Of a DNA stretch of 64,000 bases, positions 1-64,000 are shown piece by piece. Below the pieces are notes generated by a model. The model was not told where the DNA came from, did not search any database, and was given only the letters and a program-made list of their open reading frames with translations. The DNA is from Clostridia bacterium (GTDB lineage Bacteria > Bacillota > Clostridia > Oscillospirales > Acutalibacteraceae), in NCBI GenBank assembly GCA_017441385.1, contig JAFRXY010000083.1, positions 1-64,000 of the forward strand, given 5' to 3'. How positions within the stretch are numbered: position 1 is the first letter of the stretch; each line of letters opens with the position of its first letter. Both the position numbers and the translations under genes were made by a program.

Positions 1-142
1 AATATTATTTCCGCTTCATTTCCTTGTAATAGTCTTTTTTCAGGTTTCGTGAGGTACTCAACTCATTTATTCAGGCTTTTTTCCCTCATTTTTCACTGGT
101 TTTACGCTCTTTGTATAGTCTTATGGTCTGGGAAAGTACTAC

Positions 143-797
143 TTAACGACATTGTGTTCCGAAGAGAACGGTGCGGAAAAGTCTTCCGGTGGTTTCTTCG
201 CCGAATTTCTTTTTGAAGACATCCGTGGAAGGACCGCCGTTGGAAATCAGACCTTCGACATATTCGCTTGCTTTGGTTCGTTTGGCGGCAGGGTCTGATA
301 CAGCAGGCGCTTCAATGGAGAAAAAGGCGGTGACAAATTCTTCCGCCAGCCTGTTGAGAGCAGTGGTCTGCTTCTTGGCACGCTTGTAGACGCTGGCGGG
401 AAGAATAAGATGGTCATACCAGTGATTTCCGTGATCATTATCCGGAATAGATACATATTTGTTTTTGATGACACAGAGCGGTTCTTCGTCAAACTCACCG
501 AGAAGCGTGTCGAAAAGCTCCAGATAGAGCGTGTCGTTGCCCATGGCAAAAAACGCGGTCGTATGACAGCAGAGGCAGATCGACATCAAAGGGATTGATG
601 ATCACGGTATCCATCTTCATCAGTCCGAAGAAGCCTTTCGCTTTCATAACCGCTACATGTCCCAGTCCTTCCGCGCTGTAGGCCGATATGCTGAACTTCA
701 TTCCGCTCACCCTGACAGACGCAAATTCCCCGGCGTCTTTTGGAGTGAGCGGATATTTTGTTTTGATTGTTTCCAGAATTTTTTCAATCATCATCAT
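143..797 (-). pseudogene. Frameshifted bilin-reductase-like (FDBR/RCCR fold?) protein
   Basis: Two overlapping reading frames join into one protein of about 218 residues if a single base is removed from the six-base A run at 548-553 (T run on the coding strand). The repaired join reads SYDRVFAMGNDTLYLE. The start is one of three consecutive ATGs at 797-789 after GAGG, and the first overlaps the stop of the preceding gene (ATGA). The central NPFDVDLPLLSYD segment and the tail pattern GGPS...KKKFGEET...LFG resemble ferredoxin-dependent bilin reductases and red chlorophyll catabolite reductases, which use ferredoxin to reduce linear tetrapyrroles. This family call rests on pattern memory only. 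The frameshift may be real decay or a homopolymer sequencing error; the neighbouring nonsense mutation favours decay. Confidence 0.5.
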
Positions 798-1618
798 TCG
801 CCTCTTTCCTTCTTGTTCAGGTGATAAATTGGCAGCAGCGGCAGAATAATAGGCGTTTTGTCGGCGTAGGCATTATATTCCTCCTTATCACCGTATTGCT
901 TCATCTGCCTTTTTTCCATACGTTCCGCACCGTTGAACATGATATAAACAATGGAAATATAAGCAACGATGGCGGTAATCCACTGTCCCCAGCCGGTGTA
1001 CGTGCTGACGCCGGATACAAATATACCGGTCCAGAAGGTGATCTCGCCGAAGTAGTTCGGGCAGCGGACGATTTTATAAAGGCCCTTGGTGGCCACCATG
1101 TCCGGGCGGATGTTTTTCTGGGCGGATTTCTGACGGTCGGCAACCGATTCTATGATCAACCCCAGCACAGATATTCCCATGCCGATGGCGGGCAGAAGAA
1201 TGTCGGTTGACTCATTCTTGAAGCGGAATAGCATGGGACTTACCTGCGCCACATACAGCACCGCAACAACAAGCCAGATGGTGAACAGCACGAAGACTGG
1301 CATTTTCTTTTCGTTGTTCTTTGCGAGCGAATCCTTTGCCACATTCGTTTTTTGGAATGAAGCACTCTTAAATTCCCTCACTAGCAGGAATCCCGACAGC
1401 CGCGCGCCGTAAACCAGAAACAGCGCAGCCTGCATCGCCACAAGCCAAAGCGGCGTTGCGGAAGGATTCAGCAAGTACATCACAAAAATCGCGATTCCTC
1501 CTCCCGCGATGGCTAATCCGTAACCCACTGAGAGAAAATAGACAAATTTGTAAAAGCCAACGGAACAAAGCAACGCGCAGACTATGAAGAGTATACCGAG
1601 CAGTGACCAGTACATCAT
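794..1618 (-). CDS. DUF1295 / isoprenylcysteine-methyltransferase-like membrane protein
   Basis: About 274 residues with several hydrophobic segments and a C-terminal part typical of the DUF1295/steroid 5-alpha-reductase/ICMT superfamily: KGLYKIVRCPNYFGEITFW, where the R-x-P-x-Y-x-G-E region binds cofactor or substrate in relatives. Start chosen at the ATGATG at 1618 because AAAGGAG lies 8-10 bases upstream. A longer frame begins inside the previous gene and lacks a ribosome site. It begins 4 bp after the SDR gene and its stop overlaps the start of the bilin-reductase-like gene, so the four genes form one operon. The family contains NAD(P)H-dependent reductases and methyltransferases; the substrate is unknown. 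Confidence 0.7.
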   Translation of the reverse strand: MMYWSLLGILFIVCALLCSVGFYKFVYFLSVGYGLAIAGGGIAIFVMYLLNPSATPLWLVAMQAALFLVYGARLSGFLLVREFKSASFQKTNVAKDSLAKNNEKKMPVFVLFTIWLVVAVLYVAQVSPMLFRFKNESTDILLPAIGMGISVLGLIIESVADRQKSAQKNIRPDMVATKGLYKIVRCPNYFGEITFWTGIFVSGVSTYTGWGQWITAIVAYISIVYIMFNGAERMEKRQMKQYGDKEEYNAYADKTPIILPLLPIYHLNKKERGE

Positions 1619-1622
1619 TTGA

Positions 1623-2486
1623 TTACTTCTCCTTTCCGAAGTAGTTTGTGAGGTATTCGGCAAAGCTCTTGTCGCCGATCATGGTATCTCCGACGAGGTC
1701 GTGACTGAGCGTCCACTTGGAGAAGAGAATAATATCGTGCTTTCCGGCTTTTTTGATTTTGGGCAGGTTGGCGAGAATCCCGAAAAGCCATATCGGCGCC
1801 CACTTGATCTTGCAGGGCTTTCCGGCTGCTTGGAAGCACATTTCCGCCATTTCCTCATAGGAATAGGTTTCCTTCCCACCGATATTGTAGGTAACGCCGG
1901 CATCGTTCATGTGCTGAACGATAAATTCCGCGAAGTCCGCGCAGTCCACTACATTCGCCTTCACACCGCCATAGCCCTTCAGGAGCTGCATTTCGCCCTT
2001 TTCCACATACGGGGCAAAGACTTTGGCGATATCGTAGAAATAGCCTGTGGGACGGTAGATGACCCAATCCATCGGCTGTTTTTTTATTTCCTGCTCCACC
2101 ATATATTTCGCGTGAAGCATAGGAACCTTTTCCGCACCCGGTTCGTCGCAGGAAATGACCGAGATGTAATTGAATTTCTTTACACCGGCGCGTCTGGCTT
2201 CTTCATAAAGATTCATGTTGCCTTAGTAGTCGATATCATAAGCCGTGAATCTGGTGGACGCTCCGGTCAGCCCCATTGTGGTGATGACAACGTCCGCGCC
2301 ATCGCAAAGACCTTCCAGCGTCTTGGAGTCAGTTGCGTCGATGGCAACAAAGGAATAGTTTCCCTCCGTGCCGTCTACCGGTTTCTCTTTGAGGTCTGCC
2401 GCGATTACTTCATGTCCTTCCCGACAGAGAACCTTCAATATCTCCGCGCCGAGGTTTCCGAATGCGCCCGCAAGTACAACTTTCAT
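1623..2486 (-). pseudogene. NmrA/SDR-type NAD(P)-binding protein interrupted by a stop codon
   Basis: Reads from an ATG at 2486 (AGGAG nine bases upstream) with the Rossmann motif GAFGNLGAEILK near residue 7, then DADVVITTMG-like strand ends. It hits TAA at 2223-2225 and continues in the same frame with GNMNLYEEARRAGVKKFNYIS. Relatives normally have DY(Q)GN at this place, so a CAA-to-TAA change explains the stop. The intact protein would have about 287 residues, the usual length of atypical SDR/NmrA proteins that act on quinones, flavins or sugars. Other genes nearby use TAA normally, so recoding is not indicated. The second half could be translated alone from the ATG at 2216 but would lack the cofactor-binding loop. 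Confidence 0.75.
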
Positions 2487-2509
2487 GTGAATTGACTCCT
2501 TTTGATTGA

Positions 2510-3433
2510 TTATTTCTTTTTCTCCTGTGCCCGCTTGTCGTTGATAATCTTCATGTGTTCCGCCGTGATCAGCTCGACATTGTTCTCCTTTGCCCATGCC
2601 ACGCAGCCCTTGAGTACTACAGATAAAAATACCCTCGGTACGCCAAGTATGGTTTCCAGCGCGTCGTCAGTGAATTTGACCTTGTCGTCCGCCCTGTCGG
2701 CGGCATAACGCACCGATTCCAGAGAGGCTTTTCTCATATGAAGCAGTTCGGCGTGCATCCTAGTCTTTCGATGAAACCAGAAGTTCTTGGAATCGCGGTA
2801 GCCGTAGTCCACCGGCAGCGGAGGAAAATCACCTGACTTTACGCCGTTGATAATGGCTTGGCTGTACTTTTTCTTCATCAGGATTTTGTCAATGCGAAGA
2901 ATGAAGTGCGCCCCGAATTTGCTTGTAATCCCGTTGAAATCGTGATAAGGCGGCTCATAGCCGTTCAGTTCACCCGGAAGATCTTTCTCCGCGCCGTCCA
3001 GCTCCCGCATCCACGTACATTCAATCGCTTCAATCGCGTCCGTCAGCACCTGCGGTCTTTGCTCGCCCGTTTCTTCTTCGAGCAGGCTTTTTTCCAGACG
3101 GAATTTGCACTTCGGCATTTTGTCCGAAGGTTTGTCTCCCGGCCACGACAGCTTGACAGCCTCCTTGAAGGAAGTCGGTGAGTCATCAATGAAATTGAGC
3201 GAACATTTTCCGTTTCTCAGAATATTCTGAGCCGTGTTGGAGGAGTTGCGGCAGCACAGGAGCATCGCGTAATAATCCTTGCCTGCTACATAATACGGCT
3301 GCACCAATGAATAGGGGCCCAATGTGGTGGTGCCGTCTTCACACAATGTGCTGATAATGACCGTAGGCATAGGGAAAAACAGCGAGGTCTGATAAAAATT
3401 GTCGACGATGCGAAGGTTTTCAAAACTGCTCAT
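2510..3433 (-). CDS. Flavin reductase family protein with PCP_red-like C-terminal domain
   Basis: 307 residues and first gene of the minus-strand operon. The N-terminal two thirds match the FMN-binding split-barrel of flavin reductase-like proteins (PMPTVIISTLCEDGTTTLGPYS, then CCRNSSNTAQNILRNG). The last 60 residues (FTDDALETILGVPRVFLSVV, followed by AWAKENNVELITAEHM) match the small PCP_red domain known from the C-terminus of light-independent protochlorophyllide reductase subunit B, with its pattern of acidic/Ala, hydrophobic-x-x-P, then E-x-x-A-x-x-x-x-I-T. Such a flavin-binding unit may feed electrons to the downstream reductases. Domain calls are by eye. The gene itself is intact, unlike two of its three partners. 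Confidence 0.65.
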   Translation of the reverse strand: MSSFENLRIVDNFYQTSLFFPMPTVIISTLCEDGTTTLGPYSLVQPYYVAGKDYYAMLLCCRNSSNTAQNILRNGKCSLNFIDDSPTSFKEAVKLSWPGDKPSDKMPKCKFRLEKSLLEEETGEQRPQVLTDAIEAIECTWMRELDGAEKDLPGELNGYEPPYHDFNGITSKFGAHFILRIDKILMKKKYSQAIINGVKSGDFPPLPVDYGYRDSKNFWFHRKTRMHAELLHMRKASLESVRYAADRADDKVKFTDDALETILGVPRVFLSVVLKGCVAWAKENNVELITAEHMKIINDKRAQEKKK

Positions 3434-3554
3434 TGTGATTTTCCTCTCTAAAATGAATTATGTTTGGCAATGAACTGTCAGCTTGATGTCGTTTCAGTGG
3501 AAATTCACACTGTCTGTTTCAGAGGAACACCCTGCGAATGTCATCTGAATTCCT

Positions 3555-6500
3555 TTATGCCTTTGCCGAATTTCTGTGTTTCCTTCTTATCAGTACGGCA
3601 ATGGAAAACAGAGATAGGGTAAACGCGCTGAACGCCAAGGCAATTGGAACATTACTTTCGCCTGTACCGGGGCTGGGAACGATCTTTCCGTCGTTGTTGA
3701 CCCAGATCGCGTAGAGCGTTACGTCGCTTTGCGGCATATTAATCGCATCCTGACCGCCGCGATAGCCTTTGCCGCTGCCGTCCTTTCTGGTATTCCACTC
3801 CTTGAAAGTGCAGCCGGTTCTGGCCAGATTGCCCTGCGCCGCTACCAATACGCTTTCGCCGCCTTTATAGGCTGTTGTGTCAACAGGAACATTACCTGAA
3901 GTTGCGCCGTTGCCGTCATAGGTCAGCTTAAAGGTCTTCGTGCTGACTTCCTTCCACTGTCCGGTCAGCGTAATAGAGGAATCTACGTTTTGAATGGTAG
4001 CACCGTCGGCCATCAGCCCGTCGTCGTTGCCGCCGCTTCTGGGCGCGGGATGGGTTCCGCTGCCTCCGGAGGAAGCGTTGGTCACCTTCCAGCCCAAGAA
4101 TGTATACTTTGTCGTGTCGCGAACGTATCTGAGAAGATCGCTGTCGTGCGCAATGATTTTGTGCGGCTGTCCTTTTGTGATCGGCACGTCATACGGCTCG
4201 TTCATATCGGGTTTGTAATCCGCCGCGTCCTTGGGAATGCCGCTGCGGTAGGTGATATGCACCACCTCGTCGCCGCCGGGCTTGGTGAACCAGCCGATAA
4301 GCACGACGCTCTCCGAGGGCATATCAAACGCGGTCACGTCTTCGCCGTCCTTCTGCCAGCCGTGGAATTCATAGCCCTCCACATTCAGCTTGGGCGCGAC
4401 GGTTACGGAATCTCCCGGGTGATAGACCGTTTCGTCCACCGGAACCTCATAAGAGGAAGCCGACGGGTCGTTGTTGCCGCCCAGCAGACGAATCTCATAG
4501 GTGACGCGAAGATCCTTCGCCCAGATCGCGTAGACGGTTGCCGCGCGGTTCTGGTCAAATCCGGTGACGGAATCGCCCTTCTGATAAGCCGGAGCGGTTG
4601 AGGTTTTGCTCTTGTCCCAGCCTTTGAAGGTGAATCCGCTCTTTTCCGGGTCGTTGCGCTCAATCAGGATACCGCTGCCGTTTGCCGAGAACTGGCTGTA
4701 GGTCACGGTCTGGCTGCCTAAATCGGCGTCAGTCAGACTGTCTTTGAAAAACAGGGTGTAGATCCACGGAGTGAAGCTGCCGGTAAAGGTCACGTTCTTG
4801 GAAGGCATGGTGAAGGTTTCTCCGTTTGCGTAGACCTTATCGGTGCCGTTGTCGTTGTAGTGCCAGCCACTGAAATCGTATCCGGTCAATTCCGGCACGG
4901 CTTCGACAGGGAATTGGTCGCCGGCAAACCTGCGGAAGGACTCCGGTACGTCATACCCTTCGGGGGCGTTTTCCACCGTATAGGTCACGGTGCAGGAGCC
5001 TTCCCAGAGGGCGTAAACCGGCACGATAAAGCGTTCGGAATCGCCGTCAAGCGAATAGCTGTCACCGTAGGCCACCGTCACGCTCTCCTGACGGGAAGTT
5101 CCTTCGGAAGAAGTGTTCCAGCCGAGGAACCGGTAATGTTCGCGGGTCGGCAGGGTGGCTTCTGTGTAATCGAAAGGCTGTGTGCTGCCGGCCTTCTCCT
5201 GCGCGGCAAAATTCACGGATGCGGGAAGGGGATTGCTGCCGCCGTTGGCATTGTAGACCAGCGTGTAGAGCTTTTCGTAAACAGCACGGTATTTCACCGT
5301 GCCGTCCGGCATGCGGAATGTTTGTGTCGTGCCGGACGTTACCGGGGATGGAATCTCCTGACCGTCCGAGCCGGTTGTCTGGCTGCCGGTCATTCTCTCC
5401 CAGCGGACGAAATGGTATCCGTCCATTTCGGGTGTGATTTCCGTGCCGGTTTCATCCTGTCCGACGGTGATTTCCGTGCCGTAAGGCTTCCGGAAGGAGG
5501 TGAGCTGCGTGGTTCCGTTGCTGTCGTAATACTGGACGGGATAGCTGTTGACCGTGAATCTTCCCCAGAACGTCACATCATGAGCGGGCATGGTGAATTC
5601 GCGCGCATCCCTGATTTCTTCGGTGGAATCCGTGATGTCGCTCTCATTCTCTACCTGATACCAGCCGGAGAAGGTGTAACCCTTCGCGGTGAGAGGCTGC
5701 GCGACGCGGAATGTTTCATCCTTCGCATGCGGCGCTTCAGAGGGCGTCGCGGTGCCTTGCAAAGCGCTGTCGGCGGTCAGGAGGTAAGTGACTTCATGCG
5801 CGTCAGGAGCTTTCCACAGGGCTTTGAGCGTCGCAGTGAAGCGTCCGTCGAGCAGAATGAATTCGCTCAGAGGAATATCGCCGGCGTTGTAGGTCAGCGT
5901 CTTGGTGACGTTTCCGCTGCTGTCCCTGATTTCAAGCTGCCACTTGTCGAAGGTGCTGCCGTCTGCCTTTGTCATGTCGGTCGGAAGCGTCACGCCGATG
6001 TCGCTCATCTTGGCGCTTGTGACATCCTCCTCAAAGGCAAATTCCTTTGCGTCGATTGAATTCTTTGTTCCGCCTTCATAGCGGCCGCCGTCGAGATCAA
6101 AGTGCAGGCGGTAGAGCTTGTTCCAATGGGCGATGGCGGTGGCGACGCCGCTTCCTCCTTCGGCATTCTCCACAAAAAGCGCACGCGGAATGACGTTTTT
6201 CTCGTTGTCGCTCAGGTCGTCCTTATGGAAGGTTTTGGAAATGCCGTTGGAGATGACCCAGCTCAGGAAGTCATAGCCGCTTTCGGCGGGTACCGTCTGG
6301 CTGATGCGGGCTTCGCCCGTCATGACCTCGGAAAGGGTAAAGGGCTGCGGGTCGGGGGCGGTGCCGTGCGCCGTCTGGTATTGGACCAGATAATTCCAGT
6401 TTCTCCACTGTCCGTAGACATAGTACGGAGAAACGGAATCGGGATTCGCGGTGCAAACGACATAGAGCTTCGGAGCCGTGTTGTCTTCGCCGGTGCGTGT

Positions 6501-9500
6501 GGTGCTCCATCCGGTGAAGGTGTAGCCTGCCGGCGTTTCGGGTGTGCGGTCGGCGGAGAAGGCGTAATATTCCCCCGTTCCGTCCTTTTGCAGGTTCTTG
6601 CGCTGGAAGGTGACGGGTTCACCGACTTCGGAGTCGTCTACCGTGCCGCTATCGGCTGCCTTACGGTTGGTGAGATAGTGCAGCGTGTAGGTGACTGGCT
6701 CGAAGGTACCGGTCAGCGTCACGCCTCCGCTCTGCATGGTAACAGTAGCTCCGACAGGCGTTCCGTTCAGCTTCCAGCCGGTGAAGATATAGCCGCCTAC
6801 TTCCAGAGGATCCGCAACCTGTACAGTCTTACCCACCTTGACGGGATCGCTCTCCGGAGGCAGCGCGTACGCGCTGCCCGTGCCGAGCAGGGCAGCAAGG
6901 TCGGAATTGGGATCTGCCGAGCCGTTCTCCAGCTCATACTTCACGGTGTAGAGATTGTCTTTGTACTGCGCCGTATAGACAATATTGTCTGTAAGATGTT
7001 CAATGGGAATGCCGGGTTCCGTTGTGTACTTCGTGCTGTCCGCACCGCCTATGGTCAGCTTCCATCCGCTGAAGGACTGATTCTCCGGAGGGGTGAAACC
7101 TGTATCACCGAAGGTCTTGACAACATGGGAAGAATTGTAGACAGGATGCTCGATAACAGGAGCGCCCGTACCTTCTCCCGGTTTGTAGGTGACGGAAACC
7201 GTATCGGCATTATATCGGGCTATGAAGTAAAGGTCTTCGCCCGGCATGGTGAAGGTATCTCCCGGGTTCAGCTCACGGATATCCGTCGCACCGTCCGCCG
7301 CGAGAACCTTCTGATCTGCGGAAAGTCCTGCCCATTCGCTGCTGACCAGTTCCCAGCCCACGAAATGAACGTGGAGATCGCTGTAGTCGGGAGGTTCTAC
7401 TCCGTCGGCAATCTGCACCGCCGTTTCATAATGGTAATCCTTTACGACCTTATCAGTTTCTGTGGCGGGTGACGTAGAAGAATTCGTGTATTTCTCCCAG
7501 CCGTAATGCACATGGTAGACATTCGGCACCCAGTTGGCAATGACGGTGACGGTGCTGTCCTGCGCGTTGCGGAAGGTAGATAAGCTGAACCTGCTGCCGT
7601 CCTTGACCTTACCGTTCACGGGATTGGAATTACTCTTGCGGATGTAGGTGGTATTCCACATCTTGTCGGCTGCGAAGGTGTAGTAATCCGCTGTCGGAAT
7701 AGCCTCCGAGAAAGTGTAGCCGTTAACAATATCGTGATAGCTCAGTTCGCGGTCGGACGGGAATGTCTCGTTATGGATATGGCTCTCCTTTGGCTTTGAA
7801 ATATCGCTGTCGGTCTTTCTGGTGTTCCTGTCGAAGGCAATCTTATAGGGCTCTGCCGACCAGACGGCGTAGATATCACCGCGGTATTTGTTGTCGCCGC
7901 CTGTGGGCGCTTTGAAGTGCCATTTTGTCTCGTCGGTTTCGTAGAGGTCGTTGAATTCCGCTCTGTCCACGATCTTGGAAGTGTCGTAGGAATCAACAGG
8001 GCCTTCGACTTTCTCCCACGACCAGCCCATGAAATAGTAATTCTTGTTGTTGGCCTGCTGTTTCTTGGCGTAAGGCAGCATGTCGCGGAGGTTGTGGTAG
8101 GGATAAACCGAGGTGGTGGAAGAAGTGCCGTCTTCCATCGTTTCCGTCCAATCCATCATTTCATAATTGACGTTGCAGAGATAATCGTTTCCGCTGTCGC
8201 TGACCCAAGAATCACTGGTGCTGTCGAGGTAATTGAGATGGTATTTCAGCGCGTAATTCCGCACCCATTGACCGTAGAGGACATTGGGAGTCTCGCCGTT
8301 GTCCTTGCCTTCAAAAACGGGGGAACTGCTTGTGCCGATCACCGCGTTATCCTCCCAGCCATCGGGGAGATAGTGGTTGTTGTTGATTCTGTTCTTCCAA
8401 TACTCCGTCACATAATAGGTGCCGGAGCCGTCGCGCTTGGTGTTGTATCCGATAAAAGTGTGTCCCTTCCATGTGAAGGTATAGCCCGACATGCCGGTGA
8501 TATTTTCCTTATAGATGCTGCCGGTGAAGATGTACTGGCTTTCGCCGTCGTTGTCGGATTGACCCTTCTGGTTGCGATTGGCAATGAGCCGCAGCACGGC
8601 GCGTTCCTTCCAGACGGCGTGAACCTCCACAGAGAGATATTCCTTGCCGTTTTCGTCCTCCCAGACCTCCACGGGAACATCCTCGTCGTCGCCGTTGAAG
8701 ATGGTCTTGTATACCTTGTTGGCAATCTGGATGGAATTATTCTCGGTTACGGTTTCGCCCTCTGTGTTTTCGTCCACATCCTGACTGGAATCCGGCACGT
8801 CATAGCCGATTTCCGCTGTCAGGGCTTCGTCCGCCGTATGCCTGTATAGCGACCAGCCCTTGAACTGATAGGTCTGGAGATTTTTCTTGCCGTATTTGTC
8901 CTGACGTGCGTAAGGCGTCTGGGTGGAGAATTTCCAGTATTTGCCGTCGTTTTCGTCTTCATGGATGAAGGGCGTGTCGCTGTTGTCGTTGCCGCTTGCC
9001 TTCTGCGGCTGGGGGTTAAAGCTGCTTGTCACCTCCGGTTCGCCTTCCTTTACCTCGGGAAGGTTGATGTCGAAGGTGATTCTGTAATTGTTGATCTTGC
9101 GCCACATGGCATAGAGTGTGTTGGACTCCTTGCCGTTGTTCTTGCCCTCGAAGAGAACCTCGTCACCGTCCATATACTTAATGATCGTAAGATCGTCACC
9201 GTAGGTCGCCCTGAGCTTGGCGAGATTGCTCTCGGACGCCTGATCTCTTGTGAGATACCATGTGCCGGTGCCGTCCGTCTTGGTACAGTAGCCGATGAAT
9301 TTGTGATACGCACGGCGGTAGCCGGGAGAACCCGGGAATTTGTTGAAGTCTTCGGTGAAGATCGTGCCCGGCAGTCGATAATCCTCCGTAATGGGACTGT
9401 CGGTCCTGCCGCGATAACCGCCGTTGGCGATAAAATGCACGATAGCGCGGGTTTTCCAGACGGCGTGAAGCGTAACGGTGAGATAATCCGTGCCGTTCAC

Positions 9501-12500
9501 GGTGGTGATGGCCGCCTTATCGCTGTAGAAGAAGGACTCGGGAATCAGATTGGTAATTTCGATGTTTTCTACGTCCGGATCGTCCTCCGTGGCGTCTTCC
9601 CTGCCGTCATTTACCGTGAACTGGCTCATCACGGCCTCGTCCGCCTGCGCGGGCGTGTACTTCTCCACGCTCCAGCCCTTGAACTGATAGGTCATCACAT
9701 CGGAATAACCGGGTATCGTATTCTCGTAAAAATATGGCGTCAGGGTGCTGAACTTCCAATACTTTTCGCCCGATGGGTCGCCGCTAATCGTCTTGAAGGG
9801 ATTGCTGCTCTGTTCGTTTGCCAAGCGGTCTGAAATGCCGTTTCTTGGCAAGAGTTTGGACGGAGTGGGCATGCCGTCGGTATTCATGTCAAAGATGATA
9901 CGGTAATTGTGGACGACCGACCACTGGGCATAGAGAATGTTCTTAGTGCCGTCGTCGTTGCCCTCGTAGTTGTTCACGCCTCGGTAGCGGACGCCTTCAT
10001 CCTGATATCGGTAAACATTCGGATTGTCGCCGAAGCCCGCGCGGATGCGCGCCATGATGGAGGCATCGTCGGCTTTCTTGTTGGAAAGGTACCAGGTGCC
10101 GGAGCCGTCCTGCCGTGTGTTCCAACCGAGCCAGTAGTAGCCTTCCCGTCTGGGAGTGTCTCCGGGGAAGGTCGTGAGGTCAAGGTCATAAATATTGCCG
10201 ATAGTGACGTATCTTGCCGTGGTAGTACCGGAAAGAGTCCCTCCGTTGGCGTCGATATAGAGCGTGCCTCGCTTCTGCCAGTAGGCATAGAGCTTGACGT
10301 TGGCGTAATCCTTATTGTCGATCGTGACAAGATTTTCGGTATTGAATTTATCCTTGGGAACCGAAATATAATGCTGAGAAGGCTCGGTCACCAAAAGGGT
10401 CGCCATCTGTTCCTCGCTCAGGCTGTCCGGTTGATACGGCTCGTATGTCCAGCCCTTTTGCAGGAAGGAATAGTAGTTCGAGTTCTGACCGTAACGCGCT
10501 TCTTTACAGCTCAGACTGGAATAATACACCGTCCACGCGTTGTCCTCATTGGCGAAGGGGTCATTGCTTCCGCTTTCATTCACCGTCACGGTAACCGGCG
10601 ATTTGGAGGAAACCGTTGCTTCGGCGGAGGGTTTGTTGGAATCAAATTCTATGCGGTAGCTGCCTTGATAACGCCATTCGGCATAGAGGGTGATATCCTC
10701 CTGATTTTCCAGAATGAACCGGTATCCCTTATCGTAATGGGTTCCGGTTCCGTCCGCCTTTGTATTCCAGCCGTCCAGGAAATAACTGGTGCGTTTCACG
10801 CCCAGATCAAGCGCGTTCTGGGTGAGATCCGGCGTGCCGGTATATACTTGCGGAGCCGTAGTGGCGGCGTTGTTATAGTATCCGCCGTTCAGGTTGAAGG
10901 TCAGGCGCGCCTGCTTCTTCCAGACGGCATACATCTTCTTGGTGAAACGGTATTCGTCCTTGCTGCTGCCGAGCGAGCCTAACTGAATCATGCTCAGATC
11001 GGGGGTGCCTTCCGCCTTCAGGAATTCCTCATGGGTGACATTACCGGTTCTGACGCCGTTTGTGAAATTATTGTCGTCTGTTTCGCTCCAGCCCTTGAAG
11101 TAATAGACGCGGCCGTCCGCGTCGGCGGAGGTATATTGGGGATTGCCGGTACCGTTTATGCTGCCCTGCGCGGTGCCGTCAGACTTCTCTTCAAACACGG
11201 TGTCGTTCGGAATACTCCCGTTTGCAATGGATTCCACGCCGGAGGGCAGATTGCCCATGTAAAGAATGCGGTAGAGCTGCTTCCACTTGAATTTGAGTTT
11301 CAACTGAGGATGATTCACAAAATTATTGCTTGCTATTGTATATTTTCCGGTGTTGGTATTGACATACAGTCCGCTGATGACAACCTCGTTCGTATCGTTG
11401 TCATAGAGCTGCACAGCGCTCCGTTTATACCCCTGGGCTGTCGGAGCATCATAGGAAAGACCGTCCCGGACTTCGTCGTAATTGAAATGTCCTCCCTCCG
11501 GAATATTCGTCACAACAACCCCGTCCGGAAGGTTCTTATCCACAAAGAGGTCGTACTCATTCGCCTTCCAGACGGCATAGACCGTGGCGTAATAGACCTT
11601 CTCGTCAGGTGCGCCGGGGTCTTCCGCTTTGCAATTGAATTGGTTGAAGGCAATCTCGTTGTTCTCGAGAATCTTGGTGACATCGTTGTCGTCGCTCAGA
11701 CTCCAGCCCTTAAAGGTATAGCCGACGCGGGAGGGATTCCATGTCTGCATGGTCAGGGAATCCTGATTGTGCCGGAGCAGACGGTTATAAACGGTCTTGC
11801 TGTTCTGGTATGAGGAACTGCCGGTAGCGTCGGTCGTGTTCTTTTCATAGGAAAGGACATACTTCCGGTTCCAGATGGCGTAGAATGTGGTATCCTCGGA
11901 CAGAGTGACATCCTGCTGCGCGTTCTGGTAGGAATCACCGAGTCCGTCCGCCTGCGTATTCCATTCCGCAAACTGGTTTTCGCCATAGCTGAATCTGGGA
12001 ACCGTAAAATAATTGCGAAGGGTATTGGAATTGACCTTGCTGCCTGTCATCTGAACCGAGGTGACCGCCGGGTCGTCCCCTATGATACCGCCGTTAGCCT
12101 GATAGGTGATGGTGATGTTGTTATTCACCCATATCGCGTAGAGCGTGGTGTCCTGGGTTAAATGAACGCCGCTCTGATGATCGGCATAACTTGTGCCGGT
12201 GCCGTCCGCTTTTGTATTCCATTCCACGAACTCATATCCGCCGTCTCTTTCAAATTTCGGAACCGTATTATGGTTGCGCAGGGTAATGGCGTCGACATTA
12301 TTGGCTTCCTGCGTCACCTGGGAATAGGTGGTTTCGCCTTCTCTCGCAACGCCTCCGTTGGCGTCGTAGGTGATGGTGATGTTGGTTTTCCATATGGGAT
12401 ATACCGACACGCGGAAACGTCCTTCCAGCTTTTCGGTAAAGAGTCCGACCGGCACTTTCACGTTGGCGGTATCGCCGCAGAACATATCGTCCACTGATTG

Positions 12501-14264
12501 GGAAGTGCTCCAGCCGTAGAAGGTATAGCCTTCCCGGGTGGGCTTTGTGCCGAGATAGTATGTCACAAACTCCTGGTCGGCACTGGACTGAGACAGCCAT
12601 CCGGAAGGCTGCTTGAGTACTTCGCTGCCGTCGTTGGCGGAAGGAAGCACCACCATTTCATATTTCTTTGTCCAATAATCGGTTGTGAATGTAAAGCGCA
12701 CAGGAGGATTGGTTGTAGCGCTAAAGGTCGAGGTGGGCAATGTAGCGCCGCCGGCACGACTAGTGGGTCCGGTCGAAGTGCCGTCTTCTTTATAAGTGGT
12801 CTGTTTCCATCCGTTGAAGGTATAACCCAGCGCAGTAGGATTAGGCAGCGTATAACCGCCGGCAGCTTCGATTTCGGCATACGTTTTGGTTTCCGAATAG
12901 TTGGCAGGCTCCGAAAACGTGGCGGTAGACGGTCCGTTCCAGCTGATGTCATCAAAGGGAACGGCGATACCGTATTTGTCCACAGGATTCAGATCGTATT
13001 CAAACACATAGCTTCTCGAATCCCACTGCGCGTAAAAGTCGGCGGTATAGGATGTACCGTTGGAATCGAGATACAGGTAGTTCGCCGGCATGTGGGTCAC
13101 AATCGGTCCGCTGCGGGAAGTGGACCATCCTTTAAACGAATAACCGCCATTGCTTTCCGGCAGCATGGTCAGTTCATAGCTTTCCGGATCATCTACAGGC
13201 ACTACTCTGATTCGTTTGGAGGACTGAGAGGATATATCGGATGCATTTTTATTGTTATAATAATAGACTACCATATCGTAATACCAGCGTGCGAAGAAGG
13301 TGGCGTCTTGATGCACATCGGAAATACTGGTGCTTGCATTATATTGGGTGCCGCTGAAATTTTCATTCCTATAGAAGTAGACAAACTCCCCTTTTCTCGC
13401 GTTGGAATCCTCATCCACCGCAGAGATATAATTGTCCTTGCTTAGCAGAGAAAATTGGAAAGGATTTTCCTTTTTTGTATCAGTTTTCCCGTTGACCGGG
13501 TCCTTATAGGTAATGTTGATTTTATCCACAAACACAGAATAAAGATCCAGTCGGTTTGTGTATTCGGTTTCGTCCCATGTGCCGAATTCTGTCAACGGAA
13601 GAGAATTGCTGCTGATCAGATCGGAATAATTCTGATAAACCGCATAAGACATATGCTTTCCGCCGTTGCCATCACTTTTTTTTGACCATCCCATGAAAAC
13701 GAGATTTGTACTGTCATAATTGGAATCAGTCAAATTGGACGCAGTAATGACGCTCTCCTCATCATCAGTCGGAAATGTTTTATTGGTCACGATCGTTTTG
13801 GCATTTCCGTTTTTGTCAATATAGTGACAAATCAGTCGATACGGCTTATACCAGATTGCCTTGATGGTAACCTCATAAGTGTTTCCTTCCTCTGAAGATT
13901 GCTTTAGCGAAAAATAACTAAAGTCAATCTGATTATTGGGATTATAATCCTTTGTTGAACCGTCTTGGGTTATCACGCGCCAGCAATGAAAGACCAGCTT
14001 TTTATCGGTAGACGGCTTAGCGCTCACAATATTTCGATTGGTTTTGGAGGAATAGTACCCTCCGCTTCCGTCTGTCTGAACGTCCGTGCCCGAGAACGCG
14101 CTGCCGCCGTTCAGATCATAGTGAATGATGTATGTATCGGTCGCGGCAAAGGCACGCAGGGCAAAATACCCGCTGGCAAAGAGCGTCATCATCGCGCCCA
14201 GCAGGGCAGAAAAATTGATAACGGTGCTTCTTCCGAAATGTGTGATATGTCGTTTGTTCATCAT
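3555..14264 (-). CDS. Giant cell-wall surface protein with 34 Flg_new (InlB B-type) repeats
   Basis: About 3,570 residues. Start chosen at the ATGATG at 14264/14261 because GGAGG lies five to eight bases upstream; an in-frame ATG at 14300 has no such site. A signal peptide (NKRHITHFGRS then a hydrophobic stretch ending ALRAFAA) is followed by back-to-back 60-90-residue modules of the Listeria-Bacteroides repeat type: a Y-x-x-x-G start, F-x-G-W middle and Y-A-x-W end. Counting the terminal strand (LYAIW, VYAVW, FYAQW and variants) I find 34 copies. The C-terminus has SPGTGE, a variant of the LPXTG sorting motif, then a membrane helix and RRKHRNSAKA. The product should be a very long rod covalently anchored to peptidoglycan; an adhesion role is inferred from the family. 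Confidence 0.9.
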   Translation of the reverse strand: MMNKRHITHFGRSTVINFSALLGAMMTLFASGYFALRAFAATDTYIIHYDLNGGSAFSGTDVQTDGSGGYYSSKTNRNIVSAKPSTDKKLVFHCWRVITQDGSTKDYNPNNQIDFSYFSLKQSSEEGNTYEVTIKAIWYKPYRLICHYIDKNGNAKTIVTNKTFPTDDEESVITASNLTDSNYDSTNLVFMGWSKKSDGNGGKHMSYAVYQNYSDLISSNSLPLTEFGTWDETEYTNRLDLYSVFVDKINITYKDPVNGKTDTKKENPFQFSLLSKDNYISAVDEDSNARKGEFVYFYRNENFSGTQYNASTSISDVHQDATFFARWYYDMVVYYYNNKNASDISSQSSKRIRVVPVDDPESYELTMLPESNGGYSFKGWSTSRSGPIVTHMPANYLYLDSNGTSYTADFYAQWDSRSYVFEYDLNPVDKYGIAVPFDDISWNGPSTATFSEPANYSETKTYAEIEAAGGYTLPNPTALGYTFNGWKQTTYKEDGTSTGPTSRAGGATLPTSTFSATTNPPVRFTFTTDYWTKKYEMVVLPSANDGSEVLKQPSGWLSQSSADQEFVTYYLGTKPTREGYTFYGWSTSQSVDDMFCGDTANVKVPVGLFTEKLEGRFRVSVYPIWKTNITITYDANGGVAREGETTYSQVTQEANNVDAITLRNHNTVPKFERDGGYEFVEWNTKADGTGTSYADHQSGVHLTQDTTLYAIWVNNNITITYQANGGIIGDDPAVTSVQMTGSKVNSNTLRNYFTVPRFSYGENQFAEWNTQADGLGDSYQNAQQDVTLSEDTTFYAIWNRKYVLSYEKNTTDATGSSSYQNSKTVYNRLLRHNQDSLTMQTWNPSRVGYTFKGWSLSDDNDVTKILENNEIAFNQFNCKAEDPGAPDEKVYYATVYAVWKANEYDLFVDKNLPDGVVVTNIPEGGHFNYDEVRDGLSYDAPTAQGYKRSAVQLYDNDTNEVVISGLYVNTNTGKYTIASNNFVNHPQLKLKFKWKQLYRILYMGNLPSGVESIANGSIPNDTVFEEKSDGTAQGSINGTGNPQYTSADADGRVYYFKGWSETDDNNFTNGVRTGNVTHEEFLKAEGTPDLSMIQLGSLGSSKDEYRFTKKMYAVWKKQARLTFNLNGGYYNNAATTAPQVYTGTPDLTQNALDLGVKRTSYFLDGWNTKADGTGTHYDKGYRFILENQEDITLYAEWRYQGSYRIEFDSNKPSAEATVSSKSPVTVTVNESGSNDPFANEDNAWTVYYSSLSCKEARYGQNSNYYSFLQKGWTYEPYQPDSLSEEQMATLLVTEPSQHYISVPKDKFNTENLVTIDNKDYANVKLYAYWQKRGTLYIDANGGTLSGTTTARYVTIGNIYDLDLTTFPGDTPRREGYYWLGWNTRQDGSGTWYLSNKKADDASIMARIRAGFGDNPNVYRYQDEGVRYRGVNNYEGNDDGTKNILYAQWSVVHNYRIIFDMNTDGMPTPSKLLPRNGISDRLANEQSSNPFKTISGDPSGEKYWKFSTLTPYFYENTIPGYSDVMTYQFKGWSVEKYTPAQADEAVMSQFTVNDGREDATEDDPDVENIEITNLIPESFFYSDKAAITTVNGTDYLTVTLHAVWKTRAIVHFIANGGYRGRTDSPITEDYRLPGTIFTEDFNKFPGSPGYRRAYHKFIGYCTKTDGTGTWYLTRDQASESNLAKLRATYGDDLTIIKYMDGDEVLFEGKNNGKESNTLYAMWRKINNYRITFDINLPEVKEGEPEVTSSFNPQPQKASGNDNSDTPFIHEDENDGKYWKFSTQTPYARQDKYGKKNLQTYQFKGWSLYRHTADEALTAEIGYDVPDSSQDVDENTEGETVTENNSIQIANKVYKTIFNGDDEDVPVEVWEDENGKEYLSVEVHAVWKERAVLRLIANRNQKGQSDNDGESQYIFTGSIYKENITGMSGYTFTWKGHTFIGYNTKRDGSGTYYVTEYWKNRINNNHYLPDGWEDNAVIGTSSSPVFEGKDNGETPNVLYGQWVRNYALKYHLNYLDSTSDSWVSDSGNDYLCNVNYEMMDWTETMEDGTSSTTSVYPYHNLRDMLPYAKKQQANNKNYYFMGWSWEKVEGPVDSYDTSKIVDRAEFNDLYETDETKWHFKAPTGGDNKYRGDIYAVWSAEPYKIAFDRNTRKTDSDISKPKESHIHNETFPSDRELSYHDIVNGYTFSEAIPTADYYTFAADKMWNTTYIRKSNSNPVNGKVKDGSRFSLSTFRNAQDSTVTVIANWVPNVYHVHYGWEKYTNSSTSPATETDKVVKDYHYETAVQIADGVEPPDYSDLHVHFVGWELVSSEWAGLSADQKVLAADGATDIRELNPGDTFTMPGEDLYFIARYNADTVSVTYKPGEGTGAPVIEHPVYNSSHVVKTFGDTGFTPPENQSFSGWKLTIGGADSTKYTTEPGIPIEHLTDNIVYTAQYKDNLYTVKYELENGSADPNSDLAALLGTGSAYALPPESDPVKVGKTVQVADPLEVGGYIFTGWKLNGTPVGATVTMQSGGVTLTGTFEPVTYTLHYLTNRKAADSGTVDDSEVGEPVTFQRKNLQKDGTGEYYAFSADRTPETPAGYTFTGWSTTRTGEDNTAPKLYVVCTANPDSVSPYYVYGQWRNWNYLVQYQTAHGTAPDPQPFTLSEVMTGEARISQTVPAESGYDFLSWVISNGISKTFHKDDLSDNEKNVIPRALFVENAEGGSGVATAIAHWNKLYRLHFDLDGGRYEGGTKNSIDAKEFAFEEDVTSAKMSDIGVTLPTDMTKADGSTFDKWQLEIRDSSGNVTKTLTYNAGDIPLSEFILLDGRFTATLKALWKAPDAHEVTYLLTADSALQGTATPSEAPHAKDETFRVAQPLTAKGYTFSGWYQVENESDITDSTEEIRDAREFTMPAHDVTFWGRFTVNSYPVQYYDSNGTTQLTSFRKPYGTEITVGQDETGTEITPEMDGYHFVRWERMTGSQTTGSDGQEIPSPVTSGTTQTFRMPDGTVKYRAVYEKLYTLVYNANGGSNPLPASVNFAAQEKAGSTQPFDYTEATLPTREHYRFLGWNTSSEGTSRQESVTVAYGDSYSLDGDSERFIVPVYALWEGSCTVTYTVENAPEGYDVPESFRRFAGDQFPVEAVPELTGYDFSGWHYNDNGTDKVYANGETFTMPSKNVTFTGSFTPWIYTLFFKDSLTDADLGSQTVTYSQFSANGSGILIERNDPEKSGFTFKGWDKSKTSTAPAYQKGDSVTGFDQNRAATVYAIWAKDLRVTYEIRLLGGNNDPSASSYEVPVDETVYHPGDSVTVAPKLNVEGYEFHGWQKDGEDVTAFDMPSESVVLIGWFTKPGGDEVVHITYRSGIPKDAADYKPDMNEPYDVPITKGQPHKIIAHDSDLLRYVRDTTKYTFLGWKVTNASSGGSGTHPAPRSGGNDDGLMADGATIQNVDSSITLTGQWKEVSTKTFKLTYDGNGATSGNVPVDTTAYKGGESVLVAAQGNLARTGCTFKEWNTRKDGSGKGYRGGQDAINMPQSDVTLYAIWVNNDGKIVPSPGTGESNVPIALAFSAFTLSLFSIAVLIRRKHRNSAKA
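3700..14150 (-). repeat. Array of 34 diverged Flg_new protein repeats
   Basis: The coding sequence is a tandem array of modules averaging about 100 residues including linkers. Two subtypes are visible: short modules of 65-75 residues near the C-terminus, and longer double-hairpin modules of 110-150 residues with a Y-x-F-K-G-W-S core in the middle. DNA-level identity between modules is low, so the expansion is old. Confidence 0.85.
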
Positions 14265-14300
14265 GATGACCTCCGAAAACTCAATAGACAGAAGATACAA

Positions 14301-14514
14301 AGACAGGATCTGTGTTGGCTTTTTTATTATTATATCATATTATTTTGAGGAATAAAAGAGTTTTCGAAAATATAGTGCATGTTTCTCGATAATAGTTAAT
14401 GAATTTTAGTGAAAACAAACAAATCATCTTTTCGACTATTCTCTCGCCATCATAGACTTCTTATAAATAGCGTCTACTGCACAAGGGCGAAAATCACGCA
14501 CAGAGAGTAGAATT
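14301..14514. other. AT-rich upstream region of the giant gene
   Basis: The segment holds a plausible minus-strand minus-10 (TATAAT, complement at about 14330-14335) but no convincing minus-35 at 17 bp. No coding pattern was seen. Confidence 0.3.
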
Positions 14515-14549
14515 CGAAAAAAGAGGCACAAAAGAAACCGAAGCCTCTT
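14515..14549 (-). terminator. Rho-independent terminator (minus strand)
   Basis: On the minus strand AGAGGC, a 15-base loop and GCCTCT are followed by a run of T. It lies downstream of the gene remnants at 14626-15290. Confidence 0.6.
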
Positions 14550-14625
14550 CTGTAAGTCTATAACGCTTTTATGCAGCGCAATTCTCATCACTTTGGCAAT
14601 TTCAAAAAGTTCAAAAGAGTGATAT

Positions 14626-14712
14626 TTAACGTGCGGAAGTCAAAGGAGCCATAAGCACCTTGCCGGTGCCTCTGTAAACATTTACAATACCTTCGCCATT
14701 CACAGCGGAATC
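14626..14712 (-). pseudogene. 3' remnant of an unidentified gene
   Basis: A reading frame ending in TAA at 14626-14628 encodes a coding-like tail (GEGIVNVYRGTGKVLMAPLT...). It has no start and lies next to the truncated substrate-binding gene in another frame. The tail reminds me of AIM24-type proteins, but this is weak. It is best read as the end of a gene lost by deletion, followed by its own terminator. Confidence 0.3.
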
Positions 14713-14713
14713 A

Positions 14714-15290
14714 TCATCTCACCGTCCGTAAATCTACTTTACACTCAATTTTCCCATAATCCCGCCCACCGTCACGCCCGGATGGGTAACATACAGACGG
14801 GTGATAAAAAACAAGGGCTGAATTAATGGTCGACTCCGGAACATACAGGGCGGTTTTATTCAAAATAGAATACAAGCTGTCGGCATGGCTGTCAACAGCA
14901 AAACCGAAGCTCATTGACTGACCGGTGGAGATAGCGGTCAATCCTTTTTCTTCGAGCGTATCGTCCAGCCTGCCGAGTTCATAATTGCATAGCAGCGCAC
15001 AGTCCGCCTCGCCTGATGCGACGGCTTCCAGACAAGCCTCCCGGCTTTCGAATAGTGATTCCGTCCAATCCGTATAATATTCCTGCACAAAGGTTCTGAA
15101 ATTGCGGTCTGTTTCGGTCATCGCAACGGACACTTCACCGATAGTTGAAAAAAGATGACGTTTGTCCGATTTCACCGCCGCGTACACTTCCGTCTGCATG
15201 ATCGGCTCTGTTTCAAGAAGCCCCAATTGCTCGGCTTCATAGGACGACAGATTCACCGGAAACACACAGTCGATCTCGCCTTTTCGAACA
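14714..15290 (-). pseudogene. Truncated extracellular solute-binding (SBP_bac_3-like) sensor domain
   Basis: From about 15290 down, the minus frame encodes the second half of a periplasmic-binding-protein-like domain: GEIDCVFPVNLSSYEAEQLG, then EVYAAVKSDKR, a GEADCALLCNYELGRL strand-loop and FGFAVDSHADSLYSILNKT. This type occurs as the sensor part of GGDEF or histidine-kinase receptors. The N-terminal lobe is missing because the frame runs into the opposite-strand istB fragment at about 15285-15295, and the C-terminal end (after INSALVFY) looks scrambled, with a competing coding-like frame. The gene was probably broken by the IS21 element and later deletions. The open frame formally extends to 15544 but that part is antisense transposon sequence. 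Confidence 0.6.
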
Positions 15291-15465
15291 GTACAAGAAA
15301 CCGTCATTGCTGATACTGGATGAATGGCTGTTGTACCCCTTAAAAGAAACAGAAGCCCGTGATCTGCTGGAAATTGCCGAAGCGAGATACAAAAGGGCTT
15401 CCACGATTTTTTGCTCCCAGTTCGACATTCCGGGCTGGCGAGAAAAGATTGGCGACCCGATTCTG

Positions 15466-15471
15466 GCTGAC
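15466..15471. repeat. Target-site duplication, left copy
   Basis: GCTGAC immediately left of the 464-bp element. The same six bases stand at 15936-15941 on the right, and removing one copy plus the element restores the istB frame. Confidence 0.9.
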
Positions 15472-15935
15472 TGATTATTTCGCGGTCAGGAAAACATGAA
15501 TCCGCCGGAAGGAAAACATTGATACGCGGGTAGCAAAACTCCAATCCGCGCTAAGAACACAGTAATACGCCAAAGGAACGCACCTCGTGTAGGGAACATT
15601 GGAGCTTACTGCAAGACGACCGCCACCCTTGACAGAACCTGAAAGAAATGCTGAGTGGTCTGCGCCGACGGTGACGAACTCAAGAACAGCTAAGTTGATT
15701 CACCGTCGGCCGGCTATTGTAGCATTTCTTTCAGAACCCGTCAAGGGCAAGCCTCCTAAAGTCGGTGGCTACCCTTTTGCCTCCGGTTCTGAATCTAAGA
15801 ACAGCTTGTCACATCGTGGCAAGTGCGTTCCTTGCGCGAATCGGTGCGTTCCTCGTTTCGAATTGGTGCGTTCCTTGTTTCGGATTGCCGTTTTCCTTGT
15901 TGCGAATTGGTGCGTTCCTAACTGCGAAATATTCA
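15472..15935. mobile_element. 464-bp non-autonomous IS21-like (MITE-type) element
   Basis: The element begins TGATTATTTCGCGGTCAGG and ends with the imperfect inverse (reverse complement TGAATATTTCGCAGTTAGG), so it has TG...CA ends as in IS21. Each end has about five direct 22-bp units of form CGCNNNNAGGAANNC...AAT(C/T): 15481-15585 on the left and 15835-15928 (inverted) on the right. It is flanked by GCTGAC on both sides. No reading frame of useful length lies inside; the centre is a large imperfect hairpin. It interrupts istB of a different IS21-family element. Confidence 0.85.
15626..15747. repeat. Large internal inverted repeat of the MITE
   Basis: The outer arms of 27 bp (15626-15652 and 15721-15747) pair with a few mismatches. 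The inner arms GCCGACGGTGA (15664-15674) and TCACCGTCGGC (15700-15710) pair perfectly. Together they form a long two-part hairpin in the centre of the element. Confidence 0.8.
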
Positions 15936-15941
15936 GCTGAC
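15936..15941. repeat. Target-site duplication, right copy
   Basis: GCTGAC immediately right of the 464-bp element, identical to 15466-15471. Confidence 0.9.
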
Positions 15942-16099
15942 GCTATTTGTGACCGAATTGTTCATGATTCCTACTCGATTCTTATTGACTGCAAGGAATC
16001 CATGAGAAAAAGAAAGGGCGTTAAGAAAAATCCGGCGTAAGGAGCCTTCGGCTCATCGGGCTCTGCCAGAACCCGAGGTTTAACGCTTTGTGATTTTCC

Positions 16100-16159
16100 G
16101 CAGAGAGTGATGGTTTTTGCACAAAAAAAGAGAGCGACACTTGCGGCATCACTCTCTGC
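16100..16159. repeat. Perfect 13-bp hairpin inside the IS21 remnant
   Basis: GCAGAGAGTGATG (16100-16112) and CATCACTCTCTGC (16147-16159) form a perfect stem. It lies between the istB stop and the right terminal repeats and could act as a transcription barrier, but no clean T run follows. Confidence 0.55.
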
Positions 16160-16281
16160 TTTAAAATCCCCGCGGTCGGCGCTTAGGTCGCTCCTCAGCG
16201 TTGCCCTATCCTCCGCCGCGTTCAAAAGTACCTTATATGATACCATTGAGCCGCATATTTGTCAATGTACAATCTGCCCGG

Positions 16282-16378
16282 TCGCCCTGTTCAGTTACGC
16301 CGGAACGCTTGTTCAATTTCGCCGGTCAGGGTGTTCAGCATCAAACGGTCAGGGTGTTCAACGCCGCCGGAATAATCA
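16282..16378. repeat. Multi-unit right end of the outer IS21-family element
   Basis: Read on the minus strand, four units of 22-23 bp (CCGGCG-type start, TGAACACCCTGA-type end) repeat from the terminus inward. The units differ in sequence from those of the nested 464-bp element, so the two elements belong to different subgroups. Confidence 0.75.
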
Positions 16379-16655
16379 TACACTATGTAGAGGTAATAAA
16401 AGCGCACTAATTCTTATAATTTTATATTAATTCCTATATAGCATCAGATAATTATAGCATATTTTCACCGTGAGTCCACATCACCAATTAAGCAAAATGT
16501 CCTGGTTATACACTATATTATCCTATAAGCACATTGTAACATCCTATTATAAGCCTATAAAGCTCATATCAATGACAAATTTCGTCCTCAAACGCCCCTG
16601 TTTTAGCAAAGAAAAAACAAAATAGAACCAGAATAGAACCAGAGCAAAATGCACA
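16379..16655. other. AT-rich region between the IS remnant and the guaA terminator
   Basis: No open frame with coding character, no clear promoter and no repeat beyond a short doubled AGAATAGAACCAG-like stretch at about 16624-16642 was found. Confidence 0.3.
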
Positions 16656-16697
16656 AAGTCCGGGATGCCCTATTATAGGGGCTTCCCGGACTTTTTT
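16656..16697. terminator. Strong bidirectional terminator, probably the original guaA terminator
   Basis: AAGTCCGGGATGCCC, a short loop and GGGGCTTCCCGGACTT form a stem of about 15 bp with T runs on both strands. It lies just outside the left attachment repeat, where the end of the guaA transcript would have been before the island inserted. Confidence 0.8.
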
Positions 16698-16709
16698 GGT
16701 TAAATTTCC

Positions 16710-16722
16710 ACTATTCCCACTC
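16710..16722. repeat. Attachment site, left copy (att core)
   Basis: ACTATTCCCACTC, identical to 26105-26117. On the minus strand it reads as the final guaA codons Glu-Trp-Glu-stop. Confidence 0.85.
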
Positions 16723-16738
16723 TACCGATTGAACCCAC

Positions 16739-16763
16739 AAAGCCCTATTTTTGGGGCTTTTTT
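16739..16763. terminator. Terminator at the left end of the island
   Basis: AAAGCCC, a short loop and GGGGCTTTTTT on the plus strand; it also has A residues upstream, so it may work both ways and insulate the left boundary. Confidence 0.6.
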
Positions 16764-16821
16764 CATATCATCATTATCAAAATTACCGCAAATCAGGCGT
16801 GATAATTCTGACTATCAAAAT

Positions 16822-16843
16822 TTTTAGTACGCTTTTAGTACGC
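16822..16843. promoter_or_regulatory. Integrase arm-type sites, left end
   Basis: Two copies of TTTTAGTACG with AGTACG spaced exactly 11 bp apart. The same pair in the same orientation lies at 26026-26047. Paired sites near both ends of an integrated element are expected for the N-terminal arm-binding domain of a tyrosine integrase. Confidence 0.65.
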
Positions 16844-16933
16844 TGTTGCAATGCCCTGATCTGTGCCGTCAGTCAGAGCGGCGCAGCACTTCCAGAGGCG
16901 CAACCGGCACGGCATCCAGAGCGGCGCGATGGT

Positions 16934-17112
16934 CTTGACCAAGCACTGATTTTGGACGGCCAAAATCAAAATCCAGGGCGAACCCTGACCCCTTGGAAGG
17001 ACGTAAACGGAATATGAACGCCGCTGCCGTGTAGATGTAACCGAAATATGAACGGGATAAAAGGGGAATCCCTTTCTGTCGAATTTGTGACCACAAATTC
17101 AGTGCTTGGTCA
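16934..17112. repeat. 14-bp inverted repeat pair around a palindrome
   Basis: TGACCAAGCACTGA at about 16935-16948 is repeated in inverse orientation at about 17098-17111. Next to the first copy lies GATTTTGG-ACGG-CCAAAATC. The 16764-17159 stretch otherwise shows no gene. The repeats may be recombination-directionality or structural sites; function unknown. Confidence 0.5.
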
Positions 17113-17120
17113 GATGAACA

Positions 17121-17153
17121 AGCGGCGCATATCCACAGAGAATACACGCCGCT
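17121..17153 (-). terminator. GC-rich hairpin after hicB
   Basis: AGCGGCG and CGCCGCT form a stem just downstream of the hicB stop. A near-copy (18052-18086) stands just downstream of the minus-strand XRE gene. No strong T run, so the termination role is uncertain. Confidence 0.45.
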
Positions 17154-17159
17154 GATCTG

Positions 17160-17561
17160 TTATCTGCTGACACCCAATTGCTCCATCAAAGCGCGCTGGA
17201 GAATGGCAGAAAAATTGATATGCTGCTTTTCGGCGGCTTCATTCAGCCATGCCGGAATGGTGCAATTCTTCCGCACGGCGCGATTGGCAAGCCTGCGCCG
17301 GTACTCTTCAAAATCAACGTCAATCAGAGTAGCGACAGCTCCCGCCGGAACATCAAGGCTTGATAGCTCGGACGGTTCCGGAACGGTGCGCCCCGCGTCC
17401 GCCTCGGTGATTGCCCACAGGCTCAGCGCGTCCCTTGCCATGTCCATACATTCCGCTAAGTTCTCCCCCTGTGTGCCTCGGTCAATGTCAGGGATTTCTA
17501 CATAGTGCGTTGCCTCGCCGCTGCTTTTCGGATAAATGATAATGGGATATACTGATTTCAT
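17160..17561 (-). CDS. hicB: HicB-family antitoxin
   Basis: 133 residues from the ATG at 17561, chosen because GGAG stands eight bases upstream; a GTG at 17570 overlaps that site. The N-terminal part is the HicB partial RNase-H fold (YPIIIYPKSS, VEIPDIDRGTQGENLAECM, ARDALSLWAITEADAG). The C-terminal part (RAVRKNCTIPAWLNEAAEKQ, NFSAILQRALMEQLG) is a ribbon-helix-helix DNA-binding domain. HicB neutralises HicA by direct binding and represses the operon. It follows hicA on the same strand; together they form a toxin-antitoxin pair at the left edge of the island, where it may stabilise the element. Confidence 0.88.
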   Translation of the reverse strand: MKSVYPIIIYPKSSGEATHYVEIPDIDRGTQGENLAECMDMARDALSLWAITEADAGRTVPEPSELSSLDVPAGAVATLIDVDFEEYRRRLANRAVRKNCTIPAWLNEAAEKQHINFSAILQRALMEQLGVSR

Positions 17562-17620
17562 CGTGTCCACTCCTTCAAATGCGCATAGTAAGGGGGAAGC
17601 CCCCGAAGGGAGGCAAGAGC

Positions 17621-17797
17621 CTATTTTTTCAGCCCTTGCCTTTTGATGATTGCCTTTGCCAACTGTTCATTGATTTCTCTGTGTCGCGGGATCGGCTCGG
17701 TTGCCGTTCCGTTGGTGTAAACATCGTGATTTCCACCGTCTCTCAGGAAATACCAGCCGTTGGCTTCCAGCAGCTTGATAAGGTCTCTGCGCTTCAT
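17621..17797 (-). CDS. hicA: HicA-family mRNA interferase toxin
   Basis: 58 residues translated by hand: MKRRDLIKLLEANGWYFLR, then DGGNHDVYTNGTATEPIPRH, then REINEQLAKAIIKRQGLKK. The double-stranded-RNA-binding-like fold of HicA is recognisable, with the catalytic His in GGNHDVY and the later PRHREI motif. It cleaves mRNA on translating ribosomes when free of HicB. It starts at an ATG at 17797 after AAGGGGGAAAG and has its own strong promoter upstream. The gap to hicB is about 60 bp and contains a GGGGG-AAG-CCCCC hairpin. Confidence 0.88.
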   Translation of the reverse strand: MKRRDLIKLLEANGWYFLRDGGNHDVYTNGTATEPIPRHREINEQLAKAIIKRQGLKK

Positions 17798-17820
17798 TTG
17801 CTTTCCCCCTTACATTTAAT

Positions 17821-17849
17821 ATTATACACACTTTATGCGCATTTGTCAA
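17821..17849 (-). promoter_or_regulatory. hicAB promoter with internal palindrome
   Basis: On the minus strand TTGACA, 17 bases, TATAAT, about 25 bp before hicA. The spacer contains ATGCGCAT, a perfect palindrome that is a likely HicB operator. Confidence 0.85.
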
Positions 17850-18051
17850 GTGCTTTCTGAAAAATAATGCGTATTTTTTGCGTATTTTTTTGGCGCGGGA
17901 GCGGCGCAACGCCTCACCTGTTGCCACCGTTTTTCGCCTATGCCGTTTATCTGCCCTGTAAGCCGTTTTAAGCGGCTTTTGCTCGGATAGTATAAATATG
18001 TGTTCTGCTTGAAATCGCGTCAGAGCGGCGCACAGGCGAAAAGAAAGGCAT

Positions 18052-18086
18052 AGCGGCGCATATCTGTCATAGACACACGCCGCCGC
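18052..18086 (-). terminator. GC-rich hairpin after the small XRE gene
   Basis: AGCGGCG...CGCCGC, a near-copy of 17121-17153, placed directly after the stop of the minus-strand regulator. Confidence 0.45.
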
Positions 18087-18091
18087 TTGTG

Positions 18092-18334
18092 TTAATCCGT
18101 CTCGCTGCTGCCCTGTTCCTGCTGCCGGTCAGCGTCATAATACTCTAAGATGTCGCCGGGCTGACAGTTCAGCAGCTCGCAGACTAAAGATAGATTATCT
18201 GTGTTTACAATCTCACCATCACGGAATTTCTGTATAGTGCTTTCACTCATTATCTTGTCTTTTCTCAGCTTGTATGTGCTATACCCCGCCGCTTTAAGAG
18301 CTGCCAGCACGTCGATTCTGTACTTAATGGCCAT
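18092..18334 (-). CDS. Small Cro/CI-type (XRE, HTH_26-like) regulator
   Basis: 80 residues, nearly all a single helix-turn-helix domain: YRIDVLAALKAAGYSTYKLR, then MSESTIQKFRDGEIVNTDNL and LSLVCELLNCQPGDILEYY. Such small YozG-like regulators control neighbouring genes. It is transcribed away from the HIRAN operon, and the intervening 220 bp holds two opposing promoters with matching operator-like repeats, so it likely represses both itself and the HIRAN genes. Confidence 0.85.
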   Translation of the reverse strand: MAIKYRIDVLAALKAAGYSTYKLRKDKIMSESTIQKFRDGEIVNTDNLSLVCELLNCQPGDILEYYDADRQQEQGSSETD

Positions 18335-18402
18335 ACAGTCACGCTCCTCTTGTATTCAATGGGAGCGTATTTTATTAAATATTCCTCTCCCATTGTAACC
18401 AT

Positions 18403-18431
18403 ATTATAGCATAATATACACGAAAAATCAA
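18403..18431 (-). promoter_or_regulatory. Promoter of the small XRE gene
   Basis: Minus strand TTGATT, 17 bases, TATAAT. The minus-35 box touches the operator-like GTATACTATA at 18433-18442. Confidence 0.75.
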
Positions 18432-18432
18432 T

Positions 18433-18510
18433 GTATACTATACACTAAAATAAAGTGTATGTTTGTTTACTTTGCCAATAGACATACACGAATAATTAGT
18501 GTATACTATA
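18433..18510. promoter_or_regulatory. Pair of operator-like repeats
   Basis: The 10-mer GTATACTATA occurs at 18433-18442 and again at 18501-18510, embedded in dyads with flanking GTGTAT/ATACAC half sites. Additional half sites lie at about 18455-18460 and 18483-18489. One copy abuts the leftward promoter and the other overlaps the rightward minus-10. Confidence 0.65.
18479..18507 (+). promoter_or_regulatory. Promoter of the HIRAN operon
   Basis: TAGACA, 17 bases, TATACT, about 50 bp before the HIRAN gene. The minus-10 lies inside an operator-like repeat. Confidence 0.6.
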
Positions 18511-18557
18511 GTCAGACGGTGAGGGAAACACCGCAGAACACGAAAGGAGCAAACACC

Positions 18558-18995
18558 ATGAACACCATCAAGACACTCAGATCAAAGGTCATGACAATCG
18601 CAAACCGCTTTGTCAAGAACGGACTGCCCCGCCGCATGGCAATGATCAAAGCGTGGGGCATCGCAAAGAACCCCGACATCGACACAAAGGTGAAGGGCGT
18701 GACCGTCGGACGCAGACAGGAAGCAATCGCCCACCTTCGCCGCTATGCCGCCGTTGACATCTCCATCACGCTGGAACGCGAGAGCGGCAACGCTGCCGAC
18801 AGCAACGCCGTGGCTGTGATCGCCACAGTGAAGGGCAAAGGAAGCTACCAGATCGGCTACCTGCCCCGCTACCTCGCCGCCGTAGTTGCGCCGCTCATGG
18901 ACGCACACAAGGCAGTAGCGGCAGCCTTCCAGGAAGTGAGAGGAGGCGAAATAGCAAAGCCAAATTTCGGGCTTGCAATCGGTATCACGATATAA
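18558..18995 (+). CDS. HIRAN-domain protein
   Basis: 145 residues from the ATG at 18558, preceded by AAAGGAG; an earlier in-frame ATG at 18459 overlaps the promoter region. An N-terminal basic helix region (RFVKNGLPRRMAMIKAWGI) precedes a HIRAN domain: VTVGRRQEAIAHLRRY, ISITLERESGNAADSNAVAV, then YQIGYLPRYLAAVVAPLMDA. HIRAN modules bind 3' ends of single-stranded DNA in HLTF-type remodellers and occur alone or fused to nucleases in phages and mobile elements. First gene of a plus-strand operon under its own repressor-controlled promoter. A role in replication or phage interaction is inference. Confidence 0.8.
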   Translation: MNTIKTLRSKVMTIANRFVKNGLPRRMAMIKAWGIAKNPDIDTKVKGVTVGRRQEAIAHLRRYAAVDISITLERESGNAADSNAVAVIATVKGKGSYQIGYLPRYLAAVVAPLMDAHKAVAAAFQEVRGGEIAKPNFGLAIGITI

Positions 18996-19118
18996 AGAAA
19001 AGCCCCATACAGCAACACCCGACCAAAGGACGCTGTATAGAGCCAAGAACCCGCCGGAGCGGATAAGATCATTATAGCCTATCCGCTCCACAAAATCAAG
19101 TACAAGGAAGATTGAAAA

Positions 19119-19358
19119 ATGAATTATAATACATTGTACAAAGCCGTAGAAGATGATATTATTGAATTAAGCGAAACCAAAGCCGCAGAAGAGACTGTCA
19201 GCAGACTGCTCGACGCGCTCAAAGAAAAAGACCCGGAACTGTTCTTCCAGATGGACAGCGCAATCGGCAGACTTGCAAGAGCTTATGAAAAGCAGGGATT
19301 TGTCGGTGGTCTCGCAACATCCATAGCAATATTGATACTGAGAAACACAAGGAGGTGA
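19119..19358 (+). CDS. Small protein of unknown function
   Basis: 79 residues (NYNTLYKAVEDDIIELSETK... AAEETVSRLLDALKEKDPEL), predicted mostly helical and acidic, with a Gly-rich hydrophobic C-terminal stretch (GFVGGLATSIAILIL). I do not recognise the family. It starts about 120 bp after the HIRAN gene with GGAAG upstream, and the next gene follows four bases later, so the two are probably translated from one mRNA. Confidence 0.65.
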   Translation: MNYNTLYKAVEDDIIELSETKAAEETVSRLLDALKEKDPELFFQMDSAIGRLARAYEKQGFVGGLATSIAILILRNTRR

Positions 19359-19362
19359 GCCG

Positions 19363-19602
19363 ATGGAAGAAGGACATATTGTACTCGACCTTATGTTCGG
19401 CAAAACGCGAGTGATGATCTGCGACGATTACTGTGTGCAAGAGGAAGAAGAAATTGACAAAATACTCCGTAGAGTCGGGGAAATCGTTGTAAAGCATTTA
19501 TCAGCAGCAGCGACAGAAAAAGTCGTAAGAGAAATTAAAATCGAGAGGAGCAAGAAATTATCTGCGGAGAAAAAAGAGTCTATTGATAGCGATTCTATCT
19601 AA
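19363..19602 (+). CDS. Small charged protein of unknown function
   Basis: 79 residues (EEGHIVLDLMFGKTRVMICD... EEEIDKILRRVGEIVVKHLS) ending in a Lys/Glu/Ser-rich tail. GGAGG lies inside the end of the preceding gene, eight bases before this ATG, giving tight coupling. Family not recognised; no membrane segment or metal motif. Confidence 0.65.
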   Translation: MEEGHIVLDLMFGKTRVMICDDYCVQEEEEIDKILRRVGEIVVKHLSAAATEKVVREIKIERSKKLSAEKKESIDSDSI

Positions 19603-19659
19603 AACCCGTCTCTATTAAGCTCCATGTGTCCTCTGCGAATATTTCTGCGGTTAAGCCGG

Positions 19660-19956
19660 CTATCCCTGCAAAGGCTCCCCAAAAATCAGCAAATAGGTTT
19701 CCTTGTTGATTCCTTCACAGTGTTGATCTATAAATGACAGGGCTTCCGCTTCACTTAAAACTTCAACCGCTGCACCGTCTAGTCTTAAGCCGCTCACGAT
19801 ACTTTCACGTACCTTGAAAAAAGCCCCTTTTTGTGATTGATAAAGCGTCACGCGCTCAAAAATGCCTTCAACACTGCATAGTGTTTTTGACTGGTCAGGA
19901 GAATAACATTTGCCTCCAACATAATACTCCGGAGACTCTTCATCATGTTTATCCAT
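19660..19956 (-). CDS. Hypothetical island protein
   Basis: 98 residues from the ATG at 19956, chosen because AGGAG lies nine bases upstream; the longer frame to 20040 runs into the repeat array. Sequence: DKHDEESPEYYVGGKCYSPD, TLCSVEGIFERVTLYQSQKG, AAVEVLSEAEALSFIDQHCE. No family recognised. It is convergent with the HIRAN operon, and the array of 11-bp-phased repeats lies immediately upstream, so the protein or its promoter is probably tied to that array. Confidence 0.6.
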   Translation of the reverse strand: MDKHDEESPEYYVGGKCYSPDQSKTLCSVEGIFERVTLYQSQKGAFFKVRESIVSGLRLDGAAVEVLSEAEALSFIDQHCEGINKETYLLIFGEPLQG

Positions 19957-19982
19957 ATTGCGTTGCTCCTTTTTTGGTAAAC

Positions 19983-20158
19983 TCTTGGTACACTTTTGGT
20001 AAACTCCTATTTCTACTGTGTTGTACCACTTTTGTACCACTTTTGTATAACTTTTGTCTAACCCTTTTGCACACTAATTGCACACTGATTGTAAACCGAA
20101 TTTTTGAAAAAACGCGCTACTTTTGCTATACTTTTGACCTACCCTTGACCAACTTTTG
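19983..20158. repeat. 11-bp-phased direct repeat array (ACTTTTG)
   Basis: ACTTTTG occurs at 19992, 20028, 20039, 20050, 20119, 20130 and 20152, with degenerate copies (CCCTTTTG, ACCCTTG, CTCTTGG) at about 19984, 20062 and 20141. Runs keep exactly 11-bp spacing (20028-20039-20050 and 20119-20130-20141-20152), one helical turn, as in iteron or centromere-like protein-binding arrays. Confidence 0.75.
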
Positions 20159-20255
20159 ACCAACCGTTTATTAGCAATAAGACGGCTGGTCAAAACGCAG
20201 GTCAGACCGAAAAGAGAGGTAAAGTGGATTGCTCTTAATAAGCCGTAAAACCCAC

Positions 20256-20284
20256 TTGTAAACAGCGGCGAAACATGGTATAAT
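20256..20284 (+). promoter_or_regulatory. Promoter for a possible small RNA
   Basis: TTGTAA, 17 bases, TATAAT on the plus strand. No plus-strand gene follows; a terminator stands about 30 bases downstream of the expected start. Confidence 0.55.
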
Positions 20285-20290
20285 ATACTT

Positions 20291-20354
20291 ACGGTTAATA
20301 TCCGCCGTGCAGTATGGAGCATTCCCCGCGCCGCTTTGGGGAATGCTCTTTTTT
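20291..20354 (+). ncRNA. Candidate 64-nt island small RNA
   Basis: Bounded by the promoter at 20256-20284 and the terminator hairpin at 20317-20354. It has no start codon with a ribosome site. It lies opposite any transcript reading through from the Xis-like gene, so it could be a countertranscript. Inference from signals only. Confidence 0.4.
20317..20354. terminator. Rho-independent terminator
   Basis: GAGCATTCCCC, a 10-base loop and GGGGAATGCTC followed by TTTTTT on the plus strand. It directly abuts the stop of the minus-strand Xis-like gene and may serve both directions. Confidence 0.8.
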
Positions 20355-20537
20355 CTATGCGTACATTCTCTCTGTAAAATATTTCTTGGAAATGCGCCCG
20401 CGCACGGTCAGATAGCCTTTGGCTTCCAGCTCGGCATTCAGGCGGGCGATAATCCGGTAAGCCGTCGGAACGGATACCGACAGTATTTCCGCGATGTCGG
20501 GCGCAAAATAGTAATACTGGTTTTCTCTCTGTGCCAT
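20355..20537 (-). CDS. Small HTH protein, probable excisionase/Xis-like
   Basis: 60 residues: AQRENQYYYFAPDIAEILSV, PTAYRIIARLNAELEAKGYL, then VRGRISKKYFTERMYA. This is a complete winged-helix/AlpA-MerR-like DNA-binding unit in which the conserved V-S-x-P-T-A-Y-R-I-I helix is followed by a beta wing ending in K-Y-F. Proteins of this size and sequence are common in Clostridial integrative elements and are thought to direct excision or regulate replication. It lies between the 11-bp array and the iteron-flanked origin. Confidence 0.75.
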   Translation of the reverse strand: MAQRENQYYYFAPDIAEILSVSVPTAYRIIARLNAELEAKGYLTVRGRISKKYFTERMYA

Positions 20538-20602
20538 TCTCTACACCTCAATTTTTATAAATTGCTGTATAATGTTCTGTTATCTTTCAATCAACAGATT
20601 GT

Positions 20603-20897
20603 GTTACCACTTTTTCTATCATTTGTTACCACTCCGCTTTTTCTTAAAAATGCGTATTCAAGGGGGTTTCCGCTGTTTTGTTACCTGTTACCACTTTTTT
20701 ACAGAAGGTACGCTATTATAAAATATTTTCTGCGCATGTATATATTGCGTTTTTTTATTCCTTACACGTATCTTTATATTTTACTGGTAACAGTGGTAAC
20801 AATTATGAATAAAAGCTTGTAAACGTCGTATTTTAGGGCTTTGAGCTGTTACCGGTTGAGTGGTAACAAAATTGCTTATACTGGTAACAGTGGTAAC
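20603..20897. other. Candidate replication origin: iterons flanking an AT-rich core
   Basis: The 9-mer GTTACCACT stands at 20603, 20625 and 20687 on one side; its inverse AGTGGTAAC or close variants (ACTGGTAAC) stand at 20783, 20792, 20859, 20880 and 20889, with GTTACCGGT at 20848. Between the two sets lies an AT-rich core (about 20696-20782). The site is immediately downstream of the helicase gene. Staphylococcal pathogenicity-island origins have this design. Confidence 0.75.
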
Positions 20898-20900
20898 ACG

Positions 20901-23051
20901 TCAGCCGGAAAGAATACTGTCAAAGTCATATTTTACCGAATAGGTTTTTACGGAAAGTCCATTGATACGTTCCTGTTTCTGCAAACGACCATTGTCAAAA
21001 ATAAGCAAGCCGCGATTCTTCCATTGCTTCGTGACAGCCTTTACATCGTAGCCCCTGTTCTCCAGAAAGTCACGCAAAGCGGCGACGATAATAACAATGC
21101 GCTTATTCTTAACGTCTATTTTTCCGTAGCACTGCCGCGCCGCTTCTTTTGGATATTCCTGAAATGAAGTTGCTGATTCCTCAAAACAATGTCTGTGTTC
21201 CGTCACCCAAGCGATCACATCATCAAATGCACGTTCCCCAGTATTGATAGCGGCGGTATCCTTGACAAACGGCGCAATATCTTCATCTTCCAGCGGGTCA
21301 ATGTGATAATCGTCGAACAGCACCCTGCAAATCAGCTTGTCTACTTCCAGCAGAAACGCCGCCGCTGCCGCTTGCTTCTGATCGGTGTGCATCAGGCGGG
21401 TTATACGTGCGGTGCGGACGTTCAGGTTTTGCCTGATCCCGTTCCACGTTTGAGGATCCGCGATCTTTGCCTTGATGCAGGCCGTCCACTGCTCACCCAC
21501 CAAGCCGAAATTTTCGGAGATGACATCCACGAAAGCAGCGGGGTCGTCAAAGAGCCTGTCCCCGATCTCCACCTCTATCACACGGTTCTTTGCGCCGCCG
21601 GAGCTGTTTTCTTTGGTGACGGGTTCCTCACCGGTCAGCAGCAGGATATTGTGCCAGTGCTCGATGGTTTGCAGCTTATCGGTGGCGCTGCCTCTGGTGC
21701 GTCCTTCGCCGCCGCTGTGGTTCATAATCAGATCGTTGTAAGCGGCGGTTTTGTTTCCGTAATCCTTCAACGTTTGCAGTTCGTCCATGAAGACAGGAAG
21801 GTCACCGAAGAAGCCATAGAGCCGCTCACGACCGACAGCGGTTGTATCCAGTGTGGAGATAAGCGCGTTCTGTGCAGCGGGATTGCCCCAGCAGCTTGCC
21901 GCCGCCTGCAGTGCCACGGTCTTGCCTGTTCCGGTTGCTCCCCACAGCTCCACCGCAAAGAGCTGCCTCCCCAGCGGCTTCATCAGAATGCTGCCCAGAC
22001 TTGCCGCGATCGCCAGCCGGAGCGGCGTGCTGTCTGATTTGCTGCCCGTCTTCCAGTACTGCTCCGCCATCACGTGCAGCCATGTGTCAAGACTTCCCTT
22101 CTTCTCAAAGTGCCTCAGCTTGTCTTCCAGCAAAGGATCTCCGTCAAACTCGATACGCGCCCTGTCATACGGCATAAAACAGCGGTACGGGTCGGAATCG
22201 TCACCCATCCAGCCCAGACGCGCCGCCGAATATTTGGAAGGAATCGCGCCGCTTGCCTGATTGCGGTCAAGCAGAACGGTGAAATAATCCATAGCATTGT
22301 GCGCCTTGTCGCTGTTGATGGAAATGCCAAACTTGGCAAGGCTTTTGATGCGTGTCACATCGGCGAGCGTTTCCCTGTCAACTGTGGCATATTGCCAGCC
22401 GCCGAACGTAACACTTGGATTATGAAAGGCAAGACGGATTTTCTCGGTGTGACTGTCGATATTGCGGTAAATGCAGACCGGCACCACCGCATGGGGGAAG
22501 ACGGTGCGCGTCACGCTTCCTTCGGGCGTTTCCACCGTGTAATATATCTTCTTGCCGTCATATTCATACTTTCCGGAATACAGCGGCGCCCGCAGATCGG
22601 GCAGATCAGGAAACTCCACCGTATTGTTATCGTTGGCGGCATTGAGTGCCTGATAATACAGGCGTTCTTCCTCTTTGCGTCGCTTCTCCTCGTCCTTTGC
22701 CGCTTTCCGTATGGCAGACACCATATTGTCAAAACTTCGCTTGTTGTCCGATTTTTCCCGCAGCGCGGCGGTTTTGCGCTCGCAATACGTTGGGTCGCTT
22801 TGCCAGAGCAGGCGGAAAGCGGCGATCACGTCCGCGTCTGTCACGAATTTCCCCGCGCCTTCCGCGTCGACGGTCAGCGATTCCGTCAACTGCCGCGCCG
22901 CTTCTTCCTCCGTCATCTTACCGCTATCGTCACCCACCACGGACAGGATTGTCATATCTTCAGATTCGCCGCTTTCGGAAGAATCCACTTCCATTTCCGC
23001 AAATGCTTCAAGCTGTTGTGGCGTCAGCCTCGTGCTGTATGAAGGCTGCAA
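20901..23051 (-). CDS. DUF927-type replicative helicase (Rep-like)
   Basis: 716 residues. The second half is an ATPase with Walker A GATGTGKTVALQAAAS near residue 384, Walker B DLPVFMDELQT, and DUF927 surroundings (PLRLAIAASLGSILMKPLG, LLLTGEEPVTKENSS). The N-terminal 130 residues are acidic and likely a linker. The start is a TTG at 23051 with GAGGTG seven bases upstream, and it overlaps the primase gene by 44 bp, showing translational coupling. Together the two proteins should form a primase-helicase for island replication, acting on the iteron region that begins four bases after the stop. Confidence 0.85.
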   Translation of the reverse strand: MQPSYSTRLTPQQLEAFAEMEVDSSESGESEDMTILSVVGDDSGKMTEEEAARQLTESLTVDAEGAGKFVTDADVIAAFRLLWQSDPTYCERKTAALREKSDNKRSFDNMVSAIRKAAKDEEKRRKEEERLYYQALNAANDNNTVEFPDLPDLRAPLYSGKYEYDGKKIYYTVETPEGSVTRTVFPHAVVPVCIYRNIDSHTEKIRLAFHNPSVTFGGWQYATVDRETLADVTRIKSLAKFGISINSDKAHNAMDYFTVLLDRNQASGAIPSKYSAARLGWMGDDSDPYRCFMPYDRARIEFDGDPLLEDKLRHFEKKGSLDTWLHVMAEQYWKTGSKSDSTPLRLAIAASLGSILMKPLGRQLFAVELWGATGTGKTVALQAAASCWGNPAAQNALISTLDTTAVGRERLYGFFGDLPVFMDELQTLKDYGNKTAAYNDLIMNHSGGEGRTRGSATDKLQTIEHWHNILLLTGEEPVTKENSSGGAKNRVIEVEIGDRLFDDPAAFVDVISENFGLVGEQWTACIKAKIADPQTWNGIRQNLNVRTARITRLMHTDQKQAAAAAFLLEVDKLICRVLFDDYHIDPLEDEDIAPFVKDTAAINTGERAFDDVIAWVTEHRHCFEESATSFQEYPKEAARQCYGKIDVKNKRIVIIVAALRDFLENRGYDVKAVTKQWKNRGLLIFDNGRLQKQERINGLSVKTYSVKYDFDSILSG

Positions 23052-23706
23052 TTTCGTTCACCTCGTTCCCACAGGTTTTGTATAAATCCAATAATTCTTC
23101 ACCGCTGCCGGTAATCAGAATATCACACAGATATTCGGCGCGGTCCAGATGCTGCAACGAATAGACAAAGCGCGGGTCCAGCGGTGCATCTTCACTTTGC
23201 GGCGCGTGATCTCTTCGCCAGTACCACAGCATTCTGTGATAGTCCGTCAATGTCCTGCAAGCCTTTTGACACCATGCGTCAAACCGTTCCTGCAATACCC
23301 GCGCCCGTTCCCGCTGCGCCTGCTGCGCCGCTGCTATGCGTTTTTCCGCAATAGTGAGCGGTCGGTTATGGAGCGGCAAATCCAGCGTAAAATCATCATT
23401 GAGCCGTCGCAGCGCGTCCATGCGCGACAGCTTCAGCAGCTTAGCGGCCAGCTCTATTACGTCGCCGCCCTCATTGCAGCCAAAGCAATACCACAATTGC
23501 TTCTCACGGCTGATTGTGAAGCTCGGTGTCTTCTCACTGTGAAACGGACACAGACATTTGCCATGTCTGTCGAGCTGCAAACCGTACCTTTGCGCAACAT
23601 CGACAATATCCAGCCGTTCCCGCGCTTCCTTGAAAATATCATCCGATATTATCACATCCTCGATATTATTTTTGCTGTTGCGCCGCTCATGAATCTGTGT
23701 TATCAT
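23008..23706 (-). CDS. CHC2 zinc-finger primase-like protein
   Basis: 232 residues. Residues about 30-100 hold the DnaG-type zinc-binding module: VVDVAQRYGLQLDRHGKCLC, PFHSEKTPSFTISREKQLWY, CFGCNEGGDVIELAAKLL, i.e. C-x-x-H and C-x-x-C ligands. The Toprim catalytic domain of DnaG is absent, so this is the template-recognition part only, as often seen in mobile elements where it pairs with a separate helicase. The C-terminal half is helical with a Trp-rich segment (YHRMLWYWRRDHAP) of unknown role. It overlaps the DUF927 gene. Confidence 0.85.
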   Translation of the reverse strand: MITQIHERRNSKNNIEDVIISDDIFKEARERLDIVDVAQRYGLQLDRHGKCLCPFHSEKTPSFTISREKQLWYCFGCNEGGDVIELAAKLLKLSRMDALRRLNDDFTLDLPLHNRPLTIAEKRIAAAQQAQRERARVLQERFDAWCQKACRTLTDYHRMLWYWRRDHAPQSEDAPLDPRFVYSLQHLDRAEYLCDILITGSGEELLDLYKTCGNEVNEIAAFIQHEADATTA

Positions 23707-23784
23707 GGAAGCGGCGGCTTTTCGTTTGTTGCCGTCATTACGCTCATAGTCTCTTGCTTGGCCGCTGGACTGTGGGCGTTTTTC

Positions 23785-23994
23785 TTATGCCTGTGCGGCT
23801 GCCGGAGCAGCGGTTGCGTTCTTCTCAGTCGCCAGACGGTCGATGATCTCCATAATGCGTGTGGTTTCTTCTTCGTCAAGCTCCTTGCGCAGCTTGCGGG
23901 AAAGGGAACTGTCGCAGATTCCCAATTCGGCCGCCACTTTGTAAAGCTTCACACCTGTTTCCATCGCGTGAAATCTGATTTTTGCGTTCGTCAT
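23785..23994 (-). CDS. Small HTH protein (Str/Cro-like)
   Basis: 69 residues from the ATG at 23994, chosen because AAAGGAG is nine bases upstream; the ATG at 24000 would be only three bases away. Sequence TNAKIRFHAMETGVKLYKVA, AELGICDSSLSRKLRKELDE: a one-domain helix-turn-helix of the type found just after the repressor in integrative elements, followed by an Ala-rich tail. First gene of the replication operon, transcribed from the leftward face-to-face promoter opposite the XRE repressor. Confidence 0.75.
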   Translation of the reverse strand: MTNAKIRFHAMETGVKLYKVAAELGICDSSLSRKLRKELDEEETTRIMEIIDRLATEKNATAAPAAAQA

Positions 23995-24012
23995 TTTCAT
24001 TAACTCCTTTCC

Positions 24013-24074
24013 ATGTCAACATATTGACATTTTCTATTGTTTATGATATAATCATACTGTCGATATGTTGTTAT
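24013..24074. promoter_or_regulatory. Repressor operators in the divergent switch
   Basis: ATGTCAACATATTGACAT (24013-24030) is a dyad overlapping the rightward minus-35. A second version, read on the other strand as TAACAACATATCGACAGT, lies at 24057-24074 over the start points. Both fit the consensus GTYAACATATYGAC. Confidence 0.7.
24024..24052 (+). promoter_or_regulatory. Rightward promoter (XRE-int)
   Basis: TTGACA, 17 bases, TATAAT. Expected start about 24059, giving a leader of about 130 nt before the XRE gene that passes through the opposing promoter. Confidence 0.85.
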
Positions 24075-24078
24075 CTTC

Positions 24079-24107
24079 ATTATACAATATAAAAATCATT
24101 ATGTCAA
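24079..24107 (-). promoter_or_regulatory. Leftward promoter (HTH-primase-helicase)
   Basis: Minus strand TTGACA, 17 bases, TATAAT. Expected start about 24072; the transcript runs leftward across the rightward promoter. Confidence 0.85.
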
Positions 24108-24189
24108 GCGATTCGCTGCATTATTTTAAAAATATTATTTATTTTCGACGTTTTGTTGTTTATTAAATATTTGAAGGAGTGCAAGTATT

Positions 24190-24960
24190 ATGACGAATAA
24201 AATCATTTTTGCAGATAGATTATTTTCGTTAAGAAAAGAAAACAATTTAACAAGACAGAAAGTTTCTGACAGCCTTGGAATTACCCGTGCCGCATTGGAG
24301 TATTATGAAAAAGGTAAACGAACACCGGACGTAAATATGATAGCAAAAATGGCATCATATTATGGTGTTTCAACTGATTATTTGCTGGGGTGTTCCGATG
24401 CAAGATCATCCGATGATAAAATAAGAATTGCTTGTGACGTAACTGGACTTGATGAAAAGCACATAATTACTTTACAATTAGCGAAAAAAGAAAAGCAATT
24501 ATCTGACCAAGTTGATTTGATTGACAATCATATCTCCGTCACATATCTTGAAGTTATTAACTATCTGCTTAGTGCAATTGAACTTTATCCATTCCCATTA
24601 ACAAACCTGATTGATATGCTCTATTTTCTAGGAGATGATAGCAATTTAGGTGATAATACAACTCTTTACCCTATAGGTGGCGTAATGAGTTCTCGTAACA
24701 AAGGTGAAACAATTATGATGACTTCGGAAAGATATCATAACCTGTTGGACCATTCTACAAGAGACAGTTTTGCGGAATTATACGACAAAATACTCAATAA
24801 TATAAGTTCATTTAGATGTTCACAGGATGATGAAACGAGTGAATTATTTTTATTACGACAATTTCTAAATAAGAGCATAGAAGAACTAAATGAAAAAATT
24901 GAAAGTGCAAACAACAGTTTACTCTGTAAAATAAATTCCGATACTGAAGATGAGGAATAA
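24190..24960 (+). CDS. XRE-family repressor (Stl/CI-like)
   Basis: 256 residues. Residues 7-62 form a standard HTH_3 domain: FADRLFSLRKENNLTRQKVS, DSLGITRAALEYYEKGKRTP, NMIAKMASYYGVSTDYLLG. The remaining 190 residues are helical and AT-rich in codon use, unlike most genes here, and have no LexA-type peptidase motif, so derepression by RecA-driven self-cleavage is not evident. This size and placement, immediately before the integrase and divergent from a small HTH gene, matches the Stl repressor of phage-inducible islands, which is released by a helper-phage protein. Start ATG at 24190 after GAAGGAG. Confidence 0.85.
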   Translation: MTNKIIFADRLFSLRKENNLTRQKVSDSLGITRAALEYYEKGKRTPDVNMIAKMASYYGVSTDYLLGCSDARSSDDKIRIACDVTGLDEKHIITLQLAKKEKQLSDQVDLIDNHISVTYLEVINYLLSAIELYPFPLTNLIDMLYFLGDDSNLGDNTTLYPIGGVMSSRNKGETIMMTSERYHNLLDHSTRDSFAELYDKILNNISSFRCSQDDETSELFLLRQFLNKSIEELNEKIESANNSLLCKINSDTEDEE

Positions 24961-24962
24961 CC

Positions 24963-26024
24963 ATGTCAGCATTCAAGAATGATCGCGGCTCATGGACGGC
25001 CAAATTCTACTACACCGACTGGACAGGGAAGCGGCGGCAAAAGAAGAAAGAGGGCTTTGCCACAAAAAAAGAAGCCCAGGCATTCGAGCTGGACTTCTTG
25101 AATAACTGTTCTCGGTCTGTGGATATTTCTTTCAGGAACCTTGTGGAAGCGTATGTGAAGGACTGCAAAGCGCGGTTAAAGCCTACTACGCTTGAAACAA
25201 AAGCGGCCATCATCAACAACCGGATTCTTCCCTATTTCGGAGAGAAGCGCGTGTGTGACATCTCGGTTCACGACGTGCGCCAGTGGCAAACCGAATTGAT
25301 TTCCTCGGAGGACGGCTTTTCGGAGACGTATCTGAAGACGATCCACAATCAGCTTTCGGCCATCTTCAATTACGCCTGCAAGTATTACAAGCTCTCGGAG
25401 AATCCCGCCCGCCTGTGTGGAGCTATGGGAAAGAAAAAGCGGGAGACCATGACCTTCTGGACGCTGGACGAATTCAAGACCTTCCTTCCGGCGGTATCCA
25501 ACAAGCCCGCCTCGGCGGTGATCTTCCCGCTGCTGTTCTATTCCGGCATGAGAGAGGGGGAGCTTCTTGCCCTGACACTCGGAGATTTTGATTTTGTCAA
25601 TCAGACGGTGAGCATCACAAAGACCTTCGCGCAGCTCGGCGGTGAGGACATCATTCAGCCGCCCAAGACACCCAAGAGCCGCCGCTCTATTGTCATGCCG
25701 CCGGAGGTTATGCAGCTTGTCAAGGATTACGCTGCGACGATTTACGACTACCAGCCGGAGCAAAGGCTCTTCCAATTCACCAAATCCTACCTGCATTACG
25801 AAATAAAGCGCGGCTGCAAAGCGTCGGGCGTGAAGCAAATCCGTGCCCATGACATCCGGCATTCCCACGCCTCGCTCCTGATCGAGCTTGGATTTTCGCC
25901 GCTGCTGATCTCGGAGCGGCTCGGACATGAGAACATCGAGACAACGCTTTCGGTCTATTCTCACCTGTACCCGAACAAGCAAAGCGAAGTCGCCGAAAAG
26001 CTGTCGAATCTGATAAAATCCTGA
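24963..26024 (+). CDS. int: Tyrosine-family integrase
   Basis: 353 residues, two bases after the repressor stop. The N-terminus is an AP2-like arm-binding domain (WTAKFYYTDWTGKRRQKKKE), then a core-binding SAM-like domain (ISVHDVRQWQTELISSEDGF), then the catalytic domain with Arg in YSGMREGELLALTLGDF, Lys on the following strand, His-Asp-Ile-Arg-His (HDIRHSHASLL), LGHENIETT and Tyr in TLSVYSHLYP. Tn916/phage-type enzyme that recombines the att cores at 16710 and 26105. Adjacent to the right end and to the guaA 3' end, as is usual for gene-3'-end integrators. Confidence 0.95.
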   Translation: MSAFKNDRGSWTAKFYYTDWTGKRRQKKKEGFATKKEAQAFELDFLNNCSRSVDISFRNLVEAYVKDCKARLKPTTLETKAAIINNRILPYFGEKRVCDISVHDVRQWQTELISSEDGFSETYLKTIHNQLSAIFNYACKYYKLSENPARLCGAMGKKKRETMTFWTLDEFKTFLPAVSNKPASAVIFPLLFYSGMREGELLALTLGDFDFVNQTVSITKTFAQLGGEDIIQPPKTPKSRRSIVMPPEVMQLVKDYAATIYDYQPEQRLFQFTKSYLHYEIKRGCKASGVKQIRAHDIRHSHASLLIELGFSPLLISERLGHENIETTLSVYSHLYPNKQSEVAEKLSNLIKS

Positions 26025-26025
26025 T

Positions 26026-26047
26026 TTTTAGTACGATTGTAGTACGG
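26026..26047. promoter_or_regulatory. Integrase arm-type sites, right end
   Basis: TTTTAGTACG followed 11 bp later by TTGTAGTACGG, matching 16822-16843 in spacing and orientation, directly after the integrase stop. Confidence 0.65.
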
Positions 26048-26063
26048 TCGCAAAATAAAAACG

Positions 26064-26094
26064 CCGGAAAGTCGCGCAAATTGGCGGCTTTCCG
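26064..26094. terminator. Hairpin between integrase and guaA
   Basis: CCGGAAAG and CTTTCCGG pair around a 15-base loop. It lies inside the island and now takes the place of the guaA terminator; no long T run is present. Confidence 0.5.
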
Positions 26095-26104
26095 GTTCAT
26101 TACT

Positions 26105-26117
26105 ACTATTCCCACTC
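26105..26117. repeat. Attachment site, right copy (att core) in guaA
   Basis: ACTATTCCCACTC, overlapping the last three codons and the stop of guaA, so integration leaves the protein sequence unchanged. Confidence 0.85.
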
Positions 26118-27641
26118 AATCGTTGCCGGTGGCTTGCTGGTGATGTCGTAGACAATGCGGTTGACGTGGCCGACTTCATTGACGATGCGGACGGAGGCGG
26201 TTTCGAGGACGTCATAGGGAATTCTCGCCCAGTCGGCAGTCATGAAGTCAATGGTTTTCACAGCGCGGAGAGCGATGGTGTAATCGTAGGTTCTCGCGTC
26301 GCCCATGACGCCTACCGAACGCATATCGGTCAGCACGGCGAAGTATTGGTTGATATCCCTGCCAAGCCCCGCCTTGGCAATCTCCTCGCGGAAGATCGCG
26401 TCGGCCTCGCGAAGAATATTCAGCTTGTACTCCGTGATTTCTCCGAGACACCGGACGGCCAGTCCCGGGCCGGGGAAGGGCTGACGGAATACCAGACTTT
26501 CCGGAATACCCAATTCCAATCCCGCGCGGCGCACCTCGTCCTTGAAGAGGTAGCGAAGCGGCTCGATGATTTCTTCAAAATCCACGTGCTCCGGCAGTCC
26601 TCCGACATTGTGGTGGCTCTTAATGTTGGCCGCATCCCCCGCGCCGCTTTCGATCACGTCGGGATAGATGGTTCCCTGCACCAGATAATCCACCCTGCCG
26701 AGCTTCTTGGCCTCGGCTTCAAACACCCTGATAAATTCCTCGCCGATTGCCTTGCGCTTCCGTTCCGGCTCGACCGCGCCGGCAAGTCTGTCAAGGAATC
26801 GCTCCTGCGCGTTGACGCGGATCATATTTATATCGAACTGCTCCCGGAAGACACGCTCGACCTCGTCGCCCTCGTTCTTGCGAAGAAGACCGTTGTCCAC
26901 AAAAATGCAGGTGAGCTGCTTGCCGACCGCCTTATGAATCATCACCGCGGCTACCGAACTGTCCACGCCTCCGGACAGGGCGCAGAGCACCTTCTTCTCC
27001 CCTATCTTCTCCCGAAGCGCCGCGACGGTTTCCTCCACAAAGGAATCCATCGTCCAGTCGCCTGCCGCCTTGCACACGTCATAAAGAAAGGCATGAAGCA
27101 TCCTGTCGCCCTCGGCGGTATGCTGCACTTCCAGATGGAACTGCACGGCGTACAGATTGCGGGAACGGTCTTCCATCGCCGCGACAGGGCAGGCGTCGCT
27201 GTGAGCCGATGAAAGGAAGCCTTCCGGCATTGTGGAAATATAATCGGTATGGCTCATCCAGACCACGGTTTTTTCCGCGACCTTTGCAAAGAGTGGGGAA
27301 TTCCGGTCGGTCGCGATCTCCGTCTTGCCGTATTCCCGTACGGGGGCGGCTTTCACTTCGCCTCCAAGAAGGTACGCCATGAGTTGCGCACCGTAGCAGA
27401 TGCCCAGCACAGGAATACCCAGCTCAAAAATTTCCGGCGAATATTTCGGGGATTTTTCTTCATAAACGCTGTTGGGGCCTCCGGTGAAAATCACGCCGAT
27501 ATACCCCTCCGCCCGGATGGCTTCAAGGGGAGTCGTATAGGGCTTCACCTCCGCGTAAACGCCGAGATCGCGCACTCTGCGGGCAATCAATTGGTTATAC
27601 TGTCCGCCGAAATCCAGCACCAGTACCTTCTGATGATCCAT
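26106..27641 (-). CDS. guaA: GMP synthase (glutamine-hydrolysing)
   Basis: 511 residues. It converts XMP, ATP and glutamine to GMP. A class I amidotransferase domain carries the Cys nucleophile in GICYGAQLM and the catalytic His in [10 protein letters not shown]; the family norm at this place is HPEV, so a Pro-to-Leu change stands next to the His. The ATP pyrophosphatase P-loop is [17 protein letters not shown], and the C-terminal dimerisation domain ends TIEWE. Start ATG at 27641 after AAAGGAATGTGAAG. The gene's stop codon lies inside the island's attachment site. Confidence 0.97.
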
Positions 27642-27783
27642 ATTTCTTCACATTCCTTTGCAAAAGATGTCGCATGGTGAATAAAAAATGATTTGTAATA
27701 TTTTACATCAGATTCCCGCAAAAATAAAGGGGATATTTCAGATAAAGATTCTTCCACTTTTTGCGGTAAAAACAGAATATTAC

Positions 27784-27831
27784 AATAAAAAGCCGCGTTC
27801 TCCGGGAATTATCTTCCCTAAGAACACGGTT
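27784..27831 (-). terminator. Terminator of the copper ATPase gene
   Basis: On the minus strand AACCGTGTTCT and AGAACGCGGCT pair (with an inner GGGAA/TTCCC), followed by TTTTTATT. The rest of 27642-27845 shows nothing else beyond an AT-rich guaA leader. Confidence 0.75.
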
Positions 27832-27845
27832 TATTCCCGAAAAAA

Positions 27846-30419
27846 TTATCCCACTACCTTGTAGCCCTGCGCTTCCACCGCTTCCTTGAGCGTGCCAAGG
27901 GAAACGTCGCCGCTCAGGGCGACGACGGCAGTGCCTTTTTCATGACTGACGTCGGCCTTGGCTACGCCGTCAATGGCTTCAAGCGTCTGCTTGACTCTCG
28001 CTTCGCAGTGACCGCACATCATGCCTTCTATTTTCATCGTTACTTTGTTTTTGCCGAACATTTCTTCCTTCTCCTTGTCTTGTGTTGATTCAATGGAAAA
28101 ATCGCCCACAGGTTTGCATTTCCTGTCATGCTTTGCGGAACGAATACTCAAAAAATTCAGCCGGAGCGCGTTGGACACCACGCAGAAGCTCGACAGACTC
28201 ATCGCGGCCGCGCCGAACATCGGGCTGAGCTTCCATCCGAAGACCGGAATCCATACGCCGGCCGCCAGCGGTATGCCGATGAGGTTGTAGAAAAACGCCC
28301 AGAAAAGATTCTGCTTGATGTTCCGCAGGGTTGCCCGGCTCAGGCGGATGGCAGCCGGCACGTCGCTGAGCCGGCTCTTCATGAGCACCACCTCCGCCGC
28401 GTCGATTGCAATATCCGTTCCCGCACCAATAGCAATTCCGACATCCGCGGCCGTAAGAGCCGGCGCGTCGTTGATGCCGTCGCCCACCATGGCTGTCCTG
28501 CCCTGCTTTTTCAGCTCCCCGATAACGCTCTGCTTGCCCTCGGGAAGGATTCCGGCCGCCACGTCGTCCACGCCCGCCTGACTTCCGATGGCTCTTGCCG
28601 TGCGCTCGTTGTCGCCCGTCAGCATCACCACCCGGATGCCCATGTTTTTCAGTTCGCGTATCGCCTGCGGACTGTCGGGCTTCATCGTGTCCGCAACGGC
28701 GATAACGCCGAGAAGTTTATCTCCTTCCGCGAAGAAAAGCGGCGTCTTGCCCTCCGAGGAAAGCCGCTCCGCCTTCTCCCGCAGGGCTTCCGGAATGCCC
28801 GCGTAACCTTCCACAAACCGCCTGTTGCCGCCGTAAAGGGTATTTCCTTCCAGCTCGGCCGAAAGCCCCTTGCCCGGAACCGCCAGAAAATCCGATACCT
28901 CCGGAAAGGCAACGCCCTTCTCCTTCGCGGACTGCATAACCGCGACCGAAAGCGGGTGTTCGCTGCGGCTTTCCAGCGCGGCGGCTTTGGTGAGAAGGGT
29001 TTCGGGCGAAATGCCCTCCGCCGGAAGGAGTTCCGTGACTTTTGGCTGACCCTCCGTGACGGTGCCGGTCTTGTCCATGGCGATAAGCCGCACCTCTCCG
29101 GCGCGTTCCAGCGAAGCGGCGGTCTTGAAGAGAATACCGTTCTTCGCGCCGATTCCGCTGCCGACCATAATGGCGACAGGAGTCGCCAGACCCAGCGCGC
29201 AGGGACAGCTTATCACCAGCACGGAAATGCCCCTCGCAATGGCGAAGCCCATGCTCTCCCCTACCATCAGCCAGACGATTGTAGTGACAAGGGCAATGGC
29301 CATGACCGTCGGCACGAAAACGCCCGAAACGCGGTCGGCGATCTTGGCGATCGGCGCTTTGGTGGCGGCCGCGTCGCTCACCGTTTGAATAATGCGGGAA
29401 AGGGTGGTGTCCTCCCCTACTCCGGTGGCTTCGCAGCGAAGATAGCCCGACTGATTGACCGTCCCGGCGGAAACCGTGTCGCCTGCCGCCTTGTCCACCG
29501 GAATGCTCTCGCCGGTCAGGGCGGATTCATTGACCGCGCCGGAGCCTTCCAGCACCACTCCGTCCACCGGAATGTTCTCTCCCGGACGCACGGCAAAAAT
29601 GTCGCCCCTTCGCACCTGCCCTACAGGGACGGTGACTTCCGCGCCGTCCTTCAGCAGAACGGCGGTTTCGGGCGCGAGCTTCATCAGACCGCGCAGCGCG
29701 TCGGTGGTTCTGCCCTTGGAACGGGCTTCCAACATCTTGCCCACCGTGATCAGGGCGAGGATCATGGCTGCCGATTCAAAATACAATTCGTGCAGATACG
29801 CCTCGGCGCCGGCGAAATTCCCCTTGGCCTGACAAGCGGTCATGGCGAAAAGGGCGTAGGCGCTGTAGAGAAAGGAAGCGCCGGAACCGAGCGCCACCAG
29901 CGTATCCATGTTCGGTGCGCGGTGAAGTAGTCCCTTGAAGCCGCTGATGAAGAATTTCTGATTGATGACCATGACGATGGCGGCGAGAATCATCTGCATA
30001 AGACCCAGCGCCACCGGATTCCCTTCAAAGAAGGACGGAATCGGGAGATGAAGCATGGTGTGTCCCATGGAGAAAACCATCAGCAGGGCGAGAAAGCCGA
30101 GAGAAGCGATCAGCCGGCGTTTCAGCGCGGGCGTTTCCCGGTCGGCCAGCGCGTCCTCCTTCGGGGCGGATTTTCCTCCGCTTTCATCGGGAACGCCGCT
30201 GACCGACGCGCCGTAGCCCGCTTCCCGCACGGCGGCGATAATCGCGTCGGGTGAAGCGGTTCCCTCAACGCCCATGGAATGGGTGAGCAGACTCACCGAG
30301 CAGGAAGTGACCCCTTCCACCTGCGACACGGCTTTTTCGACCCTCGCGCTGCATGCCGCGCAGCTCATGCCAGTGACATTGTATTTTTCTATTTTTTCTA
30401 TTTTTTCCATCCTTCTCAT
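27846..30419 (-). CDS. copA: Copper-exporting P1B-type ATPase with C-terminal CopZ-like domain
   Basis: 857 residues. Order: N-terminal heavy-metal-associated domain (GMSCAACSARVEKA), eight-helix transporter core with ISCPCALGLATPVA, phosphorylation site DKTGTVTEG, SEHPLSVAV, GDGINDAPAL, and the Cu-type FYNLIGIP and MSLSSFCVV motifs. Unusually, a second HMA domain (IEGMMCGHCEARVKQTLEAI) follows after a charged linker. That domain begins MFGKNKV with AAGGAGAAGGAAGAA directly before the ATG at 28061, so free CopZ chaperone might be made by internal initiation. Start ATG at 30419; the ATG at 30410 is an alternative. It exports Cu(I). Confidence 0.93.
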   Translation of the reverse strand: MRRMEKIEKIEKYNVTGMSCAACSARVEKAVSQVEGVTSCSVSLLTHSMGVEGTASPDAIIAAVREAGYGASVSGVPDESGGKSAPKEDALADRETPALKRRLIASLGFLALLMVFSMGHTMLHLPIPSFFEGNPVALGLMQMILAAIVMVINQKFFISGFKGLLHRAPNMDTLVALGSGASFLYSAYALFAMTACQAKGNFAGAEAYLHELYFESAAMILALITVGKMLEARSKGRTTDALRGLMKLAPETAVLLKDGAEVTVPVGQVRRGDIFAVRPGENIPVDGVVLEGSGAVNESALTGESIPVDKAAGDTVSAGTVNQSGYLRCEATGVGEDTTLSRIIQTVSDAAATKAPIAKIADRVSGVFVPTVMAIALVTTIVWLMVGESMGFAIARGISVLVISCPCALGLATPVAIMVGSGIGAKNGILFKTAASLERAGEVRLIAMDKTGTVTEGQPKVTELLPAEGISPETLLTKAAALESRSEHPLSVAVMQSAKEKGVAFPEVSDFLAVPGKGLSAELEGNTLYGGNRRFVEGYAGIPEALREKAERLSSEGKTPLFFAEGDKLLGVIAVADTMKPDSPQAIRELKNMGIRVVMLTGDNERTARAIGSQAGVDDVAAGILPEGKQSVIGELKKQGRTAMVGDGINDAPALTAADVGIAIGAGTDIAIDAAEVVLMKSRLSDVPAAIRLSRATLRNIKQNLFWAFFYNLIGIPLAAGVWIPVFGWKLSPMFGAAAMSLSSFCVVSNALRLNFLSIRSAKHDRKCKPVGDFSIESTQDKEKEEMFGKNKVTMKIEGMMCGHCEARVKQTLEAIDGVAKADVSHEKGTAVVALSGDVSLGTLKEAVEAQGYKVVG

Positions 30420-30430
30420 TCCCTTCCGGT

Positions 30431-30471
30431 TAGTTTAAGCTAATTATATTCCTTCGGGAAGGATTTGTCAA
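30431..30471 (-). promoter_or_regulatory. copA promoter with dyad symmetric sites
   Basis: Minus strand TTGACA (30466-30471), 17 bases, TATAAT (30443-30448). The spacer contains CCTTCC-CG-AAGGAA and the start region holds the near-palindrome TTAGCTTAAACTAA (30431-30444); either could be a metalloregulator operator. Confidence 0.7.
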
Positions 30472-30485
30472 GCGTATCTTTTCGT

Positions 30486-30881
30486 TCAGAATGTGTAAGT
30501 TACAGGTTCGGAGGTGAAGGAACAGATAATCGCCGTGGCGTTTTTGAGATAAAAAACCTCAAATTTGCCGTCGTCAAGGCTGTAGAGGTGAGACAGTTCG
30601 GGACACGCGTCCAGCATAGCCTTCCTCGCCTCGCGGCGCTTGTCAAAGACAACCTCGGCGGTCAGGCGGATCCAGCGTCCGTCGGGTGACATGCCGGAAA
30701 TTTCCACCTTGGGGTTCGCCTGCATCTGGGCATAGACCGCCTTCTGGTTGGAGGTGGTGAGGTAGAGCTTTCCTTCAAATTCGCACTGTGCGCCGAAGGG
30801 ACGCACTCTGGGCTGATCTCCTTCCTCTGTGGCGATGAAGTAGACCCTGCACAGCTTCAAAAATTCTAGCACTTCTTTCAT
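30486..30881 (-). CDS. Pyridoxamine 5'-phosphate oxidase-fold protein
   Basis: 131 residues of the small split-barrel, flavin-binding type: EVLEFLKLCRVYFIATEEGD, PRVRPFGAQCEFEGKLYLTT, KAVYAQMQANPKVEISGMSP. This family binds FMN or F420 and reduces small molecules or acts as a general stress protein; the substrate cannot be told. It stands alone between copA and the ferredoxin-thioredoxin-reductase-like gene, whose reading direction is the same. Confidence 0.85.
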   Translation of the reverse strand: MKEVLEFLKLCRVYFIATEEGDQPRVRPFGAQCEFEGKLYLTTSNQKAVYAQMQANPKVEISGMSPDGRWIRLTAEVVFDKRREARKAMLDACPELSHLYSLDDGKFEVFYLKNATAIICSFTSEPVTYTF

Positions 30882-30898
30882 GGATGTATCTTCCTTCC

Positions 30899-31126
30899 TT
30901 ATCGGTTATCCTGTGTATCTTGGGTGTCTTTTTCTTTGTAATACAGCATGCAGTGGCAATAGCCCTCGAATTCCGGGTCGGCGATCTGGTCGCGGAATTC
31001 CTTGCACATGCATTTGGTGTCCTCCGTCATTTCCAGACGGCAGGGGCAATAACCGCCCCGGGCATTCAGCCCTTTTCTCACCGTCTCCACGACGTCGGCA
31101 TTTTCGTTCAGTCTGATCTTTGGCAT
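30899..31126 (-). CDS. Ferredoxin-thioredoxin reductase catalytic-chain-like protein
   Basis: 75 residues with the full cysteine pattern of the FTR catalytic subunit: GGYCPCRLE, TKCMCKEFRDQI, GYCHCMLYYKEK. In plants and cyanobacteria these cysteines hold a 4Fe-4S cluster and an active disulfide that passes electrons from ferredoxin to thioredoxin. Short stand-alone versions exist in anaerobes, usually beside a thioredoxin or rubredoxin; none is adjacent here. The variable-chain subunit is not seen. GGAGAATCACC precedes the ATG at 31126. Confidence 0.88.
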   Translation of the reverse strand: MPKIRLNENADVVETVRKGLNARGGYCPCRLEMTEDTKCMCKEFRDQIADPEFEGYCHCMLYYKEKDTQDTQDNR

Positions 31127-31186
31127 TGGTGATTCTCCTTGTCATATTGGTTTTTTTTCTTTTTTTCTTTACCTCCTACCTTCTAC

Positions 31187-34075
31187 CTAAATAAGCGGCT
31201 TCACGCTGTCAAACCTGATTTCCGACGCTCTGATCTTCTGCTCTCCGCCGATCACCGTCTCCGTCGCTCCCGCCAGCCAGCTTTCCAGCAGCGGAATCAG
31301 CCCCTTGATGTCCTCCGGCGTCGCCGAAATGATCTGCTTTCTGACCCTTTCCGCTTCTTCCAGAGTCACTCCGCACATCTCGCGCTGAATCTGCGCAAAG
31401 CCCTTGATATACGTCGGACGCGGACGGTCAAGCGAATTGAGCGCTCCGATCACAAACTGCCGGAAGGTTCTCTCGTCCATCTCCAGCGATTGAATATATT
31501 CCACCGCGTTCCGGTAACAGGCGTAGGTTTCGTCCAGATTCGGGTCGCGATAGGAGACCATCACAGCGGCTCCCGAACGCTCGAATCCGACGCCGCAGCC
31601 ATAAGCCCCTCCGAGTACGCGGATATTCTGCCACAAATAGTCGGTGTCCAGCAGATGCCTGAGCACCATCAGATACCCTCGCTTTTCAAAAGCCTCGGCG
31701 GGCAGCCTGCCGCATAGCGCTGCATACTGCACCTGCGAAGGGGAATACAGCCCGGCGCTATGCTTCTCCGAAAGCGGTATTTCGCAAAGCACAGAGGAAT
31801 TTTTCTCACTCAGCAGTTTTATGAAATCCTCCGTCATGCTCACCGCCTGCGGCAGGAAGCTCTCTTCCCCGACATAGGCATAGGTCCAGCCGTCCCTGTC
31901 AAGCAGGCTTTCCCGGATCGCATCCAATGAAGCGACCAGCTCATCCTTCCGCGCGTCGTATTCACTCAGCAGTCCGCAAAGGAATTTGTAGAACGAATGG
32001 CCCTGCAACCGCTCCTTCCACGCGTAACTCTCCGAATAGGCGCTGAGCCCTATTCCTGCGGCAAAGATGTTGGAAGATTCGAGCAGATCGCGTTCCATGC
32101 CGGTTTTGAGCTGGAGCAGCATGTCGCGGATATGATCGGTGTCGGAAAAATCCGTTTCAAGCAGCATTTCACGGTTGAGTTCAAAAGCCTTTGCCGCGTT
32201 GTGATAGAGGAACTTGGTACGCCAGCTCATGAAGGGAATCACTTCACCCTCCAAAACAGGGTCAATGATACTGAGTACATGACTGATGCCGCCGGTGTAA
32301 CTGTCAATCAAATCAGAAATTTCCTCGTAGCCGTGGCTCTTGGTATCCACCGCCCCGAAAAGCTCGGTGAATATCCGGTAATAGGGCAGCAGGGAGCTGT
32401 CAATCCGACGGATATCAAAACTCCAGTCGAGATAGGCGATGGAATTGGTCTGCCTTTCCTGATAAATCAGCTCTCCCCCCTGAATCGCGATTCTGCGGGA
32501 GGGCTGATAGTCCGGATCGGAGGAAAGATCGCTTCTCTCGAGCAGCGGAATTCTCGCCGCGTCCTCTGGGGTGTCCTCGGAATCGCGGTATTCGTTGAGC
32601 CTGCGGTAATCGCTCACCAGCCCGGCGAAATCCTCCTTCGCCGCGTTTTCCCTGCACTTTTCGGCGATCAGTCTGTCCTCGCGGGCGGTGAATTCCGTGT
32701 CAGGATAAAGCGTCACGAAATTCCGGTGGGGATTGCGGAGGAAATGCCGCTCGATGAATCGTTCAAAGTAGTCCGTCGCGGCCAGCTCCTTGAGCCTGTC
32801 GATCGCGTCGAAGAATTCCAGCAGCTCCAGCGGGTCTTCCTCGTCGTAAAGCAGCTTGGGCAGCATCTGGATGGCATAGGAAATGCCCTTGGTCTTCCAT
32901 GTGTCGGTGTCCTCTTTTTCCCTGAATTCCAGAATGTTGAGGGTTGCGTTGAGACGCTCCTTGTCGATGCCGTTTTGCACCAGCCCTTCAAGGGTTGTTT
33001 CAATCACCCGCGTGAATGCCTCCCTGTCGCTTTCGCGGCAGCCTGCGCTGAACAAGCTGAACATCGGAACCTTGATCATTTCCTCCACCATGGAGTCGAA
33101 ATCCTCGCCGACGCCGGCTTTCTGCATGGCGTTGCGGATATAGGCGCTCTGGGAGGTGCAGAGGATTCTGTCCAGTGCCCGCAGGGTAAGCAGATTCAGC
33201 GGCGTATGCGGAATATGCAGGGCAAAATTGTAGGAGAAGTAGTATCCCTTTTCCAGCTTGGATTTGTCCGCCGGATAGGGGGCGGAAACTTCGCTGTCAA
33301 AGCCGTCCTCCGGGGTTTCTCCGACGCGGATGACCTCCGAGCGGTCATATCTGTCAAGGTAATTATCAGATATATAGCCCAGCGTTTCCTCCTCGTCGAT
33401 ATTTCCGTAGAGGAAGATAAAGCTGTTGGAGGCGTTGTAATGCCGGCGATAGAAGTCGGTCAGCTCTTCAAAGGAAAGGTCGCAGATCGCCAGCGGCAAA
33501 CCGCCCGATTCATAGGCATAAGGCGTTCCCTTGTAGAGCGAAGCGGTAATCGCCTCCTCCAGAAGCGCTTCGGCGGAGCCTTCCACCCCCTTCATCTCGT
33601 TGAAAACCACCCCGTTGAATTCCTTGACCGCGGTTTCGTCCTCATTCAGGGCGAAGTGCCTGCCTTCCTGCAAGAACACTTCCTTCTTGCCCGGAAGCAG
33701 GGGATTGAAAACCGCGTCGAGATATACGTCCATCAGGTTTCTGAAATCCTTCTCGTTGACGCTTGCCACGGGATAGACGGTGAAATCGCTGTAGGTCATG
33801 GCGTTGAGGAAGGAATACATCGAGCCCTTCATGAGCTGCAAGAACGGGTCTTTGAGCGGGTACTTTTCCGAACCGCAGAGTACGGAATGTTCGATGATAT
33901 GGGGAATTCCCTTGTCGTTTTCGGCAGGGGTGGCAAAGGCAATGGAAATCGCCTTGTTGTCGTCGGCGGCGGGCATAACGACAATTCTGGCTCCCGTCTT
34001 GTCGTGAGTATAGATTTTCGCTTCGCATTGCAGGTCACGTATGAAGCGGCTCTGCGAAAGAGTGTAATGATTCAT
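31187..34075 (-). CDS. M16C-family zinc metalloprotease (presequence-protease-like)
   Basis: 962 residues, the usual length of the single-chain M16C family. The inverted zinc motif HxxEH appears as GIPHIIEHSVLCGSEKYP near residue 59, with the downstream Glu in NEMKGVEGS. Four domains in two halves make a closed chamber that degrades peptides of up to a few dozen residues. No signal peptide, so cytoplasmic. Start at an ATG at 34075 after AAAGGAG. Convergent with nothing; its own promoter region lies at about 34085-34180. Confidence 0.92.
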   Translation of the reverse strand: MNHYTLSQSRFIRDLQCEAKIYTHDKTGARIVVMPAADDNKAISIAFATPAENDKGIPHIIEHSVLCGSEKYPLKDPFLQLMKGSMYSFLNAMTYSDFTVYPVASVNEKDFRNLMDVYLDAVFNPLLPGKKEVFLQEGRHFALNEDETAVKEFNGVVFNEMKGVEGSAEALLEEAITASLYKGTPYAYESGGLPLAICDLSFEELTDFYRRHYNASNSFIFLYGNIDEEETLGYISDNYLDRYDRSEVIRVGETPEDGFDSEVSAPYPADKSKLEKGYYFSYNFALHIPHTPLNLLTLRALDRILCTSQSAYIRNAMQKAGVGEDFDSMVEEMIKVPMFSLFSAGCRESDREAFTRVIETTLEGLVQNGIDKERLNATLNILEFREKEDTDTWKTKGISYAIQMLPKLLYDEEDPLELLEFFDAIDRLKELAATDYFERFIERHFLRNPHRNFVTLYPDTEFTAREDRLIAEKCRENAAKEDFAGLVSDYRRLNEYRDSEDTPEDAARIPLLERSDLSSDPDYQPSRRIAIQGGELIYQERQTNSIAYLDWSFDIRRIDSSLLPYYRIFTELFGAVDTKSHGYEEISDLIDSYTGGISHVLSIIDPVLEGEVIPFMSWRTKFLYHNAAKAFELNREMLLETDFSDTDHIRDMLLQLKTGMERDLLESSNIFAAGIGLSAYSESYAWKERLQGHSFYKFLCGLLSEYDARKDELVASLDAIRESLLDRDGWTYAYVGEESFLPQAVSMTEDFIKLLSEKNSSVLCEIPLSEKHSAGLYSPSQVQYAALCGRLPAEAFEKRGYLMVLRHLLDTDYLWQNIRVLGGAYGCGVGFERSGAAVMVSYRDPNLDETYACYRNAVEYIQSLEMDERTFRQFVIGALNSLDRPRPTYIKGFAQIQREMCGVTLEEAERVRKQIISATPEDIKGLIPLLESWLAGATETVIGGEQKIRASEIRFDSVKPLI

Positions 34076-34181
34076 GGGAAACGCATGCTCCTTTGTATTT
34101 TATAATATAGTATCATACTATATATTACCAGTTTTTCTTCCCTAATTCAAAAACAGTCTGTTAATATTTATGAAGTCAAGC

Positions 34182-34225
34182 AAAAAGACTGCCGGAAGGT
34201 TTTTAAAAAACACATTCCGGCAGTC
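34182..34225 (-). terminator. leuB terminator
   Basis: GACTGCCGGAA and TTCCGGCAGTC form an 11-bp stem followed on the minus strand by TTTTT. Confidence 0.85.
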
Positions 34226-34261
34226 GGTATTATTATTTTTTTCTACTTTTCGACGGGAGAA

Positions 34262-35341
34262 TTACATCGCCCTGATCTTATCGCATACCGCGTCGCCCAT
34301 TTCCGTGCAGGAAACCTTTCTGAATCCTTCGACGTAGATATCGGGCGTGCGGACTTCCGTAAGCACCCCGGCGACCGCCTTCTCGATCATATCGGAGGCT
34401 TGGGGCTGACCGAGGGAGTATTTGAGCATCATGGCAACCGACAGAATGGTGGCAAGGGGATTGGCGATATTCTGTCCGGCAATGTCGGGGGCGGAACCGT
34501 GAATCGGCTCATAGAGTCCGGAGCCGGTGGCGCCGAGGGAAGCGGAGGCAAGCATACCGATGGAGCCGGAGATCATGCTGGCTTCGTCTGAAAGAATGTC
34601 GCCGAAGATATTTGAGGTCAGCACCACGTCGAACTGCGAGGGATTCCGCACGAGCTGCATGGCGCAGTTGTCCACATACATATAGCTGAGTTCCACCTCG
34701 GGGTAATCCTTGGCGATTTCGGTAACTGTCTCACGCCACAGACGGCTGCTTTCCAGCACATTCGCCTTATCCACCGAGCAGACCTTCTTCCCGCGCTTCA
34801 TGGCAAGGTCAAAGGCAATGCGGGCGATTCGATCAATTTCCGGCACGGAATACTTCTCGGTGTCGTAGGCCGCCTTCACTCCGTTTTCCTCCAGCCTGCC
34901 GCGCTCGCCGAAGTAAATGCCGCCGGTGAGTTCGCGCACCACCATGATATCCAGCGAACCGCCGATAATGTCGGCTCTCAGCGGCGAAGCATCCCGCAGC
35001 GGTTCAAAGATGCGCGCGGGTCGGAGATTGGCAAAAAGTCCCAGCGCGGCACGGATGCCGAGCAGACCCTTTTCGGGACGGAGATGGCCGGGAAGGGTAT
35101 CCCACTTGGGGCCGCCCACCGCGCCCAGCAGCGTGGAATCGGCAGCCTTGCACTTTGCCACCGTTTCGTCAGGCAGCGGAACGCCGGTCGCGTCGATCGC
35201 GCAGCCTCCCAGCAGCGCTTCGTCGTATTCCACGGTGAAACCGCACTTTTCGGCGGTCAGGTCGAGCACCTTTATGGCTTCACCTACGATTTCGGGGCCG
35301 ATGCCGTCGCCCTTCAGGACGGCGATTCTGTAATTTTTCAT
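34262..35341 (-). CDS. leuB: 3-isopropylmalate dehydrogenase
   Basis: 359 residues from the ATG at 35341, chosen because AGGA stands nine bases upstream; the ATG at 35350 is too close to it. NAD-dependent oxidative decarboxylation of 3-isopropylmalate in leucine synthesis. Visible features: [45 protein letters not shown] (substrate-binding Arg), [16 protein letters not shown] (catalytic Lys), [15 protein letters not shown] (Mg-binding Asp) and [18 protein letters not shown] (NAD loop). leuA, leuC and leuD are not in the window. Confidence 0.96.
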
Positions 35342-35403
35342 GAGTATCATTCCTTTGTTTATAATTTGTAATAATATTGATTACAGGTGAACAGGAAAAA
35401 ACA

Positions 35404-36333
35404 TTACTGCTCGATTTCGCTGAGGTCGGCGAGGTTGTAGGGGGTCTGCTGGTAGACGTAGTAATTCAGCCAGTTGCCGAAAAGAAGGTTGGCATGGGCT
35501 CTCCATGAGTGATTCGGCACGGCGCACACGTCGTCGTCCGGGAAGTAATTGCAGGGAATTTCAGGGTTGAGTCCGCGGTTGACGTCGCGGAAGTACTCAT
35601 TGGCAAGGGTCTGTCGGTCATATTCCAGATGACCGAAGGAGAAGAACTGACGGCCGTTCTTGTGACCGACCAGCGCGACGCCGGCGTCCTTGGACGAAGT
35701 GAGGATGATCAGCTCCTCGCGGCTTTCTATGTCATCGCGGGAGACTTCGGTATTGCGGGAATGCGGACCCCAATAGAAGTCGTTGAATCCCCGCACAAGG
35801 GGATGCAGCGGAGCGGTGACGCGGTGGCGGTAAACGCCGGAGAGCTTCTGCGGCAGGGTGGTCTTGTCGATACCGAAATGGTGGTACATTCCCGCCTGCG
35901 CGCCCCAGCAGATATGCATGGTGGAATAAACGCTGCGCTTGCTCCAGTCCATAATCTCACAGAGTTCCTTCCAGTAGTCCACTTCCTCAAAAGGCAGCTT
36001 TTCCACCGGAGCGCCGGTGATAATCATGCCGTCGTAGCGGTTGTCCCGTACGTCGTCAAAGGTCTTGTAGAAGTCCAGCAGGTGACGGGTCGGCGTATTC
36101 TTTGCCTCGTGGGAAGCGGTCTGCAGCAGGTCGACCTCCACTTGCAGAGGAGAATTGCTCAGCAGCCGCAGGAATTGCGTTTCGGTTTCGATTTTGGTGG
36201 GCATGAGATTGAGCAGAATAATTTTCAGAGGACGGATATCCTGCATGGTTGCCCGTTCTTCGGTCATGACGAAAATGTTTTCATTTTCCAGAATTTTCTT
36301 GGCGGGCAGCTCGTTAATTATCTTGATTGGCAC
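35404..36333 (-). CDS. metA: Homoserine O-acetyltransferase (MetA family)
   Basis: 309 residues. It activates homoserine for methionine synthesis. Catalytic Cys142 is in STMHICWGAQAGMYHHFG, and His/Glu are in FSFGHLEYDRQTL. Residue 111 is Glu (ITGAPVEKLPFEEVDYW), the residue reported to select acetyl-CoA in the Bacillus enzyme; Escherichia coli has Gly there and uses succinyl-CoA. I therefore call it an acetyltransferase. No SAM riboswitch-like leader is visible upstream (36334-36420). Confidence 0.93.
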   Translation of the reverse strand: MPIKIINELPAKKILENENIFVMTEERATMQDIRPLKIILLNLMPTKIETETQFLRLLSNSPLQVEVDLLQTASHEAKNTPTRHLLDFYKTFDDVRDNRYDGMIITGAPVEKLPFEEVDYWKELCEIMDWSKRSVYSTMHICWGAQAGMYHHFGIDKTTLPQKLSGVYRHRVTAPLHPLVRGFNDFYWGPHSRNTEVSRDDIESREELIILTSSKDAGVALVGHKNGRQFFSFGHLEYDRQTLANEYFRDVNRGLNPEIPCNYFPDDDVCAVPNHSWRAHANLLFGNWLNYYVYQQTPYNLADLSEIEQ

Positions 36334-36420
36334 TTTTTATCACTTCCAATGTAATATGCAGGACATATTATATATCAAAAGCTTCTGTTTGTAAAGCTGT
36401 TTTTTTCATTCCACAAGAAA

Positions 36421-36467
36421 AGAGCGCCCGCGACGGATGATTGGCCGCAGACGCCCCTCCTTTTTTT
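36421..36467 (-). terminator. Weak hairpin after the esterase gene
   Basis: GAGCGCCCGCGACGG and CCGCAGACGCCCCTC pair imperfectly, with short T/A runs at both sides. Confidence 0.35.
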
Positions 36468-36512
36468 ATGAGTGCTCAAATAAAATGAATTCCGGTCAAA
36501 TGAATTCATGCG

Positions 36513-37442
36513 TTATCCGAGAAAAATGTGCAGGAAATCCTTGAAGACCGGCTCCCAAGCCTTTTCGCTGTGAATTCCTTCGGGCGTGACAACTTCCTTT
36601 ACCTTATCCTTGGGCGCGTTGGCCTTGATGAATGCAAAGGTCGGCTTGCCGCCGTCACGTATCTCCTGCTCGTGAGGTTCGCCTTCTCCGCAGTAGAGAT
36701 AGACAAACGGCATTTTTTTGCCCAGTCTGGGAGCCAGCCATTTCTTCATGTCCTCCTCGGAGTAGAATCCGAAGACGGGCGAAAACGCGCCGACTGCGCG
36801 GAAGATTTCCGGGTGGCTCATTGCGATGTAAAATACTTCCAGTCCTCCCGACGAACTGCCGACAATGGCCGTATTTTCTCTACCTTTTTTGACAGGGAAT
36901 TGCTTTTCTACCGTCGGAATGACGGTTTTCACAACAAATTCGTCGTATTTCTCACCGGATGGTTTGAATGCTTTGAGCCTTTCCTCCATCATTTTCATCA
37001 TGGATTCCATTGTCATTCCTTCGGGAATGGGCGGCATAGGCGGCATTCCTTCCGGCGGCATAGGCGGCATTCCTTCCGGCGGCATGGGCGGCATTCCTTC
37101 CGGCGGCATGGGTGGCAAAGGAATCGTGACCTTACCGATGGAAGCGGGTGTGAGTTCCTCGGTGCGGAGCATCGGGTCGAATGGACTGTGAATGCCGACG
37201 ATGATAGCTTTCCGGCCGCTTGCCTCATTTTCCGCCCGGACAGCTTCACGGGTGAACCAGCAGCCCAGGGGATTGCTCTCCCTGTCGAACACCGCCTGTC
37301 CGTCCGTCATGTAGATAACCGGCAGCTTCTCACCCTTCCTGTGCTCCGGAACAAATACGCGCACAAGCCTTTCGCCTTTGTCCGCAAAGGGCAAATTCAG
37401 GCTGACCAGTTCTTCGGGAATCGTTTTCTTTTTGAATATCAT
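36513..37442 (-). CDS. Esterase D/Fes-like alpha/beta hydrolase with MPPEGMPP insert
   Basis: 309 residues of the putative-esterase family: RLVRVFVPEHRKGEKLPVIY, MTDGQAVFD, nucleophile elbow VGSSSGGLEVFYIAM, FAFIKANAPKDK and catalytic His in TPEGIHSEKAWEP. No signal peptide. Between core strands sits a Pro/Met-rich insert of three perfect MPPEGMPP units, encoded by an exact 24-bp tandem repeat (37039-37110), then PIPEGMTMESMMKMMEERLK. Substrates in the family range from formylglutathione to siderophores and acylated sugars; none is indicated here. Start ATG at 37442 after AAGGAGG. Confidence 0.8.
   Translation of the reverse strand: MIFKKKTIPEELVSLNLPFADKGERLVRVFVPEHRKGEKLPVIYMTDGQAVFDRESNPLGCWFTREAVRAENEASGRKAIIVGIHSPFDPMLRTEELTPASIGKVTIPLPPMPPEGMPPMPPEGMPPMPPEGMPPMPPIPEGMTMESMMKMMEERLKAFKPSGEKYDEFVVKTVIPTVEKQFPVKKGRENTAIVGSSSGGLEVFYIAMSHPEIFRAVGAFSPVFGFYSEEDMKKWLAPRLGKKMPFVYLYCGEGEPHEQEIRDGGKPTFAFIKANAPKDKVKEVVTPEGIHSEKAWEPVFKDFLHIFLG
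37039..37110 (-). repeat. Three perfect 24-bp tandem repeats in the esterase gene
   Basis: Three identical 24-bp copies (one base differs at the end of the first) start at 37039, 37063 and 37087, with a partial unit at 37030-37038. Since 24 is divisible by three, copy-number changes keep the frame. Confidence 0.9.
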
Positions 37443-37758
37443 TGAAATTCCTCCTTGGAATTGTTTTGTAAAGACGAAATATGTCTGAAATCCGGGAGAT
37501 AGAGAGTTTCATAAAACGAGTTTTTTCTCCGGTCGTCGGGAAGGTTAATCATGATTCTGGGCTATTTCTGTGGTTGCCCTTCCCTTTTCGCGAGTCGGGG
37601 CACGTCTTGCTCGGTCGCTTCGCTCCCTCGTGGGGCTTTGCCCTTGACCAGCTGTCGCTAGGCGACAGCGAGGAACCAGTCCCCTGCACCCCACGCTCGC
37701 CTGGAGAAAAACGCTCGCTAATCATGCGCTGCGCGCTGCTTTTTTTCTTTTTTCTTCT
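37443..37758. other. GC-rich intergenic region with nested inverted repeats
   Basis: No gene. From 37555 to 37740 the sequence is GC-rich and structured: CTGTCGC-TA-GGCGACAG at about 37658-37674, GAGGGAGCGAAGCGACCGAG-like purine blocks on the minus strand, and a T-rich tail at 37739-37760. It looks like a repeat-family element or structured RNA, not a decayed gene. Confidence 0.4.
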
Positions 37759-38838
37759 TTATCCGACCAGCGTGCGGTTCAGCCGGGTCAGTCGGGCGGA
37801 TTTTCCCACCTCGATGCTGCCGAGATAACCGTCGATTCCCAGCGCACGCGCGGGATTGATCGTGACCGCCCGCAGCGCGTCGGCAAAGGGAATGCCGAAT
37901 TCCAGCGCCTTCAGAAAGGCGGAACGGATGTCGGTCACCGACCCGGCAAGAGAGCCGTTTTCAAGCCGCGCTTCATTCCGCCTGACCGTGACAGTCTGCG
38001 TTCCGAGCGTGAAGGTTCCTTCTCCCAGACCGGTTGCCGCCATGCCGTCAGACACGATGCAGAGTCTTTCCGCGCCGACAATCCGATGGGTCAGCCGTAT
38101 CACGGCGGGATGAAGATGAATGCCGTCGCAGATCAGCTCGCAGAAGCAGCTGCTTTCCAGCAGCGCCCCCGCGCAGCCCGGTTCCCTTCGTGCGACGTCA
38201 TTCATCGCGTTATACAGATGGGTGGCGTTGGAAACACCCGCTTTCACGGCTTTTACCCCGGTTGCGTAATCGCTGCCTGTATGGGCCGCCGAAACACGGC
38301 ATATTTCGGCGGCCTCCTTAATAAATGCTTCCGCGCCATCCGCTTCCGGCGCGACGCATACGATTCTGATATTCCCCCCGCTGAGCCGGTGAAGCGTCCG
38401 CAGCTTGGCTGCATCGGGCTGCATCATGAATTCCGCAGGCTGCGCGGCGCACTTTTCCGCCGAAAGGAAGGGGCCTTCAAGGTAAATGCCCGCAAGCGCG
38501 GCGCCGCGCATGGGAGTCTGTGAAGCAAGTCTGTAACGCTCCATCAGGCCGCACAATTCATCATACGGCATGGTCATAGCGGCCGGAGCGAACGCTGCCA
38601 CGCCCTTCGATTGAAGATACAGGCTCATCCGGTCAAGGCAGGCAGCGGTATCGGCAGCCGAACTGAAATCCACCCCCGCGCAGCCGTGAATATGCATGTC
38701 GATAAAGCCCGGCACGAGAATATCTCCTTCCATGTCAATCTCGCCCTCAGCGTCGGCGATCGCTCCCGGAGGAAGAATTTCCAGTATTCTCCCCTGCGAA
38801 GTGCGAACGTCGGCATACCTCAAGGTGAAATCAGGCAT
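37759..38838 (-). CDS. nagA: N-acetylglucosamine-6-phosphate deacetylase
   Basis: 359 residues, amidohydrolase superfamily. It removes acetate from GlcNAc-6-P for amino-sugar use or cell-wall recycling. Motifs: VPGFIDMHIHGCAGVDF (metal His pair), AGIYLEGPFLSAEKCAA (Glu ligand), SAAHTGSDYA, NATHLYNAMNDVARREPGC, ICDGIHLHP and catalytic Asp in IVSDGMAATGLGEG. The last residues (VGKSARLTRLNRTLVG) replace the usual D-A-D-L-V-V-L-D end. It is not next to nagB in this window. Downstream T-rich tract at 37739-37758 may end transcription. Confidence 0.9.
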   Translation of the reverse strand: MPDFTLRYADVRTSQGRILEILPPGAIADAEGEIDMEGDILVPGFIDMHIHGCAGVDFSSAADTAACLDRMSLYLQSKGVAAFAPAAMTMPYDELCGLMERYRLASQTPMRGAALAGIYLEGPFLSAEKCAAQPAEFMMQPDAAKLRTLHRLSGGNIRIVCVAPEADGAEAFIKEAAEICRVSAAHTGSDYATGVKAVKAGVSNATHLYNAMNDVARREPGCAGALLESSCFCELICDGIHLHPAVIRLTHRIVGAERLCIVSDGMAATGLGEGTFTLGTQTVTVRRNEARLENGSLAGSVTDIRSAFLKALEFGIPFADALRAVTINPARALGIDGYLGSIEVGKSARLTRLNRTLVG

Positions 38839-39032
38839 TACTGCAAGTCCGTTTTTATAGAGCGATGCGGGTCACCCCTTTCGGAATTTGAATTCACCTT
38901 CATTGTAACATCTATCAAGCAAGAAATCAATGAAAAGAAAGATTTTCTTTCTATTATTTTTCATAATGAGTTAATAATTTTATGATAAATTAAATGTGTA
39001 AATTTATGCATTTTGATACGGAGGAATGGTTC

Positions 39033-40736
39033 TTGGACAGAAACGACCGTAATAATCCCGATAATTCATCCCGATGGCAGGGGCAGCAGACATTTCACAG
39101 GTTCCCGCAGCGCCCTCCCTCTCCGGATTACAGCCGGCAGCAAAGGGAAAACAACTCGTTCGAGCGCCGGAACGAACGCAGAATGACGCAGGAGGAAAGC
39201 TCACGGCCGAATTCACGTTCCTCTCAGGAGCCGCGTTCACGTGAACGGGGGTATGATCTTCCCGACAGACCCCAGCAAAGACGAGATTACCGCAGCACTC
39301 TGGCCGAGCAGAACAAGGTTGTTGCAAGGCAGCCGGAACAACAGGATAACCGCAGGGAATCCGGAAGGTTTGAGCGACAGAGCGGCAGGGAGTTCCGTCG
39401 TGCCGAACAGCAGGATACCCGCAGGGAGTCCGGCAGATTTGAGCGGCAGGGCGCCGACAGACAGGAAGGCCGCAGGGAATCAGGCAGATTTGAGCGGCAG
39501 GAAGCCGACAGGCAGGAAGGCCGCAGGGAATCCGGCAGATTTGAACGGCAGGGGGCCGACAGGCAGGAAGGCCGCAGGGAATCCGGCAGATTTGAGCGGC
39601 AGACTTCCGACAGGCAGGACAGCCGCAGGGAGTCGGGCAGATTTGAACGTACGCCGGGAAACAACGTCGGCAACGCGCGGCGCGACCGCTCAGACAGAAC
39701 GCCAAGAAACACGCATGACGACGAGTATTACAATTCGCCCAGAGCGGCCGATCCCAGACGCAGGGAAATCATTCACGACAGTGCCGAAGGCGCCGGCATA
39801 GACATGAGTTCCTTCGACATTAATTACAAAGGCGACGGAGCCGCCGCCGTCAAACCCGCGGGAATACTGGGCAAACCGCTGATTCTGGGAGGTTTTGCCG
39901 CTGCCGCCGTGCTGATAGCCATCATTGTCTTTGCCGCTACCAATTCCGGCAAAAACAAGCCGGAGCGCAATTTTCCGGGTGCGAACACCAAATATGAATA
40001 CAATATTCCCGACAGCGTCACTGTCGGCGGAACCGAGATCAAGACCGATTCGGATTATATCGAACTTGCGGAAATGAATATCAGCGACATAAGCGATCTT
40101 TCCTATTGCTATCTGGTAAACAGCCTTTTCATCAACAACAACAACATCAGCGACCTCACCCCTATCGGCGATTGCATTTCACTCAAAACGCTCTACGCCG
40201 GCAGCAACAGTATTACCGAGATAATGGCGCTCTCCCACCTTGATCAGCTAGAGGATATTGACGTCAGCGACAATCAGATCGCCGACCTCACTCCCCTGAC
40301 GAATCTGATGAAACTGGAAACGCTCAACGTATCCAAAAATCAGATATCCGATGTTTCTCCGCTGGCCAATGTTTCCTCGCTCAGACAGCTTATTCTTTCT
40401 GACAATACCGCCAGCGACCTGAGACCTCTTGCGGATATGACGGGACTGACGACTCTGGAGATCGCGAACAACGGCATTTCAGACATAACGCCTCTGGGAG
40501 GGCTTGTGAATCTTTCCACACTTAATCTCAGCGGAAACAAAATTTCCAACGTAAAAGCGCTGAAATCGCTTTCTTCGCTTACCATTCTCGACCTCAGCGG
40601 CAACCCGGTCAGCGACGTGTCCGCCCTCGGCAGCATGAAGGGGCTGCTGGAGCTGAATCTGTCCGGCACCAATGTTTCCGCGGAAGATTTGGCAGCGCTG
40701 AAAAAAGCGCTTCCCGACTGCCGGATCAGCAAATGA
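39033..40736 (+). CDS. Single-pass membrane protein with charged repeat region and LRR ectodomain
   Basis: 567 residues from a TTG at 39033, chosen because GGAGG lies exactly eight bases upstream; the ATG at 38994 has no ribosome site. Residues 1-280 are disordered, rich in Arg, Glu, Gln and Ser, with six RESGRFER motifs, four of them in a perfect 17-residue period. One membrane helix follows (LILGGFAAAAVLIAIIVFAA, about 283-302). The outer part has about ten 22-residue leucine-rich repeats of the SDS22/internalin type, e.g. NQISDVSPLANVSSLRQLIL. With no signal peptide and a strongly basic N-terminus, the N-terminus should be cytoplasmic and the LRRs outside. Role unknown. Confidence 0.8.
   Translation: MDRNDRNNPDNSSRWQGQQTFHRFPQRPPSPDYSRQQRENNSFERRNERRMTQEESSRPNSRSSQEPRSRERGYDLPDRPQQRRDYRSTLAEQNKVVARQPEQQDNRRESGRFERQSGREFRRAEQQDTRRESGRFERQGADRQEGRRESGRFERQEADRQEGRRESGRFERQGADRQEGRRESGRFERQTSDRQDSRRESGRFERTPGNNVGNARRDRSDRTPRNTHDDEYYNSPRAADPRRREIIHDSAEGAGIDMSSFDINYKGDGAAAVKPAGILGKPLILGGFAAAAVLIAIIVFAATNSGKNKPERNFPGANTKYEYNIPDSVTVGGTEIKTDSDYIELAEMNISDISDLSYCYLVNSLFINNNNISDLTPIGDCISLKTLYAGSNSITEIMALSHLDQLEDIDVSDNQIADLTPLTNLMKLETLNVSKNQISDVSPLANVSSLRQLILSDNTASDLRPLADMTGLTTLEIANNGISDITPLGGLVNLSTLNLSGNKISNVKALKSLSSLTILDLSGNPVSDVSALGSMKGLLELNLSGTNVSAEDLAALKKALPDCRISK
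39423..39626 (+). repeat. Four 51-bp tandem repeats encoding RESGRFERQxxDRQxxR
   Basis: Four consecutive 51-bp units with few differences, flanked by one diverged unit on each side. Mixed-charge low-complexity coding. Confidence 0.9.
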
Positions 40737-40756
40737 TTTTCCTGTTTCATCAGCAA

Positions 40757-40796
40757 AAAGCCGCGCACCGAAGCAAGAAGTTCCGATGCGCGGCTG
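40757..40796. terminator. Bidirectional terminator between the LRR gene and purA
   Basis: AGCCGCGCA and TGCGCGGCT pair around an 18-base loop, with A and T runs on either side, serving two convergent genes. Confidence 0.75.
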
Positions 40797-40821
40797 TAAT
40801 TTTTCATGACCGTAGGAAGAA

Positions 40822-42099
40822 TTATCTGTAAATGACTTCGTCTCGGCCGGGGCCGTTGGAAACGATATCGATGGGGAAGCATATCTGCCCTTCGATGAAT
40901 TCAATGTATTTGCGGCAGTTCTCCGGAAGCTCATCGTAATTCTTAATGCCCCTCACGTCGCATTTCCAGCCCGGAAGATTCTGGAGAACCGGCTTTGCCT
41001 TGGACAGCAGATGAGTAACGGGGAATTCATGGGTGATCTTTCCATCGATCTCGTAGCCGACACAGATCGGAATTTCATCCAGATAGCCCAGCACGTCAAG
41101 ACAGGTCATGGCAACCTTGGTGGTACCCTGTGCCATGCAGCCGTAGCGCGTGGCAACACAGTCGAACCAGCCCACCCTGCGCGGTCTGCCGGTGGTTGCA
41201 CCGAATTCTCCCCTATCGCCGCCGCGTCTGCGCAGCTCGTCCGCCTCATCGCCGAATATCTCGCTGACAAATTCTCCCGCCCCAACCGCGCTGGAATAAG
41301 CCTTGGTGACAGTAATCACTTCGCTGATAGCGCGCGCCGGAATACCCGCGCCTACCGCGCCGTATCCCGCAAGGGTGGAAGAAGACGTAACCATCGGATA
41401 AATACCGAAATCGGTATCCTTAAGCGAACCCAGCTGACCTTCCAGCAGGATATTCTTGTCCTCGCGGACAGCTTTCTGGAGGAATTCAAATGTATTGGCC
41501 ACATAGGGAGAAACAATTTCTTTGCACTTCATGAGATAATCGTATATCTCATGCTCGGAAATCTCCGGCTTGTTATAGAGGTGCTTTATAACGGTGTTCT
41601 TGATATCCAGCACTTTCTTTATTTTTGCCCTGAGATACTCCTCGTCCGCAAAAAGCTCATTGACCTGAAAGCCTATCTTGGAATATTTATCCGAATAGAA
41701 GGGCGCGATTCCGGACTTGGTGGAACCGAACGCTTCGCCGCCCAGTCTTTCTTCCTCGTACACATCGAACAGCACATGATAAGGCATAATAAGCTGTGCC
41801 CGCTCCGAAATAAGGATCTTAGGAGCTGGTACTCCCTGCGCGACGACAGCGGCAAGCTCCTTTTCAAATTTAAACAGATCGAGTGCGACACCGTTGCCTA
41901 TGATGTTGACGGTATGCTGATGGCATACGCCGGAAGGCAGCAGGTGAAGCGCAAATCTGCCGAAGTTGTTGATTATGGTATGTCCGGCATTGGCGCCGCC
42001 CTGGAAGCGGATCACCACGTCCGACTCGGCCGCAAGCATATCGGTGATCTTGCCCTTGCCCTCGTCGCCCCAGTTTGCTCCGACTATAGCTCTAACCAA
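40822..42099 (-). CDS. purA: Adenylosuccinate synthase
   Basis: 425 residues. GTP-dependent ligation of aspartate to IMP in AMP synthesis. Motifs: GANWGDEGKGKITDMLA (P-loop with catalytic Asp), GGANAGHTI (catalytic His), EGQLGSLKDTDFGIYPMVTS, GRPRRVGWFD (Arg pair for IMP). Length is typical. Start ATG at 42099 preceded by GGAGATGAGCGTG. With guaA also in the window, both branches from IMP are present, but far apart. Confidence 0.96.
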   Translation of the reverse strand: MVRAIVGANWGDEGKGKITDMLAAESDVVIRFQGGANAGHTIINNFGRFALHLLPSGVCHQHTVNIIGNGVALDLFKFEKELAAVVAQGVPAPKILISERAQLIMPYHVLFDVYEEERLGGEAFGSTKSGIAPFYSDKYSKIGFQVNELFADEEYLRAKIKKVLDIKNTVIKHLYNKPEISEHEIYDYLMKCKEIVSPYVANTFEFLQKAVREDKNILLEGQLGSLKDTDFGIYPMVTSSSTLAGYGAVGAGIPARAISEVITVTKAYSSAVGAGEFVSEIFGDEADELRRRGGDRGEFGATTGRPRRVGWFDCVATRYGCMAQGTTKVAMTCLDVLGYLDEIPICVGYEIDGKITHEFPVTHLLSKAKPVLQNLPGWKCDVRGIKNYDELPENCRKYIEFIEGQICFPIDIVSNGPGRDEVIYR

Positions 42100-42173
42100 T
42101 CACGCTCATCTCCAATTTCATATTTTAATGGATTAATGCGCAGAATTGACAACGACAAATCTGCAACTTCGAT

Positions 42174-42202
42174 ATTATAGTACAAAATACGCAAACTGTC
42201 AA
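42174..42202 (-). promoter_or_regulatory. purA promoter
   Basis: Minus strand TTGACA, 17 bases, TATAAT, about 75 bp before the start codon. Confidence 0.85.
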
Positions 42203-42314
42203 CGCTATTTTTTCAGTTTTGCGGTTATTTTTTTGTTATTTGAGTTAATATTTTATTAACATTGGTATTATATAATATCCTGACAAATAGATAACATAAT
42301 CGGAGGATTAGCCA

Positions 42315-43454
42315 ATGAAAGCAGTTGTACTGTCCTGCAACACCGGCGAAGGCCACAACACCGCCGGCAAAGCGGTTTACCATAAATTCTTGCAGATGGG
42401 TGTGGAATGCGATTTTGTCGATACGCTCTCCATCGCCGGTACGAATGTTTCACGCACGGTAGATCATTCCTATGTCGGCATCACCACTTCCGTTCCGGCT
42501 GTGTTCGGAATGATGTATTCCATCGGGAGAGCTGTGAGCGATATCAACACCCGCCACCTTCACATGAAATCGCCGGTCTACGCCGCAAACACCCTTTACC
42601 GCAAGAAGCTGGCAAAATTCATTATTGACGGCGGGTATGACGTGGCGGTAATGCCCCACCTCTTTCCCGCAGAATGTCTCACCTCTCTGAAAAAGCACGG
42701 TGCGCTCGATATTCCCTTCATTTGCGTGGCAACCGATTACGCCTGCATTCCCTTCTGGGAGGAAACCAAGCCGGATTACTTCATCATACCGCACGCCGGG
42801 CTGGCGGAGGATTTTTATTCCAGAGATATTCCGAAGGACAAGCTGCTGCCCTTCGGCATTCCGGTCGACGATAAATTTAAAGCAAAAACCGACAGAGCGG
42901 AGGCGCGCAGGCAGCTCGGAATTCCTGACGACAAGCCTGTATTGCTCTTGATGTCGGGCAGCATGGGCTTCGGAGGGCTGGAGGGAATGACCCGCGCGCT
43001 GTATGAAAAATTCGGGCGGAATGTCCGCATTATCCTTATGTGCGGGCGCAATGAATCCATGCGGGAACATCTCGGAAAGGCCTTTACCGACATTCCCGAC
43101 ATCATTTTGCAGCCCTTCACGGACAGGGTGTCGCTCTTTATGGACGCTTCCGACATCGTTTTCACCAAGCCGGGCGGGCTTTCTTCCACGGAGGCCGCTG
43201 TGAAGAACGTGCTGCTGGTACATACGCCACCTATTCCCGGCTGCGAAACCATCAACGCGGCATTCTTCTCCTCACGCGGCATGTCGGTAAGCCCCGGTAC
43301 AAACGCTTCTCCCGAAGCCATTGCCGACGCGGCTTATTCCTTATGGCTTGACAAGGATGTTCAGAAGAAAATGCTCGCGGCGCAGCGGGAAAATATCAAT
43401 CCGGAGGCTGCGGACGAGATTTGCAGGTTTATTCTCAAAAAATATTCCAAATAA
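42315..43454 (+). CDS. Diacylglycerol glycosyltransferase (UgtP/MGDG-synthase type)
   Basis: 379 residues, GT28/MGDG synthase family. N-terminal domain: VVLSCNTGEGHNTAGKAVYH, the His-rich acceptor loop, and ICVATDYACIPFWEE. C-terminal nucleotide-sugar domain: LLMSGSMGFGGLEG, PFTDRVSLFMDASDIVFTK, PGGLSSTEAAVKNVLLV. It should add sugar to membrane diacylglycerol on the inner face, making glycolipids and lipoteichoic-acid anchors. GGAGG stands ten bases before the ATG. A phospholipid-synthesis gene follows, so the two form a membrane-lipid unit. Confidence 0.88.
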   Translation: MKAVVLSCNTGEGHNTAGKAVYHKFLQMGVECDFVDTLSIAGTNVSRTVDHSYVGITTSVPAVFGMMYSIGRAVSDINTRHLHMKSPVYAANTLYRKKLAKFIIDGGYDVAVMPHLFPAECLTSLKKHGALDIPFICVATDYACIPFWEETKPDYFIIPHAGLAEDFYSRDIPKDKLLPFGIPVDDKFKAKTDRAEARRQLGIPDDKPVLLLMSGSMGFGGLEGMTRALYEKFGRNVRIILMCGRNESMREHLGKAFTDIPDIILQPFTDRVSLFMDASDIVFTKPGGLSSTEAAVKNVLLVHTPPIPGCETINAAFFSSRGMSVSPGTNASPEAIADAAYSLWLDKDVQKKMLAAQRENINPEAADEICRFILKKYSK

Positions 43455-43513
43455 ATTGACATAGCGGCAGGGCTGTGATATAATGACTGCCGCGCGGAGG
43501 GATTCATACTGAA

Positions 43514-44179
43514 ATGCTGACATATCTGTTCTGGACGGCTGTATCGTTTTTTTCGGGAAGCGTCATGTACAGCTATCTCATTCCTAAAGTGTTTTATAGG
43601 AAAGACATCACCCGAATAAGCAAGGACGGCAATCCCGGATGCGGCAACGTCTTTACCTGCGTGGGAATTCCTTGCGGTATTCTCTGTCTGCTGCTGGAGC
43701 TCGCAAAGGGGGCGGTTCCCGTATGGCTGGCGCTGAGGTATCTCAGCCCCGACAATCCGATGTTCGCGGGCGTGATGGCCGCTCCTGCGCTGGGGCACGC
43801 CTTTTCCCCCATGCTGAAAAACCGCGGTGGCAAGGCGATTGCGGTTACCTTCGGCACATACATAGGGCTTTGCCCTCATTCGCTGCTTCTGTTTCTTCTG
43901 GCAATTCCCTTTGTGTTCTTCTCCACGGCACTGCGGATCAATCCCCACAGCCTGCGGGTGATGACCTCTTATCTGGTCACGCTCTGCATTGCGGTCTTTT
44001 TGGAAAGCAGACCGGCACTGCTGCTGGGGGCGGCTATCATTACGGCCGCCGTGATCTACCGGCATCTCGGGGATTATTTGCACAGGGAAAAACGGCAGTA
44101 CAGCATTTATCTTTTTTCAATCAGACTTTTCGGACATGAAACGCAAGACAACGGGTTTTCACATTCCGGCAAAGCATAA
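43514..44179 (+). CDS. plsY: Glycerol-3-phosphate acyltransferase (PlsY family)
   Basis: 221 residues with the three conserved PlsY loops: SGSVMYSYLIPKVFYRKDI, SKDGNPGCGNVF, and ALGHAFSPMLKNRGGKAIAV. This membrane enzyme transfers acyl groups from acyl-phosphate to glycerol-3-phosphate. It has about five membrane helices and a hydrophilic C-terminal extension (HREKRQYSIYLFSIRLFGHE) beyond the usual 200 residues. GGAGGG is 13 bases before the ATG, a rather long gap. It follows the glycolipid glycosyltransferase by about 60 bp on the same strand. Confidence 0.85.
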   Translation: MLTYLFWTAVSFFSGSVMYSYLIPKVFYRKDITRISKDGNPGCGNVFTCVGIPCGILCLLLELAKGAVPVWLALRYLSPDNPMFAGVMAAPALGHAFSPMLKNRGGKAIAVTFGTYIGLCPHSLLLFLLAIPFVFFSTALRINPHSLRVMTSYLVTLCIAVFLESRPALLLGAAIITAAVIYRHLGDYLHREKRQYSIYLFSIRLFGHETQDNGFSHSGKA

Positions 44180-44218
44180 TCCTAAAGCATAATACTATTG
44201 CAAGGACGGTATCGGTCA

Positions 44219-45046
44219 ATGAACAATTCGGTAAACTTCACTAAGAAATTAGGCTTCATCGGAGCCGGAAACATGGCAACCGCCATGATGAGCGGCGTAA
44301 CTTCGGGCGGCATTTTCCCCGCGTCGGATATTCTCATGTCGGACGTCAGCGCGGAACGGCTGCATTTTATTTCGGAAAATTACGCAGTAGGCACGACTTC
44401 TGACAATACGGAAGTGGCCGTAAACTGCGGCACGATCATTCTCGCGGTCAAACCGCAGTACTACTCGCAGGTTATCGCAGAAATCGCTCCTTTTGTCACC
44501 GAAGAACAGCTGATCATCACCATTGCGCCGGGGCAGACGCTTGCTTCACTGGCAGAGCGTTTCGGGAAAGACACATTGAAGATCATCCGCACCATGCCCA
44601 ACACTCCGGCAATGGTCGGGGCGGGCATCACCGCAGTCACCCCCAATGCCAATGTCACCGCCGAAGAACTGGAATATGTGCGGAAGATACTCGGCGGCTT
44701 CGGTATCAGCGAGGTCATCGGCGAAAATCTCATGGACGCGGTGGTTTCGGTGAGCGGCAGCTCGCCGGCCTATGTATTCATGTTCATTGAGGCAATGGCT
44801 GACGCGGCCGTTGCCGACGGAATGCCGCGGGCACAGGCTTACCGGTTTGCCGCGCAGGCCGTCATGGGCAGCGCAAAGATGGTGCTGGAAACCGGAAAGC
44901 ACCCCGCCGAACTGAAAGACATGGTATGTTCCCCCGCAGGTACCACTATTGAAGCCGTGCGCGTCCTTGAGGAAAAGGGTATGCGCAGCGCCGTCATGGA
45001 AGCCATGATGGCGTGTACAGAGCGCTCCCGCTCTCTCGGCAAGTAA
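44219..45046 (+). CDS. proC: Pyrroline-5-carboxylate reductase
   Basis: 275 residues from the ATG at 44219; a TTG at 44198 is in frame but less likely. Last step of proline synthesis with NAD(P)H. N-terminal Rossmann motif LGFIGAGNMATAMMSG, then ILAVKPQYYSQVIAEI, IRTMPNTPAMVGAGITAV, and the C-terminal helical dimer domain with SGSSPAYVFMFIEAMADAA and VCSPAGTTIEAVRVLEEKG. Third gene in a plus-strand run after plsY, followed by a strong terminator. Confidence 0.96.
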   Translation: MNNSVNFTKKLGFIGAGNMATAMMSGVTSGGIFPASDILMSDVSAERLHFISENYAVGTTSDNTEVAVNCGTIILAVKPQYYSQVIAEIAPFVTEEQLIITIAPGQTLASLAERFGKDTLKIIRTMPNTPAMVGAGITAVTPNANVTAEELEYVRKILGGFGISEVIGENLMDAVVSVSGSSPAYVFMFIEAMADAAVADGMPRAQAYRFAAQAVMGSAKMVLETGKHPAELKDMVCSPAGTTIEAVRVLEEKGMRSAVMEAMMACTERSRSLGK

Positions 45047-45058
45047 TTTTTTCCACAC

Positions 45059-45114
45059 AAAAAGCAGGACACACTGTTCAGGAGAATTCCGGATAGTGTT
45101 GTCCTGCTTTTTCT
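45059..45114. terminator. Terminator after proC
   Basis: AAAAGCAGGACA and TTGTCCTGCTTTTTC pair with an inner CACT/AGTG. It also lies downstream of the convergent membrane-protein gene. Confidence 0.85.
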
Positions 45115-45177
45115 TGCTGAAATTTTTCCAATCAAAAGAATGTCACCGGTGTGTCGCAGATTTTTCTAAACCGGCTC

Positions 45178-47145
45178 TTATGATGATTTTGAGAATTTAT
45201 ATACAAACGCCGCGTCATCTATGACATCAATGATAGTGCAATGAACATTCTCTCCATAGGTTTTGCGCATATACAGGGAAAAGTCAGACTCATCAAAGTT
45301 GTCGTCTGTCGTGATAAAATAGACATTGTCTTCCAGCAGCTTATCAGAATAAAACTCGCTAAAACCATAGTTCCTGATGGAATCGTAAAATGTTTTTGAA
45401 TATACCCCTGTTCCTCCCCAAAACATCAGATTACGCCGGCACCCTCGCAATTGCTTCAAATCCTCGAATAATGATTTATCTTCTGTGATAATATCATTAT
45501 TCAGATAGAAATTTTCGGGGTGATCTATACTGTATTTTTCTATTGCCATGACACTGGTATTTCCCTCGTCAAAAATTGATCTGAATCCTTTATTCAGTAT
45601 TAATCTCATCATCAAAAGAATAGCGCATATACTGAATGCAACACATAATATAACTATGCCCTGACCGTTTTCAGCAATAAATCTCACCAGTTTAGGCATC
45701 GGTGAATTCACTTTACTATGCTGTTGATTTTCCACGGCTGAAGCTGCATTCTCCATGATCCAGTTAAGTCCTTTTGTAAAAGTAATGATATCAATAACCA
45801 ATACAGGTATTGCCGCACACAAAAAAGAACGATGTAAAAAACGGCCGAAAAAGCAAAGATAGACTATTTCCATCGTTCCAAGCCAATTGACCGCGGAAAA
45901 ATACAGCAAATTCATCATGACGGTTTTTTTCTTCTTCCAGATCACGAAGAAAGCCGCCGTTCCGGACACAGCCAACAGGGCTATTACTACCGACACCACT
46001 CTCCTGACAATATCCGGTTTGGCATTGCCGCCCATTGTAAAAAAACAAACATAGGCATCGTGAATTTTTGATGCCAGCGTCTGCTCTCCTTGACTATTTT
46101 CACTGGTCTCCACAATTGCCTTTAAATTTTCACTGTTAAACCGGGGATCAATGTACATCCAGTTTCTTGAAACATCATATAATTCCTTGTCCCAGCCCAA
46201 CGATTCATAAAATTCTTCATTGCCTTCATAAGGAAGCACATAATGATCGCTGAACAAATATCTGTATTGATTCAATTCAACAAACGATTGGCTTTCCACT
46301 ACATGGTCTTTATAATATTGATCCACTCTGTAAAGGTTCATTATCAACGCAGACAGCGCAAATGTAGTGACAAACAGTATGATTTTTTCGCGTCTTCCTA
46401 TTCGTTCGCGGCATTTCATCAAAACAAACAGAAATGTCAGAATAAAAAAGGGAAGCTGGCTGTCGAAAGTTGAAAATCTCACCAATTCACACATAAGCAT
46501 CAGCGCCAGGCTGATGGAATAAATCAGAAAAAATCTCTTATCCGCTTTGCTGTTGCGGAGCGTAATTAAAAGCATTATTGCTGCTACGGCATACAATGCA
46601 GCGGTTATGGTCCATGAAATGATATGAAAGGGGTAAACCAGCAAAGCCGACACAAGGCAGATAGAGAATACATTTCCAATCCATCTCATGCGTCCCTGTT
46701 TGACCCGCTGTTCTTCTGTCATAACAAAAATGATTACAGACACGCATAGTATCGTCGACCCGACATGAAAGAAGGAATACCACGACACATTCGGAAACCA
46801 TGTGTAAAAAAACCGGAATACTACTCCAAGAGGCAAACAAATGAACTGATGATAACTTTCGGGTTTTCCTGTGAAATCACCACTGAGCGTTTTCATCATA
46901 TCCGTATCATCGTTGGTCATGAAAAACCCGCCTAAAAATCTGTACTTCAAGCTAAACAGCAGTGTTACACACAATAGTATAAAGAAAAAGCGAAATAGCG
47001 ACGAACCTTCGTACAGTTTCTTCATGCGAAGCACTATTGGTGCATAAATCCGTCTTACTTTATCCATCAGCAAGTTTCCTCCGATTTTATCATTTAAGTA
47101 TTCCAATCTCCTTGCGACAACCGCAATCATCCGGTAAATGAACAT
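45178..47145 (-). CDS. Polytopic membrane protein, glycosyltransferase-like (GT-C?)
   Basis: 655 residues with about 11-12 hydrophobic segments and an early loop FFMTNDDTDMMKTLSGDFTG; the acidic ND-D-D motif after the first helix recalls GT-C type transferases, in which such a loop holds the catalytic Asp. C-terminal soluble part of about 120 residues (YSIDHPENFYLNNDIITEDK...). AT-rich compared with neighbours and isolated between terminators. I do not recognise the exact family; glycan or lipid-linked sugar transfer is inferred only from topology and motif. Confidence 0.6.
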   Translation of the reverse strand: MFIYRMIAVVARRLEYLNDKIGGNLLMDKVRRIYAPIVLRMKKLYEGSSLFRFFFILLCVTLLFSLKYRFLGGFFMTNDDTDMMKTLSGDFTGKPESYHQFICLPLGVVFRFFYTWFPNVSWYSFFHVGSTILCVSVIIFVMTEEQRVKQGRMRWIGNVFSICLVSALLVYPFHIISWTITAALYAVAAIMLLITLRNSKADKRFFLIYSISLALMLMCELVRFSTFDSQLPFFILTFLFVLMKCRERIGRREKIILFVTTFALSALIMNLYRVDQYYKDHVVESQSFVELNQYRYLFSDHYVLPYEGNEEFYESLGWDKELYDVSRNWMYIDPRFNSENLKAIVETSENSQGEQTLASKIHDAYVCFFTMGGNAKPDIVRRVVSVVIALLAVSGTAAFFVIWKKKKTVMMNLLYFSAVNWLGTMEIVYLCFFGRFLHRSFLCAAIPVLVIDIITFTKGLNWIMENAASAVENQQHSKVNSPMPKLVRFIAENGQGIVILCVAFSICAILLMMRLILNKGFRSIFDEGNTSVMAIEKYSIDHPENFYLNNDIITEDKSLFEDLKQLRGCRRNLMFWGGTGVYSKTFYDSIRNYGFSEFYSDKLLEDNVYFITTDDNFDESDFSLYMRKTYGENVHCTIIDVIDDAAFVYKFSKSS

Positions 47146-47311
47146 CAGAACTACCGTCGTTCCCGGTTCACGCTGTGTATGATTATATCATGCCCGACTG
47201 AATAAATCAATAGTCAATCGTTGATCGTCAACAGTCTATCCAAGGGATTCACTATCGAACGATACAATTTCTTTCACATACCGGAACACCAAGGCGATGC
47301 TTCTGTCATAC

Positions 47312-48214
47312 TCAAAGCCTGCCGAGTAATTCGTTGATTTTTCCCCTGTCAGCAAGGCCGGGAGAAAATGCCGTCGCATTGCCGCATGCCGCGCCGAGTT
47401 TCAGCGCGTAGACATAATCGCGGGTGCGCTCATAGCCGGCTATGAATCCCGCCACCATGGAATCGCCTGCGCCGACTGTACTCAGCACAGTCCCCTTTAC
47501 TACGCCGGAACGGTAGACATTTCCGTCCTCCGCAAAGAGCACAGCACCTTCCCCGCCCAAAGACACAATGACATTTCTCGCCCCCATTTTCCGAAGCTCC
47601 CGGGCACAGTAACCTGTTTCGCTCTCGCCCGAAATCTCCCTGCCGAACAGTTCGGAAAGCTCTTGCAGATTGGGCTTGATGAGAAAGGGACGGAACGGAA
47701 GGCAGTTAAGAAGCAGTTGACCGGTCGCGTCCACGACAATACGGACATTTCTCCACTCGATACGCCGCAGAATGCGCTCGTAGGCATCATCCGAAACGGT
47801 GCGGGGAATGCTGCCCGCCAGCACAACGGTATCACCCTCTCTGAAAACTTCGGTCTTTGCAAGCAGCCGCGCGAAGTCTTCCTCTGCGATGTGAGGCCCC
47901 TGACCGTTGATCTCACTTTCACTCTCCGCCTTGATCTTGACATTCACGCGGGAAATGCCCTCCTTCAGCCGGATAAAGTCGGCGTTGATGCCCAGTTCCC
48001 GCAGGCGGTTTTCGATGGCTTCTCCCACAAATCCAGCGGTAAAACCAAGCGCCGTGCTGTTCATGCCGAGTTCCGCAAGGACAAGAGAAACATTGATCCC
48101 CTTGCCTCCGACATAGTATTCCTCCGCCGCAGTGCGGTTGGTAACGCCGCATACAAAGCTGTCCAGATGCACGACATAGTCGATGGAAGGGTTTAAGGTA
48201 AGTGTGTAAATCAT
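47312..48214 (-). CDS. fruK: 1-phosphofructokinase (PfkB family)
   Basis: 300 residues. Phosphorylates fructose-1-phosphate (or tagatose-6-phosphate in relatives). Motifs: TLNPSIDYVVHLDSF, GGKGINVSLVLAELGM, SLGGEGAVLF and the catalytic GAGDSMVAGFIAGYE with its Asp. Usual partners fruR and the fructose PTS fruA are absent here. It begins 23 bp after the sbcC stop, on the same strand, so it may be cotranscribed with sbcDC. Confidence 0.88.
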   Translation of the reverse strand: MIYTLTLNPSIDYVVHLDSFVCGVTNRTAAEEYYVGGKGINVSLVLAELGMNSTALGFTAGFVGEAIENRLRELGINADFIRLKEGISRVNVKIKAESESEINGQGPHIAEEDFARLLAKTEVFREGDTVVLAGSIPRTVSDDAYERILRRIEWRNVRIVVDATGQLLLNCLPFRPFLIKPNLQELSELFGREISGESETGYCARELRKMGARNVIVSLGGEGAVLFAEDGNVYRSGVVKGTVLSTVGAGDSMVAGFIAGYERTRDYVYALKLGAACGNATAFSPGLADRGKINELLGRL

Positions 48215-48237
48215 TTTGAAGCTCCTTGCTGATAGTT

Positions 48238-51200
48238 TTATGAAAGTTCCATTTGAATCGAGCTGCCGTGTTCGCCGCTAAGCACTCTCAGTTTCTGGGG
48301 AATGCTTTCCTCCAGCTTATCGACATGGGAAATAATGCCCACCAGCCGGTTGCCCTCGGTGAGCTGATGCAGCACGCTGATCACGTTGTCCATGCTGCCG
48401 TCATCGAGTGAGCCGAAGCCCTCGTCAATAAAGAGTGTATCAAGTTTCTGACCGCCCGCGTGATTCTGTACAACGTCGGAAAGTCCCAGCGCGAGAGCAA
48501 GCGATACCATAAAACCCTCGCCGCCCGAAACGCTGCCCGAAGGACGCTGTTTGCCGGTGGCTACATCCAGCACTTCCATGCCCAGTCCTGCGGCTTCGTT
48601 CTTCCGGTTGGCCTCGGTTGTGTGAATCAGCCCGAATCTTCCGCCGGTCATGATGTCCAGCCGGATATTGGCGTATTCCAGCACTTCGCGGAAGATTGTG
48701 CCCATTACATAGCGGTCAAAGCTGAGTTTGCCGCCCTCTGTTTTTGTGCCTACAGCAATATCCGCCAGACGGCTGATTCGTCGATAGGCGTTTTCCGATT
48801 CCGCCAATGCCGCTTTTGCGTCGGATATTGCTTTCAGCACCTTTGTGTGACCGCTCAGCGCATTTCTCTTGGCAATGGCAATATCGCCTGCGTCCGCCTG
48901 AGCCTTTCTTGCCTCCGCAAGAAGAACGCTGACGGCGGAGGCATCGACGCGTTTTTTTCCTTCTGTTTTCCGGAGAAGCTCATTGATGCCGTCGTTCGTG
49001 TTTTTCAGGTCGTTCCCGTAGCTGTCAATCCTTTGCCTGACCGACGCAAGCCACATCTCGCCGTCCTGCTTCCCGATCGGAGCAAGCGCGGAAAGATAAT
49101 CCTCACGCGATGCAAATCCGTTTCCGGCCAGTGCAGCCGCAAGCTTCTGCTCCGAGTCGCTGCTCTCGGATTCAAGCTGCGGAACGGTATTCTCCAGCGT
49201 TTCTATACTCCCCTTGATGGTGTCGGCTGCTTCCTTTGCCTTTTCATAAGCCTTCTGACGGGCTTCCGCTTGTCCGCTCATGTCAGCGATTGTCTCGGAC
49301 AATTCCGAAAGCCTTGCGCGGGCAGTCTTTTCATCGGGATAAATGAGCTGGTTTTTCATTTCCTCTATCGCGGTCTGAATGCCGGAAACCTCTATCTCCA
49401 GTTCCTGACGCTTGCGGCTCTGTAAGGCAAACTGCTCTTCCAGCTTTTCCTGTCCGGCGCTCTCCGCCTTTTCCTGAATGACCAGCTTTCTCCTGCGTTC
49501 CGCCTTTTGCCGTGCAGCTTCAAAAGCGGCGGAATATTCCTCGTTTTCCCGTCTGAGAGCATCGCGGATACCGGCCAGATAACCGGGTGAAGATAGCACG
49601 TCCCAGCCGATGCAGTCCGGGTCGAGTTTCTGCATGGCGGAAATGATCTCATTCCGGCTCCGGTCGTTCAGTCCGTCCTGCTTATCAATCTCGGCTTCCT
49701 TGTCCTTGCGCCTTTTTTCCGAGGAACGGGCGGACTGCTCCGCCTTTTCCACGACTTCCTTTGAGGGAACATGCTCCGAAGGAAGGGCAAAACAATGGGG
49801 TTCTCCCTTGCGGAACGGGGTATGGCAGACGCGGCACACCGTCATCCCCTTCTGGTTCAGTTCCTCCTCCATCGCTCCTGCAATGATGCCAGCCTGACCG
49901 CCGAGAAACGCCTGATACAGCCGGTGGTATTGTTCCTCCGCACGGGACGCCGCCGCCGTGAGGATCAGCAGTTCCTCCTTGGCCTGACTGACTTCATCTT
50001 CTTTGCGCAGCAACCCCTTGATGGAAGCGATAATGCCCTTCCTTGCGTCGGTGAGGGTTTCATACCGTTCCTTACTCACGTCGCGCCCGTTTCTGAGCCG
50101 TTCCTCCTCAGCGTCACATCCTTCCAGAGAAGCTATCTCCGCGCGTATCTGATTCAGCTTTGAAACCTGTCCGTTTTTTTCAGACTCCGTATGTTTCAGG
50201 GATTCCGACGCGTCGGTGAGAGCGTTTCTCTTTTCGCCAAGCAGCTTCTGCCTGCGGCTGAGTTCCTCGTATCGCGGAAGGGTGGATGCCAGATTGTTTG
50301 ATTCCGCCTGCAATTTTTCAATTTCAACCCGAAGCGGACGGTCGGCTTCCACCGCCGCGAGCGCAGTCTGTGCGGCTTCTTTCTGAACGGAATAAGCGGC
50401 TTTCATGCCTTCCAGCTTTTCCGCCGTCTGCTTCAGGCTTTCCCGCGCTCTGCAGGCAGCTTCATCGAAAGATCTGACCCTGCGCAGGGCCTTTTCTGCG
50501 GTCGCATAAACCGTGCGCTGAGCCGATATCGCTTCTTCGCTGCTCATCAGTTCTTCCAGATGCCGCTTTTTCCGATCCAGCTCGTCAAAGAGGGCATTGT
50601 CGGCTTTAGCCGCTTCTTCGGTACGCATGAGCCTTTCCACGGCTGCCTCCTTCTTCCGGCATTCCTCCTCACACGCGTCAAGCTCAGCCGTTTCACGGTC
50701 GGTCAGCGCCTGTAAGTTCTCCACAAGCTGAGGATGACCGGGAAGATAGTTTTCGGCAAGCGTCTGTTCTCCGTCAGGAAGGACAAACATTTTTTTCATG
50801 ACGGTTTCTATCTCACTTACGTATTCCTCGTTCTTTTTATGCAGCCTTTTTCGCAAAGAATCCAGCAGATTCTGCAACCTCACATATTCTGAGCTGTCGA
50901 ACAGCTTTCCTAAAATATCACTCTTGCGCCCACCGTCGGCCTTCATGAATTCACGGAATTCTCCCTGCGCCAGCATGGCAATGCTCTTGAACTGCTTCGC
51001 GTTCATTCCCAGCAGCTTCTCACAGCATTCCCTGACGTTGCCGTCGCCCTCTGTGGGGGCTTCTCCCTCGGGGAAAAAGAGCGCCTTTTTGGAAGCGTCC
51101 TCGTCGTATTCTCCTGTGCCACGCTTCTTTGAAAAATGCAGTCTGCGCTCTACCCGGTAGCTTTTCCCCTGATGAATGAAATCAAGTCTGACCACAGTAT

Positions 51201-51423
51201 CCTCCGATTTGGGCACAAAATCGGAGTGAAGCATTGCCGTCCTGCGTTCCGAACCGCTCGGCTCACCGAACAGAGCAAAGGAGATCGCGTCGAAGATGGT
51301 TGTCTTTCCCGCGCCGGTCTTGCCCACAATCAGATACAGTCCCCCGTGAAGACTGTCAAAATCCACTTCGGTTCCCTGCGCATAGGAGCCGAAGGCTTTC
51401 ATATATAATTTAACGGGTTTCAC
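48238..51423 (-). CDS. sbcC: SbcC nuclease subunit (Rad50-like)
   Basis: 1,061 residues. Walker A in LIVGKTGAGKTTIFDAISF; two long coiled-coil arms; zinc hook VCRVCHTPFRKG around residue 520; ABC signature SVSGGEGFMVSLALALGLSD; Walker B LDTLFIDEGFGSLDD. With SbcD it cleaves hairpins and palindromes that arise in replication. The gene overlaps sbcD by 14 bp, a conserved arrangement. Start ATG at 51423 lies inside the sbcD end. Confidence 0.95.
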   Translation of the reverse strand: MKPVKLYMKAFGSYAQGTEVDFDSLHGGLYLIVGKTGAGKTTIFDAISFALFGEPSGSERRTAMLHSDFVPKSEDTVVRLDFIHQGKSYRVERRLHFSKKRGTGEYDEDASKKALFFPEGEAPTEGDGNVRECCEKLLGMNAKQFKSIAMLAQGEFREFMKADGGRKSDILGKLFDSSEYVRLQNLLDSLRKRLHKKNEEYVSEIETVMKKMFVLPDGEQTLAENYLPGHPQLVENLQALTDRETAELDACEEECRKKEAAVERLMRTEEAAKADNALFDELDRKKRHLEELMSSEEAISAQRTVYATAEKALRRVRSFDEAACRARESLKQTAEKLEGMKAAYSVQKEAAQTALAAVEADRPLRVEIEKLQAESNNLASTLPRYEELSRRQKLLGEKRNALTDASESLKHTESEKNGQVSKLNQIRAEIASLEGCDAEEERLRNGRDVSKERYETLTDARKGIIASIKGLLRKEDEVSQAKEELLILTAAASRAEEQYHRLYQAFLGGQAGIIAGAMEEELNQKGMTVCRVCHTPFRKGEPHCFALPSEHVPSKEVVEKAEQSARSSEKRRKDKEAEIDKQDGLNDRSRNEIISAMQKLDPDCIGWDVLSSPGYLAGIRDALRRENEEYSAAFEAARQKAERRRKLVIQEKAESAGQEKLEEQFALQSRKRQELEIEVSGIQTAIEEMKNQLIYPDEKTARARLSELSETIADMSGQAEARQKAYEKAKEAADTIKGSIETLENTVPQLESESSDSEQKLAAALAGNGFASREDYLSALAPIGKQDGEMWLASVRQRIDSYGNDLKNTNDGINELLRKTEGKKRVDASAVSVLLAEARKAQADAGDIAIAKRNALSGHTKVLKAISDAKAALAESENAYRRISRLADIAVGTKTEGGKLSFDRYVMGTIFREVLEYANIRLDIMTGGRFGLIHTTEANRKNEAAGLGMEVLDVATGKQRPSGSVSGGEGFMVSLALALGLSDVVQNHAGGQKLDTLFIDEGFGSLDDGSMDNVISVLHQLTEGNRLVGIISHVDKLEESIPQKLRVLSGEHGSSIQMELS

Positions 51424-52672
51424 GGTTCTTTTCCTCCTGCTTTATGAGAAATTCCATCAGCGCGTCGACGGTTTTTTCGTCTGTTTTGTCTGCTCTGCCG
51501 TCCTGCCCTTCACTGTGACGGATAAGCTCCGCGGCATACCGCAGCAATTCGCAGTCCTGCGCGTCAGGCTGCTCGCCCCCGCAGCGATCGGCATAAAAGA
51601 GCGAAAAAAGCTCCTCGGTCGATTTTTCTTTTACATTCTCCGTTCCCTGAACCGGCTGCTCGGAAGAGTACAGTCTGCATTCCGATTTGCATTCCATCAG
51701 CACACTTCCCCGGCTCTCTGCAAGATCATGAAAGAAGCCGGATATTTCCGGCGTGATAAGGCTGTCGGTGATCACCAGTTTGAGGTATTCCCCCTTCGTC
51801 TGACGCGCCAGTTCAAGTTCACGCACTTCCTCAAATGTCCCTGCTATTTCCCTCATAGGGTGAAGCGGGGGAATGCTGACAGTGCTTATGACAGGCGCGG
51901 TTCCCTTCTCCCCCATGCTGATGAGTATCGGCCCTTTTGCAGGCTGCCGGGTTTCGTCAAAGTGATAGCACAGCGGTGAACCGGAATATCTGACGGTTTC
52001 TCTCCCGACAGGAAAAGCGGCGTGGATATGTCCCAGCGCCGCGTAATCAAAACAGTCGAAAGCCGTATGACCTACCTGTCCCACTCCTCCGACCGCGCTC
52101 TCCGAGCCGCCTCTCGGCACTTCGGAGCCGCCGGAAGTCACATTCTGGTGGGCGATAATCACATTTCTCGACTGGGTGTCGATTGGCTGTTCCGCGATAA
52201 GCCGGCGCACGGCGGTTTCGTAATCCCTGATGCTTTCATCCCCCAGCGCGTAAGCAACCGCCGCCGGAAATACATATGGCATGAGCCAGAATGTCACAGG
52301 GCCGAATTCATCCTGAAGGGTCACACTTGTCATGCTTTTGCTGACCGTTCCGGCGATATGTATATTCTGACGGGCAAGGATATCTCTGGCGAAAGCCAGA
52401 CGCGGGCCGGAATCGTGATTCCCCGCTACAAGCAAAACGCAGACGCCCATTTCCTCCAATCCTTCCAGCAACCGGCTGAGCAGCGTTACGGCTTCACCCG
52501 AAGGAGAACTGCGGTCGTACACATCGCCGGCAATCACCACCGCGTCAGGTCGGATCTCGCCGGCCTTATCGAGAAACCGGTCGACCCAGTAGGGCTGATC
52601 GCCGTTTTCTAGCATGGAAATGCCGTGTATCACCTTGCCGAAATGCAGATCGGATATGTGCAATATTTTCAT
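51410..52672 (-). CDS. sbcD: SbcD nuclease subunit (Mre11-like)
   Basis: 420 residues. Metallophosphatase motifs in order: ILHISDLHFGKVI, VIAGDVYDRSSPSG, VAGNHDSGPRLAF, IIAHQNVTSGG, and DYAALGHIHAAFPVG, giving the two-metal nuclease centre. The C-terminal extension binds SbcC. First gene of the sbcD-sbcC(-fruK) group; the short upstream region at 52680-52760 shows no clear promoter. Confidence 0.95.
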   Translation of the reverse strand: MKILHISDLHFGKVIHGISMLENGDQPYWVDRFLDKAGEIRPDAVVIAGDVYDRSSPSGEAVTLLSRLLEGLEEMGVCVLLVAGNHDSGPRLAFARDILARQNIHIAGTVSKSMTSVTLQDEFGPVTFWLMPYVFPAAVAYALGDESIRDYETAVRRLIAEQPIDTQSRNVIIAHQNVTSGGSEVPRGGSESAVGGVGQVGHTAFDCFDYAALGHIHAAFPVGRETVRYSGSPLCYHFDETRQPAKGPILISMGEKGTAPVISTVSIPPLHPMREIAGTFEEVRELELARQTKGEYLKLVITDSLITPEISGFFHDLAESRGSVLMECKSECRLYSSEQPVQGTENVKEKSTEELFSLFYADRCGGEQPDAQDCELLRYAAELIRHSEGQDGRADKTDEKTVDALMEFLIKQEEKNRETR

Positions 52673-52880
52673 TAATATGCCACCTCAATTGACTGTTTTC
52701 TGATGATAGCAGTATTTTACAATATTTTGAAAGAAAAAGCAAGAATAATTTTGCAATTACTATACACAACTTACATTTTAGAATGGATGTATTGTATATT
52801 ATTTATAAAATAATCCGCCGCATTTTTTAGAATTGTCATAACTGTTAAAAAAATATGACAAAGTTTGTGTATAAAATGAA
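52673..52880. other. AT-rich region upstream of the sugar ABC operon
   Basis: No gene. TTGTCATA (about 52834) and TATGACAA (about 52854) form an inverted repeat ahead of the operon promoter and may be an operator or CRE-like site; it does not match the usual CcpA consensus closely. Confidence 0.35.
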
Positions 52881-52909
52881 TTGAAAAAGAGAAGAAATAA
52901 TAGTAAAAT
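52881..52909 (+). promoter_or_regulatory. Promoter of the sugar ABC operon
   Basis: TTGAAA, 17 bases, TAAAAT. A small GGGTT-GCA-AACCC hairpin follows at 52920-52934, then AGGAGG ten bases before the start codon. Confidence 0.7.
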
Positions 52910-52961
52910 AACACTAAATAGGGTTGCAAAACCCTAAAAAATTTTAGGAGGTTTTTTTATA

Positions 52962-54071
52962 ATGAAAAAAATCTTAGCACTCATCCTTTCTCTGGCAATG
53001 CTTACCGCTATGGCAGTAACGCTTGCATCGTGTTCCGAAGAAGAAGCGGTTGATGTCGGTATCGTTCTCCCCACCAAGGAAGAACCCCGCTGGCTCCAGG
53101 ACGAAGCATCCTTCAAGGAAGCACTTGACAAGGCCGGCTTCACATCCGAAGTTCTCTTCTCTCAGGGCAAGTCCGACGTCGAGCTGAGCAACGTGGAAGC
53201 TCTTCTCGAAAAGAACATCAAGGTTCTCGTTATCTGCGCACAGGACGCAACAGCAGCAGGCGCTGCTGTCAACAAGGCTCAGGCCGCCGGCGTTAAAGTC
53301 GTTTGCTACGACCGTCTGATCACCGGTACGGAAGCTGTTGACTACTACGTCACATTCAACTCCTTCTCTGTCGGCGTTGCACAGGGTCAGTACCTCATCG
53401 ACGCTTACAAGGACAAGACAGGCGTTCCGCTGTACATCTACTCCGGCGCTGTTACCGACAACAACGCATTCATCTTCTTCGCCGGCGCATGGTCCGTGCT
53501 GAACAAGGCTGTTGCCGACGGTCAGTTTGTCGTTCAGAACTGTCCCGCCATCGCTGATTACAGCGGCAAGGCTCTCGACGCTGAGAAAGATCATGAAACT
53601 CTCGCCAACATCCTCGGCACCATCACCACCAACTGGGATTTCGCTACCGCTAAGTCCCTCGCAGAAGCCAACCTCGTTGCCGCCAACGCAGAAGCAAAGG
53701 GCGACGTTGCGATCCTCGCTCCCAACGACGGTACCGCCCGTGCGATCGCAGACGCATTCTCCGCTGACGCCGCTGTCACCAGCTATGTTATCACCGGTCA
53801 GGACGCTGAAATGGCTTCCCTCAAGTACATCCAGGACGGCAAGCAGAGCATGACAGTCTGGAAGGATACCGCTACTCTCGCAACCTCCACCTGTGATCTG
53901 GTCAACGCTCTTCTGAAGGACGAGACCCCTGAAGCAGTAGCTACCTACAACAACCAGGCCAAAGACGTTCCTTCCGCCGAAGTTGCTGTTACAGTCGTTG
54001 ACAAGGATAAGCTCGCAGAGCTCATCGCTGCCGGCACATTCGATCAGGCCAAGATCGACGCTGCGAAGTAA
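52962..54071 (+). CDS. Sugar ABC transporter substrate-binding lipoprotein (ChvE/XylF type)
   Basis: 369 residues. Type II lipoprotein signal: KKILALILSLAMLTAMAVTL then ASCS with the lipidated Cys. The mature part is a periplasmic-binding-protein type I fold (VDVGIVLPTKEEPRWLQDEA, VKVVCYDRLITGTEAVDYYV, VAILAPNDGTARAIADAF, SYVITGQDAEMASLKYIQDG), the D-xylose/multiple-monosaccharide class with Trp and Asp/Arg sugar ligands. It captures monosaccharides outside the cell for the two following gene products. Codon use is strongly biased to C-ending codons, suggesting high expression. Confidence 0.93.
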   Translation: MKKILALILSLAMLTAMAVTLASCSEEEAVDVGIVLPTKEEPRWLQDEASFKEALDKAGFTSEVLFSQGKSDVELSNVEALLEKNIKVLVICAQDATAAGAAVNKAQAAGVKVVCYDRLITGTEAVDYYVTFNSFSVGVAQGQYLIDAYKDKTGVPLYIYSGAVTDNNAFIFFAGAWSVLNKAVADGQFVVQNCPAIADYSGKALDAEKDHETLANILGTITTNWDFATAKSLAEANLVAANAEAKGDVAILAPNDGTARAIADAFSADAAVTSYVITGQDAEMASLKYIQDGKQSMTVWKDTATLATSTCDLVNALLKDETPEAVATYNNQAKDVPSAEVAVTVVDKDKLAELIAAGTFDQAKIDAAK

Positions 54072-54106
54072 TCTGATTTCAGAGATATTTCAGCGAGGTC
54101 AAAAAA

Positions 54107-54180
54107 GTAAATCGTTAATTCAAGCCGGTTCTGAGGCTCCAGCCATTAAAGGCCAGTCTTGGAACCGGCTGTTAATTTAC
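54107..54180 (+). promoter_or_regulatory. Large intercistronic hairpin
   Basis: GTAAAT..TTAATT, AAGCCGGTTC and GGCTCC..GCC pair with the mirror half ending GAACCGGCTGTTAATTTAC, a stem of about 30 bp with few bulges and no T run. It separates the highly expressed binding-protein gene from the ATPase gene and probably stabilises the upstream mRNA. Confidence 0.8.
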
Positions 54181-54206
54181 CAAATCACAGAACAGGAGCC
54201 GGTAAT

Positions 54207-55835
54207 ATGGATAATGAATACATCCTTGAAATGAGGAATATTACCAAGGAGTTTCCGGGTGTAAAGGCGCTTGACAACGTGAATTTCAAAGTCCGCACGG
54301 GCGAAATTCACTGTCTGGTAGGCGAAAACGGCGCCGGCAAATCGACTCTGATGAAGGTGCTCTCCGGCGTGTGGAAGTACGGAACCTATACGGGCGACAT
54401 CGTCTATGAAGGGGAGGTACAGAAATTCCACAGCATCGCCGACAGCGAAGCCAAGGGCATCGCCATCATCTATCAGGAGCTTGCTCTCTTCCCGGAGCTT
54501 CCCATTTACGAAAACATCTATTTCGGTCATGAGATTACAACGGCCGGTCAGGTCAACTGGAACGAGACCATCGTCAAGGCAAAGGAAATGCTCCAGAAGG
54601 TCAGACTCAATGTTGACCCGTCTATGCCGGTCAAGCGCCTGAATACAGGCAATCAGCAGCTCGTCGAAATCGCAAAGGCTCTCTCCAAGGACTGCAAGCT
54701 CATCATCTTCGACGAGCCGACTTCCTCCCTGAATGAGGACGACAGCATCAACCTTCTGAATATCATGCGCGAGCTGAGAGATCAGGGCATCACCTGTATC
54801 ATGATTTCCCATAAGCTGCGCGAGGTCACCGCCATAGCCGACACCATCACGGTGCTGCGCGACGGTTCCACCATCTGTTCGCTCGACGCGAAGACGGACG
54901 ATATTTCAGAAGCCAATATCATCCGCAACATGGTCGGCCGCAGCATTGACGACGTTTACCCCAAGCGCGAAAAACATGACTTTGGAGAAGTTATGTTCGA
55001 GATAAAGAATCTCACGGTGGAAGATCCCAAAACCGGACGCGAGATACTCAAGAACGTCAATCTCAACGTGCGTAAGGGCGAAATTGTCGGTCTGCAGGGT
55101 CTCATGGGCGCGGGACGCACGGAATGTGCGCTCACGGTCTTCGGCAATCCCTACGGCTATAAGATCAAGTCGGGCGAAGTCATCATGAACGGCAAATCAA
55201 AGCTCTTCAAGAGCCCGCGTGAAGCCATCCGAAACGGTCTTGCCTACGTTTCGGAAGACCGCAAGGGCAATGGACTTGTGCTGATTCAGGATATCCGCTA
55301 CAACACGACGCTGGCCAATCTCAAAGCCATTGCGAGCGGTCTTTCCATTGACTCCAACAAGGAAATCGTCGTTGCCAACAAGTTCAAGACCGACATCAAC
55401 ATCAAAGCGCCGTCCATTGCACAGAAGGTCAACAATCTTTCCGGCGGCAATCAGCAGAAGGTGCAGATCGCCAAATGGCTCTTCACCGAACCGAAGGTTC
55501 TGATTCTCGACGAACCTACACGCGGTATTGACGTCGGCGCAAAGCTGGAAATCTACACGCTGATGAACAAAATGGTGGAAGAAGGCATGTGCATTATCAT
55601 GATTTCTTCCGAACTGCCGGAGGTTCTCGGCATGTCTGACCGTCTGTACGTCATGAGCGAAGGACAGATCACCGGTGAGCTTGACGCTTCCGAAGCCACA
55701 GAAGAAAAGGTCATGAAGATGGCAATCAACAGCTCAGTGAGCGAGGAGCAGCCTTCCGATGCACCTGCCGAAGCTGAATCCGCAGAGGAAGAGGTCACGG
55801 AGACTGCCACTGACGAAGCCAAAGAAGAAGACTAA
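54207..55835 (+). CDS. Multiple-monosaccharide ABC transporter ATPase (GguA/MmsA type)
   Basis: 542 residues with two fused nucleotide-binding domains. First half: GENGAGKSTLMKVLSG, LNTGNQQLVEIAKALSKDCK, IIFDEPTSSLNEDD. Second half: degenerate P-loop GLMGAGRTECALTVFG, then LSGGNQQKVQIAKWLF and LILDEPTRGIDVGAK. The Asp/Glu/Ala-rich tail is extra. Start ATG at 54207 with GGAG eight bases before; an earlier in-frame ATG at 54159 lies inside the hairpin. Drives import together with the lipoprotein upstream and the permease 30 bp downstream. Confidence 0.93.
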   Translation: MDNEYILEMRNITKEFPGVKALDNVNFKVRTGEIHCLVGENGAGKSTLMKVLSGVWKYGTYTGDIVYEGEVQKFHSIADSEAKGIAIIYQELALFPELPIYENIYFGHEITTAGQVNWNETIVKAKEMLQKVRLNVDPSMPVKRLNTGNQQLVEIAKALSKDCKLIIFDEPTSSLNEDDSINLLNIMRELRDQGITCIMISHKLREVTAIADTITVLRDGSTICSLDAKTDDISEANIIRNMVGRSIDDVYPKREKHDFGEVMFEIKNLTVEDPKTGREILKNVNLNVRKGEIVGLQGLMGAGRTECALTVFGNPYGYKIKSGEVIMNGKSKLFKSPREAIRNGLAYVSEDRKGNGLVLIQDIRYNTTLANLKAIASGLSIDSNKEIVVANKFKTDINIKAPSIAQKVNNLSGGNQQKVQIAKWLFTEPKVLILDEPTRGIDVGAKLEIYTLMNKMVEEGMCIIMISSELPEVLGMSDRLYVMSEGQITGELDASEATEEKVMKMAINSSVSEEQPSDAPAEAESAEEEVTETATDEAKEED

Positions 55836-55865
55836 CCACAAACAGCGATTGAGGGAGATAATACT

Positions 55866-57050
55866 ATGGAAACTAAGAAAAAAACATTAGGCTCAGAAGT
55901 CGCTGAGCTGTTAAAGAACAATGTCAAGAGCTATATGATGTATTTCGCTCTGGTCATCATCATGCTGGTATTCCAGATCTGGTCGGGCGGAAAGTTTTTC
56001 AGAGCATCCAATATCACCAACCTGTTTAATCAGGCTGCCTATGTCGGCGTGCTTGCCATCGGTATGACGCTGATTCTGATTCTGAAGCACATCGATCTTT
56101 CGGTCGGTTATGTCGCCGGTTTCACCGGAGCGCTGGCCGCCATTCTCATGCAGCGTGAAGGCGTCAACGAGTGGCTTGCCATTCTGATCGTCATGGTTGT
56201 CGGTCTGGTAATCGGCCTGTATCAGGGACTTACCGTTACCCGTCTCGGCGTTCCTGCCTTCGTTGTGACACTCGCCGGCATGTTCATCTTCCGCGGACTG
56301 CTTTCCCGCACGCTTGCCGAATCCGGCACCGTCGTCGTCAGCCAGAAGGGCTTCCTCGCTCTCTGCAACGGCTTTATCCCGGATATCCCCGTAAAAACCG
56401 GAATCCACATGGTGACCATGATCGTCGGTGTGCTCGGCGTAATTATCGTCATTCTGTCCCAGATCAGAAACCGCAGAAACAAGCAGAAATATCAGTTTGA
56501 AGTGGTTTCCACCCCGATCTTTGTGATTGGCATGGTGCTTGTTTCGGCTGTCATTCTGGCAATCTGCTGGGTTCTCGCTACCTACAAAGGCATTCCCTGG
56601 AGCGCTGTCATTGTGGGCGTGATCCTCGCCATTTACACATTCATGCTCAGCAAGACAAAGCTCGGCCGCTATATCTACGGCATCGGCGGCAACGATCAGG
56701 CGGCGGAACTTTCCGGCGTCAATGTCAAGCAGGTCACACTCTTTGCCTTCTGCTCCATGTCGGTTCTGGCCGCCGTCGCGGGCATTCTCTACACTTCCCG
56801 CCTTTCTTCCGCGACTCCTACCGCCGGCAACGGCTTCGAGCTTGACGCCATCGCCTCCTCCTACATCGGCGGCACAGCCGTCAGCGGCGGCGTGGGCAAG
56901 GTGACCAACGCTATCGTCGGTACTTTTGTTATCATGGCACTTACCAACGGCATGAACCTCATGATGGTGGATATTTCCTATCAGTACATCGTCAAGGGTC
57001 TTATCTTTATCATCGCCGTGGCATTCGACGTGCGCACCCGCAACAAGTAA
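55866..57050 (+). CDS. Multiple-monosaccharide ABC transporter permease (GguB/MmsB type)
   Basis: 394 residues, branched-chain/sugar permease fold with about ten helices. Family signatures: AAYVGVLAIGMTLILILKHI, DLSVGYVAGFTGALAAIL, PAFVVTLAGMFIFRGLLS, and IYGIGGNDQAAELSGVNVK, the coupling loop that touches the ATPase. Length is that of XylH-like permeases, longer than RbsC. Last gene of the operon; a strong terminator follows. Confidence 0.93.
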   Translation: METKKKTLGSEVAELLKNNVKSYMMYFALVIIMLVFQIWSGGKFFRASNITNLFNQAAYVGVLAIGMTLILILKHIDLSVGYVAGFTGALAAILMQREGVNEWLAILIVMVVGLVIGLYQGLTVTRLGVPAFVVTLAGMFIFRGLLSRTLAESGTVVVSQKGFLALCNGFIPDIPVKTGIHMVTMIVGVLGVIIVILSQIRNRRNKQKYQFEVVSTPIFVIGMVLVSAVILAICWVLATYKGIPWSAVIVGVILAIYTFMLSKTKLGRYIYGIGGNDQAAELSGVNVKQVTLFAFCSMSVLAAVAGILYTSRLSSATPTAGNGFELDAIASSYIGGTAVSGGVGKVTNAIVGTFVIMALTNGMNLMMVDISYQYIVKGLIFIIAVAFDVRTRNK

Positions 57051-57076
57051 TTCTTGATTTCCAGACACCGCATTCT

Positions 57077-57124
57077 GCCCGCAGACGTTTTCCTCCGCAA
57101 GGGAAGCGCCTGCGGGCTTTTTCC
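57077..57124 (+). terminator. Terminator of the sugar ABC operon
   Basis: GCCCGCAG-ACG and CGC-CTGCGGGC pair, followed by TTTTT. Confidence 0.85.
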
Positions 57125-57192
57125 GCGCCCGTGCAAGAGTATGATTTCTTGTACGTCTTGTACGTCTCGCGGCAATATTCAAGGAATATTCA

Positions 57193-57221
57193 TTGAATGC
57201 GTGAGAAAATCGTGATATAAT
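57193..57221 (+). promoter_or_regulatory. Promoter of the secreted Ig/Y_Y_Y protein gene
   Basis: TTGAAT, 17 bases, TATAAT. Confidence 0.7.
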
Positions 57222-57271
57222 GAATTGCAGGAATGCAATCCGGAATCATTCAAACAGAAAGGAAATACAAA

Positions 57272-59755
57272 ATGAAGCTAAAGAAATTGCTTTCTATCAC
57301 ACTTGCGGCGGCAATGTTTCTCTCAGTCGGCACCGGACTGTCCGCCAACGCAAAGACAATCTCCTCGCCGGTCACGGGCAGCAGAGAACTGTCGGGTTCG
57401 GAACTGTCGGATTATATCGTTATGGCGGTCGACAGCGCAAAAAGCCATAATATCGGATCCCACAGTTACAACTGGAACGGCATGGCGGAAAACGCGTGGA
57501 ACTGGGCGGTTCCGTCCCATTCATTTCTGGCTGCCAACGCGGACGGCACATTTACCAGAGTGGAGTACATCGGCGAGGAACTGATAATTGAGAATTATTC
57601 CTCCGCGCTGGCGCTGAAAAGCACCAAAAAACTTTCGCCGGAACTGCCTCTGTTCGGCGGTTTCTTCTCAGGCGCAAAGTATAACTTTATCGTGTACGGT
57701 CAGGAAAATACCGAGGACAGCGACTCTGTCGAAACGGTCAGGGTCGTCAAATACGACAAGTCATGGAATCGAAAGGGCGCAAAGTCATTCTACGGCATCA
57801 ACACGCACGTTCCGTTCGACGCGGGAACGGTCAGCATGACCGAGGACAGCGACAGACTCTATATTCACACATGCCATACAATGTACACTTCCGGTGACGG
57901 ATACAACCATCAGGCCAATATGACTTTCTTCATCAACAAAGAGTCCATGGAGACGGTCTATCAGTATTATTCCGTCATGAACATCGACCAGACCGGTTAT
58001 GTTTCCCATTCCTTCAATCAGGTCATCCGGACGGACGGAAAGTATGTCTACACGGCTGATCACGGTGACGCATACCCCCGTTCCATCGTGATTGTCAAGC
58101 GGAACATGAACGGCAGTCCTGCCACAAACAGCAGCGTCCTTGCCATCAAAGGAAGCATCGGAGCAAATCAGACCAAGGCAACGCTGGGAGATATGCAGCT
58201 TTCGAGCAGCAATGTGATTACAGCAGGCGCTTCCGTCAAGCAGGACGACAGTTTCGACAACCGCAGTCAGAAAAATATTTTTGTGTCAGCGCTTTCCAAG
58301 AGTGCGCTGACTTCACAGTCATTCATCTGGCTGACGGACTATGAGGAAGACGCGGGGATTACGGTGTGCAATCCCTATCTTGTCAAAACCGGCAACAACA
58401 GCTTTGTAGCGGTCTGGGAAGAACTGTCCGGCGCTGGAAACAAAATCAGATTCGCAAAGATCGACGGCAGCGGAAAGCTTTCCGGCAGCGTAAATTCTCT
58501 GGGTGAAGATACCGACGAGGGACTTTCCGACTGTGCCCCGATCTTTGCGAACGGGAAAATCATTTGGTATTCGTCAGGCTCCCGCTCCGACAGCTGGTGG
58601 AATCTCACCAACGCCGCGCCGAATTTCTACAGAGTACCGGTCAATCTCAGTGCGCCGTTTATCACTTCCCAGCCCGCCAATGTCACGGCAAAGGTCGGCG
58701 ATACCGTCACATTCACCGTTAAGGCAAAGGGCAGCGGACTGACTTACCAGTGGTATTACAAAAAGAAGAGCGATTCCGGCTGGAAGGTATGGAGCGGACA
58801 TACCGACGCTTCCGCCTCAGGAAAAATGACGGCCGACTGGGACGGTATGCAGGTGTACTGCGCCGTAAGCGGAGCGGACGGAGAAACTGTCAATTCCGAA
58901 CCCGCCGCGGTGACATTGCGGAAGGAACTGACCGCCGCCATGACCCCGCAATATGCCTCCCCCCGCGACGCGGGAACCACCATCAAGCTGACGGTCGCCG
59001 CATCAGGCGGCACAGGCTCCTACAAATACAAATTCTACAGCGAATGCAACGGCGTCTGGACGAAGCTGTGGGATTATTCCGACAGCAATACCTACAACTG
59101 GCACGCCACTACCGTCGGTACACATACCGTTTACTGCGACGTCAAGGACAGCAGCGGCAAGGTGGTATGCAGCAACTTCAAATATCAGATCAACAAAGGC
59201 TCGGCCTTTGTCGCCGACCTCAACGCCAACAGGATTTCCGGACAGTACACCGGCACCGAAATCAGGCTGCTGGCCGCTTCTTCCAACGGCGTCGGAACGA
59301 TACAGTACAAATTCTATTCGGAAAAAGACGGCCACTGGGCGCGGCTGAAGGATTACGGCACGCAGGATTATTTCCTCTGGACTCCGACCGGAGCCGGCTA
59401 TTACAACCTGTATGTGGACGCAAAGGACGCAGCGGGACATTCCGAAAGCAAGCGGCTTTGCTTCACGGTGGAATCTGGCACCCCGCTGAAAGTCAAATCG
59501 CTCACCGCCAATCCCTCCGCACCCGCTGTCGGAAGTTCGGTCAAGCTGACCGCCGCAACCGACGGAGGTCTCTCCCCCGTTACCTATAAATTCTACTATG
59601 AAATGGGCGGATCATGGGTCAAAATCAGGGATTTCGCTTCGTCCAACACCTGCACGTTTACCCCTTCCAAGGCGGGAACCTACCATATTTACGTGGACGC
59701 CATCGACGGAAAAAAGAACACCCAATGTAAAATGATCACCGTTACGGTGAAGTAA
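57272..59755 (+). CDS. Secreted protein with Ig-like and three Y_Y_Y-type modules
   Basis: 827 residues from the ATG at 57272 (AAAGGA eight bases upstream). Signal peptide KLKKLLSITLAAAMFLSVGT ending SANAKT. Residues 40-455 form a region with repeated beta strands that looks like a propeller-type domain. Then one Ig-like domain (PANVTAKVGDTVTFTVKAKG, GLTYQWYYKK; 461-550) and three modules of about 90 residues (550-827) with the triple-aromatic pattern YKYKFYSECNGVW, IQYKFYSEKDGHW and VTYKFYYEMGGSW, each ending in G-x-Y/H-x-x-Y-V-D-x-x-D. No anchor or sortase motif, so probably released. Carbohydrate or surface binding is guessed from such modules. Confidence 0.8.
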   Translation: MKLKKLLSITLAAAMFLSVGTGLSANAKTISSPVTGSRELSGSELSDYIVMAVDSAKSHNIGSHSYNWNGMAENAWNWAVPSHSFLAANADGTFTRVEYIGEELIIENYSSALALKSTKKLSPELPLFGGFFSGAKYNFIVYGQENTEDSDSVETVRVVKYDKSWNRKGAKSFYGINTHVPFDAGTVSMTEDSDRLYIHTCHTMYTSGDGYNHQANMTFFINKESMETVYQYYSVMNIDQTGYVSHSFNQVIRTDGKYVYTADHGDAYPRSIVIVKRNMNGSPATNSSVLAIKGSIGANQTKATLGDMQLSSSNVITAGASVKQDDSFDNRSQKNIFVSALSKSALTSQSFIWLTDYEEDAGITVCNPYLVKTGNNSFVAVWEELSGAGNKIRFAKIDGSGKLSGSVNSLGEDTDEGLSDCAPIFANGKIIWYSSGSRSDSWWNLTNAAPNFYRVPVNLSAPFITSQPANVTAKVGDTVTFTVKAKGSGLTYQWYYKKKSDSGWKVWSGHTDASASGKMTADWDGMQVYCAVSGADGETVNSEPAAVTLRKELTAAMTPQYASPRDAGTTIKLTVAASGGTGSYKYKFYSECNGVWTKLWDYSDSNTYNWHATTVGTHTVYCDVKDSSGKVVCSNFKYQINKGSAFVADLNANRISGQYTGTEIRLLAASSNGVGTIQYKFYSEKDGHWARLKDYGTQDYFLWTPTGAGYYNLYVDAKDAAGHSESKRLCFTVESGTPLKVKSLTANPSAPAVGSSVKLTAATDGGLSPVTYKFYYEMGGSWVKIRDFASSNTCTFTPSKAGTYHIYVDAIDGKKNTQCKMITVTVK

Positions 59756-59763
59756 TGCCGACA

Positions 59764-59816
59764 AAACAAGGCTGTTGCCCTCCGAACATTCAATCGGAAA
59801 GGCAACAGCCTTGTTG
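59764..59816. terminator. Terminator between two convergent genes
   Basis: AACAAGGCTGTTGCC and GGCAACAGCCTTGTT form a perfect 15-bp stem. Confidence 0.9.
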
Positions 59817-59830
59817 ATTATTCGAAAATT

Positions 59831-60283
59831 TCAGTTCCACATCAGCATGTGTCCGTTTTCCATTTCGCTTCCGCATTCAGGGCAGTCGACAGGGGTATCA
59901 GCGGTAAGACGCATGATGTTCTTCATAGGGCTGCCGCATTTCGGGCAGAGATGCTGGTGCTTCTCCACCAGTTCGTACTCGCTCATGTCCCGCCCGAAGA
60001 CATCGTCATCGGCACTCCGGCCGGAATCTTTCGGCTTGTAAAAATCAAGGCTGCTTTCGCACTCAACCGTCCGGCACTCCGCGCAGTAATAAATCTCGTT
60101 CATCGCGTCGATACACCCGTTGGGGTATTGCTCAAACAGCAATTTCAGCTTTTCTCCGTGAACGCCGCTTCTGGCTTCCTCCGTCTTTTCGCTCAGAACA
60201 TGATGATACATCATACCGCAGCCGGCAAACAGATTGCGGGAATATCCGCATTTCCTGCACACAAGACTGTATCCCATACCCAT
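59831..60283 (-). CDS. Zinc-ribbon protein of unknown function
   Basis: 150 residues with repeated Cys pairs: LVCRKCGYSRNLFAGCG, YYCAECRTVECES, HLCPKCGSPMK and VDCPECGSEME, enough for two zinc ribbons. The middle (GEKLKLLFEQYPNGCIDAMN) is helical. Similar proteins occur widely in Clostridia without known function. Convergent with the secreted-protein gene. Confidence 0.75.
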   Translation of the reverse strand: MGMGYSLVCRKCGYSRNLFAGCGMMYHHVLSEKTEEARSGVHGEKLKLLFEQYPNGCIDAMNEIYYCAECRTVECESSLDFYKPKDSGRSADDDVFGRDMSEYELVEKHQHLCPKCGSPMKNIMRLTADTPVDCPECGSEMENGHMLMWN

Positions 60284-60365
60284 AATAACGCCTCCTGTTT
60301 ATTCTCAAATTTTATACTCTTATGGTAACACAATTCCCCGGCAAAATCAACTGTGAATTCCGATG

Positions 60366-60394
60366 TTGACAAAAAATCCGCTGTGTGTTAAAAT
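60366..60394 (+). promoter_or_regulatory. Promoter of the YigZ-family gene
   Basis: TTGACA, 17 bases, TAAAAT, about 60 bp before the start codon. Confidence 0.8.
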
Positions 60395-60454
60395 CAAATC
60401 AACGCATATACATGATTGGTATGAGAAACCACTTACAGAATGGGCGGCTGATCT

Positions 60455-61081
60455 ATGACCGAATACAAAACACTACGAGCGGCAGCGCAGGATGAATTCA
60501 CCGAAAAGCGCTCCAGATTTATCGGTTATGCCCGTCCGGTTGCCAATGAACAGGAGGCGCTTGACTTCATCACGGAAATAAAGTCAAAACACTGGGACGC
60601 AAAGCACAATGTATACGCCTACTGTCTCCGCGAGGGCAATACCTGCCGCTATTCCGACGACGGCGAACCTTCCGGAACTGCCGGAATGCCCGTGCTGGGC
60701 GTCATCAGGAAATCCGGACTGACCGATTGCGCGGTGGTTGTCACACGTTATTTCGGAGGTATTCTTCTGGGCGGCGGCGGTCTGGTGCGTGCTTACAGCC
60801 ACGCCGCTTCCATCGGAATCGCCGCCTGCGGCATTCTCACCATGCGGATGTGCCTGATCTGCCGCCTAGACTGCGACTACAACCAATATGGCAGACTTGC
60901 CGCTCTGATACCCGAACACGGCGGAAGCATAAGCGACACAGCCTTCGGAGAATGCGTCGGCATTTCCTTCCGTATGACGAGAGAGGACTTCGCACGCTTT
61001 GAGCCCATGCTGGCCGACGCTACCGGAGGCAGCGTAAAGGCTGAAATCTCAGGCGAAGACTTCTTTGCTGTCGACGGATAA
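60455..61081 (+). CDS. YigZ/IMPACT-family protein
   Basis: 208 residues. N-terminal UPF0029/IMPACT domain: DEFTEKRSRFIGYARPVANE, HWDAKHNVYAYCLREGNTCR, YSDDGEPSGTAGMPVLGVI, VVVTRYFGGILLGGGGLVRA. C-terminal DUF1949 ferredoxin-like domain. The family is thought to bind nucleic acid or act on ribosome-associated regulation (yeast Yih1/IMPACT modulate Gcn2), but the bacterial role is not settled. Length and domain order are typical. Confidence 0.93.
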   Translation: MTEYKTLRAAAQDEFTEKRSRFIGYARPVANEQEALDFITEIKSKHWDAKHNVYAYCLREGNTCRYSDDGEPSGTAGMPVLGVIRKSGLTDCAVVVTRYFGGILLGGGGLVRAYSHAASIGIAACGILTMRMCLICRLDCDYNQYGRLAALIPEHGGSISDTAFGECVGISFRMTREDFARFEPMLADATGGSVKAEISGEDFFAVDG

Positions 61082-61165
61082 TGTATCTTTTTCACCGTGT
61101 TGGAAATAATCAGCCTGATAAATGCCGGTTTACGATGGCTGGAAATTCATAAAGGGGGTTTTCTC

Positions 61166-61528
61166 TTGAAGAAAGCAGCATGTGTTATTATTTCATTCCT
61201 GTTCATTTTTACCCTTGTTTCGTGCGGCGCAGCGGATAATTCCAAGATCGTCGGAACCTATCAGCTTACCAAAGCGCAGGGGGTCGGCATTAACCTTACC
61301 AGCGAGCAGATTGACTCGCTCAGGGCCATCGGTATGACGGCCACTCTTGAAATGAATGACGACAACACCGCTGTCATGGATATTTTCGGCGAAGAGCTGC
61401 ATTTCACCTATGATTTCGGCAAAATGATTTTCATTTATGAGGGCAAGAAAGAAAAATTTACATTTGACGGCGAAGTAATTGCTTTCAACAATGAAGGCAG
61501 GGAACTTGAATTTACTAAGGTCAGTTGA
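61166..61528 (+). CDS. Small lipoprotein of unknown function
   Basis: 120 residues from a TTG at 61166, preceded seven bases earlier by AAAGGGGG; other in-frame starts upstream have no site and would put the signal peptide in the middle. Signal KKAACVIISFLFIFTLVSCG with lipidated Cys. The mature part (KIVGTYQLTKAQGVGINLTS... FTYDFGKMIFIYEGKKEKFT) is an all-beta lipocalin-like module seen in many Clostridial lipoproteins. Located about 85 bp after the YigZ gene, perhaps cotranscribed. Confidence 0.75.
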   Translation: MKKAACVIISFLFIFTLVSCGAADNSKIVGTYQLTKAQGVGINLTSEQIDSLRAIGMTATLEMNDDNTAVMDIFGEELHFTYDFGKMIFIYEGKKEKFTFDGEVIAFNNEGRELEFTKVS

Positions 61529-61787
61529 CAAAAGAATCCGGGTCGTTTTCCGGCAGATCGACCCGGAAGTTGACTGAGAGCCTGTTCAGTATCTCTCCAC
61601 GCACGTCCCACTTGCATCTTTTCCGCCATATTTTGCCAAAATCCTCGTTAATACACAAAGTATTGCCTGCGGTTTTGGCTTCATATGACGAAAAATTTGA
61701 CTGCGCGGTACGCACACGCGGAGATACGTCAGCAGGCTCTGAAACCCAAATTATTCTTTTTCTTTGTCTCAACTACCGTATTTATTC
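61529..61787. other. Non-coding stretch before the lipoprotein pair
   Basis: TCCGGGTCG and CGACCCGGA (about 61539-61570) form a hairpin without a T run, possibly ending the lipoprotein transcript. An 83-codon minus-strand frame lies here but lacks a ribosome site. Nothing else is seen. Confidence 0.35.
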
Positions 61788-61816
61788 TTGACAAATTTAT
61801 AATGTTTTGTTAAAAT
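61788..61816 (+). promoter_or_regulatory. Promoter of the tandem lipoprotein genes
   Basis: TTGACA, 17 bases, TAAAAT. Confidence 0.75.
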
Positions 61817-61862
61817 ATAATCAGTATTTTTAGATTTTCTTCAATGAGAGGATGCGCTTGTT

Positions 61863-62342
61863 ATGAAAAGATTCACGTTTAAAGCAGCTTGTTTGCTTGT
61901 AGCTGTCGCAATGACCGCTTTTCTGCTCACAGGCTGCAAAGAGAAGGATCCCGTGTCTACGAACGACTTTGAAACGACCGCTGCCCAAAAGGGTTATATG
62001 GTTCAGGACGGAACGGATTTCTTTAAGGATTACGATTATATAAAGCTGGTAACGCTTGCCGCGCCGCAGGACAAATCCTTTCAGATAGAGTTTTATGAGC
62101 TTAATGATGAAGCTACCGCAAAATCTTTCTACGAAAGCAACAAAAACAATTTTGTCATGATGAAAGGTGAAGACTTCATAGATAAGAGCGATTCCGGAAA
62201 CAACTACGATTTATATAAGCTGGAAATGTACGGCAAATTCATGATGATAGAACGCGTAAAGAATACCGTTGTGTATGTGCCTTCTACCGACAGTGAAAAC
62301 AAGTCCGCCATTGAATCGTTTTTAAGTGAACTTAAGTATTAA
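61863..62342 (+). CDS. Lipoprotein of unknown function, paralogue 1
   Basis: 159 residues. Lipoprotein signal KRFTFKAACLLVAVAMTAFL then LTGC. The mature domain of about 130 residues (QIEFYELNDEATAKSFYESN, MYGKFMMIERVKNTVVYVPS) aligns along its whole length with the next gene. The family is unknown to me; the fold looks like an alpha+beta single domain. Start ATG at 61863 after a GAGAGGA site. Confidence 0.8.
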   Translation: MKRFTFKAACLLVAVAMTAFLLTGCKEKDPVSTNDFETTAAQKGYMVQDGTDFFKDYDYIKLVTLAAPQDKSFQIEFYELNDEATAKSFYESNKNNFVMMKGEDFIDKSDSGNNYDLYKLEMYGKFMMIERVKNTVVYVPSTDSENKSAIESFLSELKY

Positions 62343-62393
62343 GCCGATTAGCGGTCAACATGATATCCACAAAAAAGAAGAGAGGTTTTACTA

Positions 62394-62867
62394 ATGAAAA
62401 AAGCAATTAAGTTGACAGCTGTGGTTCTGTCGGTTATCCTTCTTGCATCACTGCTGACATCCTGCAAAAAGAATCCGTCTGATACCGCGGCATTCAAACA
62501 GCTGGCCGAAAAGTCCGGTTTTGAAATCCATGACGTGACCCAGCAGTATGCCGACGCTCCGCAAATCAAAGAAGCCACCGTTGTCGCTCCTTCGAGCCGT
62601 GAATTCCAGATTGAATTCTATGTGATTACCGACAAGGACAGCGCTAAGCAGCTTTACCTTGCCCAGAGCGAGGTTGTCGACGGATATAAGGATTCCAACT
62701 TTATCGGCACCAGTTCGAACGGTCAGAATTATGCAAGGCGTACCGTCGTCACCAACGGCAAATATCTGATGGTGTCCTATATAGAAAATACAATGGTATA
62801 TGTTCCGCCTACAGACAAGACAAACAAAGACGCCATTGAAAAGTTCCTGAAAAATTTCGGATACTGA
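62394..62867 (+). CDS. Lipoprotein of unknown function, paralogue 2
   Basis: 157 residues. Signal KKAIKLTAVVLSVILLASLL then TSC. It shares with the upstream gene the motifs FQIEFY, a central N-Y segment, GKYLMV(S), NTMVYVPPTD and a final AIEKFLKNFGY, with the two N-terminal halves more diverged. GAGAGG is nine bases before the ATG. The pair arose by tandem duplication and is probably cotranscribed (51-bp gap), ending at the terminator at 62880-62927. Confidence 0.8.
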   Translation: MKKAIKLTAVVLSVILLASLLTSCKKNPSDTAAFKQLAEKSGFEIHDVTQQYADAPQIKEATVVAPSSREFQIEFYVITDKDSAKQLYLAQSEVVDGYKDSNFIGTSSNGQNYARRTVVTNGKYLMVSYIENTMVYVPPTDKTNKDAIEKFLKNFGY

Positions 62868-62879
62868 TGATTTCACATT

Positions 62880-62927
62880 TTCGCGGTTTTACTCAATGAG
62901 AGAATTCTCAGAGTAAAACCGCGTTTT
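62880..62927 (+). terminator. Terminator of the lipoprotein pair
   Basis: CGCGGTTTTACTC and GAGTAAAACCGCG pair (13 bp), followed by TTTTT. Confidence 0.9.
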
Positions 62928-62949
62928 TCATATTTGACAATCTTCTATA

Positions 62950-62978
62950 TTGACTTTTTTATTGATTATTACTATAAT
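62950..62978 (+). promoter_or_regulatory. Promoter of the CotH-type gene
   Basis: TTGACT, 17 bases, TATAAT. Confidence 0.75.
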
Positions 62979-63026
62979 TATACATGAAATCATTTGATTA
63001 TTTTGCGAAATGATGTGATGTAGAAT

Positions 63027-64000
63027 ATGGCGACAGCTATTGCTTTTATCTGCCTAGCCGCTCTTTTCATTGCGGTATCGGCTATCAGTCTCTCCATTGC
63101 AAACCTTCCCTATTGTCCTTCTGAGCCAAAGAAATCACGGTTGATAAGAATTGGGGTCATTATAGGCTGTCTGCTCTGCAACGCCGCGGTATTCTTTCTG
63201 CTGCACCTTGTATTCAGGGGAAACGGTGATATTATGAATACCCTGCGTAAAGCGGCTGGCGCAAAGCTGAGTTATCAGTCGTTGCATTTCATCTACGGTA
63301 TTTTGCTGCTATGGGTTCCCGTCGCCGCCTGTACCGGCTTTGCCATACGTTCGGCGGTGCTATCCCGTCTGGGAGAGGACACACCATTTATTCCTCCGGA
63401 AAACCGCCGCTGCAAGAGGCTTCTGACGACATTTGACCTGAGTCTTCTCGGCATAGTCATTCTTTCCTCCATGGCTTTCAGCGCCGGAGGAGTCAGACAC
63501 CTTAAGCTCAACGAGATCTGTGACGCCAAAGTGGGAAGGGTCTCCAACGGCGGTTACATCGAGCTGTTTAACGAAGGGAGCCTTCCCTGCCGCACAAGGA
63601 GACTTTACCTGAGCAACGATGAGGAAAATCTCAAAAAATATGAACTTCCCGACATGCTTGCGGAAGCGGGCGGACTCCTTCTGGTTCCGCTGGAAAAGGA
63701 TGTTTTCACTCTGAACAAATCCGGTGGCAGCGTCGTGATACTCTCCGACAGCAGCGGAAGAATTATCGACAAGGTCGTGGCGGACAAGCCGCGCAGCGGG
63801 AATTATTCCTATTGCAGGGCAGATTCCACCGACCGCTGGAATTATATGCACCCCACTCCCGGAGAAGAAAACGACGCGTCCGCCGCGATTCTGCAAAAAC
63901 CGGCATTCTCAGCCGCCGCCGGCTATTACAGCAGCGAATTCGATCTGACTCTCACAGCGGAAGAAGGCACGGAAATCCATTACACCACCGACGGCAGCCT
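63027..64000 (+). CDS. Membrane/lamin-tail/chitobiase-C protein, probably CotH family (partial)
   Basis: Open frame from the ATG at 63027 to the window end (324 codons, no stop), translated by hand. About four membrane helices in the first 160 residues; then a lamin-tail-like domain (LKLNEICDAKVGRVSNGGYI, ELFNEGSLPCRTRRLYLSND, SGNYSYCRADSTDRWNYM, HPTPGEEN); then the start of a chitobiase C-terminal-like domain (SSEFDLTLTAEEGTEIHYTT, DGS). In Clostridia this order is usually followed by a CotH kinase domain of spore-coat type. The latter lies beyond the window, so the CotH call is inference. Confidence 0.65.
   Translation, partial: MATAIAFICLAALFIAVSAISLSIANLPYCPSEPKKSRLIRIGVIIGCLLCNAAVFFLLHLVFRGNGDIMNTLRKAAGAKLSYQSLHFIYGILLLWVPVAACTGFAIRSAVLSRLGEDTPFIPPENRRCKRLLTTFDLSLLGIVILSSMAFSAGGVRHLKLNEICDAKVGRVSNGGYIELFNEGSLPCRTRRLYLSNDEENLKKYELPDMLAEAGGLLLVPLEKDVFTLNKSGGSVVILSDSSGRIIDKVVADKPRSGNYSYCRADSTDRWNYMHPTPGEENDASAAILQKPAFSAAAGYYSSEFDLTLTAEEGTEIHYTTDGS

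Follow-up and report, generated by a model that had tools for sequence, protein, structure and literature searches.

A predicted opposite-strand small RNA looks to be the conserved partner of HIRAN on a small integrative island

In the stretch of DNA analysed here (64,000 nt, hereafter the window), a gene for a free-standing HIRAN protein is followed by two small open reading frames (ORFs) and lies on a small integrative island. Our comparisons suggest that the conserved partner of HIRAN looks to be a short RNA predicted on the opposite strand rather than the two small proteins. We give about even odds (a probability near 0.5 for the explanation as a whole) to the reading that this RNA is an antisense RNA acting on early transcripts in the manner of lambda OOP, that the same device serves up to three gene ends of the island, and that HIRAN opens a cargo slot on a small integrative island that replicates itself.

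In BLAST comparisons, the untranslated gap behind HIRAN proved conserved, unlike the ORFs on either side of it. On the minus strand, a small RNA of ~70 nt with two hairpins is predicted (18995..19064); its 3' hairpin is an intrinsic terminator abutting the HIRAN stop codon, and its predicted 5' end was inferred from the -10 box. The predicted sigma-70-like promoter (19071..19099, minus strand) has the -35 box TTGATT (19099-19094) and the -10 box TATAAT (19076-19071) with a spacer of 17, and 3 of 300 shuffles were as good. The -10 box is flanked by a palindrome, GGAGCGGATA / TATCCGCTCC (19056..19089), that covaries between loci. Across loci, the opposite strand shows one order: two boxes 17 bp apart with the palindrome surrounding the -10 box, then a small 5' hairpin, then the terminator, whose U-run touches the HIRAN stop codon.

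The comparison covered 25 distinct HIRAN loci (the window, L006, L015-L018 and L019-L037), with duplicates counted once (L003/L013 are L022, and L004/L014 are L025). About half of them carry the RNA element. A promoter with at least 10 of 12 matches and a -35 box 97-109 nt after the HIRAN stop codon is present in 10 of the 23 loci with enough flank, two of the 25 having too little, and four of these promoters match at all 12 positions; 0-7 of 300 shuffles were as good. L021 provides an eleventh promoter by eye (TTGCAT/TATAAT), further out. By eye, L031 retains only a remnant of the element, and in L024 and L033 the RNA model finds a copy after one extra ORF. L024 and L033 belong to Clostridium methylpentosum DSM 5476 and L025 to Clostridium minihomine, both cultured, with members of the HIRAN family as well as RNA-model matches. 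No element was found after HIRAN in L006, L016-L020, L022, L036 and L037.

In all 46 copies (45 collected plus the second copy in the window), folding as RNA gives a more stable terminator hairpin for the predicted strand than for the other, and the same holds for 11 of 11 HIRAN-linked copies picked without the model. G-U pairs account for 211 of 863 pairs on the predicted strand versus 10 of 620 on the other. Because hairpin stability and G-U pairs both favour the predicted strand, the terminator is, judging from sequence, an element that works as opposite-strand RNA. An alignment of 45 copies (A6; 44 of them distinct) gives a covariation score of 0.724, compared with 0.225 ± 0.014 for shuffled and at most 0.153 for slid alignments; 22 of 23 pairs have two-sided changes, and 93.1% of pairing cells are paired versus 67.0 ± 1.0 when shuffled. 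A6 was fitted to the RNA model R1, which favours the structure. Most copies away from HIRAN were found with a model that held the tested loop and pairs, while the HIRAN-linked copies were not. The palindrome shows no strand preference (15 versus 27 of 42, p 0.096) and almost no G-U pairs, so it probably acts as DNA. Its arms change with compensation, and a single fixed operator site was rejected.

The element has no match in Rfam 15, searched up to an E-value of 5 for the island and up to 1 for 16 other loci, and a literature search found no paper describing this small RNA. Passages of PMC8040213 report 3161 candidate RNAs of human microbiomes, 28 of them near phage or integrase domains, and the small RNA may be among these candidates.

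An earlier note on this DNA had described HIRAN and two small, unfamiliar, tightly spaced proteins as a trio under a dedicated repressor. The genes themselves are sound: the HIRAN ORF, both small ORFs and the divergent HTH repressor are all real. Neither ORF2 (79 aa, 19119..19358, plus strand) nor ORF3 (79 aa, 19363..19602, plus strand) has a Pfam family above cut-off or a PADLOC match, and the earlier note, too, recognised no family for them; the only weak matches are XLF_CC for ORF2 (E 0.0076) and phrog_3050 for ORF3 (E 0.0068). The tight spacing is correct for ORF2 and ORF3, which are 4 nt apart, and not for HIRAN and ORF2, whose 123-nt gap is filled by the conserved, predicted opposite-strand small-RNA gene, which the earlier note had missed. 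As a unit, the trio was rejected. Neither small protein shares a cluster with any ORF of the other 24 HIRAN loci (two of which, L026 and L027, end inside HIRAN), and each was found only in its own genome among 118 relatives. Homology searches found no relatives of ORF2, which is best described as a locus-specific gene after the RNA element. ORF3 resembles a prophage early-operon gene: it is 68% identical in amino acids to a protein of locus L040, and the DNA is 85% identical over 185 bp from the ribosome site (window 19363-19534), a likeness that on sequence grounds is recent exchange between phage and island. In L040, this relative comes after XRE-type genes in an early operon of a prophage that has no HIRAN, and L041 is similar but more distant. 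The earlier note had named lack of co-occurrence elsewhere as the finding that would count against it; we looked for co-occurrence, and since ORF2 and ORF3 have no relatives at other HIRAN loci and the relatives of ORF3 are phage early genes without HIRAN, its absence is what we found for the trio.

The HIRAN protein (145 aa, 18558..18995, plus strand) consists of an N-terminal helical segment of ~55 aa with the motif IANxLVKxG...AMxKAW, followed by a HIRAN domain that matches PF08797 at 46.9 bits (Pfam gathering cut-off 24.7). HIRAN is the sole Pfam domain recognised, and no HipS-like domain was found. A profile search with the protein retrieved HLTF HIRAN structures and lp_0118 at E ~4e-6. 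Its AlphaFold model (pLDDT 79) matches HLTF HIRAN-DNA structures, and Foldseek with this model returned 3k2y, 6kcs and 4s0n (E 1e-4 to 9e-4, TM 0.37-0.44 by query). A D.NA motif is common to the HIRAN protein and HLTF in the alignment, and binding of free 3' DNA ends is putative.

This HIRAN family is rare. It occurs in 4 of 148 relatives (one weak match; own genome included) and, within the order, in 5 of 394 genomes (two of them weak matches; own genome included). One genome-contig scan gave 19 named loci, all in Clostridia. None was found in viral contigs (single-protein and A2 scans) or in the plasmids scanned, and one faecal phage record carries it. That record, L006 (MT836843.1), is an unannotated 'phage' that resembles a small island, with integrase, HIRAN, an RHH regulator and AbiD (PADLOC E 2.7e-63). 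At L023 (9995-10540), the HIRAN frame lacks the usual stop codon and reads through the small-RNA element. Bacterial HIRAN domains near toxin genes on mobile DNA are also known from HipN and HipL proteins, as described in passages of PMC8262856 and PMC11706625. Unlike these, the window protein has neither a kinase partner nor a HipS-like domain, its N-terminal part is a different helical segment, its neighbours are HicAB, and regulator and toxin are interchangeable between loci.

The island spans ~9.4 kb, from ~16.7 to 26.1 kb of the window. It is integrated at guaA (26106-27641, minus strand; Pfam) and bounded by two 24-nt att-like repeats, of which the left (16704..16727) is 83% identical to the right (26099..26122), at the 3' end of guaA. 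From the right, it encodes a tyrosine integrase (24963..26024, plus), an adjoining HTH_3 repressor (24190..24960, plus), a 71-aa HTH protein (23785..24000, minus; phrog_17740), a CHC2 zinc-finger primase part (23008..23706, minus; Pfam and PHROGs), a DUF927 primase/helicase (20901..23051, minus; Pfam, phrog_8841) and a small HTH protein (20355..20537, minus; phrog_989). Cargo occupies the left end, where genes for a HicB-like antitoxin (17160..17570, minus; Pfam HicB_lk_antitox), a HicA toxin (17621..17797, minus; Pfam HicA_toxin) and an HTH_26 repressor are followed by HIRAN, ORF2 and ORF3, divergent from the repressor. All gene calls are simple ORF calls. Short TTTTGG/TTTTGT-rich repeats at 19963-20160, between a 126-aa ORF and the second small-RNA copy, could be origin iterons. 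Just outside the island, a 3581-aa ORF (3555-14300, minus) has many repeats resembling InlB-type surface repeats.

The size of the island, its integrase, direct att repeats, own primase/helicase with CHC2 part and divergent regulators resemble those of PICIs. It differs from them in its site, guaA, and in having no recognised packaging-redirection gene: terS, ppi and cpm were absent from the 11 island ORFs scanned with PHROGs, a scan that divergent versions could escape.

The repressor is a Cro/C1-type HTH_26 protein (18092..18334, minus strand; Pfam 46.3 bits, cut-off 22). Its predicted sigma-70-like promoter, TTGATT-17-TATAAT (18403..18431, minus), is divergent from the predicted sigma-70-like HIRAN promoter, TAGACA-17-TATACT (18479..18507, plus). 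Three operator-like 24-nt repeats with inverted repeats (18411..18510) overlap this promoter pair, one of them the HIRAN promoter. A palindrome of the type ATACAC-N9-GTGTAT also occurs at the corresponding position in the HIRAN promoter of L025, and by eye the gap between repressor and HIRAN is similar in sequence at other HTH_26 loci. Because the repeats sit between divergent promoters and the palindrome type is shared with L025, these candidate operators of the HTH_26 repressor look real.

That HIRAN belongs to an accessory, repressor-controlled module near defence genes, as the earlier note had supposed, is borne out by the other loci. In 22 of 25 loci, HIRAN has a divergent RHH or HTH_26 regulator no more than 1.1 kb away. 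L015 has one that the gene caller missed, no regulator is seen in L031, and the sequence of L029 starts just 157 nt upstream of HIRAN. On the divergent side, 18 of 25 loci have toxin-antitoxin, Abi, Fic, KilA-N or DUF4160/DUF2442/DUF4258 genes, ten of these loci having been scanned directly with Pfam or PADLOC and the other eight assigned by sequence clusters or reading. Besides HicAB in the window, the cargo comprises AbiD (L006, L030), DUF4160 and/or DUF2442 (L015, L021, L026, L027, L031, L036), Fic (L025, L015), PIN (L023), DUF4258 with an MqsA-like gene (L024, L035, L037), a Gp49/HigB-like gene (L032), ParE (L033) and KilA-N, which is PDC-S22 (L028, L034). DUF4160 and DUF2442 are counted here as toxin-antitoxin genes. 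No toxin or defence gene was recognised in six of the 25 loci with an intact divergent flank (L016-L020, L022), and L029 is uninformative. Toxin-antitoxin/Abi cluster genes number 23 in 58.1 kb of divergent side versus 5 in 259 kb elsewhere, the clusters having been picked after viewing that side. Such a recurring cargo slot, with a regulator, a swappable toxin-antitoxin or defence cassette and a DNA-end protein, is a place to seek new defence genes.

The RNA extends well beyond HIRAN. At E up to 0.001, model R1, built from five HIRAN-linked copies, matches 27 of the 394 genomes, mostly without HIRAN, compared with 5 of 394 for HIRAN itself; the matches include a second site in the genome of the window. 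Since model R2 matches 5 of 398 genomes drawn from the phylum, the predicted RNA family is centred on this order; in one other genus, a single genome can have as many as six matches. In 26 of 32 R1 loci (window included), a plus-strand ORF stops no more than 15 nt from the terminator edge, in 25 of them no more than 2 nt from it, and in 23 of 32 the start of another ORF is found 60 nt or less from the promoter edge. The usual upstream gene encodes a ~91-aa protein matching phrog_6244 and the C-terminus of the RecE-like exonuclease family phrog_434, and an SprT-like gene is common downstream.

R2 has three matches in the island. The copy at HIRAN corresponds to 18997-19100 (minus). The second (20255..20354, plus; TTGTAA-17-TATAAT; 33.3 bits, E 1.3e-5) lies ahead of the 19660-20040 gene, with its terminator abutting the stop codon of the HTH ORF at 20355-20537 (minus). 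The third is weak (23671..23784, plus; 21.2 bits, E 0.0044); it lies ahead of the CHC2 primase gene, and the HTH ORF at 23785-24000 (minus) has its stop codon directly at the terminator of this copy. In all three, the terminator edge is 1-2 nt from the stop codon, and only about 2% of all positions are as close as 3 nt to a stop of this kind.

We then propose a model for the HIRAN slot. Upon release of the repressor, by induction or damage, the HIRAN-ORF2 mRNA would be made, and HIRAN would bind free 3' DNA ends while the island replicates or recombines. The small RNA, which is complementary over its full length to the region separating HIRAN from the following gene, would pair with this mRNA as OOP does with cII-O, after which RNase III would cut, or the two genes would become uncoupled or lowered. 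A DNA-binding protein on the palindrome may set the timing of RNA synthesis, and the island may use the same RNA device at up to three gene ends. In the wider family, the constancy of the loop points to a shared binding partner as well. As the slot upstream of the RNA holds a DNA-end protein (HIRAN) or a RecE-tail relative, its role hints at element replication or recombination rather than direct phage killing; the latter would more probably fall to the exchangeable cassette on the far side of the repressor.

Passages of PMC5869508 describe that OOP suppresses CII, that the oop promoter has a LexA site, and that RNase III cleavage occurs outside cII; a table in PMC12197685 gives 77 nt for OOP and 68/69 nt for P22 sar. 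Like OOP, the predicted window RNA is short, is driven by an oppositely directed promoter located between the end of an early gene and the gene that follows (for OOP, a replication gene), and has a putative regulator site in its promoter, all of these being sequence features here. The likeness is one of layout. OOP runs into its gene, whereas the RNA here stops at the stop codon; because the terminator edge sits there and the overlap typical of OOP is absent, we do not file the element as an OOP member. Also unlike OOP, its promoter lies in a covarying palindrome, its loop is invariant in most copies, several copies occur per island, and the partner genes are interchangeable. P22 sar and type I antitoxin RNAs are similar in having a strong promoter and their own terminator, and sar in being a phage antisense RNA of comparable length; in contrast to these, we identified no toxin-like hydrophobic peptide, and the window RNA leaves the ribosome site uncovered. 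It lies beside, not across, the ORF2 ribosome site, and masking of the Shine-Dalgarno (SD) sequence was rejected for the window, where the unpaired SD fraction goes from 0.64 to 0.57. Among ten loci, SD accessibility falls from ~0.7-0.75 to 0.2-0.3 in four (L023, L029, L030, L034) and rises in L028, and we keep SD masking or anti-Shine-Dalgarno release as a side idea only.

Some observations speak against the proposed explanation. The conservation of the loop GCUUUGGUCGGC exceeds what pairing in cis needs, the HIRAN loci L006, L016-L020 and L022 show no element after HIRAN, and six loci have no recognised cargo. The loop keeps 11-12 of 12 letters in 28 of 45 copies despite differing stems, although R1, which found most copies, contained the loop. 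A search of IMG/VR with promoter plus loop as the pattern gave seven contigs, and the stems of some of these are entirely different; the loop was thus fixed by the search. There is a real if minor chance that the RNA acts in trans, its loop meeting a common target such as a host RNA, a protein or transcripts of other elements, with the gene end as a safe seat with a ready terminator; that copies adjoin different genes fits this as well. Against action in trans, RNAduplex gave nothing consistent and no convincing target near gene starts in seven loci, exact loop complements are few in 13 genomes and are mostly the element itself or isolated sites, and five HIRAN-linked copies (L029, L025, L015, L032, L035) lack the loop. 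It is also conceivable, though unlikely, that the transcript is inert and that an operator-bearing promoter with an insulating terminator forms a protein-binding site or a landmark for replication or recombination. The DNA-like behaviour of the palindrome would suit this, but the wobble pairs and covariation in terminator and loop point to selection at the RNA level.

Other readings centre on the proteins. HIRAN could be a DNA-end sensor controlling the divergent toxin-antitoxin/Abi cargo, as putative HipN antitoxins would control HipI kinases. We find this rather unlikely: the density of such genes on the divergent side, with clusters chosen post hoc, is in its favour, yet the cargo families are mutually unrelated, so that a single partner must fit all, and six loci have no cargo. 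The earlier view of HIRAN and the two small proteins as one anti-phage or replication module seems very improbable. HIRAN matches the PADLOC candidate PDC-M03B (E 3.8e-7), the divergent side often holds defence genes, and HIRAN proteins adjoining HipA kinases are called putative antitoxins in passages of PMC8262856; against this, other HIRAN loci lack ORF2 and ORF3, the latter being of phage type, and no HipS-like domain was recognised. It is tempting to speculate, at long odds, on a shared device by which satellites, prophages and conjugative-type elements of one order carry one loop on a fast-changing hairpin. Resident elements would sense or silence each other's early operons via a common partner; the guarded gene in the slot could be HIRAN or a RecE-tail-like one, each replaceable by the other, and toxin-antitoxin/Abi genes would be the payload.

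If the RNA is expressed, it would represent a small-RNA family without an Rfam entry on islands, prophage-like elements and viral contigs of gut Clostridia, and OOP-type antisense control would extend from lambdoid phages to satellites. The family is easy to find by model and cheap to test. A further copy in the genome of the window (L063/L111, G000:C68, 1539-1649, plus) adjoins a divergent RHH gene, a RecE-tail-like 91-aa gene and an SprT-like gene, and YoeB-like and integrase-like ORFs lie farther off by eye. Locus L110 (G691:C25) has three tandem copies (3128-3225, 3521-3618 and 3896-4004) with small RHH-like and DUF6809-like ORFs; it adjoins dnaN-, recF- and murI-like genes by eye and forms a cassette array unlike phage.
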